Positions 1-64,000 of a DNA stretch of 64,000 bases are shown here, one piece after another. The DNA comes from Streptomyces sp. CB02923. Lineage in GTDB: Bacteria > Actinomycetota > Actinomycetes > Streptomycetales > Streptomycetaceae. The position numbers and the translations under genes were made by a program. The notes under the pieces are model-generated. The model had not been told where the DNA came from and made no database searches. It was given only the letters and a program-made list of their open reading frames with translations. Within the stretch, counting starts at the first letter, position 1, and the number at the start of each line of letters is the position of its first letter. The stretch spans positions 375,775 through 439,774 of the forward strand of contig NZ_LWKZ01000001.1 in NCBI RefSeq assembly GCF_001905005.1, given 5' to 3'.

Positions 1-2
1 TC

Positions 3-974
3 GACCAGCCCCTCGTTCACCAGGCCGTCACCGACCTCGCCGCCGGACGCGACACCCGCGAAGCGCTGCTCGCCCGCTGCCGGGACGAGCGCTCGCTGCT
101 GGCCGCCGAGCCCATGCGCTACCTCCACGCCCTGAACCCAGTCGGCCAGCCGGAATGGGTCGTGATGGAGGAGGTCCCCGACGTCTTGCCCCTGTGGAAG
201 CAGTACGCGGCCATCCTGCGCTCGTGGGGGTTCTCCGTGTGGGCCGGGATCCTCAACGCGGCCGACTTCGGCGTGCCCCAGACGCGGCGGCGGGCCATCC
301 TGCTCGCCTCCCGCACCCGCCCGGCCGTACCGCCGGAGCCCACGCACGCCCGCGTTCCGGAACCGCCCACGCTCTTCGGCCCGGGCCGAGCACGCTGGGT
401 GTCCATGGCCGAGGCCCTCGGCTGGGGCGCCACCGACCGCCCCGTGCCCACCCTGTGCGCCGGAGGCGGACCCGGCGGCGGCCCCGAGCCCTTTCCTTCC
501 GGCTCGCGCAAGACCCTCGCCGACGCCCGCGACCGCGGCACCTGGCAGCACCCACCCCCCGCCGCCGGCGCCCGGCGCCCGCGGCGCAGCACACGGACCG
601 GCGCACCGGCCGGCACCTCGCCTGGCTGGGCGTGGGCGCTGCGCACCAACAGCCAGACCAACGCCACCGTGCGCCGCGCCGACGAGCCCGCCGGCACCCT
701 GTTCTTCGGGCACCGCGCCAACGAGTGCATCTGGGTCGCCGAACCCGCCACCAGCGAGGCGGACGAACAGGGCACGGCCCCGGAGACGATCCGCATAACC
801 GCCCCGGAGGCGGGTGTGCTGCAGACCTTCCCCGCCGACTACCCCTGGGCCGGGAACAAGGGCCAGATTTTCTCCCAGATCGGCAACGCCGTCCCGCCCC
901 GGCTGGCCGCCCACCTGCTGTCCCCGCACCTCGGCCGCACCCTGGGCCCCGACGACTTCTCCCTGGCCGCCTGA
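3..974 (+). CDS. DNA (cytosine-5)-methyltransferase, C-terminal part (5' end outside window)
   Basis: The reading frame is open from the window edge, so only the C-terminal part is visible. It would transfer a methyl group from S-adenosylmethionine to C5 of cytosine in a specific DNA site. Visible C5-methyltransferase motifs are a motif VI variant (VVMEEVPDVL, with EEV where ENV is usual), motif VIII (DFGVPQTRRR), a motif IX-like stretch (ITAPEAGVLQTFP) and motif X (QIGNAVPPRLAAHL). The catalytic PC motif lies upstream of the window. The variable region between motifs VIII and IX is long and would hold the target-recognition domain. The stop overlaps the start of the next gene (TGATG), so the two are translationally coupled. 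No restriction enzyme is visible beside it; a solitary or phage-type enzyme, or half of a restriction-modification system, are both possible. Confidence 0.85.
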   Translation, partial: DQPLVHQAVTDLAAGRDTREALLARCRDERSLLAAEPMRYLHALNPVGQPEWVVMEEVPDVLPLWKQYAAILRSWGFSVWAGILNAADFGVPQTRRRAILLASRTRPAVPPEPTHARVPEPPTLFGPGRARWVSMAEALGWGATDRPVPTLCAGGGPGGGPEPFPSGSRKTLADARDRGTWQHPPPAAGARRPRRSTRTGAPAGTSPGWAWALRTNSQTNATVRRADEPAGTLFFGHRANECIWVAEPATSEADEQGTAPETIRITAPEAGVLQTFPADYPWAGNKGQIFSQIGNAVPPRLAAHLLSPHLGRTLGPDDFSLAA

Positions 975-2086
975 TGCCCCGCACTCCCGACCCCGTCGAG
1001 GACGACCTCGACACCATCCCGCCGCCGCACCCGGTGTTCCATGTCGAACAGGCCCTCCTTGGCGCGCTCCTCCTCGAACCGCAGCGACTCGCCAGCGTGA
1101 CCGGGATCTGCCCCGACTCGTTCTCCACCGCTGCGCACGCCGCCCTGTTCGCCGCGATCGGATCCCTGCCGGCCCCCGACCCGGCCGAGCACGCGAAGAA
1201 CACCAAGTGGCTCGACCAGGTGCTCGCCGCCGCCCACCACCAGGCGTGCGGGCTGTCCGCCACCTATCTGCACGCCCTGGTCCAGGTCTGTCCGTGGCCC
1301 CGGCACGCGCCCGCGTACGCGCGGATGATCGAAGCAGAGCACGCACGGCGCCGCTTGAAAGCCGCAGCCCAGCGCATCACGTACACCGCGCGGAACACCT
1401 CGCTCCCTCAACGAGTGGCCACGACCCTCGTCGAAGCCGATGCCCTCGCCGCCGTGGTGGACGACATCGCCGCCCGCTTTCCGCCGCACTCCGGATCGCT
1501 TCCCCGCACCCCCGCACCGCCGCTCGCCGCAAACCACGACGAACAGGCGGGCGACGAGGAACGACTGCTGCTCGCGACCGCCACCGCCTGCCCGAGCAGC
1601 GTCGCTCAGATGCGGTGGCTGGCCCCCGGCGACTTCACGCATCCGCTGCACGCCGGGCTGTGGCAGTGCCTGACCGCCCTGACCCGGCGCGGCACTCCCG
1701 TCGACCCCGTGACGGTCCTGTGGGAGGCGCAGCACCGCGGCCTTCTGGACGCCGGGGCCGAGCCGAGGGGGCTGCTGGTTCTGCTCGCCGGACCGGTCGG
1801 CTCGCCGGAGCACTGGGGCGAGCGCATCCTCCAGCGGTCCGTCCTCGGGGCCGCCCACCACATCGGCAGGCGCATCGAGGCGTTCACCAACGATTCGGCC
1901 ACCACCCCGTACCAGCTCGTCATCGGCAGCCGCCGCGCTCTTGCCGACCTTTCCGCCGTACGTACCCGGTGGCAGCACGCCACCTCACCTGAGCCGTCGA
2001 GGAAGCCGGCGCACACCCGGTCCAAAGCTGCGCCCCGGGCCGGTCCGCCGACCACAGCTCCACCCGCCGCACGCATCTCCCGCTGA
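974..2086 (+). CDS. DnaB-like helicase N-terminal domain protein
   Basis: Predicted 370-aa protein starting at the ATG that overlaps the methyltransferase stop. Residues about 20-130 (from VEQALLGALLLEP) resemble the helical N-terminal domain of replicative helicase DnaB, and a second similar unit starts near residue 195 (DEERLLLATATACPSS). There is no Walker A or RecA-like ATPase domain, so this is not a helicase by itself. The C-terminal 50 residues are Pro/Arg/Ala-rich and probably disordered. DnaB-N-only proteins occur on actinomycete plasmids and integrative elements, where they may contact the replisome, but their role is not established. Coupling to a methyltransferase supports a mobile-element origin for this end of the window. 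Confidence 0.7.
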   Translation: MPRTPDPVEDDLDTIPPPHPVFHVEQALLGALLLEPQRLASVTGICPDSFSTAAHAALFAAIGSLPAPDPAEHAKNTKWLDQVLAAAHHQACGLSATYLHALVQVCPWPRHAPAYARMIEAEHARRRLKAAAQRITYTARNTSLPQRVATTLVEADALAAVVDDIAARFPPHSGSLPRTPAPPLAANHDEQAGDEERLLLATATACPSSVAQMRWLAPGDFTHPLHAGLWQCLTALTRRGTPVDPVTVLWEAQHRGLLDAGAEPRGLLVLLAGPVGSPEHWGERILQRSVLGAAHHIGRRIEAFTNDSATTPYQLVIGSRRALADLSAVRTRWQHATSPEPSRKPAHTRSKAAPRAGPPTTAPPAARISR

Positions 2087-2394
2087 CCCCGAGCCCGCCG
2101 GTGGCGCCCTCGTAGTCCAGCCACCGCCCGAAAAGAGCGGTAATAGGCGGCCGGGAGCTGGGCCATCGTTGAGGGACAGGTTGCCCACCCGGCGGCCGAC
2201 AGCTCGCCGGAGCGGTCTCGGTCGGCGGAGAACGCCAGAGTGCCGACGGCCCGCAGCCGGTTGCCGATTACAGGCATGAGCCGGGCGGAGGTTGGGGGAT
2301 CACAGGGCACCGTCCGGCAGCGGCGTAAAGGTACCCATGTCCGGCGGGCCACCGTTGCTCCAGACCAGCGCAGACCGCTGCCCGCCCACCTGGA
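2087..2394. other. Intergenic stretch without convincing gene
   Basis: About 300 bp between the DnaB-N protein and the minus-strand small membrane-protein copy. Open frames here lack plausible starts and recognisable products. I see no strong hairpin. Confidence 0.5.
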
Positions 2395-2637
2395 CTATTC
2401 GGGCCTCAACACCCAGCGGAAGGCCAGTACGCAGACCCGTCCGAATGCCGTCAGGAAGCCGACCGTCGAAAGGCCCCACCGTACCCAGGCAAGCCACTGA
2501 TCAGTGAGGGCGGCAAGTGCGACACCGCCCAACAGCGTCAGCACGACCAGGCGGAAGGCGAAGACGGCAATGCGGGCTCCCCGTGTCAGGGGGGCATCCA
2601 ACAGCGACGGGCGGTGGGCGGCTCCGCTGCGCTTATC
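2395..2637 (-). pseudogene. Small two-helix membrane protein, copy 1 (no clear start codon)
   Basis: The frame encodes a segment with two hydrophobic helices (GARIAVFAFRLVVLTLLGG, then ALTDQWLAWVRWGLSTVGF) and an Arg-containing tail. It is clearly homologous, in protein and DNA, to the intact 76-aa gene at 13695-13925. In that copy a purine-rich ribosome-binding site and ATG follow GGAGCGTCAC. Here GGAGCGTCAC is kept but is followed by GATAAG rather than an ATG, and the only nearby in-frame start is a TTG at 2599-2601 without a good ribosome-binding site. I therefore treat it as probably start-less or decayed. Function unknown; together with the second copy it brackets the CRISPR-Cas system. 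Confidence 0.5.
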
Positions 2638-2667
2638 GTGACGCTCCCTTCCGCCAAGCGACGACGA

Positions 2668-2701
2668 CAGGAAAGGTGCCCGGGTCCGGGCACCTTTCCT
2701 G
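2668..2701 (+). terminator. Perfect 16-bp-stem hairpin
   Basis: A perfect inverted repeat (arm CAGGAAAGGTGCCCGG, 2-base loop) followed on the plus strand by a T-rich stretch, as in an intrinsic terminator. It lies at the same position relative to the membrane-protein copy as the hairpin at 13956-13992 does to the second copy, so it belongs to a duplicated module. Confidence 0.7.
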
Positions 2702-2720
2702 TGCTTTCTAGCAGTGAATA

Positions 2721-2788
2721 CCCAGTTAGCCAACCTGGGGAGTCCCGCACCATGAAGGACCACCGTCGCTTCTGCCCACACCGTCAGG
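2721..2788 (+). repeat. Dispersed module, copy 1
   Basis: Contains AGTTAGCCAACCTGGGGAGT followed by a segment resembling the modules at 13494-13580 and 14011-14095. The shared pattern, read on the plus strand, is GT(T/G)AGCCAA(A)CC(T/G)GG followed about 20 bases later by a (C)CACCG(C/T) run. No function known. The rest of 2702-3248 shows no gene I would support; it should hold the promoter of the cse1 operon. Confidence 0.5.
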
Positions 2789-3248
2789 GCGCTTCCCTGT
2801 GCGCAATCCCACACGTCCCGGCAGCCAGGCGTGGTGCCACCGGTCCGGCGAAGCGCCAACGGCAAGGGGTGAGCAAGGTGCGCGTCGTACAACCTGCTGC
2901 ACCGAAGCGGAACGCAGTGGACTACGCCGAACCTCAATACTGACGCATCCGCGCCGCTGATTCGCCATCATTTCCTGTTTCGGATAGCCATTTGATGAGG
3001 CATCACAAGCTCTCTCCGCCGCCCGAGCCCGTGCGTTCCCATAGCCGTCGCGACGACTTCGCCCCTTTGGTCGCGAGGTGGTTGCGCAATGGCGCGCGGA
3101 CCCTAATGGCTGCCGCTGACAACGCCTCAATCGCCGCCTGAAGATCATTTTGCGTGCTCCAATCGGCCCTGCTTGCATGTCGGTCACCTCGCCGCCCCTG
3201 TGACGCCGGCGGGCCCCTTTGTCTGTCCATTCAATAAGAGAAGGCGGC

Positions 3249-4784
3249 ATGTCCTACCCGTTTTCCGTGGCCGATGATGGCTGGATTCCCGTGCGGGTCC
3301 GTTGTGACCTGGACGCCGGCGAGACCGAGGAACTGCGGTCCCTGGTGCCGGAGGCCAGCCCCGGAGGATGCGTCCGGGTGGGTCTGCGCTGTCTCTTCCA
3401 GGGCGCCCATCTGTTCACCGACCTCGACTTCACGGTCCCTCCGGTCGAGGCTGTCGCGCGTCGCCTGCTCGCCGCGGTGACCGCACGGGTGTCGGGCCTG
3501 GACACCGGCACCTCCCGCCAGTGGCCTGACGCACGTGACGACCTCCTGGCCACCGGGCGGTTCGACGCGGATCGCGTGGACAAGTACCTGACGACCCACG
3601 CGCACCGCCTGAACCTGTACGACGGCACGCAGCCGTTCCTCCAGGACATCCGGCTCGCGCAGGAGTGCGGCAAGGGGCAGGCGCCCGGCCGGCTGGTGAT
3701 GGACCGCCCCTCGGGGAACAACGCGGTGTGGACCACGCACCTCGCCCAGGACGTGCCGGTGCCCGGGCCGGATGCGGTGCAGTGGCTCCTGGCCTGGTAC
3801 GGATACGGCCCGTCCGGCACCGCCACGCCCCGCACCCACGCCTCCCGCAGCAGCGGTTCCTGTAAGGCCGGACCGTACCGCTCGCTCGTCTCCTACTTCC
3901 CGCACGCGCCAGAGCGGCTGTTCCTGTCGCTGGTGGCGTCCGTGCCCGGCCCGTCGGCCTGGCCCACCGGTCCGGGCCCGGACCTGGCGCCGTGGGAGAG
4001 CGATGAGCTGCCCGACCCGCTGGCCCCGGCCCCGGCGTGCGGGCCGGTGTCGCTGCTGACCGGCCGCACCGCCCACGCGCTGCTGCTCACCGGCGACGAC
4101 GCCGGGCAGACCACCGGCTGCAAGATCACCTGGAACACCGCGGTCGACCTGCCGGCCGCCGTCGACCCCTACGTCATCGAGCGCACCAAGGGCGGGCCAC
4201 TGCGGGCCGACCGGGCCCGCTCGGCCTGGCGCGACCTGGACGCCCTGCTGCTGAAGACCCAGCCCGGCTCGAAGACCACGCTGCGGCGCCCCACGGTCTT
4301 CGACGCCGTAGCCGAGCTTGCCCCGGCCGTCCAGCGGCAGCTGGGGGTGCGGGTCCTGGCCTGGGACCAGCACCGCCAGGAGAAGGACAACCAGTGGTAC
4401 GCCGCCACCACACCCCCCGTCCTGCAGCACATCGAAGAGTCTGACGCGCAGGGCGCAGCGGCCATCGCCGCCGCCCGGCGCAGCGCCGAGGCCACCGCCG
4501 GCGACTTGGCCCGCGCCCTGTCGGCTGCCTGGCTCGGCATCCACGCCAAGCGGGATCCCCAGCAGCGGCACGGCTTCGTGGAGGCGGCGCGCACCCAGTT
4601 CTGGGAACGCGCCGAGGAGGAGTTCTGGCAGGCCGTCCGTGCCCCGGCCCCGGGCCGGCGGCCCGCCTTCCGGCGCCTGGCCCTCGAACGGTTCGACCAG
4701 GCCACCGCGACGCTGAAGACCACCGTGCACGGGATGAGCGCGGTCGCCAAGGCCCGAGCCCGGCTGACCCGGCCCCGCACATGA
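3249..4784 (+). CDS. cse1: Type I-E Cascade large subunit Cse1 (Cas8e/CasA)
   Basis: Predicted 511 aa, normal for Cse1. The start is the ATG preceded by AGAGAAGG, giving MSYPFSVADDGWIPV, which matches the family's characteristic N-terminus ending in WIPV. Cse1 is the large subunit of Cascade, recognises the PAM in target DNA and recruits Cas3. The body has typical family features such as a stretch around YDGTQPFLQD and a helical C-terminal bundle. It is first in a tight operon with cse2, cas7e, cas5e and cas6e. Unlike the textbook arrangement, cas3 is not upstream but beyond the array at 10640. The 5' region contains no other gene, so the promoter should lie in 2950-3248. Confidence 0.95.
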   Translation: MSYPFSVADDGWIPVRVRCDLDAGETEELRSLVPEASPGGCVRVGLRCLFQGAHLFTDLDFTVPPVEAVARRLLAAVTARVSGLDTGTSRQWPDARDDLLATGRFDADRVDKYLTTHAHRLNLYDGTQPFLQDIRLAQECGKGQAPGRLVMDRPSGNNAVWTTHLAQDVPVPGPDAVQWLLAWYGYGPSGTATPRTHASRSSGSCKAGPYRSLVSYFPHAPERLFLSLVASVPGPSAWPTGPGPDLAPWESDELPDPLAPAPACGPVSLLTGRTAHALLLTGDDAGQTTGCKITWNTAVDLPAAVDPYVIERTKGGPLRADRARSAWRDLDALLLKTQPGSKTTLRRPTVFDAVAELAPAVQRQLGVRVLAWDQHRQEKDNQWYAATTPPVLQHIEESDAQGAAAIAAARRSAEATAGDLARALSAAWLGIHAKRDPQQRHGFVEAARTQFWERAEEEFWQAVRAPAPGRRPAFRRLALERFDQATATLKTTVHGMSAVAKARARLTRPRT

Positions 4785-4833
4785 CCCCGTTCCTCCGTAC
4801 CCACGCACCCCGTTCGACCAGGAAGAGGACGCG

Positions 4834-5448
4834 ATGAGCACCACGGCCGCCACCGCTGATACCGACAGCGCGCCCGTGCCTCCGACATGGCTCGCCCGCC
4901 ACGTTGCCTTCATGGAACACGTGGCCGAGGTGTGCAGCAGCCCCGGGGGACGCAGTGATCTGCGCACCGGGCAGACCCGCCGGGGGCTGGCCGAGCCGTG
5001 GCTCATGCTCCCGCACCTGCAGTCCCGCCTCCCGCGCGGCCTGCCAGAGCGCAAGACGGCCTATCTGGCGGCGGCGGCCATGTTCGCCGCCCACGCCCCC
5101 AGCCCGGCCAGCACCACCGCGCAGGCGGCCAGCGTGTATGACGCCCGGCGCGGCAACCTCGGCTGGTCGCTGGCCCGGGCGGTGCGCAGCGGGCTGCTGA
5201 GCCAGGACACCGCCACCGAACTGCTGCAGCTGATGGCCCGCCAGCGCCGCCTGACGGGTCTGCTGCACCACTTGCAGCCCCTGGTCGACCGGCTCGCCGC
5301 CGAGCAGGTCCCGCTGTCGTGGCCGCACCTGCTGCGCGACCTGACCCGCTGGACGCGCTACCGCACCGAGGTGGCGGACCAGTGGATGTCCAGCCACTAC
5401 GACCCCGCCGACACCACCGAAGACACTGCCGAGGAGCACACCGCGTGA
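4834..5448 (+). CDS. cse2: Type I-E Cascade small subunit Cse2 (CasB)
   Basis: Predicted 204 aa, mostly alpha-helical and Arg/Ala-rich, as expected for Cse2, which forms a dimer on the Cascade belly and stabilises the displaced non-target strand. The ATG follows GGAAGAGGACGCG. Assignment rests mainly on position between cse1 and cas7e plus helical character, since Cse2 is poorly conserved; residues such as RLTGLLHHLQPLVDRLAAE fit the family. The stop overlaps the cas7e GTG start (GTGA), implying coupled translation. No sign of truncation. Confidence 0.9.
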   Translation: MSTTAATADTDSAPVPPTWLARHVAFMEHVAEVCSSPGGRSDLRTGQTRRGLAEPWLMLPHLQSRLPRGLPERKTAYLAAAAMFAAHAPSPASTTAQAASVYDARRGNLGWSLARAVRSGLLSQDTATELLQLMARQRRLTGLLHHLQPLVDRLAAEQVPLSWPHLLRDLTRWTRYRTEVADQWMSSHYDPADTTEDTAEEHTA

Positions 5449-6608
5449 GCATCTTCATCGACATCCACATCGTCCACAGCTTCCCGCTGTCCAACCTCAA
5501 CCGCGACTACTACGGATCGCCGAAGGTGGCGGTCTACGGAGGTGTGGAGCGGGGCCGCATCTCCTCGGCCGCCCTCAAGCGCGGCTCACGCACCGAGATC
5601 GAGAAGTTCCTCGGGGACAAGGCGCTGCGCACCCGCCGGGTGCCCGGCCAGGTCGCGGCCGAGCTGGAAACGCGCGGCTGGACGGCCGAGGAGGCCGCCG
5701 AGGCCGGACGCAACGTCGCGCTGGCCGCGGACGTCGGCGGGCTGGGCATCGAGGAGGCCGGCACCACCAACGTCATGCTCTACCTGCCGGCCGCGGCCAT
5801 CGGCGCCCTGGCCGACCTGGTGGAAGACCAGCGGACGCAGATCGACGCCGCCGCCAAGGGCGCCCTCGCGGAAGCCAAGGCCGGCAAGAGCAAGAAGTCC
5901 AGGACGAAGGCGGACCGGGAAATCGCCAAGCGGATCCAGGAGGTGCTGGCCACCCGCAACGCCTCCATCGCCGCCTTCGGCCGGATGCTCGCCAACGCGC
6001 CCGAGGTCACCGTCGACGGCGCCATCTCGGTCGCGCACGCCATCACCACCCATGCCACCGAAGAACAGAGCGACTTCTTCACCGCCGTCGATGACGTCCC
6101 CGGTGACGACAACGGCTCCGCCCACATGGGCCACGGCGCCTACACCTCCGGCAGCTTCTACAAGTACAGCTCCATCAGTCTCGACGGCCTGGTCACCAAC
6201 CTGGGCCACGACCGCGATGCCGCCCGGGAGCTGGTGCGCGCCTACCTCGCCGAATTCGCCGTCCATGTGCCCCGGGCCAAGAAGAACAGCACCGCGCCCT
6301 TCACGCCGCCGGCCCTGGCTTACGTCACCGTCCGCAGTGACCGGCCCGTCAGCCTGGCCGGTGCCTTCGAGGCGCCCGTCGTCGCCGACGAGAGCACCGG
6401 CTGGACCTCGCCCAGCATCAAGCAGCTCGACGAGCACGCCCAGGCCGTCAACGCCTTCTTCGGTCCCGAGCCCGTCATCGCCGCCGCCTACACCGGTACC
6501 GCCGCGGGTCTCGCCTCCCTGACCTCGCTGGGCCGGCACATACCCCAGCTGTCCGACCTGGCCGAGACCATCACCACCGCGGCCTTCGACGCGGAGGAGC
6601 CGAAGTGA
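5445..6608 (+). CDS. cas7e: Cascade backbone subunit Cas7e (CasC/Cse4)
   Basis: Predicted 387 aa from a GTG start overlapping the cse2 stop. The N-terminus (IDIHIVHSFPLSNLNRD, then GGVERGRISSAALKR) carries the conserved Cas7e signature in which Asn-Arg-Asp and Arg-Ile-Ser-Ser contact crRNA. Six copies normally form the Cascade backbone along the spacer. The thumb-like region follows around residues 190-250. The stop overlaps the cas5e start (GTGA). Length and motifs are complete. Confidence 0.96.
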   Translation: MSIFIDIHIVHSFPLSNLNRDYYGSPKVAVYGGVERGRISSAALKRGSRTEIEKFLGDKALRTRRVPGQVAAELETRGWTAEEAAEAGRNVALAADVGGLGIEEAGTTNVMLYLPAAAIGALADLVEDQRTQIDAAAKGALAEAKAGKSKKSRTKADREIAKRIQEVLATRNASIAAFGRMLANAPEVTVDGAISVAHAITTHATEEQSDFFTAVDDVPGDDNGSAHMGHGAYTSGSFYKYSSISLDGLVTNLGHDRDAARELVRAYLAEFAVHVPRAKKNSTAPFTPPALAYVTVRSDRPVSLAGAFEAPVVADESTGWTSPSIKQLDEHAQAVNAFFGPEPVIAAAYTGTAAGLASLTSLGRHIPQLSDLAETITTAAFDAEEPK

Positions 6609-7339
6609 GTGCCGGTCTCCTGCTGCACCTGTCCGCGCCGCAGCAGTGCTGGGGCGGCGGCCAGGGCGGGCGGGTACGCGACACCCACGCCCACCCCACC
6701 CGCAGCGGCCTGACCGGGCTGATCGCCGCCGCCCAGGGACGCCCCCGCGGCAGCGACCTGAGTGACCTGGCCTGCCTCGGCTTCACCGTGCGCGTCGACC
6801 GGCCCGGACAGCGCCTGCTGGACTTCCACACCGTCGGAGGCGGCTACCCCGCCGAGCACACCGTCATGAACGCCAATGGCGGACGGCGCGGCACCGCCCT
6901 CATCTTCGAGGACTGGTACCTCAACGACGCGGCCTTCAGCGTCGCCGTCACCGGACCCGCCAGCCTCATCACACAGGCCGCCGCCGCCCTGCGCCACCCC
7001 GTCTACCCGCCGCACCTGGGCCGCCGGGCCTGCCCGCCGGACACCCCGGTGCTCATCGAACAGACCCAGGACGCCGAGCACGCCCTGCATCACCTGCCGC
7101 TGCACCGCGAGGCGCCCCAGCGCGCCGACTGCGTCGAGACCGTCTTCCTCAGCGAAGCCCCGCCCGAAGACGAGCCGTCCCTGCCGGCCACCCGGACCGT
7201 GCGCGACGTGCCCCTGCCCGACCGGGCCTTCGGCTCCCGCAACCTCTGGGAAACCCGCCGCCACCTGCCCAGCACCCTGTGCGCCGGCACCGGCACCGCC
7301 TACCTGCGCCGCCTGACCCAGTACCGCCAGGGCCGCTGA
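6605..7339 (+). CDS. cas5e: Cascade subunit Cas5e (CasD)
   Basis: Predicted 244 aa starting with a GTG that overlaps the cas7e stop. The N-terminal LLLHLSAPQQCWG is typical of Cas5e (the family's L-x-L-x-x-P-x-Q-x-W/G pattern), and the middle segment with a Thr/Ser-Gly-hxGLI motif (TRSGLTGLIAAAQG) fits the RAMP fold that grips the 5' handle of crRNA. In type I-E this subunit has no nuclease role; Cas6e does processing. Complete in length. Confidence 0.94.
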   Translation: MSAGLLLHLSAPQQCWGGGQGGRVRDTHAHPTRSGLTGLIAAAQGRPRGSDLSDLACLGFTVRVDRPGQRLLDFHTVGGGYPAEHTVMNANGGRRGTALIFEDWYLNDAAFSVAVTGPASLITQAAAALRHPVYPPHLGRRACPPDTPVLIEQTQDAEHALHHLPLHREAPQRADCVETVFLSEAPPEDEPSLPATRTVRDVPLPDRAFGSRNLWETRRHLPSTLCAGTGTAYLRRLTQYRQGR

Positions 7340-7377
7340 CCACCGAGCCCGCCGTCCGCACCGCAACGGAACCCGAC

Positions 7378-8076
7378 ATGACCACCACCCTCGCACCGCC
7401 CGCGACCGCACATCTCACCAAGATCCAGATCAACCCCCGATCCGACGATGCGGGCCCGGACCTGACCAACGCCCAACGTCTCCACCACCGGGTCCTCAGC
7501 CTCACCCCCGACCCGTCCGGCACCGAAACACGGCAGGCGGCAGGGGTCCTCTACCGCCTCGAACGCGACCGCACCAAACACACCCTCCTCATCCAGTCCA
7601 CCGCGCCCCTGGACCTGACCCAGCTGCCAGCGGACTACGCCACCGCCACCGACCACCGCGACATCACCCCCCTGCTCACCTGGTGCCAAGAAGGCCATGC
7701 CATCCGCTACCGGCTCGACGCAGCCCCCCAACGCTCCCGGCCCTCCACCACAACCGACGCCAAAGGCCGCCGCCACCGCGGCAAGCTCTTCCCCCTGTAC
7801 GGCGAGGAGGCCACCGCCTGGTGGCACCACAAAGCCACCGAAGCTGGCCTCACCCTCGACCCCGACACCCTCCTCGCCGCGAGCCAGCCCGCGATCTTCG
7901 GCCGCAAAAAACACCCGCACGAGCCCGGCCGGATGCGCTTCCACATGCCGGTATCGCGCTTCGAAGGCCACGCCACCATCACCGACCCCGACGCCCTCCG
8001 CACAGCCATCACCACCGGAATAGGCCGAGCCCGCGCCTACGGAGCAGGACTCCTGTCCATCGCCCCCTCCCGGTAA
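7378..8076 (+). CDS. cas6e: CRISPR RNA endoribonuclease Cas6e (CasE)
   Basis: Predicted 232 aa, normal for Cas6e, which cleaves pre-crRNA at the base of each repeat hairpin and stays bound to the 3' handle. The early LHHRVLSL motif contains the expected catalytic-region histidines, and the C-terminal glycine-rich loop GIGRARAYGAGLLSIAP is the Cas6e hallmark. The start is the ATG opening MTTTLAPPATAHLTKI. It directly precedes the array leader. The repeat it would cleave has an internal C-A mismatch in its stem, so enzyme and repeat may have co-varied. Confidence 0.95.
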   Translation: MTTTLAPPATAHLTKIQINPRSDDAGPDLTNAQRLHHRVLSLTPDPSGTETRQAAGVLYRLERDRTKHTLLIQSTAPLDLTQLPADYATATDHRDITPLLTWCQEGHAIRYRLDAAPQRSRPSTTTDAKGRRHRGKLFPLYGEEATAWWHHKATEAGLTLDPDTLLAASQPAIFGRKKHPHEPGRMRFHMPVSRFEGHATITDPDALRTAITTGIGRARAYGAGLLSIAPSR

Positions 8077-8164
8077 CCCCGACGACCACGCCCCCGCACC
8101 AACCCCCGACACGAACCTTGATAACGAAACAGCAAAGCCACCCAAGCACCGCAGGTCGCGAAGG
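8077..8164 (+). promoter_or_regulatory. CRISPR leader
   Basis: An 88-bp non-coding segment between cas6e and the first repeat, less GC-rich than its surroundings near CTTGATAACGAAACAGC. It is called leader because the adjacent repeats are the most uniform and decay accumulates away from it. The array is therefore read on the plus strand. Confidence 0.6.
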
Positions 8165-10514
8165 GTCCGACCCGCACGCGCAGGTATCGACCGCCGGCTT
8201 TGCCCATGACCTCCATGAGGGTGTTGTCCGACCCGCACGCGCAGGTATCGACCGCCGTCCGTTTCCGCGATTAGGACGAGACCGTCGTCCGACCCGCACG
8301 CGCAGGTATCGACCTCAACACCGCCTACTCAGGCGACGAGTCCCTGAGTCCGACCCGCACGCGCAGGTATCGACCGAGATGCCACGTCTCCCCCAGTGTG
8401 AAGCGCTCGTCCGACCCGCACGCGCAGGTATCGACCGCCGACGCCCAGCCGCTCATGTAGCGGCCCGACGTCCGACCCGCACGCGCAGGTATCGACCGCA
8501 GGTGCAGGTGCCGTCGACGGGCTGGGGCGTGTCCGACCCGCACGCGCAGGTATCGACCGGTATCCCTCCGCGCGGGTCGCCCCGACATCGGGGTCCGACC
8601 CGCACGCGCAGGTATCGACCGGCCGGCGAGGTAGCCGCCGCCCTCGCCGAGCGGTCCGACCCGCACGCGCAGGTATCGACCGATCGCGTCCATGAACCTG
8701 GGCTCGGTACGGGTGTCCGACCCGCACGCGCAGGTATCGACCGTTCGACGCCGCCGAGACCGGCGCGCGGGCCGAGTCCGACCCGCACGCGCAGGTATCG
8801 ACCGTCCGCTACCGCATCGGCCACGATCGCCGCCGTGTCCGACCCGCACGCGCAGGTATCAACCGGCGGGGTTCTCCATCCCCGCACTGCCACACGTGTC
8901 CGACCCGCACGCGCAGGCATCAACCGACGGCCGCGGACCAGCGGCCGCCCGCGTCGGCGCCCGATCCGCACGCGCAGGTATCGACCGCCCCGGGCGGCCA
9001 TCCCCACGCCGAACCGCAGGTCCGACCCGCACGCGCAGGTATCGACCGCACACCCCGGGCAGTTGGCTGGTGGACCTCTCGTCTGACCCGCACGCGCAGA
9101 TATCAGCTACCGCTGAGGAGCCCGGTCGATGCGCGGCCGAGGACCGACCTGCACGTGTAGGTATCGACCGCCGACGGTGCCCTTGGCGAGGTCAGTTTCG
9201 ACGCGTCCGACCTGCACGCGCAGGTATCAGCCGGACGCCGCTCCGGTGATCGCCCGTATCGACACGGCCGACCCGCACGCGCAGGTATCAACCGAGCGGA
9301 TCGGCCTGCGGGGCCGGCGGCGGGGTGTCCGACCCGCACACGCAGGTTTCAGTCGGAGATCGCCAAATGAGCACGACGTTCCACGAGGTCCGCCCCGCAC
9401 ATGCAGGTATCAGTCGGCCGAGCTGGAGGCCGTGGGCATCCCCTGACGTCCGACTCGCACGCACCGGTTTCGACCCCAAGCTGACCGACTCCTGGGTGAG
9501 GCACTCGTGACCGACCCACACGCGCAGGTATCAACCGGCCCCTACGTTTGACCAGGATGTCGGGGTGCGGTCCGACCCGCACGGCGCAGGTATCAACCGC
9601 GGGCGGCCACCTGCTGCGCCGCGGCTTCGGGGTCCGACCCGCACGCGCAGGTATCAACCGACGGTGCCGCCGCGCTCGTCACGGAACTGATCGTCCGACC
9701 CGCACGCAGGTATCAACAACCGGGCGTCGAGTTGGGCAGCCTCCGGCGGGCGAGGTCCGACCCGCACCCGCAGGTATCAACCGTCGACCGGCTCGGCCTG
9801 CGACAGGTCCGGCTCGTCCGACCCGCACCCGCAGGTATCAACCGGTGGCCACCAGCGCCATGACGAGGGCGAGGGCGTCCGACCCGCACGCGCAGGTATC
9901 AGCCGCGCGCCGGATGCTCCACCGCGACCGCTGGCCGGTCCGACCCGCACGCGCAGGTATCAATCGGCTTTCTGCTCGGCCGAGATCGGCACGGTGACGT
10001 CCGACCCGCACGCGCAGGTATCAACCGGAAGGCCACGTCTTCCTGCTGCGGACCGCGTCGTCCGACCCGCACGCGCAGGTATCGACCGCCTAGGACCATG
10101 GGCGGTACGACCAACACCGGGTCCGACCCGCTCACGCAGGTATCAACCGGCATACGCCGAGCTGGGGCGCTCGGGCTTTGCGTCCGACCCGCACGTGCAG
10201 GTATCGACCGTCGGCGGCCCGCAGGTCATGGCGGAGCAGATCGTCCGACCCGCACGCGCAGGTATCAACCGGTCATCGAGCACCTGCGGGCATTCAGTGA
10301 CGAGTCCGACCTGCACGCGCAGGTATCAACCGGCTCCTGCGGCGGCGTCCTGCCACTTCGCGAAGTCCGGCCCGCACACGCAGGTGTTAACCGAGGCCCA
10401 TTTGCGTTCATCCAGCTAGAGCCTGGCCCGACCCGCACGTGCAGGTATCAACTGGCCGACGAGGTGATGCGGTGACGACCCCAGCGTCCGACCCGCACGC
10501 GCGGGTGCCGTCCG
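8165..10514 (+). CRISPR. Type I-E CRISPR array, about 39 repeats
   Basis: The 29-bp repeat starts GTCCGACCCGCACGCG and ends GTATCGACCG, with mostly 32-33-bp spacers (period about 61). The first eleven repeats are essentially identical. From about 8837 the ending changes to CAACCG in many copies. Repeats between about 8960 and 9535 are heavily mutated (for example CGACCTGCACGTGTAGG near 9143, or CGACTCGCACGCACC near 9450). From about 9570 to 10270 they are close to consensus again with the CAACCG ending, and the last four decay. One copy near 9692 has lost two bases and one near 9570 gained one. The repeat's potential stem is ACCCGC/GCAGGT around ACGC, with one C-A mismatch. Spacer targets cannot be judged without a search. 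Confidence 0.97.
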
Positions 10515-10639
10515 CCCTCTTCGACGCCGACGTAGCGGCTCCTGACCGCACGCATAGGCGTCTGCTTATACCAATTGAAATATTCACCGTCGATACCCCT
10601 GCCGTTCGCCAGAACGGTTTGGCTTCACTTGGAGGTTTT
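10515..10639 (+). promoter_or_regulatory. Probable cas3 promoter region
   Basis: A 125-bp gap after the last decayed repeat, containing an unusually AT-rich stretch (CTTATACCAATTGAAATATT) for this genome. cas3 has its own ribosome-binding site (GGAGG at 10631-10635) and is separated from the cascade genes by the 2.3-kb array, so an independent promoter here is likely. No exact -10/-35 pair is claimed. Confidence 0.4.
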
Positions 10640-13408
10640 ATGCCTGACAATTTCAACCCTGACCAAGACGTGTGGGGAAAGTGGGACGGCCTCCTCTTCC
10701 CTTACCCCTTGGGCTGCCACTTCCTCGATACTGCCGCAATAGCAGGGGAACTTTGGGACGCCTATCTCACGGAGCAACAACGTGCCGCTGTCGCCGACGC
10801 ATTCGGTGTACCGGTGGCGGATGCTCGCGGGATGGTCTGTTTCTGGGCCGGGTTGCACGACTTGGGCAAGTGCTGCCCCGCGTTTCAGGGACAGCCGTCG
10901 GGCCCCAATCCGGCATTCCTCGCAACACCGGATTTCGCTGCTCCTCCCGGTTGGATGTTTGAGGGGGCGGTGCGGCACGAGCGGGTGACGCATTTGGTGT
11001 TGCCTTCGCTTCTGGCACCATACGGGTATGACGCGGAGTCGCGTCCGGGCAGGTCGGTGGCGCACCAGGTGGCGCAGATGCTTGGTGGGCATCACGGGGT
11101 GTACGGGGCGATGCTCGACCGGGTGTTGATGGCCGGCCCGGAGCAGGGTGAGCCGCGCGTGGGGGCCGCCGCGGGCTGGGCGCGGGAGCGGGCAGCGTTG
11201 GTGGGGATGCTCTACGAAGCGACCGGACGGCCGGTGGCTCCGGTACAGGTGGCGCCGGCCGGTGCGGCTGTCATGGTCACCGCTCTGGTGGTGCTGGCCG
11301 ACTGGCTGGCTTCCAAAGCCGGCTGGGTACGTGCCCGGCTCGCCGAATGGAGGGCTGCCGACGGGAATTGGCAGGCGCACTACCGGCGGGCGGTTGGCCA
11401 TGCGGCCCAGGCGGTGGCGGATGCCCAGTTGGCTGCGCCCCTGTGGAACCCGGCGGAATCCTTCGGCGAGGTCTTCCCTGCCGTTCGTCAGCCCTATCCG
11501 CTGCAGAGCGACGTCGGAGTGCGGTTGCCGAAGGTCGTATCGAAGGGGGCGGGGTTGTTGCTGGTGACGGCTCCCACCGGGGACGGCAAGACCGAGGTCG
11601 GTCTCTACGGGGCCCGGGTGCTGGGGGCCGCCTCGGGCCGGGCGGGCCTGGCCGTGCTGCTGCCGACCATGGCCACCACCGAGGCGATGTGGCGGCGTGT
11701 ACGCGATTACGTCGCGGGCAGCACCCAGGCGGACACACCGGTCACGCTGCTGCACGGCCTGGCGTGGCTGAATGAGGAATACGCCGAGGACGGCAGCGAC
11801 GCCGTGCTCGGGGAGGGCTGTGTCTCCACCACGGCCGGGGAGTTCGTGCGCGGGCGTCACCTCGGGCTTGTCGCCGGCGTCGCGGTGGGTACGTGGGATC
11901 AGGCGGCGACGGCGAGTCTGCCGGTGCGGTTCAATGTGCTGCGCTGGCTCGGCCTGTCCGGCAAGACGTTGATCATTGATGAGGCCCATGCGTATGACGC
12001 GTACGGGCATGCGCTGACCGTGCGTCTGCTGGAGTGGCTGGGGCACCTGGGGGTGCCGGTGGTCCTGCTGTCGGCCACCTTGGCCGGATCGCTGGCGCGC
12101 CGTCTGGTCGACGCCTACCTGCGCGGGGCCGGGCACCCGGGCGCCACTGAGGTCGCCCCCGCGTATCCGGGGTGGCTGTTCGCCGATGCCTCATCCGGCA
12201 CCGTGACCGCCTCGCCGGTGATCGAAAGCCGCCGGCAGCGCTCGCTCGTCATCGACCTGCACGAGGCACGGCATACGCACGATCCGGACCGGCGTGACGG
12301 CCGGGCGCGGCGCCTGGCCGAGGAGATCGCTCCGCTCTACGAGGCCGGGCAGGATCCCGGGGCGGTCCTGGTGGTGTGCAACACCGTGCCGGATGCCCAG
12401 CAGACGTACCTCGCCCTGACAGAACGCCGGGGATCGCGCCAGCCGCGGCTGTTGCTGCTGCACGCCCGTATGCCGGTGTGGCAGCGCGACGCCACCACCC
12501 AGATGCTGCTGGGCCTGCTGGGGCCCACAGCGCCGCGTCCGGACGAGCCGCTGATCGTCGTCGCGACGCAGGTGGCTGAGCAGTCCCTGGACGTGGACTT
12601 CGACCTGGTGGTCAGTGACCTGGCGCCGCTGGCCCAGCTGCTGCAGCGGGCCGGTCGCGGACACCGCCACCAGCTCGGCGAACGCGGCGCGCGCCCCTCC
12701 TGGGCCGGTGCACCCCGCCTGGTGGTCTGCTCCCCCAGCGGATCGCTGCCGCCGCCGGCCTGGGGGGAGGTCTACGACGCGGCGCTGCTGCGCCGCACGC
12801 GCGAACTGCTCGCCGACCGGGCCGGACGGCCCCTGGAGGTGCCCGGCGAGGTGGCCGAGGCGATCGAAACGGTCTACGCCGACCTCAACGACCTGGCCGA
12901 CCAGGCGCTGTCCGACGACCGGCAGCGAGCGGTGCGCGAGACGGCCCAGGCCGCCGCGGCCGATGCCGTCGCCATCCCCGCCCCGCACCAGGTCACGGAC
13001 CTCTACCCGCTGACCGACCGCGAGATCGATCCCGCAGCGGTCACCACGCGGCTGGGCGCCGACTCCGAACGGCTCCTGCCCATCTACACCACCGCCGACG
13101 GCCGCCGCTGGCTTGACCCGGCATGCTCCCAGCCACTGCCGGCGCCCCCAGCACCGCAGCAGCGCCTGGACCGCGACACCGTCGCCCGCCTGGTGCGCCT
13201 GACCGTCCAAGCCCCCGGCAGCTACCTGCCCCACGACGACCAGCACACCTTCCCGCCGAAGGAATGGCAACGCACCCCCACCGCCCGCGACCTGCGGCTG
13301 CTGCCCCACCCCGTCGCTCAGGACGGCTCCATCGGAGCATACGAAGCCTCCCAGCACGTCCTTCGTCTGGATCCCGAGCTGGGGCTCGTCCGCCGCCTCA
13401 GTCGCTGA
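10640..13408 (+). CDS. cas3: CRISPR-associated nuclease-helicase Cas3
   Basis: Predicted 922 aa, full length for type I-E Cas3, which is recruited by Cascade to nick, unwind and degrade target DNA. The start is the ATG after GGAGGTTTT. The HD nuclease domain shows H27, the HD pair H73-D74 (FWAGLHDLGK) and a later GGHHGVYG. The helicase part shows Walker A (APTGDGKTE, near residue 315), DEAH (IIDEAHAYD, near 445), the SAT motif (LLSATLAG) and motif VI (QRAGRGHRH, near 670). A C-terminal domain follows. It lies downstream of the array rather than upstream of cse1, and no cas1/cas2 accompanies it. Confidence 0.97.
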   Translation: MPDNFNPDQDVWGKWDGLLFPYPLGCHFLDTAAIAGELWDAYLTEQQRAAVADAFGVPVADARGMVCFWAGLHDLGKCCPAFQGQPSGPNPAFLATPDFAAPPGWMFEGAVRHERVTHLVLPSLLAPYGYDAESRPGRSVAHQVAQMLGGHHGVYGAMLDRVLMAGPEQGEPRVGAAAGWARERAALVGMLYEATGRPVAPVQVAPAGAAVMVTALVVLADWLASKAGWVRARLAEWRAADGNWQAHYRRAVGHAAQAVADAQLAAPLWNPAESFGEVFPAVRQPYPLQSDVGVRLPKVVSKGAGLLLVTAPTGDGKTEVGLYGARVLGAASGRAGLAVLLPTMATTEAMWRRVRDYVAGSTQADTPVTLLHGLAWLNEEYAEDGSDAVLGEGCVSTTAGEFVRGRHLGLVAGVAVGTWDQAATASLPVRFNVLRWLGLSGKTLIIDEAHAYDAYGHALTVRLLEWLGHLGVPVVLLSATLAGSLARRLVDAYLRGAGHPGATEVAPAYPGWLFADASSGTVTASPVIESRRQRSLVIDLHEARHTHDPDRRDGRARRLAEEIAPLYEAGQDPGAVLVVCNTVPDAQQTYLALTERRGSRQPRLLLLHARMPVWQRDATTQMLLGLLGPTAPRPDEPLIVVATQVAEQSLDVDFDLVVSDLAPLAQLLQRAGRGHRHQLGERGARPSWAGAPRLVVCSPSGSLPPPAWGEVYDAALLRRTRELLADRAGRPLEVPGEVAEAIETVYADLNDLADQALSDDRQRAVRETAQAAAADAVAIPAPHQVTDLYPLTDREIDPAAVTTRLGADSERLLPIYTTADGRRWLDPACSQPLPAPPAPQQRLDRDTVARLVRLTVQAPGSYLPHDDQHTFPPKEWQRTPTARDLRLLPHPVAQDGSIGAYEASQHVLRLDPELGLVRRLSR

Positions 13409-13493
13409 CACCTCCCGCGGCGGCCACAGCTGGCCCCGGCAGTCAGCCGCACACGCTGATCGCGAGCACGTCAGAGCGGGGCAACATAGTGCG

Positions 13494-13580
13494 GGATCGC
13501 CGGTTAGCCAAACCGGCGATCCCACGCATCATTGATAGTCCACCGCCACCACCTGCTCGTACGTCGAGAGGCACCCCCAG
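13494..13580 (+). repeat. Dispersed module, copy 3, with strong palindrome
   Basis: Begins with the inverted repeat GGGATCGCCGGTT/AACCGGCGATCCC (13494-13524) around AGCCA and continues with CGCATCATTGATAGTCCACC, similar to the copy at 14011-14095. It stands alone, without the membrane-protein gene that accompanies the other two copies. It may terminate cas3 transcription. Confidence 0.55.
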
Positions 13581-13694
13581 ACGACCACAGACAAGCGCCA
13601 AACGCACGGCCTGGGCGCGCTCCACAGGACACGAGCTGCGGATGACGCCCCGAGCCGATCGCGGACCAGGGCCCGTCCGCCTCCAGCGCAGGGG

Positions 13695-13925
13695 TTAACC
13701 GGGCCTCAGCCAACGGATGACCAGGGCGCAGGCGATCCCGAAGACCGTGAGGATGGCGGCCGTCTCCAGGCCCCACCGGACCCAGGCGAGCCACTGATCG
13801 GTGAGGGCGACGAGCAGGAGGCCGCCCGTCAGCGCCAGCACGGCCATGATGAAGGCGAAGACGGCCACCCGGGCCCCCTGCGACAGGGGACAATCCCACC
13901 AAGACGGTGGAGGGTCGGAATGCAT
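13695..13925 (-). CDS. Small two-helix membrane protein, copy 2
   Basis: Predicted 76 aa with two hydrophobic segments (ARVAVFAFIMAVLALTGGLL and, after LTDQWLAWVRWGLE, AAILTVFGIACALVI) and a basic C-terminus. The ATG at 13925 is preceded by GAGGGGAGCG, a good ribosome-binding site. It is homologous over its length to the degenerate frame at 2395-2637, sharing LTDQWLAWVRWGL exactly. Family not recognised; a small integral membrane protein. Upstream on the minus strand lie a hairpin and a module also shared with copy 1, so gene, hairpin and module were duplicated together on either side of the CRISPR-Cas locus. Confidence 0.65.
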   Translation of the reverse strand: MHSDPPPSWWDCPLSQGARVAVFAFIMAVLALTGGLLLVALTDQWLAWVRWGLETAAILTVFGIACALVIRWLRPG

Positions 13926-13955
13926 ACCGTGACGCTCCCCTCGAATAGGCGACAG

Positions 13956-13992
13956 CCGGGTAGGCACTCGACGTCACCGAGCACCTACCCGG
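13956..13992 (+). terminator. Hairpin followed by T-run
   Basis: CCGGGTAGG pairs with CCTACCCGG, with extra pairing inside, followed on the plus strand by CGTTTTGT. Positional equivalent of the hairpin at 2668-2701. Confidence 0.6.
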
Positions 13993-14010
13993 CGTTTTGT
14001 ATCAGCGGCC

Positions 14011-14095
14011 TCCCGGTGAGCCAAACCGGGAAATCGCCGCATCATTGGAAGTCCACCGCCACCTCTGCCCCGCCATCGAGAGGCAGCCGACACCA
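14011..14095 (+). repeat. Dispersed module, copy 2
   Basis: GGTGAGCCAAACCGGGAAAT followed by CGCATCATTGGAAGTCCACC. Aligns base for base over much of its length with 13502-13580 and more weakly with 2721-2788. An open plus-strand frame starting VSQTG is shared by copies 2 and 3 but breaks early in copy 3, so coding is not supported. Confidence 0.5.
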
Positions 14096-14148
14096 GACCT
14101 GCCCACGACTTCACCCCCGGGTAGGAAGAGGCCCCGCAGCGTCTCGCG

Positions 14149-15039
14149 CTACGCCGCGGCGTAGCTGAGGCGGAACAGGTCCCGGGCCCGCTCCAGGTCC
14201 CGCTCCGAGCGCAGCTGGACCTCCAGGTCGCCGGTGCCGTGGTGGCCCAGCCTCGTCACGTCCCGGGTGAAGCCGGGCACTAGGCCGGCCTCCTGCGGGT
14301 CGGCCTTGAGGTAGACGAGCAGCTTGGTCTTCTGTGGCGGGCACACGCAGGCGAAGTTCCGCAGCCGCCGGTATGCCCGGTAGAGGCGGTTCTCGGTCTT
14401 GGTGATGTCCTGCCCCAAGCCCAGCAGTGTCTCGTCGACCGCGGCGGCCAGCTCCGCCGTCGCCCCCTGCGTCAGGTGCCCGCGCGTCGTTTCGGCCGCG
14501 CGCCGGCGACGGGCCGTCCCGGTTGTCACCGTCTGCCCTGTGGCGGAGGCCACCGTCTCCAGGCCGACGAGCTGCTCGCCGTAGAAGCGGTAGCGGACCA
14601 GGTCGATGCTGCGCCGGTGCTCGCGTACGGCGTGTGCGTCGTAGCGGGTGAAGTCGCCCGCCACGCAGATCAGCCGCGGCGCGCTCCACCGCACCCGGGA
14701 GGCGGCTGCCGCCCCCAGGCGCTCGCGGACCAGGTGCCCGAATTCGGCGCGGTGATCCATCAGCCATGCCAGGTAGAACAGGCCCTGGTTGATCACGCCC
14801 GCATCCGTGCCGCGCTTGTACTCGACGACCACCGGTGCGTCGTTCTCGTCCAGGCCCAGCGAGTCGATCCGTCCGCCGTGCACCGGCCCGGTGCTGTACT
14901 CGCTCGCCAGGAACCGCACGCCCAGCATCGTCTCCATGTGTGCCTCGATCAGATGCTGCACATCGGCTTCGACCTCAGCAAGACGCGGCGTGACCTCAAT
15001 CACGCCGCCCTCCGTGCTGTAGAGCTTCAGGGTCGACAC
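14149..15039 (-). CDS. PD-(D/E)XK nuclease-like protein with C-terminal DUF5655 domain
   Basis: Predicted 296 aa from a GTG start with GGAG eight bases upstream of the codon, giving a beginning (STLKLYSTEGGVIEV) typical of the family; an upstream in-frame ATG would add 55 unrelated residues. Residues 40-80 carry a nuclease-type core, GGRID (D59) then VVVEYKRG (E73, K75), matching the D-x(n)-E-x-K pattern of PD-(D/E)XK and NucS-like enzymes. The C-terminal 90 residues (ENRLYRAYRRLRNFACVCP onward) resemble DUF5655. Such proteins are often annotated as nucleases of unknown role. Position beside the tRNA-derived attachment repeat and a CRISPR-Cas system suggests a defence or mobile-element role, but this is inference. 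Confidence 0.7.
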   Translation of the reverse strand: MSTLKLYSTEGGVIEVTPRLAEVEADVQHLIEAHMETMLGVRFLASEYSTGPVHGGRIDSLGLDENDAPVVVEYKRGTDAGVINQGLFYLAWLMDHRAEFGHLVRERLGAAAASRVRWSAPRLICVAGDFTRYDAHAVREHRRSIDLVRYRFYGEQLVGLETVASATGQTVTTGTARRRRAAETTRGHLTQGATAELAAAVDETLLGLGQDITKTENRLYRAYRRLRNFACVCPPQKTKLLVYLKADPQEAGLVPGFTRDVTRLGHHGTGDLEVQLRSERDLERARDLFRLSYAAA

Positions 15040-15255
15040 CGCCTCTCCGTGCGTCCAGTGTGGCCAGAGCTCAACAGCGGATGCAGTCGAATTTATTTCC
15101 GAAGGATCCGAGCTTGAGTCCGGGGCCACTCGGGACCGCCCAATCTTTGCAATAGCATCAAAAGGGGCATTTCCAAATCGCGGGACATGCGCGGGATCGC
15201 TCACCTAACGTGGCGTCAGGTAAGGCGCTGACCAGCGAAAACGTCTGGGAATCGA

Positions 15256-15311
15256 ACGGCCTCCGGAGCCGTGTGCGCAGGTTCGAATCCTGCCGGGGGC
15301 ACTTCGCTTCA
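15256..15311 (+). repeat. tRNA-Arg(CCG) 3' fragment, attachment-site copy A
   Basis: Reads as anticodon arm ACGGC-CTCCGGA-GCCGT (anticodon CCG), variable region, T arm (CAGGTTCGAATCCTG) and acceptor strand CCGGGGGCA. No matching 5' half (expected to begin GCCCCCG with a D arm) precedes it, so it is not a functional tRNA. Bases 15261-15311 are identical to copy B. Confidence 0.85.
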
Positions 15312-15353
15312 ACCAGCACAATCAAGCGGTTGACCAGCGTAGATGCCAGGTAC

Positions 15354-15390
15354 AGAAAGCGGGAGTCAGTCTCACTGACTCCCGCTTTCT
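15354..15390. terminator. 16-bp perfect-stem terminator
   Basis: AGAAAGCGGGAGTCAG, loop TCTCA, perfect complement. It lies downstream of the tRNA fragment and converges on the integrase stop, so it could serve both strands. A diverged equivalent sits at the same distance from copy B (21255-21289). Confidence 0.85.
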
Positions 15391-15435
15391 CTCATTCTCT
15401 CTCACTGATCGCGACACATACGCGACACACTCCGG

Positions 15436-16458
15436 CTACACCGTGTCGCCCTCCTCTTCCAGCGCTTTTGCGATCTTCGCGTTGGCCGCTTCCTCGTGAC
15501 CGTCGATGCAGCCGTGGTACCGGCGGTGGATCACCTCCGGCGAGTTGCCGACCCGTCGTGCGATCTCAGCAATGGGCACCCCGGCGTTCAGCCACCGCGT
15601 GATACAGGCGTGCCGAAGGTCGTACGGTCGCCCGGCCAGCGGTGACGCCACCCGGTCCGGGGGCAGTGCGAACTCCCGCGCGTCCTCCCATACCCGCCAA
15701 TACGTGGATGATCCGACAACCCCGCCACGCTCGTTGCCGAACACCCGCCCGTCCTTGGCCGTGCCGAACTCCGACAGGTGGTTCCGAAGCAGGGCGACCA
15801 GCACGGGCGGAATGGGCACCGGACGGTCCGTGTCCGCCTCCCGCGCCTTCAGCCCCCGCCGGTCGTGCCGCTCCCCGGAGTCGGTCCACTGCTTGCCGGA
15901 CACCGGCCGCGTCTCCCGGGGCGTCAAGGTCCCCCATCCCGCGTCCGGCAAGTGGCAGTCGGCCCGGCGCAGTCCGACCACTTCCGCCGGCCGGAGAGCC
16001 GCGAAGTAGATGACCGCGAAGAACGCCACCAGCCGCCGCCCGCGGGCCCGGTGCCATGACCCGACGTAGGACACGGCCGCCAACAGTTGCCGCCCCTGAT
16101 TGGCGTTGACCAGTACGCGTGGATCTACCGCGTCATTGGCGGTCAGCCGCGCCATGTGCACCCGATGAAGGGGGTCCTCTGAGAGGACACCGGCCGCCAC
16201 GGCGTACTCCAGGGCGGCGTTCAGGGCCCGGCGGCGGCGCCGGAAGGTCTCTCCGCCGGAAGGCTTCCCGTCCAGCCGGAAGCTGAGCCGGTACTGCACG
16301 TCCCGGAACACCTCTGGCTTGTCCAGGTCCGTCACGGCCCGCGCTTCCGTCTCAAGCCAGTCGTAGGCGGCTTTCAGTTCCGCCGGCGGCTCCTGGCCGT
16401 GGTGGGCGGGCACCAGCGCCCAGCGCATCGCGAGCCGCAGTTCCCGGTCGGGCGGCAT
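15436..16458 (-). CDS. Tyrosine recombinase/integrase
   Basis: Predicted 340 aa. The catalytic domain is complete: Arg156 in AALRPAEVVGL, the R282-H283 pair in YDLRHACITRWLNAG, and nucleophile Tyr314 in IHRRYHGCIDG. The second conserved His of related enzymes (GHS) is Asn here (RVGNSPE). The protein starts directly at the SAM-like core-binding region; no N-terminal arm-binding domain is visible, and an in-frame TAG sits just upstream of the ATG, so the arm domain is lacking or lost. AGGAGG precedes the ATG unusually closely. Its gene ends 125 bp from the tRNA-derived repeat, so it should catalyse integration at that tRNA-Arg site. Confidence 0.85.
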   Translation of the reverse strand: MPPDRELRLAMRWALVPAHHGQEPPAELKAAYDWLETEARAVTDLDKPEVFRDVQYRLSFRLDGKPSGGETFRRRRRALNAALEYAVAAGVLSEDPLHRVHMARLTANDAVDPRVLVNANQGRQLLAAVSYVGSWHRARGRRLVAFFAVIYFAALRPAEVVGLRRADCHLPDAGWGTLTPRETRPVSGKQWTDSGERHDRRGLKAREADTDRPVPIPPVLVALLRNHLSEFGTAKDGRVFGNERGGVVGSSTYWRVWEDAREFALPPDRVASPLAGRPYDLRHACITRWLNAGVPIAEIARRVGNSPEVIHRRYHGCIDGHEEAANAKIAKALEEEGDTV

Positions 16459-16469
16459 CTCCTCCTAAC

Positions 16470-16956
16470 GAGCGGCCTTCGGCCGCACGACCCCTGGCAG
16501 GCTCGCTCCGCTCGCGCGCGACGGCCACCGTACGAGCCGGGCGCCGACGCGCAGCACGGGTACTCCCATGGGAGTTGAGTTTTTCGAATTTGCCCGGCTC
16601 ATCCGGCTCAAGCCGTCTCAACGCAGGTCAGAGGTTTGATCAAGGATCTCTGCCATGGCTCAGACCCGGCTCAGCATCCGGCTCACCCGGCTCACCCGGC
16701 TCACCCGGCTCACCCGGCTCACCCGGCTCACCCGGCTCAGAGTAGCCACAGACCGATGAAGACAGCTGGTGGAGGCCACCCGCGCCCGCGACGACTGCGC
16801 CGCGCGCCGCCCGCGGTGCGGGAGCACCTGGGCCTGGTCAGCATCTCAGCGGGGGGCACGGCGACCCAACGGAACGTCGTCACCTGACGGCCGGTCCGTG
16901 GACCAGGACGACCCACGGCCGCACCGCCGCGGCTGGCAACCCGCCACACCAAGCTC
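16470..16956 (+). repeat. Left arm of about 480-bp inverted repeat
   Basis: Non-coding or decayed sequence that matches the reverse complement of about 18850-19325 along its length. Shared landmarks in order: GCGGCCTTCGGCCGCACGAC, GGGAGTT(..)TTTTTCGAATTTGCCCGG, GCAGGTCAGAGG, TCAAGGATCTC, CCGGCTCA repeats, GCGGTGCGGGAG, and GTGGACCAGGACG. The right limit is the insertion sequence. No convincing gene lies in this stretch. Confidence 0.75.
16679..16740 (+). repeat. CGGCTCACC tandem repeat, six full units
   Basis: Six head-to-tail 9-bp units plus a partial seventh, inside the left inverted arm. The right arm has only three diverged units at the equivalent position. Iteron-like in form, but no replication initiator is present. 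Confidence 0.85.
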
Positions 16957-16959
16957 TTA

Positions 16960-17864
16960 GACGGTGTCCTATGTGGTGAGGCGGGTATCCCCTGTGTATG
17001 GGGCGGGGTACGTGGAGTTGGATTGTTCCGGATGGCCTGTGGGAGATTGCCGGACCGCTGATCCCACCGGGCCGGGTGCGGCCGCAAGGCGGCGGGACGC
17101 CGAACACGCCTGACGAGACCCTCTTCGCGGCAATCGTCTATGTGCTGGTCAGCGGTTGTGCCTGGCGGCATCTGCCGCCGTGCTTCGGCATCTCGAAATC
17201 GACGGCCCACCGTCGGTTCCTGATCTGGTCGAGGGCCGGTGTCTGGGGCCGGCTGCACGAGGCAGTCCTGCATCAGCTCGACGACGCGGGCCTGGTCGAC
17301 CTCTCCCGCGTGGTCCTCGACTCCGCGCACATGCGCGCGAAAAGGGGGGCGACCTCACCGGCCCGAGCCCCGTGGACCGGGGCAAGCCGGGTTCCAAGAT
17401 GCACATCCTGTCGGACGCGAACGGACTGCCCCTGGTCGTCGGCGTATCGGCCGCCAACACCCACGACGCCCAGGCACTGAAACCGATGGTCCTGGGCCTC
17501 CAGACGCGGCACGACCCACCCCGCGGCCGGTGGTTCAAGCCCCGCCGCCTGCACGCCGACAAGGCATACGACATCCCCCACCTGCGGAAATGGCTGTGGG
17601 GCCAGCACATCGGAGTGCGTATCGCCCGCAAGGGCATCGAATCCAGCCAGCGACTGGGACGACGCCGCTGGGTCATCGAACGAACCCTCTCCTGGCTGTC
17701 CGGCTACCACAGACTCAGCCTCCGCTACGAGCGAGAAGCCCGCAACTACCTGGCCTTCCTCGGCCTCGCCACAGCCCTGCCCTGCCCTGCCCTGCCCTGC
17801 CCTGCCCTGCCCTGCCCTGCCCTGCTACAAGCGTCTCCAACACCTCACCACATAGGACACCGTC
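16960..17864 (+). mobile_element. IS5-family insertion sequence, about 905 bp
   Basis: Ends are perfect 22-bp inverted repeats beginning GACGGTGTCCTATGTGG (16960-16981 and 17843-17864). The flanking TTA at 16957-16959 and 17865-17867 is a likely 3-bp target duplication, as seen in some IS5 subgroups. It has inserted at the inner edge of the left inverted arm. Identical ends and target duplication suggest fairly recent insertion. Confidence 0.9.
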
Positions 17865-17986
17865 TTAGTTGGGGGATGGCGGGTGAGGCACCGCTTTGGC
17901 CGTCTCACCGGCTGCCGTCGAACAGCAAGAAGAGCACCCCGCGCCACGCCCCGGGTGCTCCTCTTGCGTTCGACGGCAGCCGGTGA
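16998..17986 (+). CDS. IS5-family transposase, two frames joined by -1 frameshift
   Basis: Frame one (from 16998, MGRGTWSWIVPDG) covers the N-terminal DUF4096-like region through VVLDSAHMRAKRG. The DDE-containing remainder (GSKMHILSDANGLPLVVGV, HADKAYD, then GIESSQRLGRRRWVIERT) is in the -1 frame. The run AAAAGGGGGG at 17340-17349 is a plausible slippage site, as in many IS5 relatives. Catalytic residues are D in VVLDSAH, D in LHADKAYD and E in VIERT. The C-terminus is disturbed by ten CCTGC pentamers: the expected CYKRLQHLTT ending is present just beyond but out of frame, so this copy reads past the IS end to a stop at 17986. Confidence 0.85.
17776..17825 (+). repeat. CCTGC pentamer, ten copies
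   Basis: Ten exact tandem pentamers in the 3' end of the transposase gene. Pentamer number sets the reading frame of the protein's last residues; two, five, eight or eleven copies would restore the family-like ending, ten does not. Confidence 0.95.
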
Positions 17987-17994
17987 GACGGCCA
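17897..17994. repeat. 98-bp near-perfect palindrome
   Basis: A 27-bp perfect outer stem (TGGCCGTCTCACCGGCTGCC and seven further bases) continues into an inner stem GCAAGAAGAGCACCC/GGGTGCTCCTCTTGC with one mismatch and a short centre. It lies just outside the insertion sequence. No T-run follows, so it is not an ordinary terminator. The rest of 17868-18195 shows no gene. Confidence 0.85.
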
Positions 17995-18195
17995 GGGGGC
18001 CGGTGACTTTCCACCAGCCGCCACACCAAGGCATCCCACCGCGTTTGACCTGAGCAAACGCCCCTTTGGTGAGGGGGTGAGGCAGTCTCGACGCAGCCTC
18101 CAGGGCCAGCCCTCCGGCCCGAAGTCGGCCACAGTGAGCGACAACAAAGCGATCACACAGCACACAAGAGGCTCTGGTTATCGAATCATGTCTTC

Positions 18196-18810
18196 ATGGA
18201 AGCCCAGTACATGGTGCAGATCCTCACAACCGCGATCGGTGTCGGCGGCACGCTGACCGCAGCTCTCCTGACTCAGCGCCATGCCCGTAAGGCTGAGCGG
18301 GAACGACAGGTGCGTGAGGACCGAGCCAGATGGCTCACTGAACGACAACGCGTCGGGGCCAAATTCCTCGCCGGCGCGCTCTCCCTGGAACGCAGTCTCT
18401 GGTCGAGCTGCGCGCACCTCGACCGGCAGTCCCGCGCGGAACGACTCCCGGGATACACCTCGATAGTCGGCACGCCGGAGGAGGGGGTACCTGGCGTCCT
18501 CGCTCCTCTGACTAGGACCATCTTGATCGAAGACCTACACGCGGCCACGGAGAGAGCCAACGAACTGGAAGAGCTGGTCGCAGAAATCACTTTGATTGGG
18601 GCTTCAGCGGAGGCGCGCGCCGCCGCTGACCTCCATCAAGCGCTCTGGGAGGTGATCTCTCTCATCGAGGGTTTCGCCCCGTTCGACGATGCCGCTGACG
18701 CAGTTGAGGAGTGCCTCAGTTTCCGCGATGCATTCGCGGCAGAAGCTCGCGAAAGTCTGCAAGTAGAAGGCGACTTCATGCCGCACGACCCGCATCGACC
18801 ACGGAGATAG
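18196..18810 (+). CDS. Membrane-anchored coiled-coil protein, unknown
   Basis: Predicted 204 aa. Residues 5-25 (YMVQILTTAIGVGGTLTAAL) form one hydrophobic helix, followed at once by a strongly charged segment (QRHARKAERERQVREDRARW) predicted as coiled coil, then helical sequence with acidic patches. Topology suggests a single N-terminal anchor with a cytoplasmic helical domain. I do not recognise a family with a known role. No good ribosome-binding site precedes the ATG; the internal Met at residue 6 is an alternative start. It lies between the two inverted arms, as cargo of the integrative element. Confidence 0.6.
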   Translation: MEAQYMVQILTTAIGVGGTLTAALLTQRHARKAERERQVREDRARWLTERQRVGAKFLAGALSLERSLWSSCAHLDRQSRAERLPGYTSIVGTPEEGVPGVLAPLTRTILIEDLHAATERANELEELVAEITLIGASAEARAAADLHQALWEVISLIEGFAPFDDAADAVEECLSFRDAFAAEARESLQVEGDFMPHDPHRPRR

Positions 18811-18849
18811 TCTGTGACCTTGGCCTTTGGTCTCACGCCCACTCAACTC

Positions 18850-19325
18850 ACACGGTGCCCAGGATCGGTGTGGCGGTTGGCCGGCGGCGGTGCGGCCGGG
18901 CGTGGTCCCCCGTCTTGGAAGGCCGTCCTGGTCCACGGTCCGGCCGCCAGGTGGCGACGTGCCGCTGGGCCGCCGTGCCCCCTCTGAAATGCCGACCCTG
19001 GTGCGGGAGCTCCCGCACCGCGCGGCGGCCTCTTCGAGCACCGGCAGAAGGTCTGCGGCGACCGGACGGCCGCCCTCCTTAAGAGCCGTTTTTCGGGCTT
19101 GAGCCGGGTGCTGAGCCGGGTGTGAGCCGGATGGCGGAGATCCTTGACCATGCCTCTGACCTGCATTGAGACGACTTGAGCCGGATGAACCGGGCAAATT
19201 CGAAAAACTCCCAGAGGAGTACACGCACCTCGCGGCGGCGCCCGGCCCGTACGGCGGCCCGCCGCGCGCGAGCGCAGCGAGCCTGCCAAAGGTCGTGCGG
19301 CCGAAGGCCGCCCGTTCTCGTCCTT
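18850..19325 (-). repeat. Right arm of about 480-bp inverted repeat
   Basis: On the minus strand it follows the same order of landmarks as the left arm, including TTTTTCGAATTTGCCCGG, GCAGGTCAGAGG, TCAAGGATCTC, CCGGCTCA units, GCGGTGCGGGAG and GTGGACCAGGACG. Identity looks around 80-85 percent by eye, so the duplication is not recent or the arms were acquired separately. Open frames across it lack support. Confidence 0.7.
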
Positions 19326-19529
19326 CCCGCCCTGACCCGCACCCGGCGCGGGGAGGGAGGCGGGCAGGGTCCGAAGACGCCTCCTGGGGGCCCTTTCGTG
19401 TGGCCGTGGAGCCCTGCCTCCCTGAACGGCCTTGACGCAGGCCAGACCCAGGGAGGTGCGCCAGGGAGGTGGTTAAGGAGAACTCCCTGTCTCCCTCGCC
19501 GCCTCCCCCTGTTCCGTCGTCACTCTGTG

Positions 19530-19632
19530 TTGCTTGTTGCCGCTTGTAGCGACAACAAGCGACACCGCCCAAAACGGCCCTTGAGGGCCGTTCGGGGCCC
19601 CCTCAGCTTGTTGTCGCTACAAGCCACAAGCA
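19530..19632. promoter_or_regulatory. Compound inverted repeat, possible operator or cruciform
   Basis: The 19-bp GCTTGTAGCGACAACAAGC (19542-19560) is repeated exactly in inverted orientation at 19606-19624, with outer TTGCTTGT/ACAAGCAA extensions. Each 19-mer is itself partly palindromic (GCTTGT/ACAAGC). In the centre, AACGGCCC/GGGCCGTT forms another hairpin. It lies 90 bp upstream of the small zinc-ribbon gene. It could bind an element regulator or act as a terminator. The rest of 18811-19718 holds only the inverted arm and purine/pyrimidine-rich sequence. Confidence 0.6.
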
Positions 19633-19718
19633 ACGGAGCGTGACCCTCTGAGCGTTGAACGACCGTCCGCCGGGCGGGACCATGAAGGGAAGGAGACGGG
19701 CGTGCGGAGGCGAACGGT

Positions 19719-19991
19719 ATGGGCGTGATCGATCCACAATGGATTCCGGCACTGCGGGAGGACGGTCGGTACGGGCGGTTGCTGAACCTGGTGCAGCGCC
19801 TCGCGGAGGAACGCGAACGACAGCGGGAGCGCACGGTGCCCATCTACGGAAGCTGCCAGGGCGGCCAGGTGACCGTGCAGGACACCGACGGCAGCGAGTA
19901 CACGATCCAGTGCGAGCGGTGCGACGGAACCGGCACCGTCCCCGAACCTGCCGACAACGAGGACAACGGCCAGGCCGCAGGCGGCCGGTGA
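19719..19991 (+). CDS. Small zinc-ribbon-like protein
   Basis: Predicted 90 aa. The C-terminal half has SCQGG, then CERCDGTG about 20 residues later, a C-x-G...C-x-x-C-x-G pattern similar to half of a DnaJ-type zinc ribbon. The N-terminal half is a charged helix (LLNLVQRLAEERERQRER). The ATG is preceded by GCGGAGGCGAACGGT, a good ribosome-binding site. Similar tiny proteins are common on actinomycete mobile elements, with no known function. A clear terminator follows at 20062-20086. Confidence 0.65.
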   Translation: MGVIDPQWIPALREDGRYGRLLNLVQRLAEERERQRERTVPIYGSCQGGQVTVQDTDGSEYTIQCERCDGTGTVPEPADNEDNGQAAGGR

Positions 19992-20061
19992 CCCGACCGC
20001 GCGCCGACAGAACGCACCATCGCTGCGCGGTGCGCGCGGTTGGGTCGTGCAACAGGGAAGA

Positions 20062-20086
20062 GGGGCGCCTCACAAGGAGGCGCCCC
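20062..20086 (+). terminator. Hairpin terminator after zinc-ribbon gene
   Basis: GGGGCGCCT, 7-base loop, AGGCGCCCC. It ends the small-gene transcript at 19719-19991. Confidence 0.7.
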
Positions 20087-20718
20087 ACGCGACGGTGCCG
20101 TTGGGCGGCGGTGCCGCTAACCTCTTTGCCGCGCGAGGGTTGCTCGCTACCGAGGTTGACTCACGTATCCCGCTAGGGAAGTGCCTGTTCATTGCTGAAC
20201 AGGGATGCCCACGAGGGGCTTCACGCTTCCAGGTGTCGCGGGCAAGTGCGAACCCTCCACGTGCGTTTTTTGACTCCCAGATAGCCTAGGCGTCATTGAT
20301 CAGAGAAAGTGTCATAGGGCACCACCTCCATGTGCGGCACCATAGCCTGGCGGTTAGCCGAAGCGCATCACCCCGGCCGCCCAGACTCACGGCTGCCGCG
20401 CGTCCTCGGGATCGCATGGGGCTGCCCGGAACGCGTCCGCGCCCGGAGGGCAGCAGGCAGCCCGTAGAGGCGACAGATGGTCGCACAGCCGCACACCGGC
20501 AGGCCGATAGCAGCTGCGCCGAGGGGACCAGGGTCCCGTGTTTCGGGGTGTTTCTGGGGTGCGGCGGACCCGGCCGCTAGCTGCTAATACCCTGGCCACG
20601 CCCCGAAAGGGGTGATAGAGCTGCCGCTATCGATAGCGGCTGCTGAGGGGTGCTCTCCTTCGCGTGACGCGCCTAACCTCTGGGGTTCCGGATGCCGGTG
20701 CACCAGGAGGTGAACACG
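20087..20718. other. Non-coding stretch with an 18-bp palindrome
   Basis: No gene can be supported. A short frame at 20477-20587 (36 aa, MVAQPHTGRP start) has a weak GAGG upstream but nothing else in favour. GCCGCTATCGATAGCGGC at 20623-20640 is a perfect palindrome and lies about 80 bp upstream of the next gene, so it may be an operator. Confidence 0.5.
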
Positions 20719-20988
20719 GTGAGGAACGAACGGCAAGCGCTGGCCGTGACACTCGGGTTACTGCTGCTGGTCGGCTGCACGCTCCTGCTCCGGGAACTGG
20801 CCGGAGTCTGGCTCGCGTTCGCGGTGTCCTGCGGCGTGATCCTGGGCGGGTACGCAACCCCTGGCCTGGCCCGCGAACTCACCGTGCGGCGCTACGCCGG
20901 CGACTCCGCCGGGCCCCGTGAACAGCCGGGTGGCGACGGGCGGCCTCTAACGTCTAACGGCCTGATCAGGAGCCGTTCAGGGCGATAG
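20719..20988 (+). CDS. Small membrane protein, unknown
   Basis: Predicted 89 aa from a GTG preceded by AGGAGGTGAACAC; an upstream ATG at 20692 overlaps this ribosome-binding site and is less likely. Two adjacent hydrophobic helices (LAVTLGLLLLVGCTLLL and GVWLAFAVSCGVILGGYA) are followed by a hydrophilic tail. Small two-helix proteins near the ends of Streptomyces elements include spread (Spd) proteins, but this sequence alone does not allow that assignment. Confidence 0.6.
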   Translation: MRNERQALAVTLGLLLLVGCTLLLRELAGVWLAFAVSCGVILGGYATPGLARELTVRRYAGDSAGPREQPGGDGRPLTSNGLIRSRSGR

Positions 20989-20995
20989 CGAAGGG

Positions 20996-21035
20996 TCTAG
21001 CGCTAGAGAGGCACCCCTCTAGCGCTAGAGGGGTG
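20996..21035. promoter_or_regulatory. Two TCTAGCGCTAGA palindromes
   Basis: TCTAGCGCTAGA at 20996-21007, then a 24-bp perfect palindrome centred on the same core at 21012-21035 (CCCCTCTAGCGCTAGAGGGG plus two bases each side). They lie between the last element gene and the right attachment repeat. Repeated palindromes suggest a protein-binding site; the larger could also terminate transcription. Confidence 0.65.
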
Positions 21036-21161
21036 CGGCCGGGTCCCGTGACCGCCTTTCGGGCGCCTTACGACACATGCCCGACACATCCGGACGCGAA
21101 CGGCGGCCACGACCGACTCCGGCGCAGGTCAGAGGCTTGTGCGCGCGCAACGGCGAATGCT

Positions 21162-21212
21162 CTCCGGAGCCGTGTGCGCAGGTTCGAATCCTGCCGGGGG
21201 CACTTCGCTTCA
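21162..21212 (+). repeat. tRNA-Arg(CCG) 3' fragment, attachment-site copy B
   Basis: Exact 51-bp copy of 15261-15311, beginning CTCCGGAGCCGTGTGCGC and ending GCACTTCGCTTCA. Here even the 5' side of the anticodon stem is missing, so identity starts inside the anticodon loop region, where tyrosine recombinases often exchange strands. Confidence 0.85.
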
Positions 21213-21254
21213 GTCAGCCGGATCGTGCGGTTGAGCAGCGCAGTGCCGAGCATG

Positions 21255-21289
21255 AAGAGCGGGAATCAGTCTCACTGGTTCCCGCTCTT
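21255..21289. terminator. Terminator downstream of copy B
   Basis: AAGAGCGGGAA, mismatch, CAG-TCTCA-CTG, mismatch, TTCCCGCTCTT. A diverged version of 15354-15390, consistent with a tRNA-Arg terminator retained downstream of both attachment copies. Confidence 0.8.
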
Positions 21290-21381
21290 TGTCGTTGGCT
21301 CGCGCTGATCGCGGCAGACCCGCGCCTCGCGTGGGGGCCGCCCCTACGATGTGGCCCTCACGGAGACGAGGGAGTGAGCTC

Positions 21382-22308
21382 ATGACGACGCTGCAACTCG
21401 CAGCCGGCCAGGGCCTTTCGGATCTGCAGCAGAAGTTCGTCGTCGCCTTGGTCAGTGCGATCATCGGAGCGGGCGCAACGCTTCTTGTTCATTTCCTCAA
21501 AGCCAGGTCCGAGCCGCGAAAGAGAATTTCCTGGGACTCCAGTACCGATCCGGGATTCGCGGCGATCGATGATCCGGAGATCCGGGACAAGTTGAGCATC
21601 ACGTACGGGCACGTGGCCGTGAAGAACATCTTCTCCATCAGATACAGAATCTCGAATACAGGCAACCGGGTTGTCAAGGGTCAGCAGATCCGGTTCTCCT
21701 TCCCGGAAGACACTCAGGTACTCGAAGCGTATCTGTCGCCGACCCCGGAGCCGGAACTCAGAGTCGAGCGCACGTCTGCACCGAGCCCTCGCGACGTGAT
21801 CTACAAAATCGGTCACCTCGAACGCAACCAGGACGTGCAGTTCAGGTTCGTGACAGCCGGGGAAGCAGCGAACAGGTGGGAGGCCGTGCCCTCGAATGAA
21901 GAGGGTGACGTGGATGTACAGAAACGTGGGGCCGCCGAGAAGAAAGAGGACCGGGCGCACGTCAAGCCGTTTTTGATTTCTGTTTTCCTCTTCTTGGCCG
22001 TTCCCTACACTCTCAGCTCGTCATTGATTGACGTGCCGATCTCGGAGTCCCTTGCGACGATTACGCGAGTCACCTTTCTTGCCTACTCGCTCTTCCATCT
22101 CTCGCCTGTGGCGCGGACGGTTCGAGACCTGCTGAACAAGGCGGACGTGTCTCCGGGGCAGAACACGTTCAACGCCTCGGCTCACGACACGGGGACCCTC
22201 GTCCTGGTCGGCACAGGGGACATCAACGGCGGTGTCGTCGACTTCTACCGTCAGCCCAAGCCGTCGCACAAGAAGCAGGGCGTGAGCGAGGAGTGGGCAG
22301 AGGAATGA
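21382..22308 (+). CDS. Membrane protein with extended soluble domain, unknown
   Basis: Predicted 308 aa; ATG preceded by GGGAGTGAGCTC. One N-terminal hydrophobic helix (FVVALVSAIIGAGATLLVHF), a soluble region of about 150 residues with beta-rich sequence (IRYRISNTGNRVVKGQQIRFSF), then two further hydrophobic helices near residues 195-250 and a polar tail. The soluble part looks like a beta-sandwich domain of the kind that often follows a membrane anchor in uncharacterised actinobacterial proteins. Function unknown. It lies just outside the right attachment repeat and converges on the Nudix gene, so it is either chromosomal or part of a further island. Confidence 0.65.
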   Translation: MTTLQLAAGQGLSDLQQKFVVALVSAIIGAGATLLVHFLKARSEPRKRISWDSSTDPGFAAIDDPEIRDKLSITYGHVAVKNIFSIRYRISNTGNRVVKGQQIRFSFPEDTQVLEAYLSPTPEPELRVERTSAPSPRDVIYKIGHLERNQDVQFRFVTAGEAANRWEAVPSNEEGDVDVQKRGAAEKKEDRAHVKPFLISVFLFLAVPYTLSSSLIDVPISESLATITRVTFLAYSLFHLSPVARTVRDLLNKADVSPGQNTFNASAHDTGTLVLVGTGDINGGVVDFYRQPKPSHKKQGVSEEWAEE

Positions 22309-22333
22309 CCAGCTGACAGTCGCCGCGTGACCG

Positions 22334-22762
22334 TCAGCGGGATTCGGGAAGCAGACGCCCGAGCATCTCCCGGATCGGGGGCAGGATGGGGAGGGTGGTG
22401 AGGGTTGGGGTGGGGTGCCAGGTGCACGTGTCCACGCTGCCGTGGCCGGTGGGGGTGAGGGTGCCGCCGGTTATTTCGACCTCGTAGAGGGCGAATACTG
22501 CGTGGAGGTCGGTGCCGTTGGTGAGGAGGCGGTGTTCGGCGTCGAAGTCGAGGAGGGGGCCGACGGTGATGTCGTAGCCTGTTTCTTCCTTGAATTCGCG
22601 GATGACGGTGGCGCGCGGGTGTTCGCCGTGTTCGACTTTTCCTCCCGGGAGCATCCATTTTCCGTGGTCGTCCTTGGAGGACGGTCCGATGCGGGCCATC
22701 AGGATGTTTCCGTCGCGGCAGGCCAGTCCGTACGACGCGAGTCGTTGGAGCTGCTCGTTCAC
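22334..22762 (-). CDS. Nudix hydrolase
   Basis: Predicted 142 aa from a GTG start. The Nudix box is intact: GGKVEHGEHPRATVIREFKE followed by ETGY, giving the G-x5-E-x7-R-E-x2-E-E-x-G pattern that binds Mg and cleaves nucleoside diphosphate-X substrates. The substrate cannot be told from sequence. It is the last gene of the minus-strand operon starting at 29940, 12 bp after the ABC permease, and may clean up nucleotide-linked intermediates or act as housekeeping. Confidence 0.85.
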   Translation of the reverse strand: MNEQLQRLASYGLACRDGNILMARIGPSSKDDHGKWMLPGGKVEHGEHPRATVIREFKEETGYDITVGPLLDFDAEHRLLTNGTDLHAVFALYEVEITGGTLTPTGHGSVDTCTWHPTPTLTTLPILPPIREMLGRLLPESR

Positions 22763-22774
22763 GCTTGCCCGTCC

Positions 22775-23542
22775 TTACGTCCAGTGCCGTCGGTCGGTGT
22801 TGAAGTTGAGTCGCCAGAGGGCCAGTGCGAGGAATATTCCGGTGAATGCGGACAGTGCTCCTATGTGCGGCAGGACGTCGCCGAGGCCGGCTCCGTCCAG
22901 TACGACCGCGCGGAATCCGCGGACGACCCAGTACACCGGTGTGATCCGGGCGACCCAGCCGATCCAGTCGGCCATCAGCTCGGTCGGTACCAGGGCGCCG
23001 CCGAAGACCGTCCAGGTGAGGGTGGCCATCCGCTCGTAGGCGAACGCCTGGCGGCGGGTCGGCGAGATGCCGCACAGCACCAGGGCGAAGGAGACCACGC
23101 ACGCGGCGAGCGCGACGGTGACCGCCAGGAGGGCCGGCAGGCTTCCCTTGACGTGCAGGCCGATGACGAGGCCGCCCAGGAGGAACAGCACCGCGCACTG
23201 CGTGAGCACCAGCAGGACGCACAGCATCGACTTGCCGACGATCAGCTCCCAGTCGCGCAGTTGCGAGATGCGCAGGCGTTCCCAGGTGCGCAGGCCGTGT
23301 TCGCGGTAGTAGGACTCGGTGAGGATGCCCGTCATGAAGAACGAGAACATCGCGGTGATGCCCGGGACGGCCAGGTCGGCGCCGTTGACGTGGTCGTAGC
23401 CGAGCTGGCCGAGGGCGCCCGTGTACAGGGGCTTGATGAACAGCATGAGCAGGCACGGGGTGAGGAACAGGGTCACCAGGGGGGCCGGTTCGCGGCGGAG
23501 CCAGGTGATGTCGTGGCGGACCAGGGTGAGGACGCGGGTCAT
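22775..23542 (-). CDS. ABC-2 type transporter permease
   Basis: Predicted 255 aa with six hydrophobic segments, including LVTLFLTPCLLMLFI near the start and LCVLLVLTQCAVLFLLGGLV in the middle. It matches the ABC-2 membrane family used in drug and polymer export. The ATG overlaps the stop of the ATPase gene (ATGA), so the two form one exporter. Likely role: exporting or protecting against the product of the flanking biosynthetic genes. Confidence 0.85.
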   Translation of the reverse strand: MTRVLTLVRHDITWLRREPAPLVTLFLTPCLLMLFIKPLYTGALGQLGYDHVNGADLAVPGITAMFSFFMTGILTESYYREHGLRTWERLRISQLRDWELIVGKSMLCVLLVLTQCAVLFLLGGLVIGLHVKGSLPALLAVTVALAACVVSFALVLCGISPTRRQAFAYERMATLTWTVFGGALVPTELMADWIGWVARITPVYWVVRGFRAVVLDGAGLGDVLPHIGALSAFTGIFLALALWRLNFNTDRRHWT

Positions 23543-24450
23543 GAGACGCCCTCGCTCGCCAGGATGTTCACGTAGGCGCGTTCCAGGTCGGCCTGGTTGA
23601 CCTCCACCGCCCGCAGCCGGTCCTGGTGGTCCCCCAGTGACCGCAGTGCTTCGATGATGTCGACCGCCGGGCGGGACGTGGGGAGGTACAGCGCGTCGTC
23701 GGAGGTCCGTGCTTCCTGCCAGTCGACTTCCGGTACCCCGCCCTCGAACCGCAGGGCCACCTCGCTGCGCGCATGGCGCGTGATGAGGTCGTCGACGCTG
23801 CCCCGGGCCAGGATGCGGCCGGCGCCGAGCACCGCCACCGTGGCCTTGAGCTCCTCGACCTCGGGCAGGTAGTGGGTGGTGTAGAGCACCGTCGCTCCCC
23901 TGGTGGCGAGTTCGCGTACCGTTTCCAGCAGGCGTGAGCGGGTCTGCGGGTCGGCTCCCGCGGTCGGTTCGTCCAGCAGGATGAGGTCGGGGCGGTGCAC
24001 CAGTGCGCAGCCGGCGTGCAGGCGTCGCTGCTGGCCGCCGGAGAGTTCGCCGGCCATCTGGTCGCGCTGGCCGGTGAGTTCCAGCATGCTCAGCACTTCG
24101 TCCACGGAGGCCGTCAGGGCGCGGCCGCGGAGGCCGCCCACGGCTCCGAAGAAGCGGAGGTTCTCCAGGGCGGTGTGCGCCGGGTAGAACGCGATGTTCT
24201 GGCCGGCCAGGCCCAGTCGGCCGCGGAGGGCCCGTGGCGAGGCGAGCGCGTCGGCGCCCAGTGCCCGTACGGAGCCCGCGTCCGGGCGCAGCAGGCCCGC
24301 GACGATGGACATCAGTGTGGTCTTCCCGGCTCCGTTGGGTCCGAGTACGGCGAGGATCTCACCGCGGTGTGCGGTGAGGTCGACGCCGTCCAGGACCTTC
24401 CGTGGGCCGAAGGCTTTGACCAGGCCCCGGACTTCCAGGTCGGTCTGCAT
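23539..24450 (-). CDS. ABC transporter ATP-binding protein
   Basis: Predicted 303 aa; start MQTDLEVRGLVKAFGPRKV. Walker A is GPNGAGKTT, signature LSGGQQRRL, Walker B LILLDEPTAG, followed by a His switch (TTHYLPEVE). The C-terminal 70 residues are the extension seen in DrrA-type exporters. The start overlaps the SRPBCC stop (TGATG) and its stop overlaps the permease start. It should energise the permease at 22775-23542. Confidence 0.9.
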   Translation of the reverse strand: MQTDLEVRGLVKAFGPRKVLDGVDLTAHRGEILAVLGPNGAGKTTLMSIVAGLLRPDAGSVRALGADALASPRALRGRLGLAGQNIAFYPAHTALENLRFFGAVGGLRGRALTASVDEVLSMLELTGQRDQMAGELSGGQQRRLHAGCALVHRPDLILLDEPTAGADPQTRSRLLETVRELATRGATVLYTTHYLPEVEELKATVAVLGAGRILARGSVDDLITRHARSEVALRFEGGVPEVDWQEARTSDDALYLPTSRPAVDIIEALRSLGDHQDRLRAVEVNQADLERAYVNILASEGVS

Positions 24451-24899
24451 CAGGCGGCGCGCTTGCCCAGGGAGAGCAGCATGTCCGAGGAGTTGCGCTG
24501 GATCGCGCGGATCGCGACCGGTTCGAGCATCGGCCGCAGCATCGCGATGCCGATCTCGAAGTCCACCTCCAGGGTGGCCTCGGTGAGCCCGTCGGCCAAC
24601 GGGGTCACCTGCCAGTAGCCCTCGAAGCGTTCGAGGTCGCCGGCGACCTGCTCGTAGGTGAGGCGCCGGTTGGCGGCGTCGCGGTGTTCCCGCTCGCTCC
24701 ATTTGAGCACCGATCCCTTGAGCAGCACCTCCCATTCGGTGACCGCTTCGACGATGCCGTCGTCGTGTTCGTGGTGGGAGAGCACTTTCGTACGGATGAC
24801 CGAGTCCATGAAGTCGGGGTAGGACTCGATGTCGCAGATGCGGGCCCAGACTTCGTCGGGCGTGGCCGTCAGGCGTTCGCTCACGGTCACTTTCGGCAC
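24450..24899 (-). CDS. SRPBCC (START-like) family protein
   Basis: Predicted 149 aa from a GTG with GGAGG seven bases upstream. The sequence (VSERLTATPDEVWARICDIESYPDFM at the start, then TEWEVLLKGSVLKWSER) fits the polyketide cyclase/aromatase-like helix-grip fold, which binds hydrophobic ligands in a deep pocket. In biosynthetic clusters such proteins act as cyclases, dehydratases or lipid carriers. No polyketide synthase is nearby, so here a role on a terpenoid or acyl intermediate is more likely. Coupled to the ABC ATPase gene downstream. Confidence 0.75.
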   Translation of the reverse strand: MPKVTVSERLTATPDEVWARICDIESYPDFMDSVIRTKVLSHHEHDDGIVEAVTEWEVLLKGSVLKWSEREHRDAANRRLTYEQVAGDLERFEGYWQVTPLADGLTEATLEVDFEIGIAMLRPMLEPVAIRAIQRNSSDMLLSLGKRAA

Positions 24900-24916
24900 G
24901 TCGCCACCTCCATGTG

Positions 24917-26143
24917 TCAGTCCAGTTCGCGCTGGGTCCGTGCGGCGGCGGCCCGCAGGCCGCGCCGCGTGAACGCGAGGTCGTCGGGGGCGATGAACGC
25001 CGAGGGTGTGAAGCGCAGGGCCGAGGGGGCCGTCAGGCAGGGCGTGAGCAGCAGTCGGTCGGCGAGTGCGGCCCGCATCATCTCGGCTGTCACGTCGGGC
25101 CGGGTGCCGTGCAGTCCGAGCAGGGCGCCCCGCCCGGTCACCCGCTCGAACAGCCGGGGCCACTCCTGGGCCAGTTCGTCGAGGATGCCGCGCAGTTCGG
25201 CGCCGGTGTCCCGGGCGCGCGCGGGCACGTTCTCGGTGGCGATCACGTCGAGGGTCGCCAGTACGGCGGCCGCCGCGAGCGGGTTGCCGCCGAAGGTCGA
25301 GGTGTGCAGCAGCGGGTCGCGGTCGTAGGGCTGGTAGGCATCGTGTGTCGCGATCAGCGCCGAGACGGGGACGACGCCGCCGCCGAGCGCTTTTCCGGAG
25401 AGCAGGATGTCCGGCACCACGCCGAGTGTGTCGTGTGCCCACAGGGTGCCGCATCTGCCGAGTCCGCACTGGATCTCGTCGAAGACGAGGAGCGTTCCGG
25501 TTTCGGTGCAGGCTTCGCGCAGTGCTGCCGCGTAGCCGGGGGTGAGGGGGTGGACACCGCCTTCGCCCTGTACGGGTTCGGCGAAGACGGCCGCCGGGCG
25601 GTGTGCGCGTACCGCCTCGGCGGCGGCGTCGGCGTCGTCGCGGGGCAGCCGCACGACATCGGCGAGCAGCGGGCCGAGGCCGTCGCGGAAGGGTGCCGCG
25701 TCGGTCAGGCTCAGCGCGCCCACGGTCTTGCCGTGGAAGGAGCCGGTGAGGTGGGCGAGTGTGGCGCGGCCGGTCGTGGCCCTGGCGAGTTTGATCGCGG
25801 CTTCCACCGCTTCGGCGCCGGAGTTGAGCAGGAGCACCTTGTCCAGCCCCGGCGGTGCCGTCGCGGCGACGGCCGCGGCGGCGCGGGCGGCGGGCTCGTT
25901 GGGCAGTGTCCTGGTCGAACCGGCCAGCCGGGCCAGCTGGTCGCCGACGGCCCGGACCACGCGGGGGTGGCCGTGGCCGAGGAGGAACACCGCGAAGGAT
26001 CCGAGGTCGAGGTAGCGCGCGCCGGACGCGGTGGTGACCCAGGAGTCCCGGCCGTGGACCTCGGGGTCGGTGGCGCCCATCATGCGGAACAGCATCGCCC
26101 GCCCCGCGGACTGGTGTTCCCGTACGAGATCGAGCAGGTCCAT
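24917..26143 (-). CDS. Class III (PLP-dependent) aminotransferase
   Basis: Predicted 408 aa. The fold-type I class III pattern is complete: FLLGHGHPRVVRAV, the phosphate-binding NSGAEAVEAAIKLAR, VFDEIQCGLGRCG with the PLP-contacting Asp, and the Schiff-base lysine in LLSGKALGGG near residue 250. Relatives include acetylornithine, 4-aminobutyrate and diamine aminotransferases, so it would move an amino group from or to a terminal amine. The specific substrate is not evident. The start overlaps the acyl-CoA dehydrogenase stop. Together with the reductase and dehydrogenase it suggests conversion of an acyl group via aldehyde to an amine. Confidence 0.9.
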   Translation of the reverse strand: MDLLDLVREHQSAGRAMLFRMMGATDPEVHGRDSWVTTASGARYLDLGSFAVFLLGHGHPRVVRAVGDQLARLAGSTRTLPNEPAARAAAAVAATAPPGLDKVLLLNSGAEAVEAAIKLARATTGRATLAHLTGSFHGKTVGALSLTDAAPFRDGLGPLLADVVRLPRDDADAAAEAVRAHRPAAVFAEPVQGEGGVHPLTPGYAAALREACTETGTLLVFDEIQCGLGRCGTLWAHDTLGVVPDILLSGKALGGGVVPVSALIATHDAYQPYDRDPLLHTSTFGGNPLAAAAVLATLDVIATENVPARARDTGAELRGILDELAQEWPRLFERVTGRGALLGLHGTRPDVTAEMMRAALADRLLLTPCLTAPSALRFTPSAFIAPDDLAFTRRGLRAAAARTQRELD

Positions 26144-27375
26144 CAGGCGTCCCCCTCGGCCGGGCGCTCCCGTAGCTCGAAGCCCCACGGCAGGTCGAGT
26201 GCCCAGCGGCCGAGCAGCTGCCGCGTGGCGAAGCGGGTCGGCGGGTGGAAGCGGGCCGCGTGCACGTCCCGCAGGAGGCGCGCGGCGGTGCCGTCGGCGG
26301 CGTACGAGGCGACGCCGACCAGTTCGGCGGCCGTCTCGACCGCCCGTACCGCGGTCTCGGCCGCCTGGTGCTTGAGGGCCAGCAGCGCCGGGGTGAGGCT
26401 GCGCGGATCGGTGATGCGTTCGTCCAGCCGGCGGGCCAGGCCGGCGCAGGCCGCTTCCATCGGCAGGACGGCGGAGAGGATCTCGCCCAGGGCGGACTGG
26501 AAGGACGGCAGGTCGGCCCGTGACGCGTTCAGGTGGCTGATGGAGGCGCGTCCGAGGGCGGTACGGGCTTCTTCCACCGCGGCCGACACGACGCCGAGGT
26601 AGCAGGCGGTGGCCGTGGTGCAGAACCAGCCGAGGCCGGCGGCGAACACCTCGTCGCCGGTCTCTCCGGGCGGGCTGCGGTGGAAGACCACGTCGTCCGG
26701 TATCCGGCAGTCCGTGAACCGTACGGTGTCGGACTCCGAGGCCCGCATTCCCAGGGTGTTCCAGGTCCGTTCGACCTCGATGCCCGGACTGTCGGTCACG
26801 ACCAGCGCCACCAGGAGGCTCTCCGGCCCGCCGGCCTCGTCGATCATCTGGAGGCAGAGCAGGTCGCTGCGCTCGGCCAGCGAGCACGGGACCTTGACGC
26901 CGTTGACGATCCAGTCGTTGCCGTCCTTGCGGGCGCGGCAGTTGGAACGGGTCAGGCTGCCGCCCAGGCCCGGTTCGGCGAACGCGGAGCCGACGATGCG
27001 GTTCTGGCTGGCGATGGCCTCCAGCAGGAACCACGAGTCGTCGCGCTCGCGGTGCCAGTTCTCGACCACGACGCCGACGGAGAACAGGTGCATGTTGACG
27101 GCGACGGCCAGCGCGGGGTCCGCCGCGCCGATCCTGCGCTGGAGCGCGCAGCACTCGGTCAGGGACGCGCCGCCGCCTTCGAAGGCGCGGGGTACGGGGG
27201 CGCCGAAGTACCCGCAGTCGCGCAGCACGTCGATGCTGCGGTCGGCCAGCCTGCCGCGCCGGTCGTTCTCCGCCGCGAGGGCGGTCAGCTCCTTGATCGC
27301 CGTGTCCGGTACGAGGTGCTGGGTGTCCGGCCAGAGTGCGGCCGTGCCGTTCCGGTAGTCGTACGCCGTGCTCAC
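26143..27375 (-). CDS. Acyl-CoA dehydrogenase family protein
   Basis: Predicted 410 aa from a GTG preceded by GAGGAGGACGC and overlapping the upstream stop (GTGA). Domain order is the standard N-terminal helical, central beta (VGSAFAEPGLGG, the flavin-contacting region) and C-terminal four-helix domain. I cannot place the usual catalytic Glu with certainty, so it could be a dehydrogenase, a flavin N- or C-oxygenase, or a desaturase acting on a carrier-bound substrate. In the operon it lies between a nucleotide-sugar-epimerase-like reductase and an aminotransferase. Confidence 0.8.
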   Translation of the reverse strand: MSTAYDYRNGTAALWPDTQHLVPDTAIKELTALAAENDRRGRLADRSIDVLRDCGYFGAPVPRAFEGGGASLTECCALQRRIGAADPALAVAVNMHLFSVGVVVENWHRERDDSWFLLEAIASQNRIVGSAFAEPGLGGSLTRSNCRARKDGNDWIVNGVKVPCSLAERSDLLCLQMIDEAGGPESLLVALVVTDSPGIEVERTWNTLGMRASESDTVRFTDCRIPDDVVFHRSPPGETGDEVFAAGLGWFCTTATACYLGVVSAAVEEARTALGRASISHLNASRADLPSFQSALGEILSAVLPMEAACAGLARRLDERITDPRSLTPALLALKHQAAETAVRAVETAAELVGVASYAADGTAARLLRDVHAARFHPPTRFATRQLLGRWALDLPWGFELRERPAEGDA

Positions 27376-28397
27376 GCGTCCTCCTCCCCCGCCCCTGTTC
27401 CCGTCCACGGCCGCGGCGTTCCCTTGGCCAGGTGCGGGCGCTGCTGCGCCCATCGCTCGATGGCCGTTTCCACGGCGGGGGCGGTGGGGGCGACTTTCCA
27501 GTTCACGCCTACGGGGTCGGCGACCGACATGTACGGGATGAACTCGCCGAGCAGGTCGATCTGGCGCAGTTGGCGCGCGGTGAGGTGGGGCCGGGCGAAG
27601 GGGAGGTAGAAGCGGTACCACTGCTCCGGGGTGATGAACTCCGGCACGTCGAGGGCCGGGTGGCCGCCGCGGGCGCGCCACCGGTTCACGGCCAGGTACA
27701 TCGCTTCGATCACCTCCTTGAGCCGTAGCGCCTCTTCCCCGCGGCCCAGCACCAGTGGTTCGGCCGCGGGTCCGGTACGTGCCGTCTCCAGGACGCAGTG
27801 GGCGATGTCGCAGGTGGACACGATCTCGACGGGGGCGTCCACCTCGCCGATGAAGACGGGCAGGATGCCGGTCACGCCGGACTGCATGACGGAGTACAGG
27901 CCGGTGAAGCGGCTGACCGCGCCGTCGGACCGCCGGCCGACCACCAGCGGTGGCCGGATGATGGTGGCCTGGTAGCGGGTGGTCGCTTCCCGTTCGGCCG
28001 CGGCCTTGGACCATTCGTAGGTGTTGCGGTAGTCGGCCGGGTCCCGCGACGCGACGCTGCCCTTGAGCCCGATCGCGTACGCGGTGGAGATGTGGATGAC
28101 CTGCGTGCCGGGGCGGACGAGGGGAGCCAGCTCCGCCACGGGGGCGACGTTGGAGGCCATCGCGTCCTCGGCGGGCAGGTTCCAGCGCGGCCGGGCGGCC
28201 GCGTGCACGATCACGTCCCACGGGCGGCGCAGCGTGTCCGGCACCGGTTCCGCGCCGATGCGCCAGGCCACGGTACGCGGGCCGCCCCGCGCGGAGCAGC
28301 CGGTGACCGACCAGCCTGCCGCGCCGGCCCGCTCGACGATCTCCGCTCCGACGACTCCGGTGGCTCCTGTGACCAGCATGGTCTGTCGCGCGCTCAC
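27372..28397 (-). CDS. NAD(P)-dependent extended SDR (epimerase/reductase-like)
   Basis: Predicted 341 aa; GTG at 28397 overlaps the preceding stop. The Rossmann motif MLVTGATGVVGAE spans residues 7-19, and the YxxxK catalytic pair is in NTYEWSKAA near residue 126, followed by IIRPPLVVG. This places it in the extended short-chain dehydrogenase group with NAD-dependent epimerases and thioester reductase-like (male sterility) proteins. The C-terminal 100 residues are helical and divergent. It may reduce an activated acid or modify a sugar; sequence alone does not decide. Confidence 0.8.
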   Translation of the reverse strand: MSARQTMLVTGATGVVGAEIVERAGAAGWSVTGCSARGGPRTVAWRIGAEPVPDTLRRPWDVIVHAAARPRWNLPAEDAMASNVAPVAELAPLVRPGTQVIHISTAYAIGLKGSVASRDPADYRNTYEWSKAAAEREATTRYQATIIRPPLVVGRRSDGAVSRFTGLYSVMQSGVTGILPVFIGEVDAPVEIVSTCDIAHCVLETARTGPAAEPLVLGRGEEALRLKEVIEAMYLAVNRWRARGGHPALDVPEFITPEQWYRFYLPFARPHLTARQLRQIDLLGEFIPYMSVADPVGVNWKVAPTAPAVETAIERWAQQRPHLAKGTPRPWTGTGAGEEDA

Positions 28398-28915
28398 AGG
28401 GGTTTGGTCCATTCCCTCGGCAGCAGGGAGGGCAGGGCGAGTTCCTCGATGAGGTCGTTCCAGCCGCGCACCAGGCGCAGGGCCGCGAACATGCCGCCCG
28501 AGGAGCGCAGTTGCGGGAGCGGGGCGTCGAGGCCCAGGGACGCTTCGGCGGCGTCGACCCAGGTGTGCAGTTCGTCGAGCCAGCGCGGCGCGCGGTCGGG
28601 GTGTGCGGCCAGCTCGGCGGCTCCGTACAGCAGCCTGACGGCTTCGTCCCACTCCTTGGCGGGTGTGTCGGTGTACGGGTCGATGGCGGCGCCGTCCTCC
28701 GCGACGTAGGGCTCGGCCCCGGACGCCAGGCCGTGTACCTGGCAGCAGATCATCACCAGGGTGCGGGTCTGGGCCAGCACCAGCTGCCACTGGCCGGCGC
28801 GCACGCCGCCTTCGATGTCGTCCAGCGCCGACTGGGCGCCGACCATCATGAGCAGGGCTCCGTGGCTGGCGTGGGTGACGTGCCGGCGCAGGTCGCCGGT
28901 CGGCCGGCCGCTCAT
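28394..28915 (-). CDS. Helical protein of unknown function
   Basis: Predicted 173 aa, ATG overlapping the upstream nucleotidyltransferase stop and its own stop overlapping the reductase start. Almost entirely helical by composition, with conserved-looking features such as HASHGALLMMVGAQ, QTRTLVMICCQVHG and a Trp-rich tail. No signal peptide or membrane helix. I do not recognise the family. Strict coupling on both sides suggests a fixed stoichiometry with the nucleotidyltransferase or reductase, possibly as a partner subunit. Confidence 0.7.
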   Translation of the reverse strand: MSGRPTGDLRRHVTHASHGALLMMVGAQSALDDIEGGVRAGQWQLVLAQTRTLVMICCQVHGLASGAEPYVAEDGAAIDPYTDTPAKEWDEAVRLLYGAAELAAHPDRAPRWLDELHTWVDAAEASLGLDAPLPQLRSSGGMFAALRLVRGWNDLIEELALPSLLPREWTKPL

Positions 28916-29940
28916 GACGCGCTCCGCAGTCCGAGCCACAGCATGTCCTCGGCGAACAGCTTCTCGACATCGGGCGGCCAGGGTTCGTCCAGCGCGTAGT
29001 CCCAGGAGGTCTCGTGGGCCGCCGGGCCGCCCGCGTCCACGGCGGCCACGCGCAGGCCCCACCGGGACACGAGCGCGGTGGTTCCGAAGCCGGACCAGGC
29101 CGTACCGGCGGCGGGCTTCAGGTGGGCCCGCCACGGTGCCGTGCCGATGTCGCGGAGGTAGTCGTCCAGCAGGTCGCCGACGCGTGCGAGGTACGACGGG
29201 ACCGCTTCGGCGGTGGGCGGGGGGCACATGGCGAGCCGGAACGCCGCGAGGCCCCGGTCGTCGCCGAGCCGGCGCAGCTTCTCGCCCAGCCACTTGCCTT
29301 TGAAGTAGCGTTCCCCCTGGTCGACGGCGTGCCGTTCCAGGGCGGCTGTCAGCGCTTCCCCGGCGCGGAGCGCGGCGAGCACCGGTTTGCGTCCGGCGAG
29401 CGCGCGGGCGGCCGTGCGCTTGCGTACCGCTTCGACGGCGTACCACGTGCGCAGCCAGCCGGTCAGCTGGCCGTCCAGCAGGGCCTGCCAGTCGCACCAC
29501 TTCGGCACTCCGGACAAGGGCAGTCCCATGCCGAAGCGGCTCAGGCTGTCCAGGAGCTGGCGGCGCGATCCCAGGTCGCCGGGGCCGATGTCCGGGGGCG
29601 GCCACTGGCCCGTGACGACGGTCCGGTGCCGTTCGCCGAGCCGGTCGGCGCCGTGCAGCACCACATCGATGCGGGCGTCTTCCGCATAGGACATGAGCGG
29701 CAGGGTGCTGGCCACCTCGCCGGGGACGACCGCATAGATGTCGAGGTCACTGGTGGAATTCCCGAATCCGGCGAGGACCGAGCCGGCCGCCACCACCAGG
29801 AGTGGTTCTCCGAAGGCGTCGTCGACCTGTTCGAGTACCCGTTCGCGAGCGAGACCGTGCCTTTTCAGATAGGCGTCGAACCGGTCGGCCGGTGTCTCGG
29901 CGGGTAATACCTCCGGGCTGCCTGCTTCGGCCCGCATCAT
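28912..29940 (-). CDS. Nucleotidyltransferase-fold protein
   Basis: Predicted 342 aa. AAGSVLAGFGNSTSDLDIYA (residues about 46-66) is the polymerase-beta-type nucleotidyltransferase signature, Gly-Ser followed by the metal-binding D-x-D, with a third acidic residue likely in RIDVVLHG. A helical C-terminal domain of 200 residues follows. Enzymes with this layout transfer nucleotides to antibiotics, tRNA or proteins. The ATG at 29940 is chosen because AGGGGG lies just upstream; an ATG ten codons earlier is possible. It is the first gene of a nine-gene coupled operon and faces the divergent isoprenoid operon. It might activate an alcohol or phosphate of the product, or confer self-resistance. Confidence 0.8.
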   Translation of the reverse strand: MMRAEAGSPEVLPAETPADRFDAYLKRHGLARERVLEQVDDAFGEPLLVVAAGSVLAGFGNSTSDLDIYAVVPGEVASTLPLMSYAEDARIDVVLHGADRLGERHRTVVTGQWPPPDIGPGDLGSRRQLLDSLSRFGMGLPLSGVPKWCDWQALLDGQLTGWLRTWYAVEAVRKRTAARALAGRKPVLAALRAGEALTAALERHAVDQGERYFKGKWLGEKLRRLGDDRGLAAFRLAMCPPPTAEAVPSYLARVGDLLDDYLRDIGTAPWRAHLKPAAGTAWSGFGTTALVSRWGLRVAAVDAGGPAAHETSWDYALDEPWPPDVEKLFAEDMLWLGLRSAS

Positions 29941-30628
29941 ACAGCACCCCCTGTGCGCTGATTTCGGCATTCCGGAGAAGGCTCAACGCCCCCTGGGAGT
30001 GCACTTTCCATGATCACGCAATGAGTTGTCAATCTCCCCGTCCACACCCAGTTTGATCATTTCAGCTTGCCGCGGTCCGCTTCATTCAACCACTCCACCT
30101 GCGCCGTGGTCGCGATATTCGCAGCACCGGCTATTTCACGATCACCGGCCGCCGCGGGTTCCCCCGCCGGACCGGCGCAGCGGAATGCCCGCGGCGAAAG
30201 AGTAGCCCCCGGGAGCCGGGGGTGAGATCAACTTCCGGCGGGGGTCACGCGTCCCGAGTGCCGCCGCGGCACCAGTGGGGCCAGGGCGATGTCATTCGAT
30301 CTAGCTCCTGTGGCCGGTGGGGCGCCAGGGACGGCCGGACCACGCCGAAGGAGGAGCGGAACATTCCGCCGTCCCCCACCTGCCGAAGCCCTGAATTCCG
30401 GCACCGAACCGCCCGCCGATTACGCGAGGGCGTGGCGATCTCTTGGATGAACAAGGGGTTGACAGGAAAAGGTCGACACACAGAGCATACGTCTCAACCC
30501 ACCGGCCACCGGAGTTCGGCACTGCCGGCTCCCCAGGGGGCCCGGAAAGCGGAACTCGGCCGACCGGAATTACCTTTTCCCGGTCAGAGTCCTGAAGTGA
30601 TGCCGTGGGGAACAACGGGGGGTATCGA
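29941..30628. promoter_or_regulatory. 688-bp divergent control region
   Basis: No gene found. It separates the minus-strand operon starting at 29940 from the plus-strand isoprenoid operon starting at 30629 and must contain promoters for both. A TTGACA at 30459-30464 on the plus strand, with TCGACAC 14 bases after its start, is a candidate -35 or activator half-site, but no clear -10 is paired with it. A GC-rich hairpin-forming stretch (CCCCCGGGAGCCGGGGG) is near 30208. Confidence 0.45.
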
Positions 30629-31231
30629 GTGACACTCAAGTCCGGCGTACCGGAAAACCGACCGGTGAAGACGTTTTCTCCCGGCGCCGAGGAGACCATT
30701 CTGCTGGAGCTGGTGGACCCGTCGGGCACCACCACCGGAATCGCGGAGAAGATGTCCGCGCACGAGCCTCCGGGGCAGCTCCACCGGGCGTTCTCGGTTT
30801 TCCTGTTCGACTCCGACGGCCGCATGCTGCTGCAACGCCGCGCCCTGTCGAAATACCATTCGCCCGGCGTCTGGTCGAATGCGTGCTGCGGTCACCCCTA
30901 TCCGGACGAGGCACCGTTCCACGCGGCCGTACGGCGCACCGGGCAGGAACTGGGAGTCGCCCCGGCGCTGCTGGCCGAGGCCGGGACCGTGACCTACCGG
31001 CATCCGGACGCGCTGTCCGGGCTGGTCGAGCACGAGTTCAACCACCTCTTCGTCGGACTGCTGGAGGCCCGCCCGGCCCCCGACCCGGCGGAAGTCGCGG
31101 ACACCGCCTTCGTCACCGCCGGACAGCTCGACGACCGGCTCGCCTCGGCGCCCTTCTCCCGCTGGTTCGACGACGTCCTCCGGGCGGCCCGGCCGACGAT
31201 CCGGCGGCTGAACCCGACCGGCGGCTGGTAG
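30629..31231 (+). CDS. idi: Isopentenyl-diphosphate delta-isomerase, type I
   Basis: Predicted 200 aa from the GTG with a G-rich ribosome-binding site six bases upstream. It interconverts isopentenyl and dimethylallyl diphosphate, priming isoprenoid chains. The type I signature is present: WSNACCGHPYP (residues about 81-91) with the catalytic Cys, and the Nudix-like AAVRRTGQELG then EHEFNHLF with the catalytic Glu. First gene of the isoprenoid operon. A dedicated isomerase implies strong demand for DMAPP in this pathway. Confidence 0.93.
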   Translation: MTLKSGVPENRPVKTFSPGAEETILLELVDPSGTTTGIAEKMSAHEPPGQLHRAFSVFLFDSDGRMLLQRRALSKYHSPGVWSNACCGHPYPDEAPFHAAVRRTGQELGVAPALLAEAGTVTYRHPDALSGLVEHEFNHLFVGLLEARPAPDPAEVADTAFVTAGQLDDRLASAPFSRWFDDVLRAARPTIRRLNPTGGW

Positions 31232-31274
31232 GCCGCGTTCCGCGCGTCACCGCAGCCCCTTCGAAAGGAGCGGA

Positions 31275-31973
31275 ATGCCGACGGACACACCTGTGGACCA
31301 CTGGCTCCGGGCCGAGACCGTCGACTGGCGCGACCTGCGCTCGGCACACGTCCGGTGCAGGTCGGTCCTGCGCCGGCTGGCCGCGGACCGCACCCTGCTC
31401 ACCTGGCTGGTCGACCGGCCGGCCCACGACCGGGAACTGCTCGCCGACGCCGACCACCACCCGGTGATGGACCGGCTGACGCTGTGGCGCGACCCCGAAC
31501 GCGGCGTCTACCTGCGGCTGCACGTGTCCCCGGGCACCAACGAACTCATCCCGCACGACCACAAGTACGCGTTCACCACCTACATACTGCGCGGCTCCTA
31601 CACCCACGTGTGGCGGCGCCGACAGGCCCCCTACAGCGGGGAGTTCACGTCCGACCAGGCTCCCCTGGGACTGGTGAGCGTCGAGCGTACGGGCTCCTGC
31701 TACACCCTGGGGCACACGCTGATCCACCAGACGGTGATGGAGGCCGACACCGTCACCCTGTTCATGCGCGGGCCGCGCGAGCAGGCGAGGTCCTACGCCG
31801 CGACGGACATGCTCGGCCGGCTGGCGCCCCTCGTGGCGCCGGACCCCTCCGACGAGCCGGTCAAGCGCCACACCGACGGCGCGCGAGGGCTCACGTTCGA
31901 CGAGTACACCGGCCTGCGCCGGCGGCTGGCCTCCCTGGGCGTCGTAGCGCCGCCCAGGGAGTTGACCAGCTGA
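31275..31973 (+). CDS. Cupin-like protein with HDHKY motif, paralogue 1
   Basis: Predicted 232 aa; ATG preceded by AAAGGAGCGG. The centre reads LIPHDHKYAFTTYILRGSYTHVW and later YTLGHTLIHQTVM. H-D-H plus the later His fit a three-histidine metal site of the cupin superfamily, as in cysteine dioxygenase-type enzymes, without the usual cupin Glu. The N-terminal 60 residues are helical (LRSAHVRCRSVLRRLAADRTLL). Three genes of this operon share the arrangement. Substrate unknown; an oxygenase, isomerase or lyase acting on a prenyl intermediate is possible. Confidence 0.75.
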   Translation: MPTDTPVDHWLRAETVDWRDLRSAHVRCRSVLRRLAADRTLLTWLVDRPAHDRELLADADHHPVMDRLTLWRDPERGVYLRLHVSPGTNELIPHDHKYAFTTYILRGSYTHVWRRRQAPYSGEFTSDQAPLGLVSVERTGSCYTLGHTLIHQTVMEADTVTLFMRGPREQARSYAATDMLGRLAPLVAPDPSDEPVKRHTDGARGLTFDEYTGLRRRLASLGVVAPPRELTS

Positions 31974-32001
31974 GATCCGACCGGACCGAAAGGCGACCCC
32001 C

Positions 32002-33090
32002 TTGGACACCGAAGACAGCGTGACGCGGGAGATGCAGAAACGCATCGCCCACTACCAGGAACACTTCGGCACCCTGTTCGCGGACTACTTCGCCGCGTTA
32101 CGGAAGGATTTCGACGGCCCGCCGCTCAGCAGGTTCACCCCGCGCTGCCTGGACCTGCTGCAGGAACTGTCCCTGCGGGGCGGCAAGCGGCAGCGGGTGG
32201 CCTTCATGTACGAGGCCGCCCGGCTCGTCACCCCCGACCACGTACCGGGGCTCGACGAAGCGGCGCTGAGCATCGAACTCCTCCAGAGCCACCTGCTGGT
32301 GCACGACGACATCATCGACGACGCGCCCACCCGCCGCGGCGGGCCGTCCACCTATTACGCCTATCGCGCGGAGTTCCCCGACCACCCGCAGACCGCTCTC
32401 GGGCTCGCCCTGCTGGCCGGTGACCTGGCGGCGTTCCTGTCCCTCCAGGTGCTGCTCGACGCCGATCTGCCCGTCGGGCTGCGCGCCGCCATGGTGGACG
32501 TGCAGACCCGCGCGGCGGCGGCCACGTTCGTGGGCCAGGTCTTCGACCTGGAACGGGACTTCCCGGGACCGGTGACCGAGGACCTGCTGAACTCGGTGTC
32601 CGAGTACAAGGCGTCCCGCTCGTCCGCGCTGGCCCCCCTCCAGCTCGGCCTCCTGGCAGCCGGGGAGGACCCGGCCGCCCACGACGCGACCTTGCGCCGC
32701 TACGCCCTGCTGTTCGGCATCTCCGGGCAGATGTGTGACGACTACCTGAGCCTGTTCGGCGACGAGGCGGTCACCGGCAAGCCGGCCACCGCCGACGTAC
32801 GCGACGGGCGGCGCACCTACGCCGTCCGCGCGATCCTGGCCGCCGCGACGGCGTCCGAACGCACCGAGGTGGAGCGGGCCCTGGGCAACCCCGGCTGCAC
32901 GGACGCGGACGTCGACACCATCCGCTCCATCGCGCAGCGGCACGGAGTCGACCGGCAGCTGCGCACGCGGATGCACCACTACGCCGAGCAGGCGTGCACC
33001 GAGGCGGCCGGCTGGCGGCCCCGCTGGCGCGAGGAGGCCGTGGCCTTCTTCGAGCAGGTGCCGGTCTGGGGCGTGGAGCGGTCGCTTTGA
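32002..33090 (+). CDS. trans-Isoprenyl diphosphate synthase (polyprenyl synthetase)
   Basis: Predicted 362 aa from a TTG with GAAAGG upstream. Both Asp-rich Mg-binding motifs are present: HDDIIDDAPTRRG (near residue 102, DDxxD) and GQMCDDYLSLFGD (near residue 245). LRGGKRQR is the conserved IPP/allylic diphosphate binding region. It condenses IPP with DMAPP to make an all-trans chain such as farnesyl or geranylgeranyl diphosphate; chain length cannot be fixed by eye. Codon 33 is TTA, so expression should depend on the bldA tRNA in Streptomyces. Its stop overlaps the cis-prenyltransferase start. Confidence 0.9.
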   Translation: MDTEDSVTREMQKRIAHYQEHFGTLFADYFAALRKDFDGPPLSRFTPRCLDLLQELSLRGGKRQRVAFMYEAARLVTPDHVPGLDEAALSIELLQSHLLVHDDIIDDAPTRRGGPSTYYAYRAEFPDHPQTALGLALLAGDLAAFLSLQVLLDADLPVGLRAAMVDVQTRAAAATFVGQVFDLERDFPGPVTEDLLNSVSEYKASRSSALAPLQLGLLAAGEDPAAHDATLRRYALLFGISGQMCDDYLSLFGDEAVTGKPATADVRDGRRTYAVRAILAAATASERTEVERALGNPGCTDADVDTIRSIAQRHGVDRQLRTRMHHYAEQACTEAAGWRPRWREEAVAFFEQVPVWGVERSL

Positions 33091-33833
33091 CCGCGCCGGC
33101 CGACTCCGGGACGGCGACCGGCGGCGCGGCGGTGCCGCAGCACCTCGGCATCATCCTCGACGGCAACCGCCGCTGGGCCGGTGCGCGCGGGCTGTCCCCC
33201 GTGGACGGTCACCGGGCGGGCTTCGCACGCATTCCCGAAGTGCTGGGCTGGTGCGAGGACGCCGGCATCGGGACCGTCACGCTGTGGATGCTGTCCACGG
33301 AGAACATGCGCCGCGCCCCGGCGGAGGTGGCGGCCCTGGAGAGCATCATCTACGCCACCGTCGAGGACCTCCGTGCGCGCGGGCGGTGGCGTCTGAACCG
33401 GGTGGGGGTGCCGGGCCACCCGTGGCGGCGCTTCCTCGACCCGCTGGACCGCATGATCGCGGCCACGGCCGGCGTCGACGGCCCGCTGGCCAACCTCGCC
33501 GTGTGCTACGGCGGCAAACAGGAGATCGTCGACGCCTGCCGCACCCTGCTGAGCACCTACGCCTCGGCGCGGTGCTCACCGGCCGACGCCGCCCGGCGGC
33601 TCACGGCGGGGGCCGTCTCGGAGGTCATCAGCAACGGCGTACCGGCCCCCGACCTGGTCATCCGTACCTCCGGGGAGCAGCGCACCTCCGGCTTCCTGCT
33701 GTGGTCCGGCATGCACACCGAGTACGCGTTCACCTCCGTGTACTGGCCGGACTTCTCCCGACGCGAGCTGTCGGAGGCACTCGCGCAGTACAGGACGTCG
33801 TCCGCCGGGCACGTGCGGGCGACGGCCGCGTGA
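33087..33833 (+). CDS. cis-Prenyltransferase (undecaprenyl diphosphate synthase family)
   Basis: Predicted 248 aa from a TTG overlapping the previous stop, with GGAG eight bases upstream. The catalytic signature is intact: IILDGNRRWAGARG (Asp at about residue 24), the TLWMLSTEN segment, and DLVIRTSGEQRTSGFLLW followed by Glu in TEYAFTSVYWPDF. It would add IPP in cis to an allylic primer, probably supplied by the upstream synthase. Since another normal family member occurs at 51577 and the cell needs one housekeeping enzyme, this copy is likely specialised. Confidence 0.9.
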   Translation: MTAPADSGTATGGAAVPQHLGIILDGNRRWAGARGLSPVDGHRAGFARIPEVLGWCEDAGIGTVTLWMLSTENMRRAPAEVAALESIIYATVEDLRARGRWRLNRVGVPGHPWRRFLDPLDRMIAATAGVDGPLANLAVCYGGKQEIVDACRTLLSTYASARCSPADAARRLTAGAVSEVISNGVPAPDLVIRTSGEQRTSGFLLWSGMHTEYAFTSVYWPDFSRRELSEALAQYRTSSAGHVRATAA

Positions 33834-33834
33834 C

Positions 33835-34728
33835 ATGGAACAGGACGGGTGCGACATGCCCTTCGGATCGACCGTGCCGGGCTGTGCCGTGGCACTCATC
33901 GGTATTGACGGCGCCGGCAAGAGCACGTTGGCGGGCGCGCTGCGGGACCGGCTGGCGGCGCGGGACGAGCCGGCCGTCCTCCTCTCGCGACGGCACTACC
34001 TCAAGACGCGTCCGGAGGGCTTCGTCGGAGACACCATGGCGGCGCTCTACGGTGCGTCGCTGCGTACCCTCTACGGCTTCGCGGATGTCGCGGGCGGCGG
34101 GCAGCTCGGCCGGAGCTTCCCGCCGCCCGCCGGGGACCTGCTGGCCCCGGAGTTCGAGCGGACGCTGAACGACGCGGCCATCACGGGCAACAGTCCGCAC
34201 GCGCTGATGGCTTCCATGCTGTGCGAGGTCGCCGGGCACCTGATGTTCCGCCGGGCGGTGGTGGAGCCCGCCGTGGCGGCGGGCCGGACCGTCGTCGAGG
34301 ACACGCACGGGATCAAGATGGTGGTGAAGCAGTACCTGCTGGCGCGTTCCCTGCTGGATCCGCTGGACGAGGCGCGTGTGTCGCTGGACGCGGTGCTGGA
34401 ACTGGCGATGACGCTGTTGCAGCCGCCCGCACAAACGTCTCTTCCCGTGCTGGTGCGGGTCGCCCCGGAGGTCGCCTACGCGCGCCGGGTGGCGCAGCAC
34501 GGCCGGGTGGGCGGGATGGAGCACTTCGGGCCGACGGGACGGCCGGCCGGACGCGAGTCGTACCTGGAGCTGCAACGCGACAGCCAGACGGTCTTCGAGG
34601 ACATCGGCAAGCGCTGGCAGTGCCTGGACCTGGATCTTTCCCCCAGCGGCGAGGAGGACGGCGTACGAGCCGGAGTCGAGCGGATCCTCGCCGCCAAGGA
34701 CACCCTGACGAAAGGGCCCGCCTCGTGA
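33835..34728 (+). CDS. P-loop kinase, thymidylate kinase-like
   Basis: Predicted 297 aa. Walker A is ALIGIDGAGKSTLAGAL (residues about 20-36), typical of thymidylate kinase and related small-molecule kinases; a LID-type Arg-rich stretch follows VAYARRVAQHG. It is longer than normal thymidylate kinase (about 210 aa), mainly by a middle insertion. It sits between a cis-prenyltransferase and a cupin gene, both overlapping or nearly so, so its substrate is probably an intermediate of this pathway, for example a prenyl phosphate or a nucleotide linked to the product. This is inference. Confidence 0.75.
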   Translation: MEQDGCDMPFGSTVPGCAVALIGIDGAGKSTLAGALRDRLAARDEPAVLLSRRHYLKTRPEGFVGDTMAALYGASLRTLYGFADVAGGGQLGRSFPPPAGDLLAPEFERTLNDAAITGNSPHALMASMLCEVAGHLMFRRAVVEPAVAAGRTVVEDTHGIKMVVKQYLLARSLLDPLDEARVSLDAVLELAMTLLQPPAQTSLPVLVRVAPEVAYARRVAQHGRVGGMEHFGPTGRPAGRESYLELQRDSQTVFEDIGKRWQCLDLDLSPSGEEDGVRAGVERILAAKDTLTKGPAS

Positions 34729-35435
34729 CCTCCGCCTGTGTCCCGTACGCCGGTCCGCACTGGATCGACGAGCTGCCGCCCTTCGACTGGGACGACCTGC
34801 GCGACGCGCACCGCCGGTGCCGCTCGGTGCTGGACCGCCTGGCCGGTGACCGGGGGCTGCTGAGCCGGCTGGTCGCCGAGATCGAGCACGATCCCGTACG
34901 GCTGGCGACCAGCGAGATCCATCCGCTGATCAACCGGCTCATCCTGTACCAGGACGACGCCCGGCACTTCCAGGTCCGGCTCCACATGTCGCCCGGCTCG
35001 CGGGAGCTGGTGCCCCACGACCACAAGTACAGCTTCACGGCGTATGTGCTGGCCGGGGCGTACGTCCATGTGTGGCGGCGGCGTACCGGCACCGCCGAGG
35101 GGGAGTTCACCAGCCAGGACATCCGGCCCGGCATCGTGTCGGTCGAACGGCCGGGGACGTGTTACACGTTCGGCAGCCCGCTCATCCACCAGACGATCAT
35201 GCTGCCCGGTACGGTCACGCTCTTCATGCGGGGCCCGCGGACGAAGCAGCGGTCCCACGCCGCCATGGACATGCTGCCGCAGGCCGACGACTGGCCCCTC
35301 CCGTCGGAGCTGGGCAAGCCCAAGCACGCCAACGGCCAGCGGCCGGTGACCATCGAGGAGTACCGGGGCATGTGCGCGCAGCTCGTCCGGCAGGGACTGA
35401 TCGACGCGGTTCCGCGAGAGCGGGAGCCGCGATGA
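34725..35435 (+). CDS. Cupin-like protein with HDHKY motif, paralogue 2
   Basis: Predicted 236 aa from a GTG overlapping the kinase stop (GTGA). The metal-binding core is LVPHDHKYSFTAYVLAGAY and YTFGSPLIHQTIML, nearly the same as paralogue 1. The N-terminal FDWDDLRDAHRRCRSVLDRL helix also aligns. The C-terminal tail (KHANGQRPVTIEEYRGMC) is shared with paralogue 1 (LTFDEYTGLRRRL) and may be a small interaction helix. Its stop overlaps the divergent cis-prenyltransferase start. Confidence 0.75.
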   Translation: MTSACVPYAGPHWIDELPPFDWDDLRDAHRRCRSVLDRLAGDRGLLSRLVAEIEHDPVRLATSEIHPLINRLILYQDDARHFQVRLHMSPGSRELVPHDHKYSFTAYVLAGAYVHVWRRRTGTAEGEFTSQDIRPGIVSVERPGTCYTFGSPLIHQTIMLPGTVTLFMRGPRTKQRSHAAMDMLPQADDWPLPSELGKPKHANGQRPVTIEEYRGMCAQLVRQGLIDAVPREREPR

Positions 35436-36133
35436 CTCCGCAGCACATCGCGGTCGTCCTGGACGGGTACGGGCCGTGGGCCGCGGCGCACGGCGAGCCG
35501 GAGAGCGAGGCGTACCGGCGCAGTTTCACCAAGCAGGTCGACGTGGCCGCCTGGTGCCACGCCGAGGGCGTCGCGGAGGTCACCCTGTACGTGCCCGCGC
35601 CGCCGGGCCCCGGGCTCGACGAGGAGTGGACCGCCTCGTTGTGGCGCCGGGTCATCGACGGCATCCGGCATCCCCGGTCCGGCACGGGTGAGGTCACACT
35701 GCGGCACGTCGGCGACTTGTCGCGGCTGCCCGACCGGCTGGCCAAGGAGTTGTCGGAGTCCCGGTTCGACACGCGGAGCGTCCCCGGCCGGTTCGGGGTC
35801 AACCTCGTACTGGGCTACGAGGGCCGGGCGGAGATCGTGCAGGCCGTACGGGCGATGCTGCACACGGCGCAGGAGGAAGGAGAGGACCTCGGGAAGATCG
35901 CCTCGCGGCTGGACAGCGAGCGGCTCGGCGCCCACCTGCCGAGCGCGGCGCTGCCCCCCGTGGACCTGGTGATCCGCACCTCCGGCAGCCGGCGCCCGGC
36001 GGGCGTGCTGCCCTGGCACGCCGCGTACGCGGAGTTCCACTTCGCCGGTGTTCCGGCGCCCGACTTCACCCGCGAACACCTCCTGGCGGCGCTGGGAGCG
36101 TACGCCCACCGACACCGCAGATTCGGAAAGTGA
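35432..36133 (+). CDS. Divergent cis-prenyltransferase-like protein with altered active site
   Basis: Predicted 233 aa, ATG overlapping the preceding stop (ATGA). The fold is recognisable from end to end: HIAVVLDGYGPWAAAHG at the start, VNLVLGYEGRAEIVQAVRAM in the middle, DLVIRTSGSRRPAGVLPWHA and AEFHFAG near the end. In the normal motif LDGNRRWA, Asn and both Arg are replaced (LDGYGPWA), removing residues that bind diphosphate. The later RTSG and Glu are kept. It may be a non-catalytic partner of the intact enzyme at 33087, as in eukaryotic two-subunit cis-prenyltransferases, or an enzyme with a new reaction, as in lavandulyl-type synthases. Confidence 0.75.
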   Translation: MTPQHIAVVLDGYGPWAAAHGEPESEAYRRSFTKQVDVAAWCHAEGVAEVTLYVPAPPGPGLDEEWTASLWRRVIDGIRHPRSGTGEVTLRHVGDLSRLPDRLAKELSESRFDTRSVPGRFGVNLVLGYEGRAEIVQAVRAMLHTAQEEGEDLGKIASRLDSERLGAHLPSAALPPVDLVIRTSGSRRPAGVLPWHAAYAEFHFAGVPAPDFTREHLLAALGAYAHRHRRFGK

Positions 36134-36139
36134 GGGGGA

Positions 36140-36847
36140 ATGACGAACAGTCCAGGACCGGCTGTCCGCCACCTGACCGAGGAGATCTCCCGGATCGACT
36201 GGGACGATCCGCGCAAGAGCGCCCGCCAGTGCCGCGGTCTGCTCGGCCGGCTGGCCGCGGACCGTGGACTGCTGACGGAGCTGGTGCGCGGGACCGAGCG
36301 GGACCCCCGGCGGTTCGGGCGCTCGGAAAGCCACCCGCTGATGAGCAAACTCTGCCTCTACGAGGACCCGGAGCGCCGCTGCCAGCTGCGGCTGCACGCC
36401 TTCACCGGACGCGAGCGCGACCTGGTGCCGCACGACCACAAATACCCTTTCAGCGCTTACGTTCTGGCCGGCGGGTACGTCCACGTGTGGAACCGGCGGA
36501 CGGACGCGACCTGTTCGGGCGAGTTCACCTCGCGGGACCTGGCAGCGGGGGTCGTCGCGCTGGAACGTCCGGGCAGCTGTTACACGTTCCAGCATTCCCT
36601 GGTGCACCAGACCATCGTCATGCCGGACACGGTCTCCCTCTTCCTGCGGGGCCCGAAGCGCCAGAGCCGGTGGCACGCGGCCGGTGACATGCTGCACCTC
36701 CTCGACGGATACGAGGCACCGCGGCCCGGGGGCCGGAGCCACCAGGGTTCGGTACCGCTCTCGCCCGACCAGTTCCACGCGGTACGGGCCGATCTCGAAC
36801 AGCGCGGAATCATTGCCAAGGAGAGGCCACCCCATGCCGTCGCCTGA
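36140..36847 (+). CDS. Cupin-like protein with HDHKY motif, paralogue 3
   Basis: Predicted 235 aa, preceded by GAGGGGGA. The core LVPHDHKYPFSAYVLAGGYVHVW and YTFQHSLVHQTIVM keeps all three predicted His ligands. The N-terminus (ISRIDWDDPRKSARQCRGLLGRL) aligns with paralogues 1 and 2. Pairwise similarity among the three is moderate, so they are probably not redundant and may act on successive positions or chains. The gene overlaps the fourth cupin gene by 14 bp. Confidence 0.75.
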   Translation: MTNSPGPAVRHLTEEISRIDWDDPRKSARQCRGLLGRLAADRGLLTELVRGTERDPRRFGRSESHPLMSKLCLYEDPERRCQLRLHAFTGRERDLVPHDHKYPFSAYVLAGGYVHVWNRRTDATCSGEFTSRDLAAGVVALERPGSCYTFQHSLVHQTIVMPDTVSLFLRGPKRQSRWHAAGDMLHLLDGYEAPRPGGRSHQGSVPLSPDQFHAVRADLEQRGIIAKERPPHAVA

Positions 36848-37436
36848 ATTCCACATCCAGCCGGTCGTCCAATTGCTGGGGCAGACCTCGTCCCCTTACG
36901 ACGTACCCGCCGATCCGGAGATATTCAACGGGAACTGGCTGGAGCCCGCACTGGCACACGCCCGGTCCCTGCTGCAGAGCGCCGACCGGGAAACGCATGC
37001 GCTGGAGTCGACCACCGGTCATGGCCTCACTCATGTGTTTCTCGCGTCCGACCAGGCGGAGAATTACTCCGTCCATCTGAGAATGCGGGGTGAAGGGGAC
37101 GCCGTGCCGCGCGATCCCGCGGAGAAGGCGGTCGTCCTCACCCTCGGCGGGACCATGGAGCTGGAGGCGTTCCGCCACGCCGGCGACGTGGACGAGGACA
37201 CGCCCTGGTACGTGCGGCAGTTCTCCCCCGAGAGCGTCTACGCGTGCCACCCCGGGACCCTGCATTCCGTGCAGCAGTCGGACGACGCGGTGCAGTTGGT
37301 CATCACGCAGGGCGCCGCCGGGGCCCCGGGCCGCCGGCTGACCGCGGCCGAGTACCGGGAGGCGGCCGACCGGGCCCGGAACCTGCTCGGCCGGGCCATC
37401 GAAGCCCGGCGGGAGTCCCTGCCGTCCGGTGCCTGA
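36834..37436 (+). CDS. Shorter cupin-like protein with degenerate metal site
   Basis: Predicted 200 aa; GGAGAGG lies upstream inside the preceding gene. The organisation follows the HDHKY proteins (VHLRMRGEGDAVPRDPAEKAV, then PGTLHSVQQSDD), but the H-D-H pair is replaced by R-D-P while one later His remains. It is therefore a probable metal-free relative, perhaps a binding or regulatory subunit for one of the three intact paralogues. Last gene of the isoprenoid operon; a strong terminator follows. Confidence 0.65.
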   Translation: MPSPEFHIQPVVQLLGQTSSPYDVPADPEIFNGNWLEPALAHARSLLQSADRETHALESTTGHGLTHVFLASDQAENYSVHLRMRGEGDAVPRDPAEKAVVLTLGGTMELEAFRHAGDVDEDTPWYVRQFSPESVYACHPGTLHSVQQSDDAVQLVITQGAAGAPGRRLTAAEYREAADRARNLLGRAIEARRESLPSGA

Positions 37437-37490
37437 GCACCGGGCAGCCGCTACTGCCCGGCGTACGGCGGGCCGTCGCGGCGCGTGAAG

Positions 37491-37524
37491 GGGGCCCACC
37501 AGCAGCGCGGCTGGTGGGCCCTCT
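37491..37524. terminator. Terminator between converging transcripts
   Basis: GGGCCCACCAG, 8-base loop, CTGGTGGGCCC, then CTCTTCC. It lies between the end of the isoprenoid operon and the end of the minus-strand secreted-protein gene and can serve both. Confidence 0.8.
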
Positions 37525-37544
37525 TCCGTCCGTGGGGGCGTGGG

Positions 37545-38057
37545 TCAGGAGACGGTCGTGGTCGCGGCCGGGGCCACGGCTCCGACCGGTGAGCAGGTGG
37601 CGGCGGCCCCGTTGAAGGCGACCTGGAGGCCCGCGGGTGTGAAGGTCACGTCTCCGGCGGTGGACAGCGTGGCGCTCGTGCTGCCGCTGAGCACCACCGC
37701 GCCGCCCTTCGGCACGGCCTGGAGGTTCGTCAGCCCGGCGGCCTGGACGGAACCCGTTCCGGCGCCGCCCAGGCCGATCGTCAGCTGACCGGTGATGGCG
37801 TGTGCGGGGATGTCCTGGGCGGCATGGGGTTCACGTTCCAGGTCGACCTGGAGCGTGACGACGTCACCGGCCTTGGCGGTGGCAGGGGCGGTGATGGTGA
37901 CCGCTCCCGGGTAGGCGACGGTGGTGCCGCCGACGCTGCAGGAATAGGTGAGGGAAACGGTTCCGGCAGCCGCGGGACCGGCCGCGGCCACCATGGTCAG
38001 CCCCGCGGCTGCGAGGGTGAATCCCATACCGGCGGCAATTCTCGTCAGTTTTCGCAT
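37545..38057 (-). CDS. Secreted protein, unknown
   Basis: Predicted 170 aa. The ATG at 38057 is preceded by GGAGAGGTGTACG. A classical signal peptide (MRKLTRIAAGMGFTLAAAGL, continuing to a likely AxA cleavage near GPAAAG) is followed by a Thr/Ala/Gly-rich, beta-type domain with two Cys (TYSCSVGG and ATCSPVG) that could form a disulfide linking both ends. It resembles small secreted beta-sandwich proteins common in Streptomyces. No enzymatic motif. It is probably unrelated to the neighbouring pathways. Confidence 0.75.
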   Translation of the reverse strand: MRKLTRIAAGMGFTLAAAGLTMVAAAGPAAAGTVSLTYSCSVGGTTVAYPGAVTITAPATAKAGDVVTLQVDLEREPHAAQDIPAHAITGQLTIGLGGAGTGSVQAAGLTNLQAVPKGGAVVLSGSTSATLSTAGDVTFTPAGLQVAFNGAAATCSPVGAVAPAATTTVS

Positions 38058-38152
38058 CGTACACCTCTCCGACTGAAGATGTAGCGAACACAAGGCGATG
38101 AGGCATTCCCTCCATCGCCGTTGTGCAGCCTAGGGAAAACGCACATGAATAG

Positions 38153-39616
38153 CTAGCCGCGATGTGGCCAACCGCCTCGGGCAAAGCTGATTCCGCGCCA
38201 TTGCGGAATTCCGTCCCCGGGGCGCCGGGAACGTGGCACGGCGGTGATCGCACCGGCAATCTCGTCCGCCTGTACGCGTATCTCCGGAATGGCCGTACTC
38301 TCCAGGAGCTCGCCCCGGCGGAGCGCTCCGATGGTCCATATCGAAGCGGCCGTGTCCGTCCGCCCGTCGCGCAGCCGACCGTCGTCCAGGATGTCGAATC
38401 CCAGCCCGGTGGGGTGCGGCCGGGCCCGCCCCGACTCCAGCAGGTCCCGCAGGAGCGGATCGTCGACGGCGCTCGGATCGGGCTGCGACCCGGTGCAGTT
38501 CACCACGGCGCCGACCTCGACGGCCGTACCGTCCGTCAGGCTCACCCGGACGCCGTCCCGCGTCACGAGCGCGTCGGCCACCTCGCCGGCGCGCATCCGC
38601 AGCCGGCCGCGGTCCCGTGCCCGGTCCAGTGCGGCGGCGGTCGGCGGCGCCATGCGGTGCCGGTGGACTTCCCACAGCCGCAGGTGATCGGTGAGGAACC
38701 GCCTGCGGTCGGCCGTGGACAGCTGTCGCCACAGGGACGACGTGAGCGGCCGCAGACTGTCGAAACCCGGCCGCCAGTCGCCGTGCCGATGCCTGCTGCG
38801 GGAGACCTGCGCCAGCACCTCACGGCGGAGCGCGCCGAGTCCGGCACGGCCGGTGACGGCGGGCGGCGGCACCGGTGGCAGGGGCGCCGGGGCGTGCGGG
38901 TGCGGGAGGAGGCCGCTGCGGGACACCGCCGTCAGCAGCCGGCCGGGCCGCTCCAGGCTGAGGGCCGCGTCGACCATGGTCAGCCCCGTCCCGACGAGCA
39001 GCACATCGGCGTCGTGCGGTACGGAGGCGAGCGCCCCCGGTGCCCAGGGGGACAGCACGAAGCGGTCCGACGTCCGCAGCGCGCGGGGAACCCAGTCGCA
39101 TCCGGGTGCCGGGCTCCCCACGGCCAGGACGACGGCGTCCGCCCGGACGGTGCGCCCCGAATCCAGGCGGCACACCACGGACGTTCCGCGTCTCTGCGCA
39201 CCGACGGCCCGCTCGTGCACGCGGCGCAGCCGCGCGGATGTGCCGCGTACGGCGGCGTCCTCCAGGACCTCCGCCAGGTAACTGCCGTACAGGGCACGGG
39301 GAACGAAGGCGTCGGGATCGGCGTACCGGGGGTGCCGGCCGGTGAGCCAGCGGACGAAGTGGTCACGGTCTTCGGCGAACGCGCTCATCCGCCCCGCGGG
39401 CACGTTGAGCAGATGCCGGAGGTCATCCGTCCGGTACGCGGTCCCGCGGCCGCTGTCATGGGCCGGATCGATGAGCCACAGGTCCAGCCGGGTGCCACGG
39501 CGCCCGGCGTGCTGGATCAGCCGGGCCGCCACCAGGCAGCCCGCGGCCCCCGCGCCGATGACCGCGACGGCGAGGTGCGGCGCGGTCGCGTCGCCGCTCA
39601 TGCCGCCGCCGCTCAT
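38153..39616 (-). CDS. FAD/NAD(P)-binding oxidoreductase
   Basis: Predicted 487 aa; ATG overlaps the cysN stop. The N-terminal dinucleotide-binding motif is AVIGAGAAGCLVAARL, and a second nucleotide-binding stretch is DVLLVGTGLTMVDAAL. It matches the FAD-NAD(P)-binding family that includes HI0933/lysine N6-hydroxylase-like proteins and FAD-dependent oxidoreductases associated with CysN/CysD. It ends the run sulfotransferase-cysD-cysN and may act with sulfate activation or oxidise the product. A second ATG five codons later is also possible. Confidence 0.8.
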   Translation of the reverse strand: MSGGGMSGDATAPHLAVAVIGAGAAGCLVAARLIQHAGRRGTRLDLWLIDPAHDSGRGTAYRTDDLRHLLNVPAGRMSAFAEDRDHFVRWLTGRHPRYADPDAFVPRALYGSYLAEVLEDAAVRGTSARLRRVHERAVGAQRRGTSVVCRLDSGRTVRADAVVLAVGSPAPGCDWVPRALRTSDRFVLSPWAPGALASVPHDADVLLVGTGLTMVDAALSLERPGRLLTAVSRSGLLPHPHAPAPLPPVPPPAVTGRAGLGALRREVLAQVSRSRHRHGDWRPGFDSLRPLTSSLWRQLSTADRRRFLTDHLRLWEVHRHRMAPPTAAALDRARDRGRLRMRAGEVADALVTRDGVRVSLTDGTAVEVGAVVNCTGSQPDPSAVDDPLLRDLLESGRARPHPTGLGFDILDDGRLRDGRTDTAASIWTIGALRRGELLESTAIPEIRVQADEIAGAITAVPRSRRPGDGIPQWRGISFARGGWPHRG

Positions 39617-40953
39617 GCCGCCGTCCTGCCGCCGCGCGCCGGGCCCCGGGCGCTGGCCGGGAAGGCCGTTCCGGCCATTCCTGCGGTCAGCGTGGTGCCG
39701 TCGGCGGGGTCGATGAGCAGGAACGATCCGGTACGCCGGGAGTCGGCGTAGGGGTCCAGGGCGAGGGGTTCGGCGGTGCGCAGCACGATGCGGCCGATGT
39801 CGTTGGCGGCCAGTTCGCCGGGCGCCGGGTGCTGGGAGAGGTCGTCGAGGGTCAGCCGGGAGGGGATGGTTTTGACGAGGGCTTTGACGGTGCGGGTGGT
39901 GTGTTTGAGCAGGACCCGCTGGCCGGCCCTCAGGGGCTGGTCGGCGACGTGGCAGACGGTGGCCTCGATGTCGCGGGTGACGGCGGGCGGCGCGGCGGCC
40001 GGGGCGATCAGGTCGCCGCGGGAGATGTCCAGGTCGTCGGCGAGGCGGACGGTCACCGACTGCGGCGCCCAGGCCACGTCCACCGCCTGGCCCAGCACGT
40101 CCAGCGCCGCCACGGTGCTGGTCCGGCCCGACGGCAGGACGGTCACCGCGTCGCCGGTGCGCAGCACACCCGAGGCGATCTGCCCCGCGTAGCCGCGGTA
40201 GTCGGGCAGTTCGGGAGTCTGCGGGCGGATGACGTACTGCACCGGGAAGCGCGCCGGGTCCTCGGAAGGGTCGGCCACCACCGGCACGCTCTCCAGGTGC
40301 TCCAGCACGGTCGGCCCGCCGTACCAGTCCATGTTGGTGGACGGGGTCACGACGTTGTCGCCGGCCAGCGCGGAGATCGGGATGGCGGTGATCTCCGGTA
40401 CGCCCAGCGAGGCGGCGTACGTGGTGAACTCCGCGGCGATGGCCGCGAAGACCGGCTCGGCGTAGGCGGCCAGGTCCATCTTGTTGACGGCCAGGACGAC
40501 GTGGGGGACGCGCAGCAGGGCGGCGACGGCGGCGTGGCGGCGGGTCTGCTCGACGACGCCGTGGCGGGCGTCGACCAGCACCACGGCCAGCTCGGCGGTG
40601 GAGGCGCCGGTGACCATGTTGCGGGTGTACTGCACATGGCCGGGGGTGTCGGCGAGGATGAAGCGGCGCCGGGGCGTGGCGAAGTAGCGGTAGGCGACAT
40701 CGATGGTGATGCCCTGCTCCCGCTCGGCCCGCAGCCCGTCGGTCAAAAGGGCCAGGTCGGGCGCCTCCTGGCCGCGGCCCAGCGAGGCCCGCTCGACCGC
40801 TTCGAGCTGGTCGGCCAGCACCGACTTCGAATCGTGCAGCAGCCGCCCCACCAGCGTGGACTTGCCGTCGTCCACCGAGCCGGCGGTGGCGAAGCGCAGC
40901 AGCGAGGTGGCGGCCGTACCGGCCACGTCGACCGGATCGACAATCGTGCTCAT
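39613..40953 (-). CDS. cysN: Sulfate adenylyltransferase large subunit CysN
   Basis: Predicted 446 aa; start codon overlaps the cysD stop (TAATG). A GTPase of the EF-Tu type that drives ATP sulfurylase: P-loop GSVDDGKSTLVGRL, G2 region EREQGITIDVAYRYF, DTPGH, and NKMD. GTP hydrolysis powers synthesis of adenylyl sulfate by CysD. There is no fused APS kinase (CysC) domain, so PAPS for the sulfotransferase must come from a kinase elsewhere. A cysND pair beside a sulfotransferase indicates dedicated sulfate activation for tailoring. Confidence 0.95.
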   Translation of the reverse strand: MSTIVDPVDVAGTAATSLLRFATAGSVDDGKSTLVGRLLHDSKSVLADQLEAVERASLGRGQEAPDLALLTDGLRAEREQGITIDVAYRYFATPRRRFILADTPGHVQYTRNMVTGASTAELAVVLVDARHGVVEQTRRHAAVAALLRVPHVVLAVNKMDLAAYAEPVFAAIAAEFTTYAASLGVPEITAIPISALAGDNVVTPSTNMDWYGGPTVLEHLESVPVVADPSEDPARFPVQYVIRPQTPELPDYRGYAGQIASGVLRTGDAVTVLPSGRTSTVAALDVLGQAVDVAWAPQSVTVRLADDLDISRGDLIAPAAAPPAVTRDIEATVCHVADQPLRAGQRVLLKHTTRTVKALVKTIPSRLTLDDLSQHPAPGELAANDIGRIVLRTAEPLALDPYADSRRTGSFLLIDPADGTTLTAGMAGTAFPASARGPARGGRTAA

Positions 40954-41879
40954 TAGAAGTACCCCTCGCGCTTGCGGTCCTCCATGGCGGCCTCGGACAG
41001 TTTGTCGTCGGCCCGGGTGGCGCCCCGCTCGGTCAGGCGGGAGGCGGCGATCTCGGCGATGACGGCCTCGATGGTGGCCGCGTCGGAGTCGACGGCGCCG
41101 GTGCAGGACATGTCGCCGACGGTGCGGTAGCGCACCTGCCGCGTCTCGACCCGCTCGCCGTCCCTGGGGCCGCCCCAGGCGCCGGGCGCCAGCCACATGC
41201 CGCCGCGGGCGAAGACCTGGCGCTGGTGGGCGTAGTAGATGGCGGGCAGTTCGATTTTTTCGCGGGCGATGTACTGCCACACGTCCAGTTCGGTCCAGTT
41301 CGACAGGGGGAAGACGCGCACGTGTTCGCCGGGTGAGTGGCGGCCGTTGTAGAGCTGCCACAGTTCGGGGCGCTGGCGGCGCGGGTCCCAGCCGCCGAAC
41401 TCGTCACGCAGGGAGAAGACGCGTTCCTTGGCGCGGGCTTTTTCCTCGTCCCGGCGTCCGCCGCCGAAGACGGCGTCGAAGCGGTTCGCTTCGATGGCGT
41501 GCAGCAGCGGCACGGTCTGCAGCGGGTTGCGGGTGCCGTCGGGGCGCTCGCGCAGCTCGCCGCGGTCGATGAAGTCCTGGACGGAGGCGACGTGCAGGCG
41601 CAGGCCATGCCGGGCCACCGTGCGGTCGCGGTAGTCGAGGACTTCGGGGAAGTTGTGGCCGGTGTCGACGTGCAGCAGCGCGAACGGCACCGGCGCGGGG
41701 GCGAAGGCCTTCAGGGCCAGGTGCAGCATCAGGATGGAGTCCTTGCCGCCGGAGAAGAGGATCACCGGCCGCTCGAACTCCCCCGCCACCTCACGGAAGA
41801 TGTGCACCGCCTCCGACTCCAGCGCATCCAGATGACTCAGCGCATACGGGGTGCCGACGTCCCTCTCGATGACTTTCAC
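40953..41879 (-). CDS. cysD: Sulfate adenylyltransferase subunit CysD
   Basis: Predicted 308 aa. PP-loop SGGKDS (residues 43-48) binds ATP and makes adenylyl sulfate together with CysN. Family features ELDVWQYIAREKIELP and the C-terminal KREGYF are present. The gene lies 4 bp after the sulfotransferase gene and overlaps cysN, forming a sulfation operon. Confidence 0.96.
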   Translation of the reverse strand: MKVIERDVGTPYALSHLDALESEAVHIFREVAGEFERPVILFSGGKDSILMLHLALKAFAPAPVPFALLHVDTGHNFPEVLDYRDRTVARHGLRLHVASVQDFIDRGELRERPDGTRNPLQTVPLLHAIEANRFDAVFGGGRRDEEKARAKERVFSLRDEFGGWDPRRQRPELWQLYNGRHSPGEHVRVFPLSNWTELDVWQYIAREKIELPAIYYAHQRQVFARGGMWLAPGAWGGPRDGERVETRQVRYRTVGDMSCTGAVDSDAATIEAVIAEIAASRLTERGATRADDKLSEAAMEDRKREGYF

Positions 41880-41883
41880 GCCT

Positions 41884-42954
41884 TCACCGGGAAGCGGACG
41901 AGTTCACGGCGGCATCGGCACGTGGCTCACTGTGCCGGAGGGCGAGCGTGCCCGGTCGGCAGCTCTCGCGGAGTGCGGTGAGTTCCTCCGCGGGAAGGCG
42001 CAGAGCGCTGCCCCGCCTGCCGCCGTCGAGCAGCGCCTGCCCGGCGGCCAGCCAGTCGGGCAGCGGTGCGACCCCGATGAAGGCGGCCAGGCGGGTCAGT
42101 TCCCGTTCCGGGTCGTCCAGGAGCGCCTCGTAGCCGAGCGACGTACGGTGGTCCGCCGGTACCTGTTCCAGGTGCCGCACGCCGTCCACGACACTGCGCG
42201 ACCACAGGCGCCCGAGCCTGGCGGGTGAGATCTCGTGCTCGACCACCCAGCGGGGGTCGAATCGGCGGGTCATGAGTTCCCTCAGATCGGGCGGCAACGC
42301 GTCGACCTGGCTTCCGGTCAGCTCGGCGACCGACGCGGCGCCGGTCAGGCCGAGTATCTCCGCCGTCAGTGCGATCATCCGGAAGCCGGGGTGGCGGCTC
42401 ATGGAAACGGCGCAGTCGGGGCCGTCGCGGAACAGGTGAACGAACTTCGCCCCGGGAAACGCCGCGCGCAACTGCGGGACCCAGTGCAGTGAATAACCGG
42501 AACGTTCGACGGCCACCGTCCTGTCCCGCCATTCGCAGAGCGTGTCGAAGAACGCTTCGAAATGCTGTCCGGCCGGCCTGCGTGGCCATGCGCATATTTC
42601 GTGGGCAAGTGCGTCGAAGAGGCCGTCGGGGTCGTCCGTCAGATGTGGCAGCACCATCATGGACAGTGCGGGAATTCCGGTGCCCTCGACCGTGAATCGT
42701 CCCGGGCGCCGGAGGTAGAGGAACTCGGCGATCTGTGCGCCGTTGCGGACGAGTGCGTCGTGCCCGGGGCTGGGGCGGGCCAGAAGTTCCCAGAACTCCT
42801 CCCCCGTGATGTCTTTCCGCGGTACCGCTTCGGCTCGCCCCAATGAGGTGAACAGTTCGTTGATGCTGAGGACGTCCGGATGGAGATTGATGATCCGGGA
42901 CAGCGCGGTCGAACCGCTCCGGCCCGTTCCGACGATGAAGGTCAATGGCCGCAT
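41884..42954 (-). CDS. PAPS-dependent sulfotransferase
   Basis: Predicted 356 aa. The 5'-phosphosulfate-binding loop is FIVGTGRSGSTALSRII (residues 6-22), and the 3'-phosphate-binding region is likely FVHLFRDGPDCAVSMSRHP. It transfers sulfate from PAPS to a hydroxyl or amine. ATG preceded by GGAGCAAGC. With cysD 4 bp downstream, and the SARP and lanthipeptide genes upstream on the same strand, a role in tailoring a local metabolite is likely. The lanthipeptide core's Tyr and the terpenoid product are both candidate acceptors. Confidence 0.88.
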   Translation of the reverse strand: MRPLTFIVGTGRSGSTALSRIINLHPDVLSINELFTSLGRAEAVPRKDITGEEFWELLARPSPGHDALVRNGAQIAEFLYLRRPGRFTVEGTGIPALSMMVLPHLTDDPDGLFDALAHEICAWPRRPAGQHFEAFFDTLCEWRDRTVAVERSGYSLHWVPQLRAAFPGAKFVHLFRDGPDCAVSMSRHPGFRMIALTAEILGLTGAASVAELTGSQVDALPPDLRELMTRRFDPRWVVEHEISPARLGRLWSRSVVDGVRHLEQVPADHRTSLGYEALLDDPERELTRLAAFIGVAPLPDWLAAGQALLDGGRRGSALRLPAEELTALRESCRPGTLALRHSEPRADAAVNSSASR

Positions 42955-43088
42955 GCTTGCTCCAGTCCGATGTAAGGGTCCGTCCTCCGTCGGCGGCGGC
43001 CCGGTGGCCGCGACCGGTACCCGTCACACCTTCTTCCGCGCCCGGACCGCTTCGCGGGCGGTCCGCGGGGAAGCGGCACCCGGCCGGG

Positions 43089-43883
43089 TCAGGCGCCGCC
43101 GCCCGCCGACAGGCACGGAGAGGTCGCGGCGGCGGCGAGGTTCAGTGTCAGCGCGGGGTCGGACCTGAGAATGGCCTGCTCCAGCTCCCGCAGCGGGGCG
43201 GTCGGTTCGATGCCGAGTTCGTCGACCATCCGCTCCCGCGTCGCCCTGAAGGCGGCCAGCGCCTCGGCCGTGCGCCCGCAGCGGTACAGCGCCGTCATGA
43301 GCTGATACGTCAGCCGTTCCCGCGCGTAATGCCCGCGGGCCATCACCATGATCTCGTCCACGATCTTCTCGTGGTCGCCCAGGTCGAGACCGAGGGCGAA
43401 GCGCTCCTCCACCGCGGTGAGGTAGATGTCCTCCAGCCTGGGCTGCTCGAACACGCGCAACGGGCTGTCGACGAGGTCGGTGAGCGGTGTGCCGCGCCAC
43501 AGCACCAGTGCCTCGTCCAGGGTGTCCGCTGCCTCGCGCAGCGCTTCCCGGCTCAGTTTCCGGGAGAGTAACAACATCCTGCGGAATCTCTCCACGTCTA
43601 TCTCGTAGAGTTCGGCGGCCAGGCGATATCCGCCGGACTCGGTGTGAATGCGCCCGGCCGGAAGTATTTTCCTGAGACGCTTTATGTGATTACGCAGAGT
43701 AACCCGTGCGGTAGCGGGCGTCTTGACGCCCCACAGCTGATCGGCGAGCTCCTCCGTGGGGACGACGCGGCCGGCCCTGAGTGCCAGTGCGGCCAAAGTC
43801 GTACGCAGCATCGGAGCCTGTATCGGAAGGATCCCCCCGTCGTCGCCCAGAACCTCCACGGTTCCCAAGAGCCGTATCTCCAC
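43089..43883 (-). CDS. SARP-family transcriptional activator
   Basis: Predicted 264 aa from a GTG with GGAGG upstream. The OmpR-like winged helix (VEIRLLGTVEVLGDDG to GGYRLAAE) is followed by the bacterial transcriptional activation domain (RFRRMLLLSRKLSREALREA to AFRATRERMVDELGIEP), the AfsR/DnrI/RedD layout. It should bind direct repeats upstream of biosynthetic genes and recruit RNA polymerase. Codon 105 is TTA, making translation dependent on bldA. Located between lanM and the sulfotransferase on the same strand, it is the likely pathway-specific activator. Confidence 0.9.
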   Translation of the reverse strand: MEIRLLGTVEVLGDDGGILPIQAPMLRTTLAALALRAGRVVPTEELADQLWGVKTPATARVTLRNHIKRLRKILPAGRIHTESGGYRLAAELYEIDVERFRRMLLLSRKLSREALREAADTLDEALVLWRGTPLTDLVDSPLRVFEQPRLEDIYLTAVEERFALGLDLGDHEKIVDEIMVMARGHYARERLTYQLMTALYRCGRTAEALAAFRATRERMVDELGIEPTAPLRELEQAILRSDPALTLNLAAAATSPCLSAGGGA

Positions 43884-44113
43884 GGTTTCCCTCCACTTAC
43901 GCAGAGGCAGGCAAACGGAACTCTGCATACCGCGCCCCCGCTGCACGATCGTTTCCGTTATCGCCGCATCATATATCAACTCCTCCGAATATTGCATGTA
44001 TATTTCAGGCGGTGGCCCGCGGTCATTACGGCCGCACATCAGGCGGCTACGGGCCCGCGAAAAGCCGCAGGACAACAAGGGGCGAAACCCCGAAAGCCCG
44101 GCACCCGGAACTT

Positions 44114-47100
44114 TCAGGTCCGGTGCCCGGACGTGGTCTCCTGTGTCAGCCGGTCCGGCGACTCCAGCCACAGCACACCGGGGACCTGGCGGGGAGCGGC
44201 CAGCCGCATCAGCCCCAGGCACACCCCGGCCGTGCCGATCATCAGGCCCGGTACGTCGATCTCCCCGGCCGGCACACCGGAGATCGCCCCCGCCGACTTC
44301 ACCTGGGCCAGTACGCCGTGCGCGATCTCCTCCCTGGCCCGTCGCCACGGCTCCGGCGACGCGGCATCCGCGAGGACATCGCCCGCCAGGGTGAACAGCT
44401 CCAGGTTCCCGAGGTCCCCGTGGCACAGGCTGTGGTTGCGGCCGAACTCACCGGCGTAGGTCTCCGCCAGCGCCGTACCGGCTTCCGCCCGGAGTACGGC
44501 GTCCTCCCGGGCGCGCAGCATCAGGAGCCGGGACATGCCGACCCCCACGCCTCCGTTGCACCACCAGTTGGACGCGGTCAGCGACGCCTTCGTGCCGACG
44601 TCCAGGTCCTGCCGGAGGTCCCGCCACCGGCGCTGCTCCGGAAGGTACAGCCGCCGGTCGAACTCCGCCGCCCGGTCGGCCAGTTCGGCCAGTTCGGCGG
44701 ATCCGAGGAAGGCGGACAGCTCGGACAGTGCCCAGGCGATGCCCGCGGAGCCGTGCGAGAAGCCGCCCAGCGGGTCGGACTTCTCGGCCGGGCGCCACCC
44801 CGCGGTCCCCTCGACGTCCACCTGGGTCTCCACCAGGCGCTGGGCGCACAGCGCGGCGATGTCGCGCAACTGCCGGTGCCCGTAGCGGCGGTGCAGGTTG
44901 ACGGCGACGACGGCGCAGCCGGCCAGCCCTCCGATGACGTCCGGCGACTGCTCCTCCTCGGCTGCCCGGCGCAGTACGGGCACGAAGCTCTCGATGTGCT
45001 CCGCGAAGTCCGGCTCCCCGGTGACGTGCGCCATGTGGTCGAGCGCGTACAGCAGGCCCGCGATGCCGTCGAAGGCACCGGCGGTGTCGGCGATCCCGTT
45101 GTCCCGGATGTCCCTGAGGTGGTCCAGCATCGGTACCGTGCAGCGGCGCGCCAGGTCCAGGTAGCGGTCGTCCTGGAAGAGGGAAGCCGCGTAGCCGAAC
45201 GTCACGGCGAAGCCGGCGAGTCCGTCGTACAGCGTGGTGCCGACCGGCCGGTAGGTGAGCGAGTCCTCACGGCCGCCGTCCAGGCTCACGCCGAGCCAGC
45301 TGCAGTCCTCCGTGCCGAGCAGGGCACGGTCGGCCAGTTGGGTGGCCAGGCCCCGGGCCAGGGATGCCGCGTCCTGGGTGCCGATTTCCGGCGCGTCCGG
45401 CGCGGGACGCCACTGCGGACGCCGCTGTCCTTTGAGGAGGGTGCTCAGCGTCTCGCGGATGATGCGTTCCTGGCCCTGCCGGTGGGCCTCCCCGAAGCCG
45501 TCCAGCTTCGTGCGGACACCGGCGAGGCTCGGCTCCTCGAAGAACGCGCCCAGGGGTCCGTAGCCCGGCGCGTGGATCTCCGTGGCGGCCGGCCGGGTGC
45601 GGAAGCACGGCACGTCACCGCTGATCAGCTGGCGCTTCTCGCTGTCCACGAGAGGGATCAGGTCCGGGCGGGTCTCGGCGGTCGCCCACAGCTTGTCCAG
45701 CAGGCGCTCCCGGTCCAGCGCGTTGCGCAGGTAGTCGGGGTGGTAGCTCTCGGTCAGGAAGAGGCTGTAGCGGCGGGTGAGCCGGGCGAGGTGCCGGATC
45801 TCGATGTCCGCCGAGTCGTCGAGCAGGTGGCGGAACCGGTCGCGGTGCCGCTCGATGATCTCGTACGTGTCGTGGAACCCGGCGACGACCCGCTCCCGGT
45901 GGTCTTCGGGCCGGACCTCCAGCCCTTCGCCGAACGGGCGGTTCTTGGCTCCGCTCATCTGCGCGAGGCGGGCCTCCAGGCGCATGGTGTCCTGGTAGGA
46001 GTCCACGAGGGTGGGGACCGGGCGGGTGGTGCGCGTGATCGCTCCGCCGCCTATGGCGCTGAGGTCCACGCCCTCCACCCGTCGGTCGCCGAAGACGCGC
46101 GCCGGGAGGACTCCCGTGGCGAGTACGCCCTGGAACAGGGTGTTCATCGCCTTGTGGTGCGCGGTGACCACCTCGCCCTCCGGCTGGGCGGTCTGCTGGA
46201 AGATGGTCTCCAGGTCGATGGGCACGGGAAACGGCCCGGCGGCGATGATGTTCTCCAGGTGGAAGTCGATGGCTCCCACGGTCATCAGGATGGCCAGCGT
46301 GCTGCCCGTCCGCCAGTAGAAGTCCTCGATGTCCCGGCGGGTGGCGCAGGGGGTGTGGTCGATGTACTCGCACCAGCCGTAGTCGTCCCGCTCCAGGACC
46401 CGCATGCCCGTGTTCTCCAGGGGCGGGCCGTACGCGTTGACGGTGTCCACCAGGGCGCGGTAGGCCGCTTCCGTCGCCACGGACCGGGGTTTGTACACCA
46501 GTCGGGTGCCGTCGTCGAACGTGAGGAGGGCGACGGAGCGGCCGCGGTGGTGGCTGTCGCCGAGATCCAGGCCGAGGCCGGCCAGGCTGTCGGCCGAGGT
46601 GGTGGTCAGACCCGCGTCCCGCAGCAGCCGTTCGTCCGCCACCAGGCGCCGCAGCAGTTCGGCGATGTGCGCGGTCCACTGGTTCCCGGCCTCGATCATG
46701 GAGCGTCCCAGTACGGGGTATTCCGTGAAGAGCCGCTGCCGGTAGGAGGTGGCGGGCAGGATCTGCCCGGCGTACCAGTCGTAGCGCTCGTGCGGGGTGC
46801 CGCCTTCGAGGACGCCTTCGGTCCGGGCGACGTTCAGTTCGAGGACGAGAGTGCGGGCGCTCACCCGCAGCAGGCGGTTGGCCAGCGCGCCCAGCAGGTC
46901 CGCGCGCAGCCGCCCGGCCAGCTTGGTCAGGACGTCCGGGCCGTCCGCCAGCTCGGCCAGCAACCGCTCCTCGAAGTACCCGAGGAAGCTGCCGAGCAGG
47001 CCCTCGAACGGGAGCCGGGGGAACACCTCGGCGAACATCTTCGTCGTGAACCGCGGAGTGTCCTCCGCCTCCGCGGGGCGCGCGAGCACCTCGGACAGCT

Positions 47101-47356
47101 CCGCGGTCCAGGACATGGCCTCCGGCAGCACGGCGAAGTCCGTTGCCGTGATCGCCACGGCGAACTCTTCCGCCGTCGTTCCGGAACGGGCCAAGCGCTG
47201 CCGGAAGGCACTTTCGGACATGAACGCCGATTCGCGCCACCGCACCACGGCGGCTTTCGCCTCGTCCGATGGTGTGGTGCCGCTCGGCGGAAGGCGCTCG
47301 TAGCTGTAGGCCGCGTTGTCCGTACCGGTGAGGTGTACCGTGCGCTTGACTGTCAT
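44114..47356 (-). CDS. lanM: Class II lanthipeptide synthetase LanM
   Basis: Predicted 1080 aa. The N-terminal two thirds is the kinase-like dehydratase domain that phosphorylates and eliminates Ser/Thr in the precursor (GRSVALLTFDDGTRLVYKPR, then HLENIIAAG). The C-terminal LanC-like cyclase has its zinc ligands: Cys in NWWCNGGVG (near 930) and Cys-His in SLCHGDLGN (near 975), plus the GGFSHGSAGIAWAL motif. Cyclisation makes lanthionine and methyllanthionine rings. It lies 189 bp downstream of the precursor gene with a hairpin between them. A single LanM next to one precursor suggests a one-peptide lantibiotic. Confidence 0.96.
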   Translation of the reverse strand: MTVKRTVHLTGTDNAAYSYERLPPSGTTPSDEAKAAVVRWRESAFMSESAFRQRLARSGTTAEEFAVAITATDFAVLPEAMSWTAELSEVLARPAEAEDTPRFTTKMFAEVFPRLPFEGLLGSFLGYFEERLLAELADGPDVLTKLAGRLRADLLGALANRLLRVSARTLVLELNVARTEGVLEGGTPHERYDWYAGQILPATSYRQRLFTEYPVLGRSMIEAGNQWTAHIAELLRRLVADERLLRDAGLTTTSADSLAGLGLDLGDSHHRGRSVALLTFDDGTRLVYKPRSVATEAAYRALVDTVNAYGPPLENTGMRVLERDDYGWCEYIDHTPCATRRDIEDFYWRTGSTLAILMTVGAIDFHLENIIAAGPFPVPIDLETIFQQTAQPEGEVVTAHHKAMNTLFQGVLATGVLPARVFGDRRVEGVDLSAIGGGAITRTTRPVPTLVDSYQDTMRLEARLAQMSGAKNRPFGEGLEVRPEDHRERVVAGFHDTYEIIERHRDRFRHLLDDSADIEIRHLARLTRRYSLFLTESYHPDYLRNALDRERLLDKLWATAETRPDLIPLVDSEKRQLISGDVPCFRTRPAATEIHAPGYGPLGAFFEEPSLAGVRTKLDGFGEAHRQGQERIIRETLSTLLKGQRRPQWRPAPDAPEIGTQDAASLARGLATQLADRALLGTEDCSWLGVSLDGGREDSLTYRPVGTTLYDGLAGFAVTFGYAASLFQDDRYLDLARRCTVPMLDHLRDIRDNGIADTAGAFDGIAGLLYALDHMAHVTGEPDFAEHIESFVPVLRRAAEEEQSPDVIGGLAGCAVVAVNLHRRYGHRQLRDIAALCAQRLVETQVDVEGTAGWRPAEKSDPLGGFSHGSAGIAWALSELSAFLGSAELAELADRAAEFDRRLYLPEQRRWRDLRQDLDVGTKASLTASNWWCNGGVGVGMSRLLMLRAREDAVLRAEAGTALAETYAGEFGRNHSLCHGDLGNLELFTLAGDVLADAASPEPWRRAREEIAHGVLAQVKSAGAISGVPAGEIDVPGLMIGTAGVCLGLMRLAAPRQVPGVLWLESPDRLTQETTSGHRT

Positions 47357-47409
47357 GGTGGCTCGTGCACTCCGTCTTGAGCAGTCGACATCGAATCCGG
47401 CGAAATCGC

Positions 47410-47439
47410 GTGGTGGGCGGTCACAGGACCGCCCACCAC
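47410..47439 (-). terminator. Hairpin between precursor and lanM
   Basis: GTGGTGGGCGGTC-ACAG-GACCGCCCACCAC, a perfect 13-bp stem. Positioned after the precursor stop on the minus strand without a strong T-run, it could act as an attenuator or mRNA stabiliser giving more precursor than enzyme. Confidence 0.7.
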
Positions 47440-47545
47440 GGATTACCGCTCCTCGGGGCCGGGCTGTCGGCACCGGCCCGGAGGAACATCAAGGAGAAGA
47501 AGTCAGTTCACCGGGCGTGCCGTGGAACTGTTTTCCTCAACCGGT

Positions 47546-47710
47546 TCAGCAGAAGCACTCGGTGGTGATGGTGCAGAAGTAGCCACTGCTGATCATGTGG
47601 GCGGACTGGTCCTCACGCAGATCCGCCAGGGAAAGCTCGCCGAAGTTGGCGCCCGCCGGGTTGGTGACGTCCTGGGCACCGGTCTTCCAGGCAGCTGCTT
47701 CCGTGCTCAT
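47546..47710 (-). CDS. lanA: Lanthipeptide precursor, actagardine-like
   Basis: Predicted 54 aa, ATG with GGAGGTAACC upstream. The leader, with NPAGANFGELSLADLRED, strongly resembles actagardine-group leaders, which share an NPAG/HPAG...FGEL...DLRED pattern in my recollection. The core is SSGYFCTITTECFC (residues 41-54). Actagardine is SSGWVCTLTIECGTVICAC, so rings 1 (Ser to Cys46), 2 (Thr47 to Cys52) and 3 (Thr49 to Cys54) map onto this core, while the last ring and the segment GTVICAC are reduced to FC. CTITTEC matches the mersacidin-type lipid II-binding ring CTxTxEC. Leader cleavage is probably between Ile40 and Ser41. Confidence 0.92.
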   Translation of the reverse strand: MSTEAAAWKTGAQDVTNPAGANFGELSLADLREDQSAHMISSGYFCTITTECFC

Positions 47711-47845
47711 GGTTACCTCCGTTGTTGTAGAGCCGGGATGCACCGGAACTGAACCAGCGAGGTGCATCCGCTTCCTGATGATTCTGCAACGGAGGGCGTA
47801 GCAGATCGGTAGCCGGTCAGTAGCCTCGCAGGTGAATGGAGTTGC

Positions 47846-47876
47846 GGGAGAGGGGAATTGCGGATTCCCCTCTCCC
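47846..47876. terminator. Terminator downstream of ABC permease
   Basis: GGGAGAGGGGAAT-TGCGG-ATTCCCCTCTCCC, a 13-bp perfect stem. It separates the exporter transcript from the lanA promoter region (47711-47845). Confidence 0.8.
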
Positions 47877-47898
47877 GGCCCGGTCCGCGCCCCGGCGG

Positions 47899-50421
47899 CT
47901 ACTCGGTCTTGATGGCCACCAATGAATTGATCTTTGTGGCGCTTCGGGCCGGCCACAGCGCGGCCACCACTCCGACCAGCAGGGCCAGGAGGAAGAAGAG
48001 CCCGATCCGGTCCCACGGCAGGGAGAACCGGTACGCGTCCATGCGCTCCGCGATCAATGCGCCGCCGAGCCCGCTCAGCAGCACGCCGAGCACGATGCCG
48101 AGCACGGCGCCGAACAGTGAGATGGCCAGTGATTCGAGCCGTACCATGCGCCGGATGTCCCGGCTCTCCATGCCGACGGCGCCGAGCATGCCGATCTCCT
48201 GGGTCCGCTCGAACACCGACAGGGCAAGGGTGTTGATGACGCCCAGCACGGCGACGATCACCGCCATTCCGAGCAGTGCGTAGAGCACGTTCAGCAGGAG
48301 GGTGGCCGTCTGGGAGATGGAATCCGTCATCTCCTGCTTGCTGCGGATCTTTACCGCCGGATTGTCTCCCAGTGCCTTGGCCAGAACGGCCTTTGTCCTC
48401 TCGGAGACGCCCGGTGCGGTTTTCACCATGAGCAGCGAGTCGTCGATGTGGAGCTGATGCCGGGAGAGCGTCGCCGTATCGATGAGAATTCCGCTGATCA
48501 GGTTGTTTCCGGTGAAGATGCCGGACACCTTCAGGGTGCCTTTCGTGCCGTCTTCGTACGTCAGGGAGAACGAGTCCCCGGCTTTCCAGCCGAACAGGCC
48601 GGCGGTTTTCTTGTCCACCACCGCGTGGTCGCCGCCGAGTTTCCGGAACGATCCCGTGGAGAATTCCAGATTGGTCAGCCCGTCCATCGCCCGGCCGTGC
48701 ACACCGCCGATGGCCCGGCGCTGTCCCTCGATCCGCGCGGGAGAGGTGCGCAGCGGGCTGGTGGCGGTGACGTCGGGCAGTTGGGCCAGGGTGCGTTCCA
48801 CCGAAGGGGCCAGCGGTTTCTTGGTGACCATGGAGACGACGTAGTCGGCTCTGATGCCGTCCGCGGCCATGGCCTTCAGACCGTTCTGCATGCCGGTGCC
48901 GATCACCGTCAGGCTCGTGATCACGGTCAGGCCGATCATCAGCGCGGAGGCGGTGGCGGCGGTACGGCGCGGGTTGCGGACCGCGTTCCGCTGGGCGATC
49001 TTCCCGGGCAGGCCGAAGGCGCGCAGCCCCGGGCCCAGCAGCCGGATGAACGGCCGGGACAGCGCCGGGGTCAGGACGATGACGCCGACCAGCAGGAGCA
49101 GCCCGCCCAGGCCCAGCAGCCCCATCGGTACCGGTTTCCTGGCGTCGGCGAACAGCATCAACGCCGTGCCCAGTACGGCCAGGATTCCGCCGACGGCGTT
49201 CCGCAGCAGCATCGAGCGGGGCGCGGCCGGTGCGTGGACGCTGTGCATCGCGGCCACCGGCGGGACGTTGGCGGCCCGTCGGCTCGGCAGCCAGGCCGCC
49301 AGCATCGTCACTCCCACGCCGATGCCCAGCGCCACCAGCACGACGGCCGGGGAGACGACGAGCGGCCCGTCCGGGAGGAGCGCTCCGGTGGCGCGCATCA
49401 GCGGGAGCAGCAGGGCACCGATGCCGATGCCGGCCGCCAGTCCCGCCGCGGCGGCGACCGCGCCGACGGCGCATGCCTCGGCCAGCACCATGCCCGTCAC
49501 CTGGCCGCTGCTGGCGCCCACCGCCCGCAGCAGGGCGATCTCCTTGGTGCGCTGGGCGACGAGCATGGTGAAGGTGTTGGCGATGATGAAGACGCCGACG
49601 AACAGGGAGATCGCGGCGAAGGCCAGCAGTCCGGTACGGATGTTCTCCATGCTGGACCGGATCGAGCGGGCCTGTTCGCGGGCGAGTTCGGCGCCGGAGG
49701 CCGCTTCGGTCCCGGTCGGCAGGATCTTGGTGACCTCCGCCGTCAGCGCGGCTTCGGGCGTTCCGGGCCGGGCGGCGAGGTGGATCTCGTTGAACCGGCC
49801 GGGGGCGGTCAGCAGTTTCTGTGCCGTGGCCGTGTCGAACAGGACGAGTGTGCCGCCCGCCGCCACGTTGCCGTCGTCGGTGTCGAAGATCCCGACGACC
49901 TTGCGGTTCAGCACCGGCCCGTCGACCGACATGCGCACGCTGTCCCCGACGGTGAACCGCGCGCCCTCCGCCGTTCTGGCGTCGACCGCGACCTCGCCCT
50001 GCGTGTGGGGCGGGCGTCCTTCCTTCATCGGGTAGCGGGCGTCCTTGCCGTCCGCGCCGGGAGCGTAGTTGCCGCCCTGGGTGGAGAAGCCGCTGCCGAT
50101 CAGCTGTCCCTGCTTGTCGGCCACGGCGACCGTGCCGGAGACGATGCCGACGGCCGATTCGACTCCGGGCAGGGCGGCGGTCCGGGCGAGGAGGCGCTGG
50201 TCGAGGCGGCGGACAGCGGCCGTGCCGGTGTCCGTACCGGGCCGGATCGCCACGGTGACGCCGTCGAGGCTCTTCTCGGAGCCCTTCTCGTACGCCTCCG
50301 AGATGGTCGAGGCGAAGACCAGCGTGCCGGAGACGAAGGCCACTCCGAGCATGACCGCGAGGCCGGTCATCAACAGGCGTGCCCGGTGCGCGAGGACGTT
50401 GCGTAATGCTGCTCGTAACAT
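47899..50421 (-). CDS. FtsX-type ABC transporter permease (MacB-like)
   Basis: Predicted 840 aa with the duplicated FtsX layout: a first helix (RARLLMTGLAVMLGVAFVSG), a large extracellular domain, three helices near residues 265-420, then a second extracellular domain and three helices at the end. Such permeases with a matching ATPase often export antibiotics or peptides or give self-immunity. The start is ATG TTA CGA GCA GCA TTA, with TTA at codons 2 and 6, so translation should stall without bldA tRNA. No peptidase domain is present. It lies upstream of lanA on the same strand. Confidence 0.9.
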   Translation of the reverse strand: MLRAALRNVLAHRARLLMTGLAVMLGVAFVSGTLVFASTISEAYEKGSEKSLDGVTVAIRPGTDTGTAAVRRLDQRLLARTAALPGVESAVGIVSGTVAVADKQGQLIGSGFSTQGGNYAPGADGKDARYPMKEGRPPHTQGEVAVDARTAEGARFTVGDSVRMSVDGPVLNRKVVGIFDTDDGNVAAGGTLVLFDTATAQKLLTAPGRFNEIHLAARPGTPEAALTAEVTKILPTGTEAASGAELAREQARSIRSSMENIRTGLLAFAAISLFVGVFIIANTFTMLVAQRTKEIALLRAVGASSGQVTGMVLAEACAVGAVAAAAGLAAGIGIGALLLPLMRATGALLPDGPLVVSPAVVLVALGIGVGVTMLAAWLPSRRAANVPPVAAMHSVHAPAAPRSMLLRNAVGGILAVLGTALMLFADARKPVPMGLLGLGGLLLLVGVIVLTPALSRPFIRLLGPGLRAFGLPGKIAQRNAVRNPRRTAATASALMIGLTVITSLTVIGTGMQNGLKAMAADGIRADYVVSMVTKKPLAPSVERTLAQLPDVTATSPLRTSPARIEGQRRAIGGVHGRAMDGLTNLEFSTGSFRKLGGDHAVVDKKTAGLFGWKAGDSFSLTYEDGTKGTLKVSGIFTGNNLISGILIDTATLSRHQLHIDDSLLMVKTAPGVSERTKAVLAKALGDNPAVKIRSKQEMTDSISQTATLLLNVLYALLGMAVIVAVLGVINTLALSVFERTQEIGMLGAVGMESRDIRRMVRLESLAISLFGAVLGIVLGVLLSGLGGALIAERMDAYRFSLPWDRIGLFFLLALLVGVVAALWPARSATKINSLVAIKTE

Positions 50422-50486
50422 GGGGAATGAGGTTCTTCCTTGAGCGGGGCGGGGAGGCGGGGGCGGTACGCGTCCGGGTGCCGGTG

Positions 50487-51293
50487 TCACCGGGCGCCGC
50501 CCGGGAGTCCCGGGCCCGCGGGCAGCGGGCTCTCCGAGAAGGCCAGCATCCGGTTCAGTACGGCGTGGGCCGTCGGCTCGCGCAGTTCGTCGACGATCCG
50601 CCCGTCGGCCAGGAAGACCACCCGGTCCGCGAACGAGGCGGCCCCGGGGTCGTGCGTGACCATGACGACGGTCTGCCCGAACTCCCGGACGGAGTTGCGC
50701 AGGAAGCCCAGGATCTCGGCACCGGCGCGGGAGTCGAGGTTGCCGGTCGGCTCGTCCGCGAAGACGATCTCCGGCCGGCCGGCCAGGGCCCTGGCCACCG
50801 CCACCCGCTGCTGCTGCCCGCCGGAGAGCTGCGAGGGGCGGTGGGTGAGCCGCCCGGCCAGGCCGACCATGCCGACGACGAGGTCCAGCCACGCCTGATC
50901 GGGGCGGCGCCCCGCGATGTCGAGCGGCAGGGTGATGTTCTCCAGCGCGGTCAGCGTCGGGAGCAGGTTGAACGCCTGGAAGACGAACCCGATCCGGTCG
51001 CGGCGTAATCTCGTCAGGTCCCGGGCGCTCAGCGTGGTCAGTTCCACGTCACCGATGCGGGACGAGCCCCCCGAGGCGGCGTCGAGCCCCGCCATGCAGT
51101 GCATGAGCGTCGACTTCCCCGAGCCGGACGGGCCCATGATCGCGGTGAACTCGCCCGCGGGGAAGGCCACCGACACGGCGTCCAGCGCGACCACCCTGCT
51201 CTCACCGTCCCCGTAGATCTTGGTGAGCTTCTCGGCCCGCGCTGCGTCGGCGCCCGGGATCCTGGCCTGCGTCGCGTGCTGGCGTGTGGTCAT
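50487..51293 (-). CDS. ABC transporter ATP-binding protein (MacB/LolD type)
   Basis: Predicted 268 aa. Walker A GPSGSGKSTL, signature LSGGQQQRVAVARAL, Walker B EIVFADEPTGNLD. The N-terminal 25 residues are an extra tail. TTA is codon 96 (in DLTRLRRDRIGF). The start is the ATG at 51293 with AGGAG nine bases upstream. Pairs with the FtsX-type permease 65 bp downstream. There is no LanT-type C39 peptidase-transporter in the window, so this pair is the most likely exporter or immunity system for the lanthipeptide. Confidence 0.92.
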   Translation of the reverse strand: MTTRQHATQARIPGADAARAEKLTKIYGDGESRVVALDAVSVAFPAGEFTAIMGPSGSGKSTLMHCMAGLDAASGGSSRIGDVELTTLSARDLTRLRRDRIGFVFQAFNLLPTLTALENITLPLDIAGRRPDQAWLDLVVGMVGLAGRLTHRPSQLSGGQQQRVAVARALAGRPEIVFADEPTGNLDSRAGAEILGFLRNSVREFGQTVVMVTHDPGAASFADRVVFLADGRIVDELREPTAHAVLNRMLAFSESPLPAGPGLPGGAR

Positions 51294-51493
51294 AGAGGAG
51301 GACTCCTGTTCGACTTGCGTCGTACGGCGAAACACCCCATGCTCCCGTCACACCGAGTTCCCGGGCATCAGCCCGGGGCGGTCCGTCCCCTCCCTCTTCC
51401 GGCGTACGGCCGGGTCACGGGATACGTCGCTGGTATGACGTGAGGCACGTGAACACAGCATGGACCAGAGGGACTTGCCACCCCGCAAACACG

Positions 51494-51525
51494 TGTGCCG
51501 CCTGCGCGGATGCGCAGACGGCACA
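51494..51525. terminator. Hairpin between ABC genes and cis-prenyltransferase
   Basis: TGTGCCGCCTGCGC, 4-base loop, GCGCAGACGGCACA, one mismatch. Likely ends the transcript of the minus-strand uppS-like gene before the ABC operon promoter (51294-51490). Confidence 0.65.
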
Positions 51526-51576
51526 GAGAACCACGAACGACGGGGCGGCTTCCGGACCACCGGTCACCGCGCCGCT

Positions 51577-52356
51577 TCACCGCCCGTAACGGCGCTCGCG
51601 TTCGCAGTAGGAACGCAGGGCCCGCAGGAAGTCGAGCTCACGGAAGTCGGGCCAGTAGCACTCGCAGAAGTGCACTTCCGCGTAGGCCGACTGCCAGAGC
51701 AGGAAACCGGAGAGGCGCTGCTCGCCCGAAGTACGGATGATCAGGTCCGTCTCCGACCTGACCTTCGAATAGAGGTGCTTCGAGATGTGGTCCACGTCGA
51801 AGGTGTCGATGAGGCCCTCGATGTCGCCGCCCTGGGTGACGTGCTCACTCATCGCGGAACGGACGGCGTCGACGATCTCGCGCCGCCCGCCGTACCCCAC
51901 GGCCACGTCGACGCGGGTGCCGTCGCGGCGGTCCGACGTCCGTGACGCCGCCTGCTTCAGCCGGGTCGCCGACTCCTGCGGCAGGAGGTCCAGCGACCCT
52001 ATGACCTCCACCGGCCAGGGGTTGTCCGGGGCCGCCAGCCGCTCGACGACGTCCTCGATGATGCCGATGAGCGGCACCAGCTCGGCCTGGGGGCGGTGCA
52101 GGTTGTCGTCCGAGAGCATGAAGAGGGTGACGTGCTCGATGCCCGCGGAACCGCACCAGTTCAGGAAGTCGACCACTTTCGCGCCGCCGACCTTGTAGCC
52201 CTCGCTGGGGTCGTCGTGCCCGGCCATCCGCGCCCAGCGGCGGTTTCCGTCGAGCATGATGCCGATGTGCCGGGGGCGCGGCCGGCCTGCGAGCTTCGCG
52301 GAGAGCCTTTTCACGTACAGCGCATTCGCGGCGGCCCTTAGCCTCGCTCGCATCAT
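51577..52356 (-). CDS. uppS: Undecaprenyl diphosphate synthase-like cis-prenyltransferase
   Basis: Predicted 259 aa; ATG-ATG start preceded by no strong ribosome-binding site. All catalytic features are intact: IMLDGNRRWARMAG, LFMLSDDNLHR, VAVGYGGRREIVDAV, DLIIRTSGEQRLSGFLLWQ and AEVHFCECYWPDF. It should make long cis-prenyl diphosphate for lipid II or teichoic acid carriers. Streptomycetes often have more than one such gene. Next to a predicted lipid II-binding lantibiotic, a second copy could raise carrier supply for self-protection; alternatively it is an ordinary housekeeping gene. Confidence 0.9.
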   Translation of the reverse strand: MMRARLRAAANALYVKRLSAKLAGRPRPRHIGIMLDGNRRWARMAGHDDPSEGYKVGGAKVVDFLNWCGSAGIEHVTLFMLSDDNLHRPQAELVPLIGIIEDVVERLAAPDNPWPVEVIGSLDLLPQESATRLKQAASRTSDRRDGTRVDVAVGYGGRREIVDAVRSAMSEHVTQGGDIEGLIDTFDVDHISKHLYSKVRSETDLIIRTSGEQRLSGFLLWQSAYAEVHFCECYWPDFRELDFLRALRSYCERERRYGR

Positions 52357-52615
52357 CGGTCCCTTCAGCTCCCGCAGCGGTGGTAATCGTCCGGGCGGCA
52401 TCCGGGCTCCCGCCCACGCCATGCCCCTTCCGCGGCCGCGCGGAGCGCCTTTTCCGCCGCAGGCGCGTAACCATACCAAGCGTCACCCGCCCGTCCTGCC
52501 ACAGGAGTTACGCATCAGCGTGAAACGATTTTCCGCTCACCTTTCCTGCGCTCACCGGACGTTGTGACGGTGTGACACCGTGCCGCGGCGGGGGTGCGCG
52601 GACCCGTACGGCAAG

Positions 52616-53287
52616 ATGTCCGCCGTGACCATTCGCTTGTTGATTGCCGACGACCAGGAGATGGTCCGCCGCGGAATGCGGCGCATAGTGGAGAGCCAGC
52701 CGGACATGGAAGTGGTCGGCGAGGCTGCGGACGGGGTTGACGCGGTGGAAATGGCGCGCGCCCTGGAACCGGATGTCGCGCTGGTGGACATCCGGATGCC
52801 GCGGATGGACGGCCTGGAGGTGACCCGGCTGCTCGCCGGCTCCCCGGCGGGGCATCCGACCAAGGTGGTCGTGGTGACCACCTTCGACCTGGACGCATAT
52901 GTGTATCCCGCACTGCGGTACGGGGCTTCGGGGTTCCTGCTGAAGCGGTCGGGGCCGACGCTGCTGGTGGAGGCGGTACGGGCGGCGGTGTCGGGGGACA
53001 GTCTGATCAGCCCGGAGATCACTGTGCGGCTGCTCCGGCACGTCCGGGGCGCCGACTCGCGCCGCAAGAAGGGGAATTCCCCGCTGACCGGGCGGGAGAT
53101 CGAGGTGGCCGCGCTGGTCGCCGAGGGCAAGACCAATGCCGACATCGCGGATGAGCTGTTCATCTCGGCCGGCACGGTCAAGACGCACGTGGCGAGCATT
53201 CAGCGGAAGTTCGCGGTGCGCAATCGCGTCGGAGTGGCCGTGCGCGCCTGGGAGCTGGGGTACGCGGACGGCCGCGGTCCGCGCTGA
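52616..53287 (+). CDS. NarL-family response regulator
   Basis: Predicted 223 aa. Receiver domain with the phosphoacceptor Asp in ALVDIRMPRMDG, conserved VVVVTTFDLDAYV and Lys in FLLKRSG; C-terminal LuxR-type helix-turn-helix LTGREIEVAALVAEGKTNAD continuing to GTVKTHV. The ATG at 52616 is chosen; a GTG three codons later is equally possible. Transcribed divergently from the uppS-like gene with about 260 bp between. It should be activated by the histidine kinase gene downstream. Confidence 0.93.
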   Translation: MSAVTIRLLIADDQEMVRRGMRRIVESQPDMEVVGEAADGVDAVEMARALEPDVALVDIRMPRMDGLEVTRLLAGSPAGHPTKVVVVTTFDLDAYVYPALRYGASGFLLKRSGPTLLVEAVRAAVSGDSLISPEITVRLLRHVRGADSRRKKGNSPLTGREIEVAALVAEGKTNADIADELFISAGTVKTHVASIQRKFAVRNRVGVAVRAWELGYADGRGPR

Positions 53288-53379
53288 CGCGCGCCGGATA
53301 TCCGCCGTACGGCAGATGCGGGAAACCGGCAACGGTGCTGCCCGTGCCGCCGGATGCGGCATCTGCGTAGCCTCGGCGC

Positions 53380-54549
53380 ATGGGCGACGATGTGAAACCG
53401 GCGGGCGGGAAGCGCCGTGCTGGGTGCGTGGTGCTGGTGGCGATGATTCTTCTGCCCGCGCTGGGGGCCTCGCCCGGTGCCTTTCCCCTGGCGCTCTGCG
53501 CGGCCGTGGCAGCGGCGGCGGCGATGCCGGGCCTGCGGCTGCGGCGTGTCCCGCTCGTGCGGGGCGCGGTTTTCACCGCGAGTGCGTCCCTCGTGCTCGA
53601 CTTCGCCTATTCCGGCGATCCGAAGCCGATCGGCTTCTGGCTCCCCTTCGAGGGCGTCGCCCTGCTGGTCCTCCTCTACCGGGTGACGCGACGGGAGCCC
53701 GTTCCCCGGGCCGCCTGGGCCGGGGGCCTGGTGGGTGCCGCGACGGTCTGCCTGCTGCTGCGGATCACGCTGCACATGCCGCAGCAGGGGTGGCGCGAAT
53801 CGGTCTTCGTGGTGTTCCTGGGATTCTTCCCCGCCGCGTGTGTGACCGGCGTCGGGCTCTACCTCCGGTCGCTGGACGCCCGGCGGGCCCGTGCGGTCAC
53901 CCGTGCGCTGCGCGACCAGCGCCTGGAGGTCGCCCGTGACCTGCACGACTTCGTCGCCCACGAGGTGACCGGCATCGTGCTGGAGGCGCAGGCGGCCCAG
54001 CTGGACCGGGACGCTCCGCAGCAGACCCGCGAGCTGTTCGAACGCGTCGAAGCGGCGGGCCTGCGGGCGCTGGACTCCATGGACCAGACGGTGCGGGCGC
54101 TGCGCCAGGCGGACGGCGGGGCGTGGGAGGAGGCGCCCGCCACCCGGGTGTACGGCCTGGCCGACCTCGCCGGGCTGCTGGACAGGTTCTCCTCCATGAC
54201 GCGTGCGCAGACGCGGCTGTCCCAGGAAGAGGGCCTGGCGGGTGCGCTGTCGCGGGAGGCCGGGGACGCCGCGTACCGCGTGGTCCTGGAGTCGCTGACC
54301 AACGTCCGCCGGCATGCCGCGCAGGCCACCCGGGTCGTGGTGGCGGCCCGCCGTACCGCCGGGGGTTCGGTCGAGGTGACGGTCACCGACGACGGCGGCG
54401 GAACGCCGGGAGGCACCCGGCACGGAGGCGGCACCGGCCTGGCCGGGCTGTCCGAGCGGGTCGACGCGCTGGGCGGAACGCTGCGGGCGGGCCCGCACGG
54501 CGGGGGCTGGCGGGTCGGCTGCGTACTCCCCGCACCCGCGGTCCGCTGA
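53380..54549 (+). CDS. Sensor histidine kinase, HisKA_3 type
   Basis: Predicted 389 aa. Five or six hydrophobic segments in residues 12-165 form the membrane sensor. The phosphorylation site is DLHDFVAHEVTGIVLEAQAA (His near residue 189), followed by the HATPase domain (YRVVLESLTNVRRHAAQAT with N-box, VTDDGGGTPGG G1 box, GTGLAGLSERV G2 box). It pairs with the regulator upstream. The short membrane-embedded sensor with little extracellular sequence resembles kinases that sense envelope-active antibiotics, often controlling an ABC transporter encoded next to them, as here. Confidence 0.92.
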   Translation: MGDDVKPAGGKRRAGCVVLVAMILLPALGASPGAFPLALCAAVAAAAAMPGLRLRRVPLVRGAVFTASASLVLDFAYSGDPKPIGFWLPFEGVALLVLLYRVTRREPVPRAAWAGGLVGAATVCLLLRITLHMPQQGWRESVFVVFLGFFPAACVTGVGLYLRSLDARRARAVTRALRDQRLEVARDLHDFVAHEVTGIVLEAQAAQLDRDAPQQTRELFERVEAAGLRALDSMDQTVRALRQADGGAWEEAPATRVYGLADLAGLLDRFSSMTRAQTRLSQEEGLAGALSREAGDAAYRVVLESLTNVRRHAAQATRVVVAARRTAGGSVEVTVTDDGGGTPGGTRHGGGTGLAGLSERVDALGGTLRAGPHGGGWRVGCVLPAPAVR

Positions 54550-54650
54550 GCCGTCGGCCGCTCCGCGATATCTGCCGTTCGGGAGATGTGCCCGCTGCCC
54601 CGGGTTGGAAAGCTCGGCGGCAGTTGCGGAACGTGGACCTGGAGGGGCAG

Positions 54651-54821
54651 ATGCTCAACGGTGTGATGGCGGAACGGGGCGGTACGGGTGCGGTGGTGGT
54701 GCCGTCCGCCGAGGCGGCGCCGGGCCCGGCAGGCCGTCCGGCCGACTGCCCGGTCGAGGTGCCCCAGGGCGTCACCGTGCCGCGGACCGGCCGGACGTCC
54801 GGTCTGCGGGGCGAGGGCTGA
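54651..54821 (+). CDS. Small open frame ahead of ABC exporter, unknown
   Basis: Predicted 56 aa, ATG preceded by GGAGGGGCAG. It ends 2 bp before the ABC ATPase start. No hydrophobic segment or motif is evident; the sequence is rich in Gly, Ala, Val and Pro, with a single Cys. It may be a real small protein, a leader that couples translation of the ATPase, or chance. Good ribosome-binding site and tight spacing argue for translation; composition argues against a defined fold. Confidence 0.4.
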   Translation: MLNGVMAERGGTGAVVVPSAEAAPGPAGRPADCPVEVPQGVTVPRTGRTSGLRGEG

Positions 54822-54823
54822 CC

Positions 54824-55741
54824 ATGCTCCAGCTCTCCGAGATCACCAAGGTCTACAAGGGCGGCAAGCGCGCCGTCGACTCCGTGACCCTGCACATGGA
54901 GCCCGGGATGCTGGGGCTGCTGGGCCCCAACGGCGCCGGGAAGTCCTCCCTGATGCGGATCGCCTCCACCGTTACCCGCCCCACCGGCGGCAGGGTCCTC
55001 TTCCACGGCGAGGACGTCGTGGCCAGGCCCGACGTCCTGCGCCGGGCCCTCGGTTACCTGCCGCAGGACTTCGGTGTCTACCCGAACCTCACCTCGCGCG
55101 AGTTCCTGCGGTACCTGGCCGCCGCCAAGGGCGTGTCGGCCCGGTCGGCCCGGACCCGTATCGACGAGCTGCTGGAGCTGGTCAACCTCACCGAGGCGGT
55201 CAGGCGGCCGCTGGGCACGTACTCCGGCGGCATGCTGCGCCGGGTGGGCATCGCCCAGGTCCTGCTCGGCGACCCGCAGGTCATCGTCGTGGACGAGCCG
55301 ACGGCGGGGCTGGACCCCGAGGAGCGGGTGCGGTTTCGCAACCTGCTCAGCGAGCTGGCCTCGGACAAGGTCGTGATGCTGTCCACCCACATCGTCTCCG
55401 ACGTGGAGTCGGTGGCCTCCGACATCGCGGTGGTGGCGAACGGTCGGCTGCGGCGCCGCGGCACGCCGGAGGCGCTGCTGGACGAGGTGGAAGGGCAGGT
55501 GTGGGAGGCCCTCGTCGACCCCGCCGCCGTTCCCCGGGTGCAGGAGCGGTACGTCGTCAGCCGCATGGTGCGCACGAGGCAGGGCGTGAAGGTGCGCCTG
55601 CTGTCCCCGTCCCAGCCGTACGAGGGCGCGGTGCGGCTCACCCCCGACCTTGAGGACGCCTACCTCCACGTCATCAACAGCGCCCCTGACCAGGGTGGTT
55701 ACGCAACCGCCGGGCAGCGGGCGGGGCGGTGGGACCGGTGA
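54824..55741 (+). CDS. ABC transporter ATP-binding protein
   Basis: Predicted 305 aa. Walker A LLGPNGAGKSSLMRI, signature TYSGGMLRRVGIAQVL, Walker B VIVVDEPTAGLDPEERV, and switch LSTHIVSDVES. The layout resembles BcrA-type ATPases that drive membrane-active antibiotic resistance. Overlaps the permease start (GTGA). With the preceding two-component genes it makes a sensor-exporter module. Confidence 0.92.
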   Translation: MLQLSEITKVYKGGKRAVDSVTLHMEPGMLGLLGPNGAGKSSLMRIASTVTRPTGGRVLFHGEDVVARPDVLRRALGYLPQDFGVYPNLTSREFLRYLAAAKGVSARSARTRIDELLELVNLTEAVRRPLGTYSGGMLRRVGIAQVLLGDPQVIVVDEPTAGLDPEERVRFRNLLSELASDKVVMLSTHIVSDVESVASDIAVVANGRLRRRGTPEALLDEVEGQVWEALVDPAAVPRVQERYVVSRMVRTRQGVKVRLLSPSQPYEGAVRLTPDLEDAYLHVINSAPDQGGYATAGQRAGRWDR

Positions 55742-57369
55742 CGCGGGTGCTCTCCGGTCTGGCGGTCGCCGACTTCAAGGACCGGGTACGGCGGCCCGCC
55801 TACGTGGTGACGCTGGCCGCGGCCGTGGCCCTGGGGTACGTGGCGGTGCCGGACGCGGGCGCCGCGTGGGTCATCATGCAGCTCGGTGACCACCGCGGCG
55901 TCTACAACAGCGCGTACGTCGGCACGGCGACCGCGCTGGCCTGCGGCCTGTGGATCTCGCTCGGCGGCTTCTACGTCGTACGCAACTCCATCGAGCGGGA
56001 CCGCCGCACCCGGGTGGGGCAGCTGCTCGCCGCGACCCCCGTGCGGACCTGGGCGTATCTGGCCGGGAAGTTCCTGAGCAACCTGATGGTGCTCACCTCC
56101 ATGGTGGGCGTGCTCGCCGTCACCGCGCTGGTGATGCAGCTCGTCCGCGGCGAGTCCACGGCTGTCGACCCGATCGCGCTGTGGCAGCCGTTCCTGCTGC
56201 TCGCGGTGCCGCTGGTGACGCTGACCGCCGCTTGCGCCCTGCTCTTCGAGGCGCTGCCGCTGCTGCGCGGCGGGCTGGGCAACATCGTCTGGTTCTGCCT
56301 CTGGGCGGTGCTCGTCACGGGCGGCCAGGGGCCCGGCCTGCCGCTGGGCGGCATCGGTGTGCACAGCGTCGCCCTGTCGATGTACCGCGACCTGTCGGCC
56401 CAGGGGATCACGGTGGACGGCGATTTCAGCCTGGGTCTGACCTACCTGGAAAAGCCGCTGCGGGTGTTCGACTGGCACGGCTTCACGCCGACCGCCGGTT
56501 ATGTCCTGGCCCGGCTGACGTTCCTGGGGATCGCGGTGGTCGTCGCCCTGCTGCCCGCCCTGTGGTTCCGCCGCTTCGACCCGGCCCGCGCCACGCAGCC
56601 GACCGAGCCTCCCCGGCAGAACGGCCGGGCGGCGGACGCGGTCCCCGCCGTGTACGTGGACGAGGCGTACGTGGAAGAGGCGTACGTGGACGGGGTGCCG
56701 CGTTCCGCGGGCGGGCGGGGTGCCGCCGCGGCCCTGCTGCGGACACCGCCGCGGCCGGGCCGCGTCCTGCTGCGCCTGTGGGCCGGTGAGCTGCGCATCC
56801 TGCTTCAGGGGGTGTCCAAGTGGTGGTGGTGGGGTGCCGGGTTGTGGCTGGTCCTCGGCGTCTCCTCGCCGGTGCCCGGCACGACGCGGCTGATGCTGCC
56901 GGTGTCCTGGCTCTGGCCGGTCCTGGTCTGGTCGCGGCTGGGCACCCAGCGCCATGAGCACGCGGTCGAGGGCATCCTCGGCGCGTACCCCTCGGCGCAC
57001 CGCCGGGTGGCGGCCGAGTGGGCGGCGGGCGTCACGCTCACCGCGGCGGTGGGCCTGGGCCCGCTGGTCCGGCTGGTCGTCGCGGGTGACGTCGCGGGGG
57101 TGGCGTGCTGGGCGGGAGGCGCGCTGTTCGTCCCGTCGCTGGCGCTGGCCCTGGGCACTCTCGGCCGTACCCACCGCCTCTTCCAGGCGGTCTACCTCCC
57201 CCTGTGGTACACGGTCGCCAACGGTCTGCCGCTCTTCGACTACATGGGCGCCATCCGGGTCGGTGGGCATCCTGCGGGCCTGCCTCCGGCGCTGGTGTTC
57301 ACGGTGTCGGCCGTGCTGGTCGCGGTGGTCTTCCTGACCGGTCCGCTGCGGCGGCTCGGCCGGGGCTGA
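55738..57369 (+). CDS. ABC transporter permease, twelve-helix ABC-2 type
   Basis: Predicted 543 aa. Two blocks of about six hydrophobic helices are separated by a polar linker (residues about 285-340) with a tandem acidic repeat, YVDEAYVEEAYVDG, probably cytoplasmic. Fusion-like doubling of an ABC-2 permease is known in Streptomyces exporters. The GTG start overlaps the ATPase stop. Ends the plus-strand run of regulatory and export genes. Confidence 0.85.
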   Translation: MTRVLSGLAVADFKDRVRRPAYVVTLAAAVALGYVAVPDAGAAWVIMQLGDHRGVYNSAYVGTATALACGLWISLGGFYVVRNSIERDRRTRVGQLLAATPVRTWAYLAGKFLSNLMVLTSMVGVLAVTALVMQLVRGESTAVDPIALWQPFLLLAVPLVTLTAACALLFEALPLLRGGLGNIVWFCLWAVLVTGGQGPGLPLGGIGVHSVALSMYRDLSAQGITVDGDFSLGLTYLEKPLRVFDWHGFTPTAGYVLARLTFLGIAVVVALLPALWFRRFDPARATQPTEPPRQNGRAADAVPAVYVDEAYVEEAYVDGVPRSAGGRGAAAALLRTPPRPGRVLLRLWAGELRILLQGVSKWWWWGAGLWLVLGVSSPVPGTTRLMLPVSWLWPVLVWSRLGTQRHEHAVEGILGAYPSAHRRVAAEWAAGVTLTAAVGLGPLVRLVVAGDVAGVACWAGGALFVPSLALALGTLGRTHRLFQAVYLPLWYTVANGLPLFDYMGAIRVGGHPAGLPPALVFTVSAVLVAVVFLTGPLRRLGRG

Positions 57370-57397
57370 CGCCCGGCGCGCCTGCCGCGTCCGGGTG

Positions 57398-57877
57398 TCA
57401 GCCCTTCCGGGCGGCTCCCCGGTCGGACGACGGCCACACGTACGGCAGGCCCTCCGGGACCCCGGGGAAGAGTGCGCGGTAGTGCTCCGGAGCCTTGCTC
57501 ACCAGGGCCGACTGGTGGCTGCGGTGGAACGCCGGGTCGCCCAGCCAGTTCGGGAGCTCACCGGCCCCGGCCAGTTCGGCGTAGGAGCGGACGGGGGTGC
57601 GGGGGCGGTGTGCGGTGAAGTCCCGGCCGAGGGTCGTGGCGCAGGTGTCCTGGCGGCCGGCGTCGGTCCATTCGCGGCACATTTCGAGGCCGTACCGGAC
57701 GAGGGCCTCCTCGTAGCCCGCCCACATGCGTACGGCCGGGTGGTGCCGCCAGCCGTAGCCGGGGACGGTGAGGCCGCGCAGGACCTGGAGGGTCTCCACC
57801 CGCTGTTTTCCGAGGCGGCGCGCGTCGAGGACGGCGGCGGAGGCCGCGAAGTCGGGGTACGGGAGGAAGGTCTGCAT
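57398..57877 (-). CDS. MSMEG_6728-family protein (pyrimidine dimer DNA glycosylase-like)
   Basis: Predicted 159 aa. MQTFLPYPDFAASAAVLDAR followed by RLGKQRVETLQVLRGL is the characteristic N-terminus of this actinobacterial family, which is distantly related to T4 endonuclease V-type pyrimidine dimer glycosylases. HHPAVRMWAGYEEALVRYG is also conserved. Activity in actinobacteria is untested to my knowledge. It lies just downstream of the NRPS gene and is probably independent of it. Confidence 0.85.
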   Translation of the reverse strand: MQTFLPYPDFAASAAVLDARRLGKQRVETLQVLRGLTVPGYGWRHHPAVRMWAGYEEALVRYGLEMCREWTDAGRQDTCATTLGRDFTAHRPRTPVRSYAELAGAGELPNWLGDPAFHRSHQSALVSKAPEHYRALFPGVPEGLPYVWPSSDRGAARKG

Positions 57878-57947
57878 GGGACAGGTGTAGCCCCTGCACG
57901 GAGACCGTGCAGGGGCGGTTGCTTCCTTCGGCCCAGCGGGCCGGGCG

Positions 57948-64000
<6,053 letters not shown>

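Follow-up and report, generated by a model that had tools for sequence, protein, structure and literature searches.

Sulfotyrosine-containing lanthipeptides are known from the ssl and ssc clusters, where, according to the relevant excerpts of PMC12135136, they are made by SslST and SscST and where a partial or complete dedicated PAPS cassette is carried. The primary report of sulfonated lanthipeptides is Wang et al. 2024 (Acta Pharm Sin B 14:2773), as cited in an excerpt of PMC13417212. The sulfotransferase AdpST of Streptomyces davaonensis likewise has its own PAPS cassette next to it, which enhances sulfation, although its substrate is a polyketide resorcinol and not a peptide (PMC12135136, in the excerpts on this enzyme).

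The window analyzed here, a stretch of 64,000 nucleotides from Streptomyces sp. CB02923, resembles the ssl and ssc clusters, as excerpted, in combining LanM and a sulfotransferase in one cluster with a PAPS cassette, which is partial in the window (cysD and cysN) and complete in a counterpart in Streptomyces cinnamoneus. Compared by description and not by sequence, the window cluster probably belongs to the same family as ssl and ssc, and its peptide is possibly identical to one of theirs. The published sulfonated lanthipeptides reportedly depend on a LanM and are said to carry the sulfate on Tyr5 in ring A; when Ile40 is counted as residue 1, the core tyrosine of the window is also residue 5. 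A claim that sulfated lanthipeptides are a new kind of compound is ruled out by the published ssl and ssc clusters, as far as the excerpts describe them. We consider it likely that the window contains a class II lanthipeptide cluster in which LanM converts a short precursor to a three-ring peptide and the cluster sulfotransferase is then predicted to sulfate the hydroxyl of the single core tyrosine.

A short precursor with a three-cysteine core

The precursor gene lanA is located on the minus strand (47710..47546) and encodes 54 amino acids. Its translation, taken from the reverse complement of 47546-47710 and backed by homologues, reads MSTEAAAWKTGAQDVTNPAGANFGELSLADLREDQSAHMISSGYFCTITTECFC* and ends in the candidate core SSGYFCTITTECFC. 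A good ribosome-binding site (ACGGAGGTAACC) lies directly 5′ of the ATG, and a genome search indicated that lanA is single-copy, with no second similar LanA. The first-pass annotation had proposed a lanthipeptide precursor at this position, and the gene is indeed a real class II precursor gene, upstream of a full LanM; its location on the minus strand had not been indicated there. The core comprises 14 residues, or 15 if it starts at Ile40, and contains three cysteines (Cys46, Cys52, and Cys54) and five Ser/Thr residues (Ser41, Ser42, Thr47, Thr49, and Thr50). Because there are three cysteines only, a maximum of three thioether rings can form, as had been suggested, and not the four rings of the actagardine/mersacidin group. 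Residues 47-52 (TITTEC) match TxTxEC, the lipid II motif of mersacidin (PMC7268733, in excerpt); the lipid II-type pattern recognized earlier is thus present, and in a genuine LanM cluster.

Similar to the precursors of actagardine, michiganin, and NAI-802, lanA follows the PAGxGFGEL...LRED leader and the SSGWVC[TS]LT.[ED]C core start of 11 full-length homologues (P0131-P0141), but it has Tyr where all 11 have Trp. Eight of the 12 leading core residues are identical to the actagardine-type core SSGWVCTLTIEC (P0141). The actagardine type has a GTxxCxC tail and four core cysteines, whereas lanA has three and no such tail. Its last nine residues, CTITTECFC, align end to end with CTLTSECIC, which we take to be the end of mersacidin, and the core looks, from this alignment, like an actagardine ring A followed by a mersacidin-type tail. 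Since the tail matches that end, such a description is apter than the "truncated actagardine" implied previously; that the core is short, three-cysteine, and actagardine-related still stands. Compared with mersacidin, the core presumably lacks the glycine-rich ring B and differs in ring A. It also differs in that mersacidin proper uses a LanD flavoprotein for AviMeCys formation: no LanD-type PF02441 gene was identified near the cluster, the matches being on other contigs (window genome G000, and G580) or at least 0.9 Mb away (S. cinnamoneus G196 and Streptomyces violaceusniger G438), and a LanD/AviMeCys C-terminus was ruled out on this basis. With no such gene nearby, the C-terminal carboxylate would be retained.

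The eight residues shared with P0141 could also be read as what is left of an actagardine gene that decayed or underwent a frameshift, lost its GTxICAC tail, and yields no product. However, seven further precursors stop at this terminal Cys as well, with one extra Arg in P0005, and LanM is intact with its motifs present. Since these homologues end alike, we reject the decayed-gene reading, including the hidden frameshift that the first-pass annotation had allowed for, as scarcely conceivable. All family matches of lanA (DUF6229, Lantibiotic_a, and plantaricin C family) are below cut-off. PF14867 (Lantibiotic alpha) was matched weakly, at 16.4 bits against a cut-off of 27, which could suggest a two-component lantibiotic with this peptide as the lipid II-binding alpha partner and the beta peptide encoded elsewhere; we regard this as very improbable, as the genome holds no second similar LanA, although a divergent beta precursor would escape that search.

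Distribution of the short-core family

A search of approximately 5.8 billion proteins with the single sequence returned four matches, including the window lanA itself, and a profile search returned 20 at E<=1. The short plan SSGxxCTxTTECxC occurs in seven of these 20 (P0002, P0003, P0004, P0005, P0128, P0129, and P0130), and the 11 full-length actagardine-like homologues mentioned above, with Trp at position 4 in each, are also among them. P0142 (SSGYVCTLTLECNC) and P0143 (SSGFICTVTAECNC), from the same 20 matches, have other 14-residue cores that end in CNC and follow different leaders. Together with an eighth member from Streptomyces sporangiiformans (P0006), the short plan is common to eight precursors, that is, the window lanA and seven others. 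Its recurrence in seven homologues indicates that the short precursor is more than chance. Core position 4 is Tyr in five of the eight (P0002, P0003, P0005, P0128, and P0130), Trp in two (P0004 and P0129), and Ala in one (P0006).

Short-core lanA genes are rare across the sampled genomes. In three partly overlapping samples, confirmed members were the window's genome plus one other at the family level (394 genomes; seven further weak matches unconfirmed), two others at the genus level (392 genomes; three weak matches unconfirmed), and no other at the class level (394 genomes; one weak match unconfirmed). No relatives were found in a plasmid collection at E<=0.01. Motif inspection of five weak-match loci (L006, L008, L009, L010, and L012) gave nothing, and no readable FGEL leader was found in L062. 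One candidate on a WWE3 contig (L004) was dropped because its match spans 19 residues only. The pattern SSG..CT.T.EC.C(R)-stop matched nine times in 453,293 bases of the window and the loci, always in LanA genes; these represent four distinct genes repeated in overlapping loci, and the count is a weak control because many loci were selected through LanA or a neighbor gene. A variant precursor occurs in Streptomyces sp. 7-21 (L003:10001-10168), where an actagardine-like sequence (NSEGWLCTITMETGTLICAC) with the lipid II-ring Cys replaced by Thr adjoins genes for LanM and a MacB-type permease.

Organization of the gene cluster

In the direction of lanA, the genes are ordered as MacB-type ATPase, permease, lanA, lanM, SARP, sulfotransferase, cysD, cysN, and FAD oxidoreductase, all on the minus strand. 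The ABC ATPase (50487..51335; MacB/LolD-like, below the cut-offs of these families) is the presumed partner of a MacB/FtsX-type permease and probable exporter (47899..50376), whose start is not fixed, the frame being open further upstream, and whose NCBIfam matches are below cut-offs. Identities are 81 and 74% for the ATPase and 63 and 61% for the permease in the S. cinnamoneus and S. violaceusniger (G438) loci, respectively. The lanM gene (44114..47356) starts with an ATG at 47356, 189 bases beyond the lanA stop, and encodes a synthetase of 1080 amino acids (TIGR03897, 788.7 bits against a cut-off of 304) with DUF4135 and LANC_like domains and WCNGG and CHG motifs; dehydratase and LanC-like domains in one LanM place the cluster in class II. 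A SARP-type regulator gene follows (43089..43877, start codon not fixed; BTAD and Trans_reg_C), with counterparts in the other three short-core loci.

Downstream of lanA/lanM is a tightly packed run of four genes, of which the sulfotransferase and PAPS genes were overlooked in the first-pass annotation, so that its account of the locus was incomplete. The sulfotransferase gene (41884..42954, 356 amino acids; PF13469, 75.1 bits against 27) is separated by 4 nt from the start of cysD (40953..41879; sulfate adenylyltransferase small subunit, TIGR02039, 454.6 bits against 396.6), whose stop overlaps the start of cysN (39613..40953; large subunit, TIGR02034, 537 bits against 336.1) in TAATG. The cysN stop in turn overlaps, in ATGA, the start of a FAD/NAD(P)-binding oxidoreductase gene (38153..39616; PF13454, 148.9 bits). 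The oxidoreductase could be another tailoring enzyme; tblastn found no counterpart of it in the three remaining short-core loci, those of S. cinnamoneus, S. violaceusniger, and S. sporangiiformans. No cysC match was identified in the 64-kb window.

Several flanking genes were also inspected. An additional undecaprenyl diphosphate synthase-like gene (51577-52479), located upstream of the ABC genes, could provide self-protection against a lipid II binder, but it is matched in none of the three remaining short-core loci. A conserved immunity function for the two-component system and ABC genes at 52580-57369 is unsupported by the S. cinnamoneus locus (G196): within 40 kb around it, no counterparts of the regulator, kinase, or ABC permease were found, only generic ABC ATPase matches. 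The S. sporangiiformans locus (L002) has matches to the regulator (42%) and the kinase (31%). Genes for NUDIX, polyprenyl synthetase, and cis-prenyltransferase proteins at 30605-36133, among them a second cis-prenyltransferase-like frame (35072-36133) recognized by eye, may belong to a separate isoprenoid cluster, and a large frame at 57948-63896, nonribosomal peptide synthetase-like by eye from its translation, is perhaps part of another biosynthetic locus.

In S. cinnamoneus the order is MacB pair, lanA, lanM, cysC, cysD, cysN, ABC-importer genes (NMT1-like binding protein, ATPase, and permease), SARP, and sulfotransferase; this cluster thus contains a sulfotransferase and cysC-D-N in an order different from that of the window. 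The S. violaceusniger locus consists of MacB pair, lanA, lanM (open over 1066 codons), and SARP, and no sulfotransferase or cys gene is present in the 19 kb read. In S. sporangiiformans a permease end (54-residue match), lanA, lanM, a methyltransferase gene, sulfotransferase fragments, and SARP were identified. The methyltransferase gene of this Ala-core locus (L002:13616-14440), which lies between lanM and the sulfotransferase fragments, possibly encodes a replacement tailoring step.

The sulfotransferase and its relatives

The window sulfotransferase contains a TGRSGST motif, which we take to be the PAPS-site motif. Its predicted structure (pLDDT 88.5) resembles sulfotransferases including TPSTs; in Foldseek comparisons of this model, the top two hits were polyketide-pathway sulfotransferases, and TPSTs ranked 3 to 12 as loose matches, with query TM-scores of 0.38-0.47. 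When solved structures were searched by sequence, the hits were weak only: the best tyrosylprotein sulfotransferase gave E 0.087, and a polyketide synthase domain scored 0.061. The enzyme family is common in Streptomyces, with a match in 60 of 392 genomes at E<=1e-20, and a lanthipeptide-only family was therefore ruled out. Among 30 sulfotransferase loci read, one is the window's own and the other 29 are not lanthipeptide loci (1.5 kb on each side); within these flanks no lanM, SARP, or cysD counterpart was found, and two gave generic ABC/GTPase matches. Since the family is common and these 29 relatives lie in loci without lanM, the substrate cannot be told from family membership by itself.

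The window and S. cinnamoneus sulfotransferases were sisters in two trees (support 100/98 and 95/93), but this sisterhood is less sure than the support suggests because the tree program flagged long branches, for both enzymes in the 100/98 tree and for the S. cinnamoneus enzyme in the 95/93 tree. P0116 and P0119 are also sisters, with 69% identity. For a single origin of all four cluster-type sulfotransferases, the support was 48/0 (46% of bootstrap trees), which speaks neither for it nor against it. The tree giving the 95/93 and 48/0 values contained 37 rows, namely every fourth of the 120 listed among 511 matches plus chosen sequences.

Source of the cluster cysD and cysN genes

Both the window's genome (G000) and S. 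cinnamoneus (G196) carry a second cysD elsewhere, beside a cysC match and a cysH (TIGR00434, 191.8 and 193.9 bits against a cut-off of 165.1; NF002537 also over its cut-off). No cysH-like match was found beside the cluster cysDN copies of the window or the S. cinnamoneus locus. The cluster cysDN genes share 97.1% (G000) and 99.3% (G196) DNA identity with the other copy in their own genome and approximately 80% with each other. In the window, the copied stretch (~39619-41863) comprises just cysD and cysN. These identities suggest either that each cluster captured host genes independently or that gene conversion keeps the copies alike.

Core tyrosine and presence of the sulfotransferase

A Tyr core together with an intact sulfotransferase was read directly in two loci, the window and S. 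cinnamoneus. In two further cases the linkage was deduced from the same strain name and equal-sized contigs: P0128 with P0116 (411411 bases) and P0130 with P0119 (24523 bases), where P0116 and P0119 come from the best 120 of 511 matches to the window sulfotransferase. The former linkage is fixed to 411 kb only, and is supported by the S. sporangiiformans fragments, which resemble P0116 most (71-93% in three fragments, each 14 to 45 residues long, and 59% in a C-terminal fragment of 29 residues). P0003 and P0004 are absent among those best 120, which is uninformative, and both are outside the tally.

Across six loci, Tyr accompanies an intact enzyme in four of four and Trp or Ala accompanies none or fragments in two of two: the Trp-core S. 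violaceusniger locus has no nearby sulfotransferase and the Ala-core S. sporangiiformans locus keeps fragments only. Two sulfotransferase homologues occur elsewhere in the S. violaceusniger genome, so that absence from the cluster does not mean absence from the cell. Random pairing would give perfect agreement with a chance of 1/15 for the six loci, or 1/6 for the four read directly, and the lineages are related; with a chance of 1/15, the association is suggestive but not proof. On this pattern, a sulfotransferase is predicted to be missing from the Trp-core locus of Streptomyces sp. P1-3 and to adjoin lanA in the Tyr-core loci of NPDC017890 and NPDC050619.

This pattern bears on whether the sulfotransferase acts on the peptide at all. 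The sulfotransferase, cysDN, and oxidoreductase genes could instead form a separate adjoining operon with another substrate, leaving an unsulfated three-ring mini-actagardine. The SARP gene between lanM and the sulfotransferase, the occurrence of most sulfotransferase relatives away from such loci, and the Trp and Ala members that do without an intact enzyme are consistent with such an arrangement. However, the same gene set recurs in rearranged form in S. cinnamoneus, a sulfotransferase remnant lies within the S. sporangiiformans lan locus, and enzyme presence tracks Tyr in all six loci with information, which makes a separate operon unlikely.

Proposed biosynthesis and implications

For the preferred sulfated product, LanM would dehydrate up to five Ser/Thr residues. 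Following the actagardine and mersacidin models, ring A would connect Ser41 or Ser42 to Cys46 and ring B Thr47 to Cys52; ring C may connect Thr49 to Cys54 in the manner of the C-terminal ring of mersacidin, with Thr50 remaining as Dhb. CysD and CysN of the cluster would supply APS, from which an APS kinase of the housekeeping operon may form PAPS, and the sulfotransferase would use PAPS on core Tyr4. The MacB-type transporter would export the product, and the TxTxEC ring may bind lipid II and block peptidoglycan synthesis. As predicted from the genes, the product is likely a Tyr-sulfated three-ring lipid II binder. The mass expected earlier, for 14 residues less four or five waters, is probably too low by 79.957 Da, given the predicted sulfate. 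Calculated neutral monoisotopic masses after loss of four or five waters are 1488.551 or 1470.541 for 14 residues (1568.508 or 1550.497 when sulfated) and 1601.635 or 1583.625 for the 15 residues that start with Ile40 (1681.592 or 1663.582 when sulfated).

As far as our searches show, the new elements here are the Tyr/Trp/Ala switch that goes with sulfotransferase presence or decay, the derivation of the cys genes from the host, and a tail resembling that of mersacidin. We tentatively propose, as an idea with somewhat less than an even chance of being right, that tyrosine sulfation is a switchable module in a family of minimal three-ring lipid II antibiotics: Tyr would go together with a sulfotransferase and PAPS genes freshly captured from the host sulfate-assimilation operon, the enzyme would be absent or decay upon a change to Trp or Ala, and the sulfate may be under selection for its effect on potency, solubility, or self-protection.

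If active, a three-ring peptide of 14 or 15 residues would show how little of the mersacidin/actagardine scaffold is needed for lipid II binding. The family offers a natural comparison set on nearly one backbone, namely Tyr with a sulfotransferase, Trp without one, and Ala with a broken enzyme, so that the purpose of sulfating a lantibiotic can be tested directly. Capture of host cysDN in two genomes would illustrate cleanly how a gene cluster can recruit the supply of a precursor.
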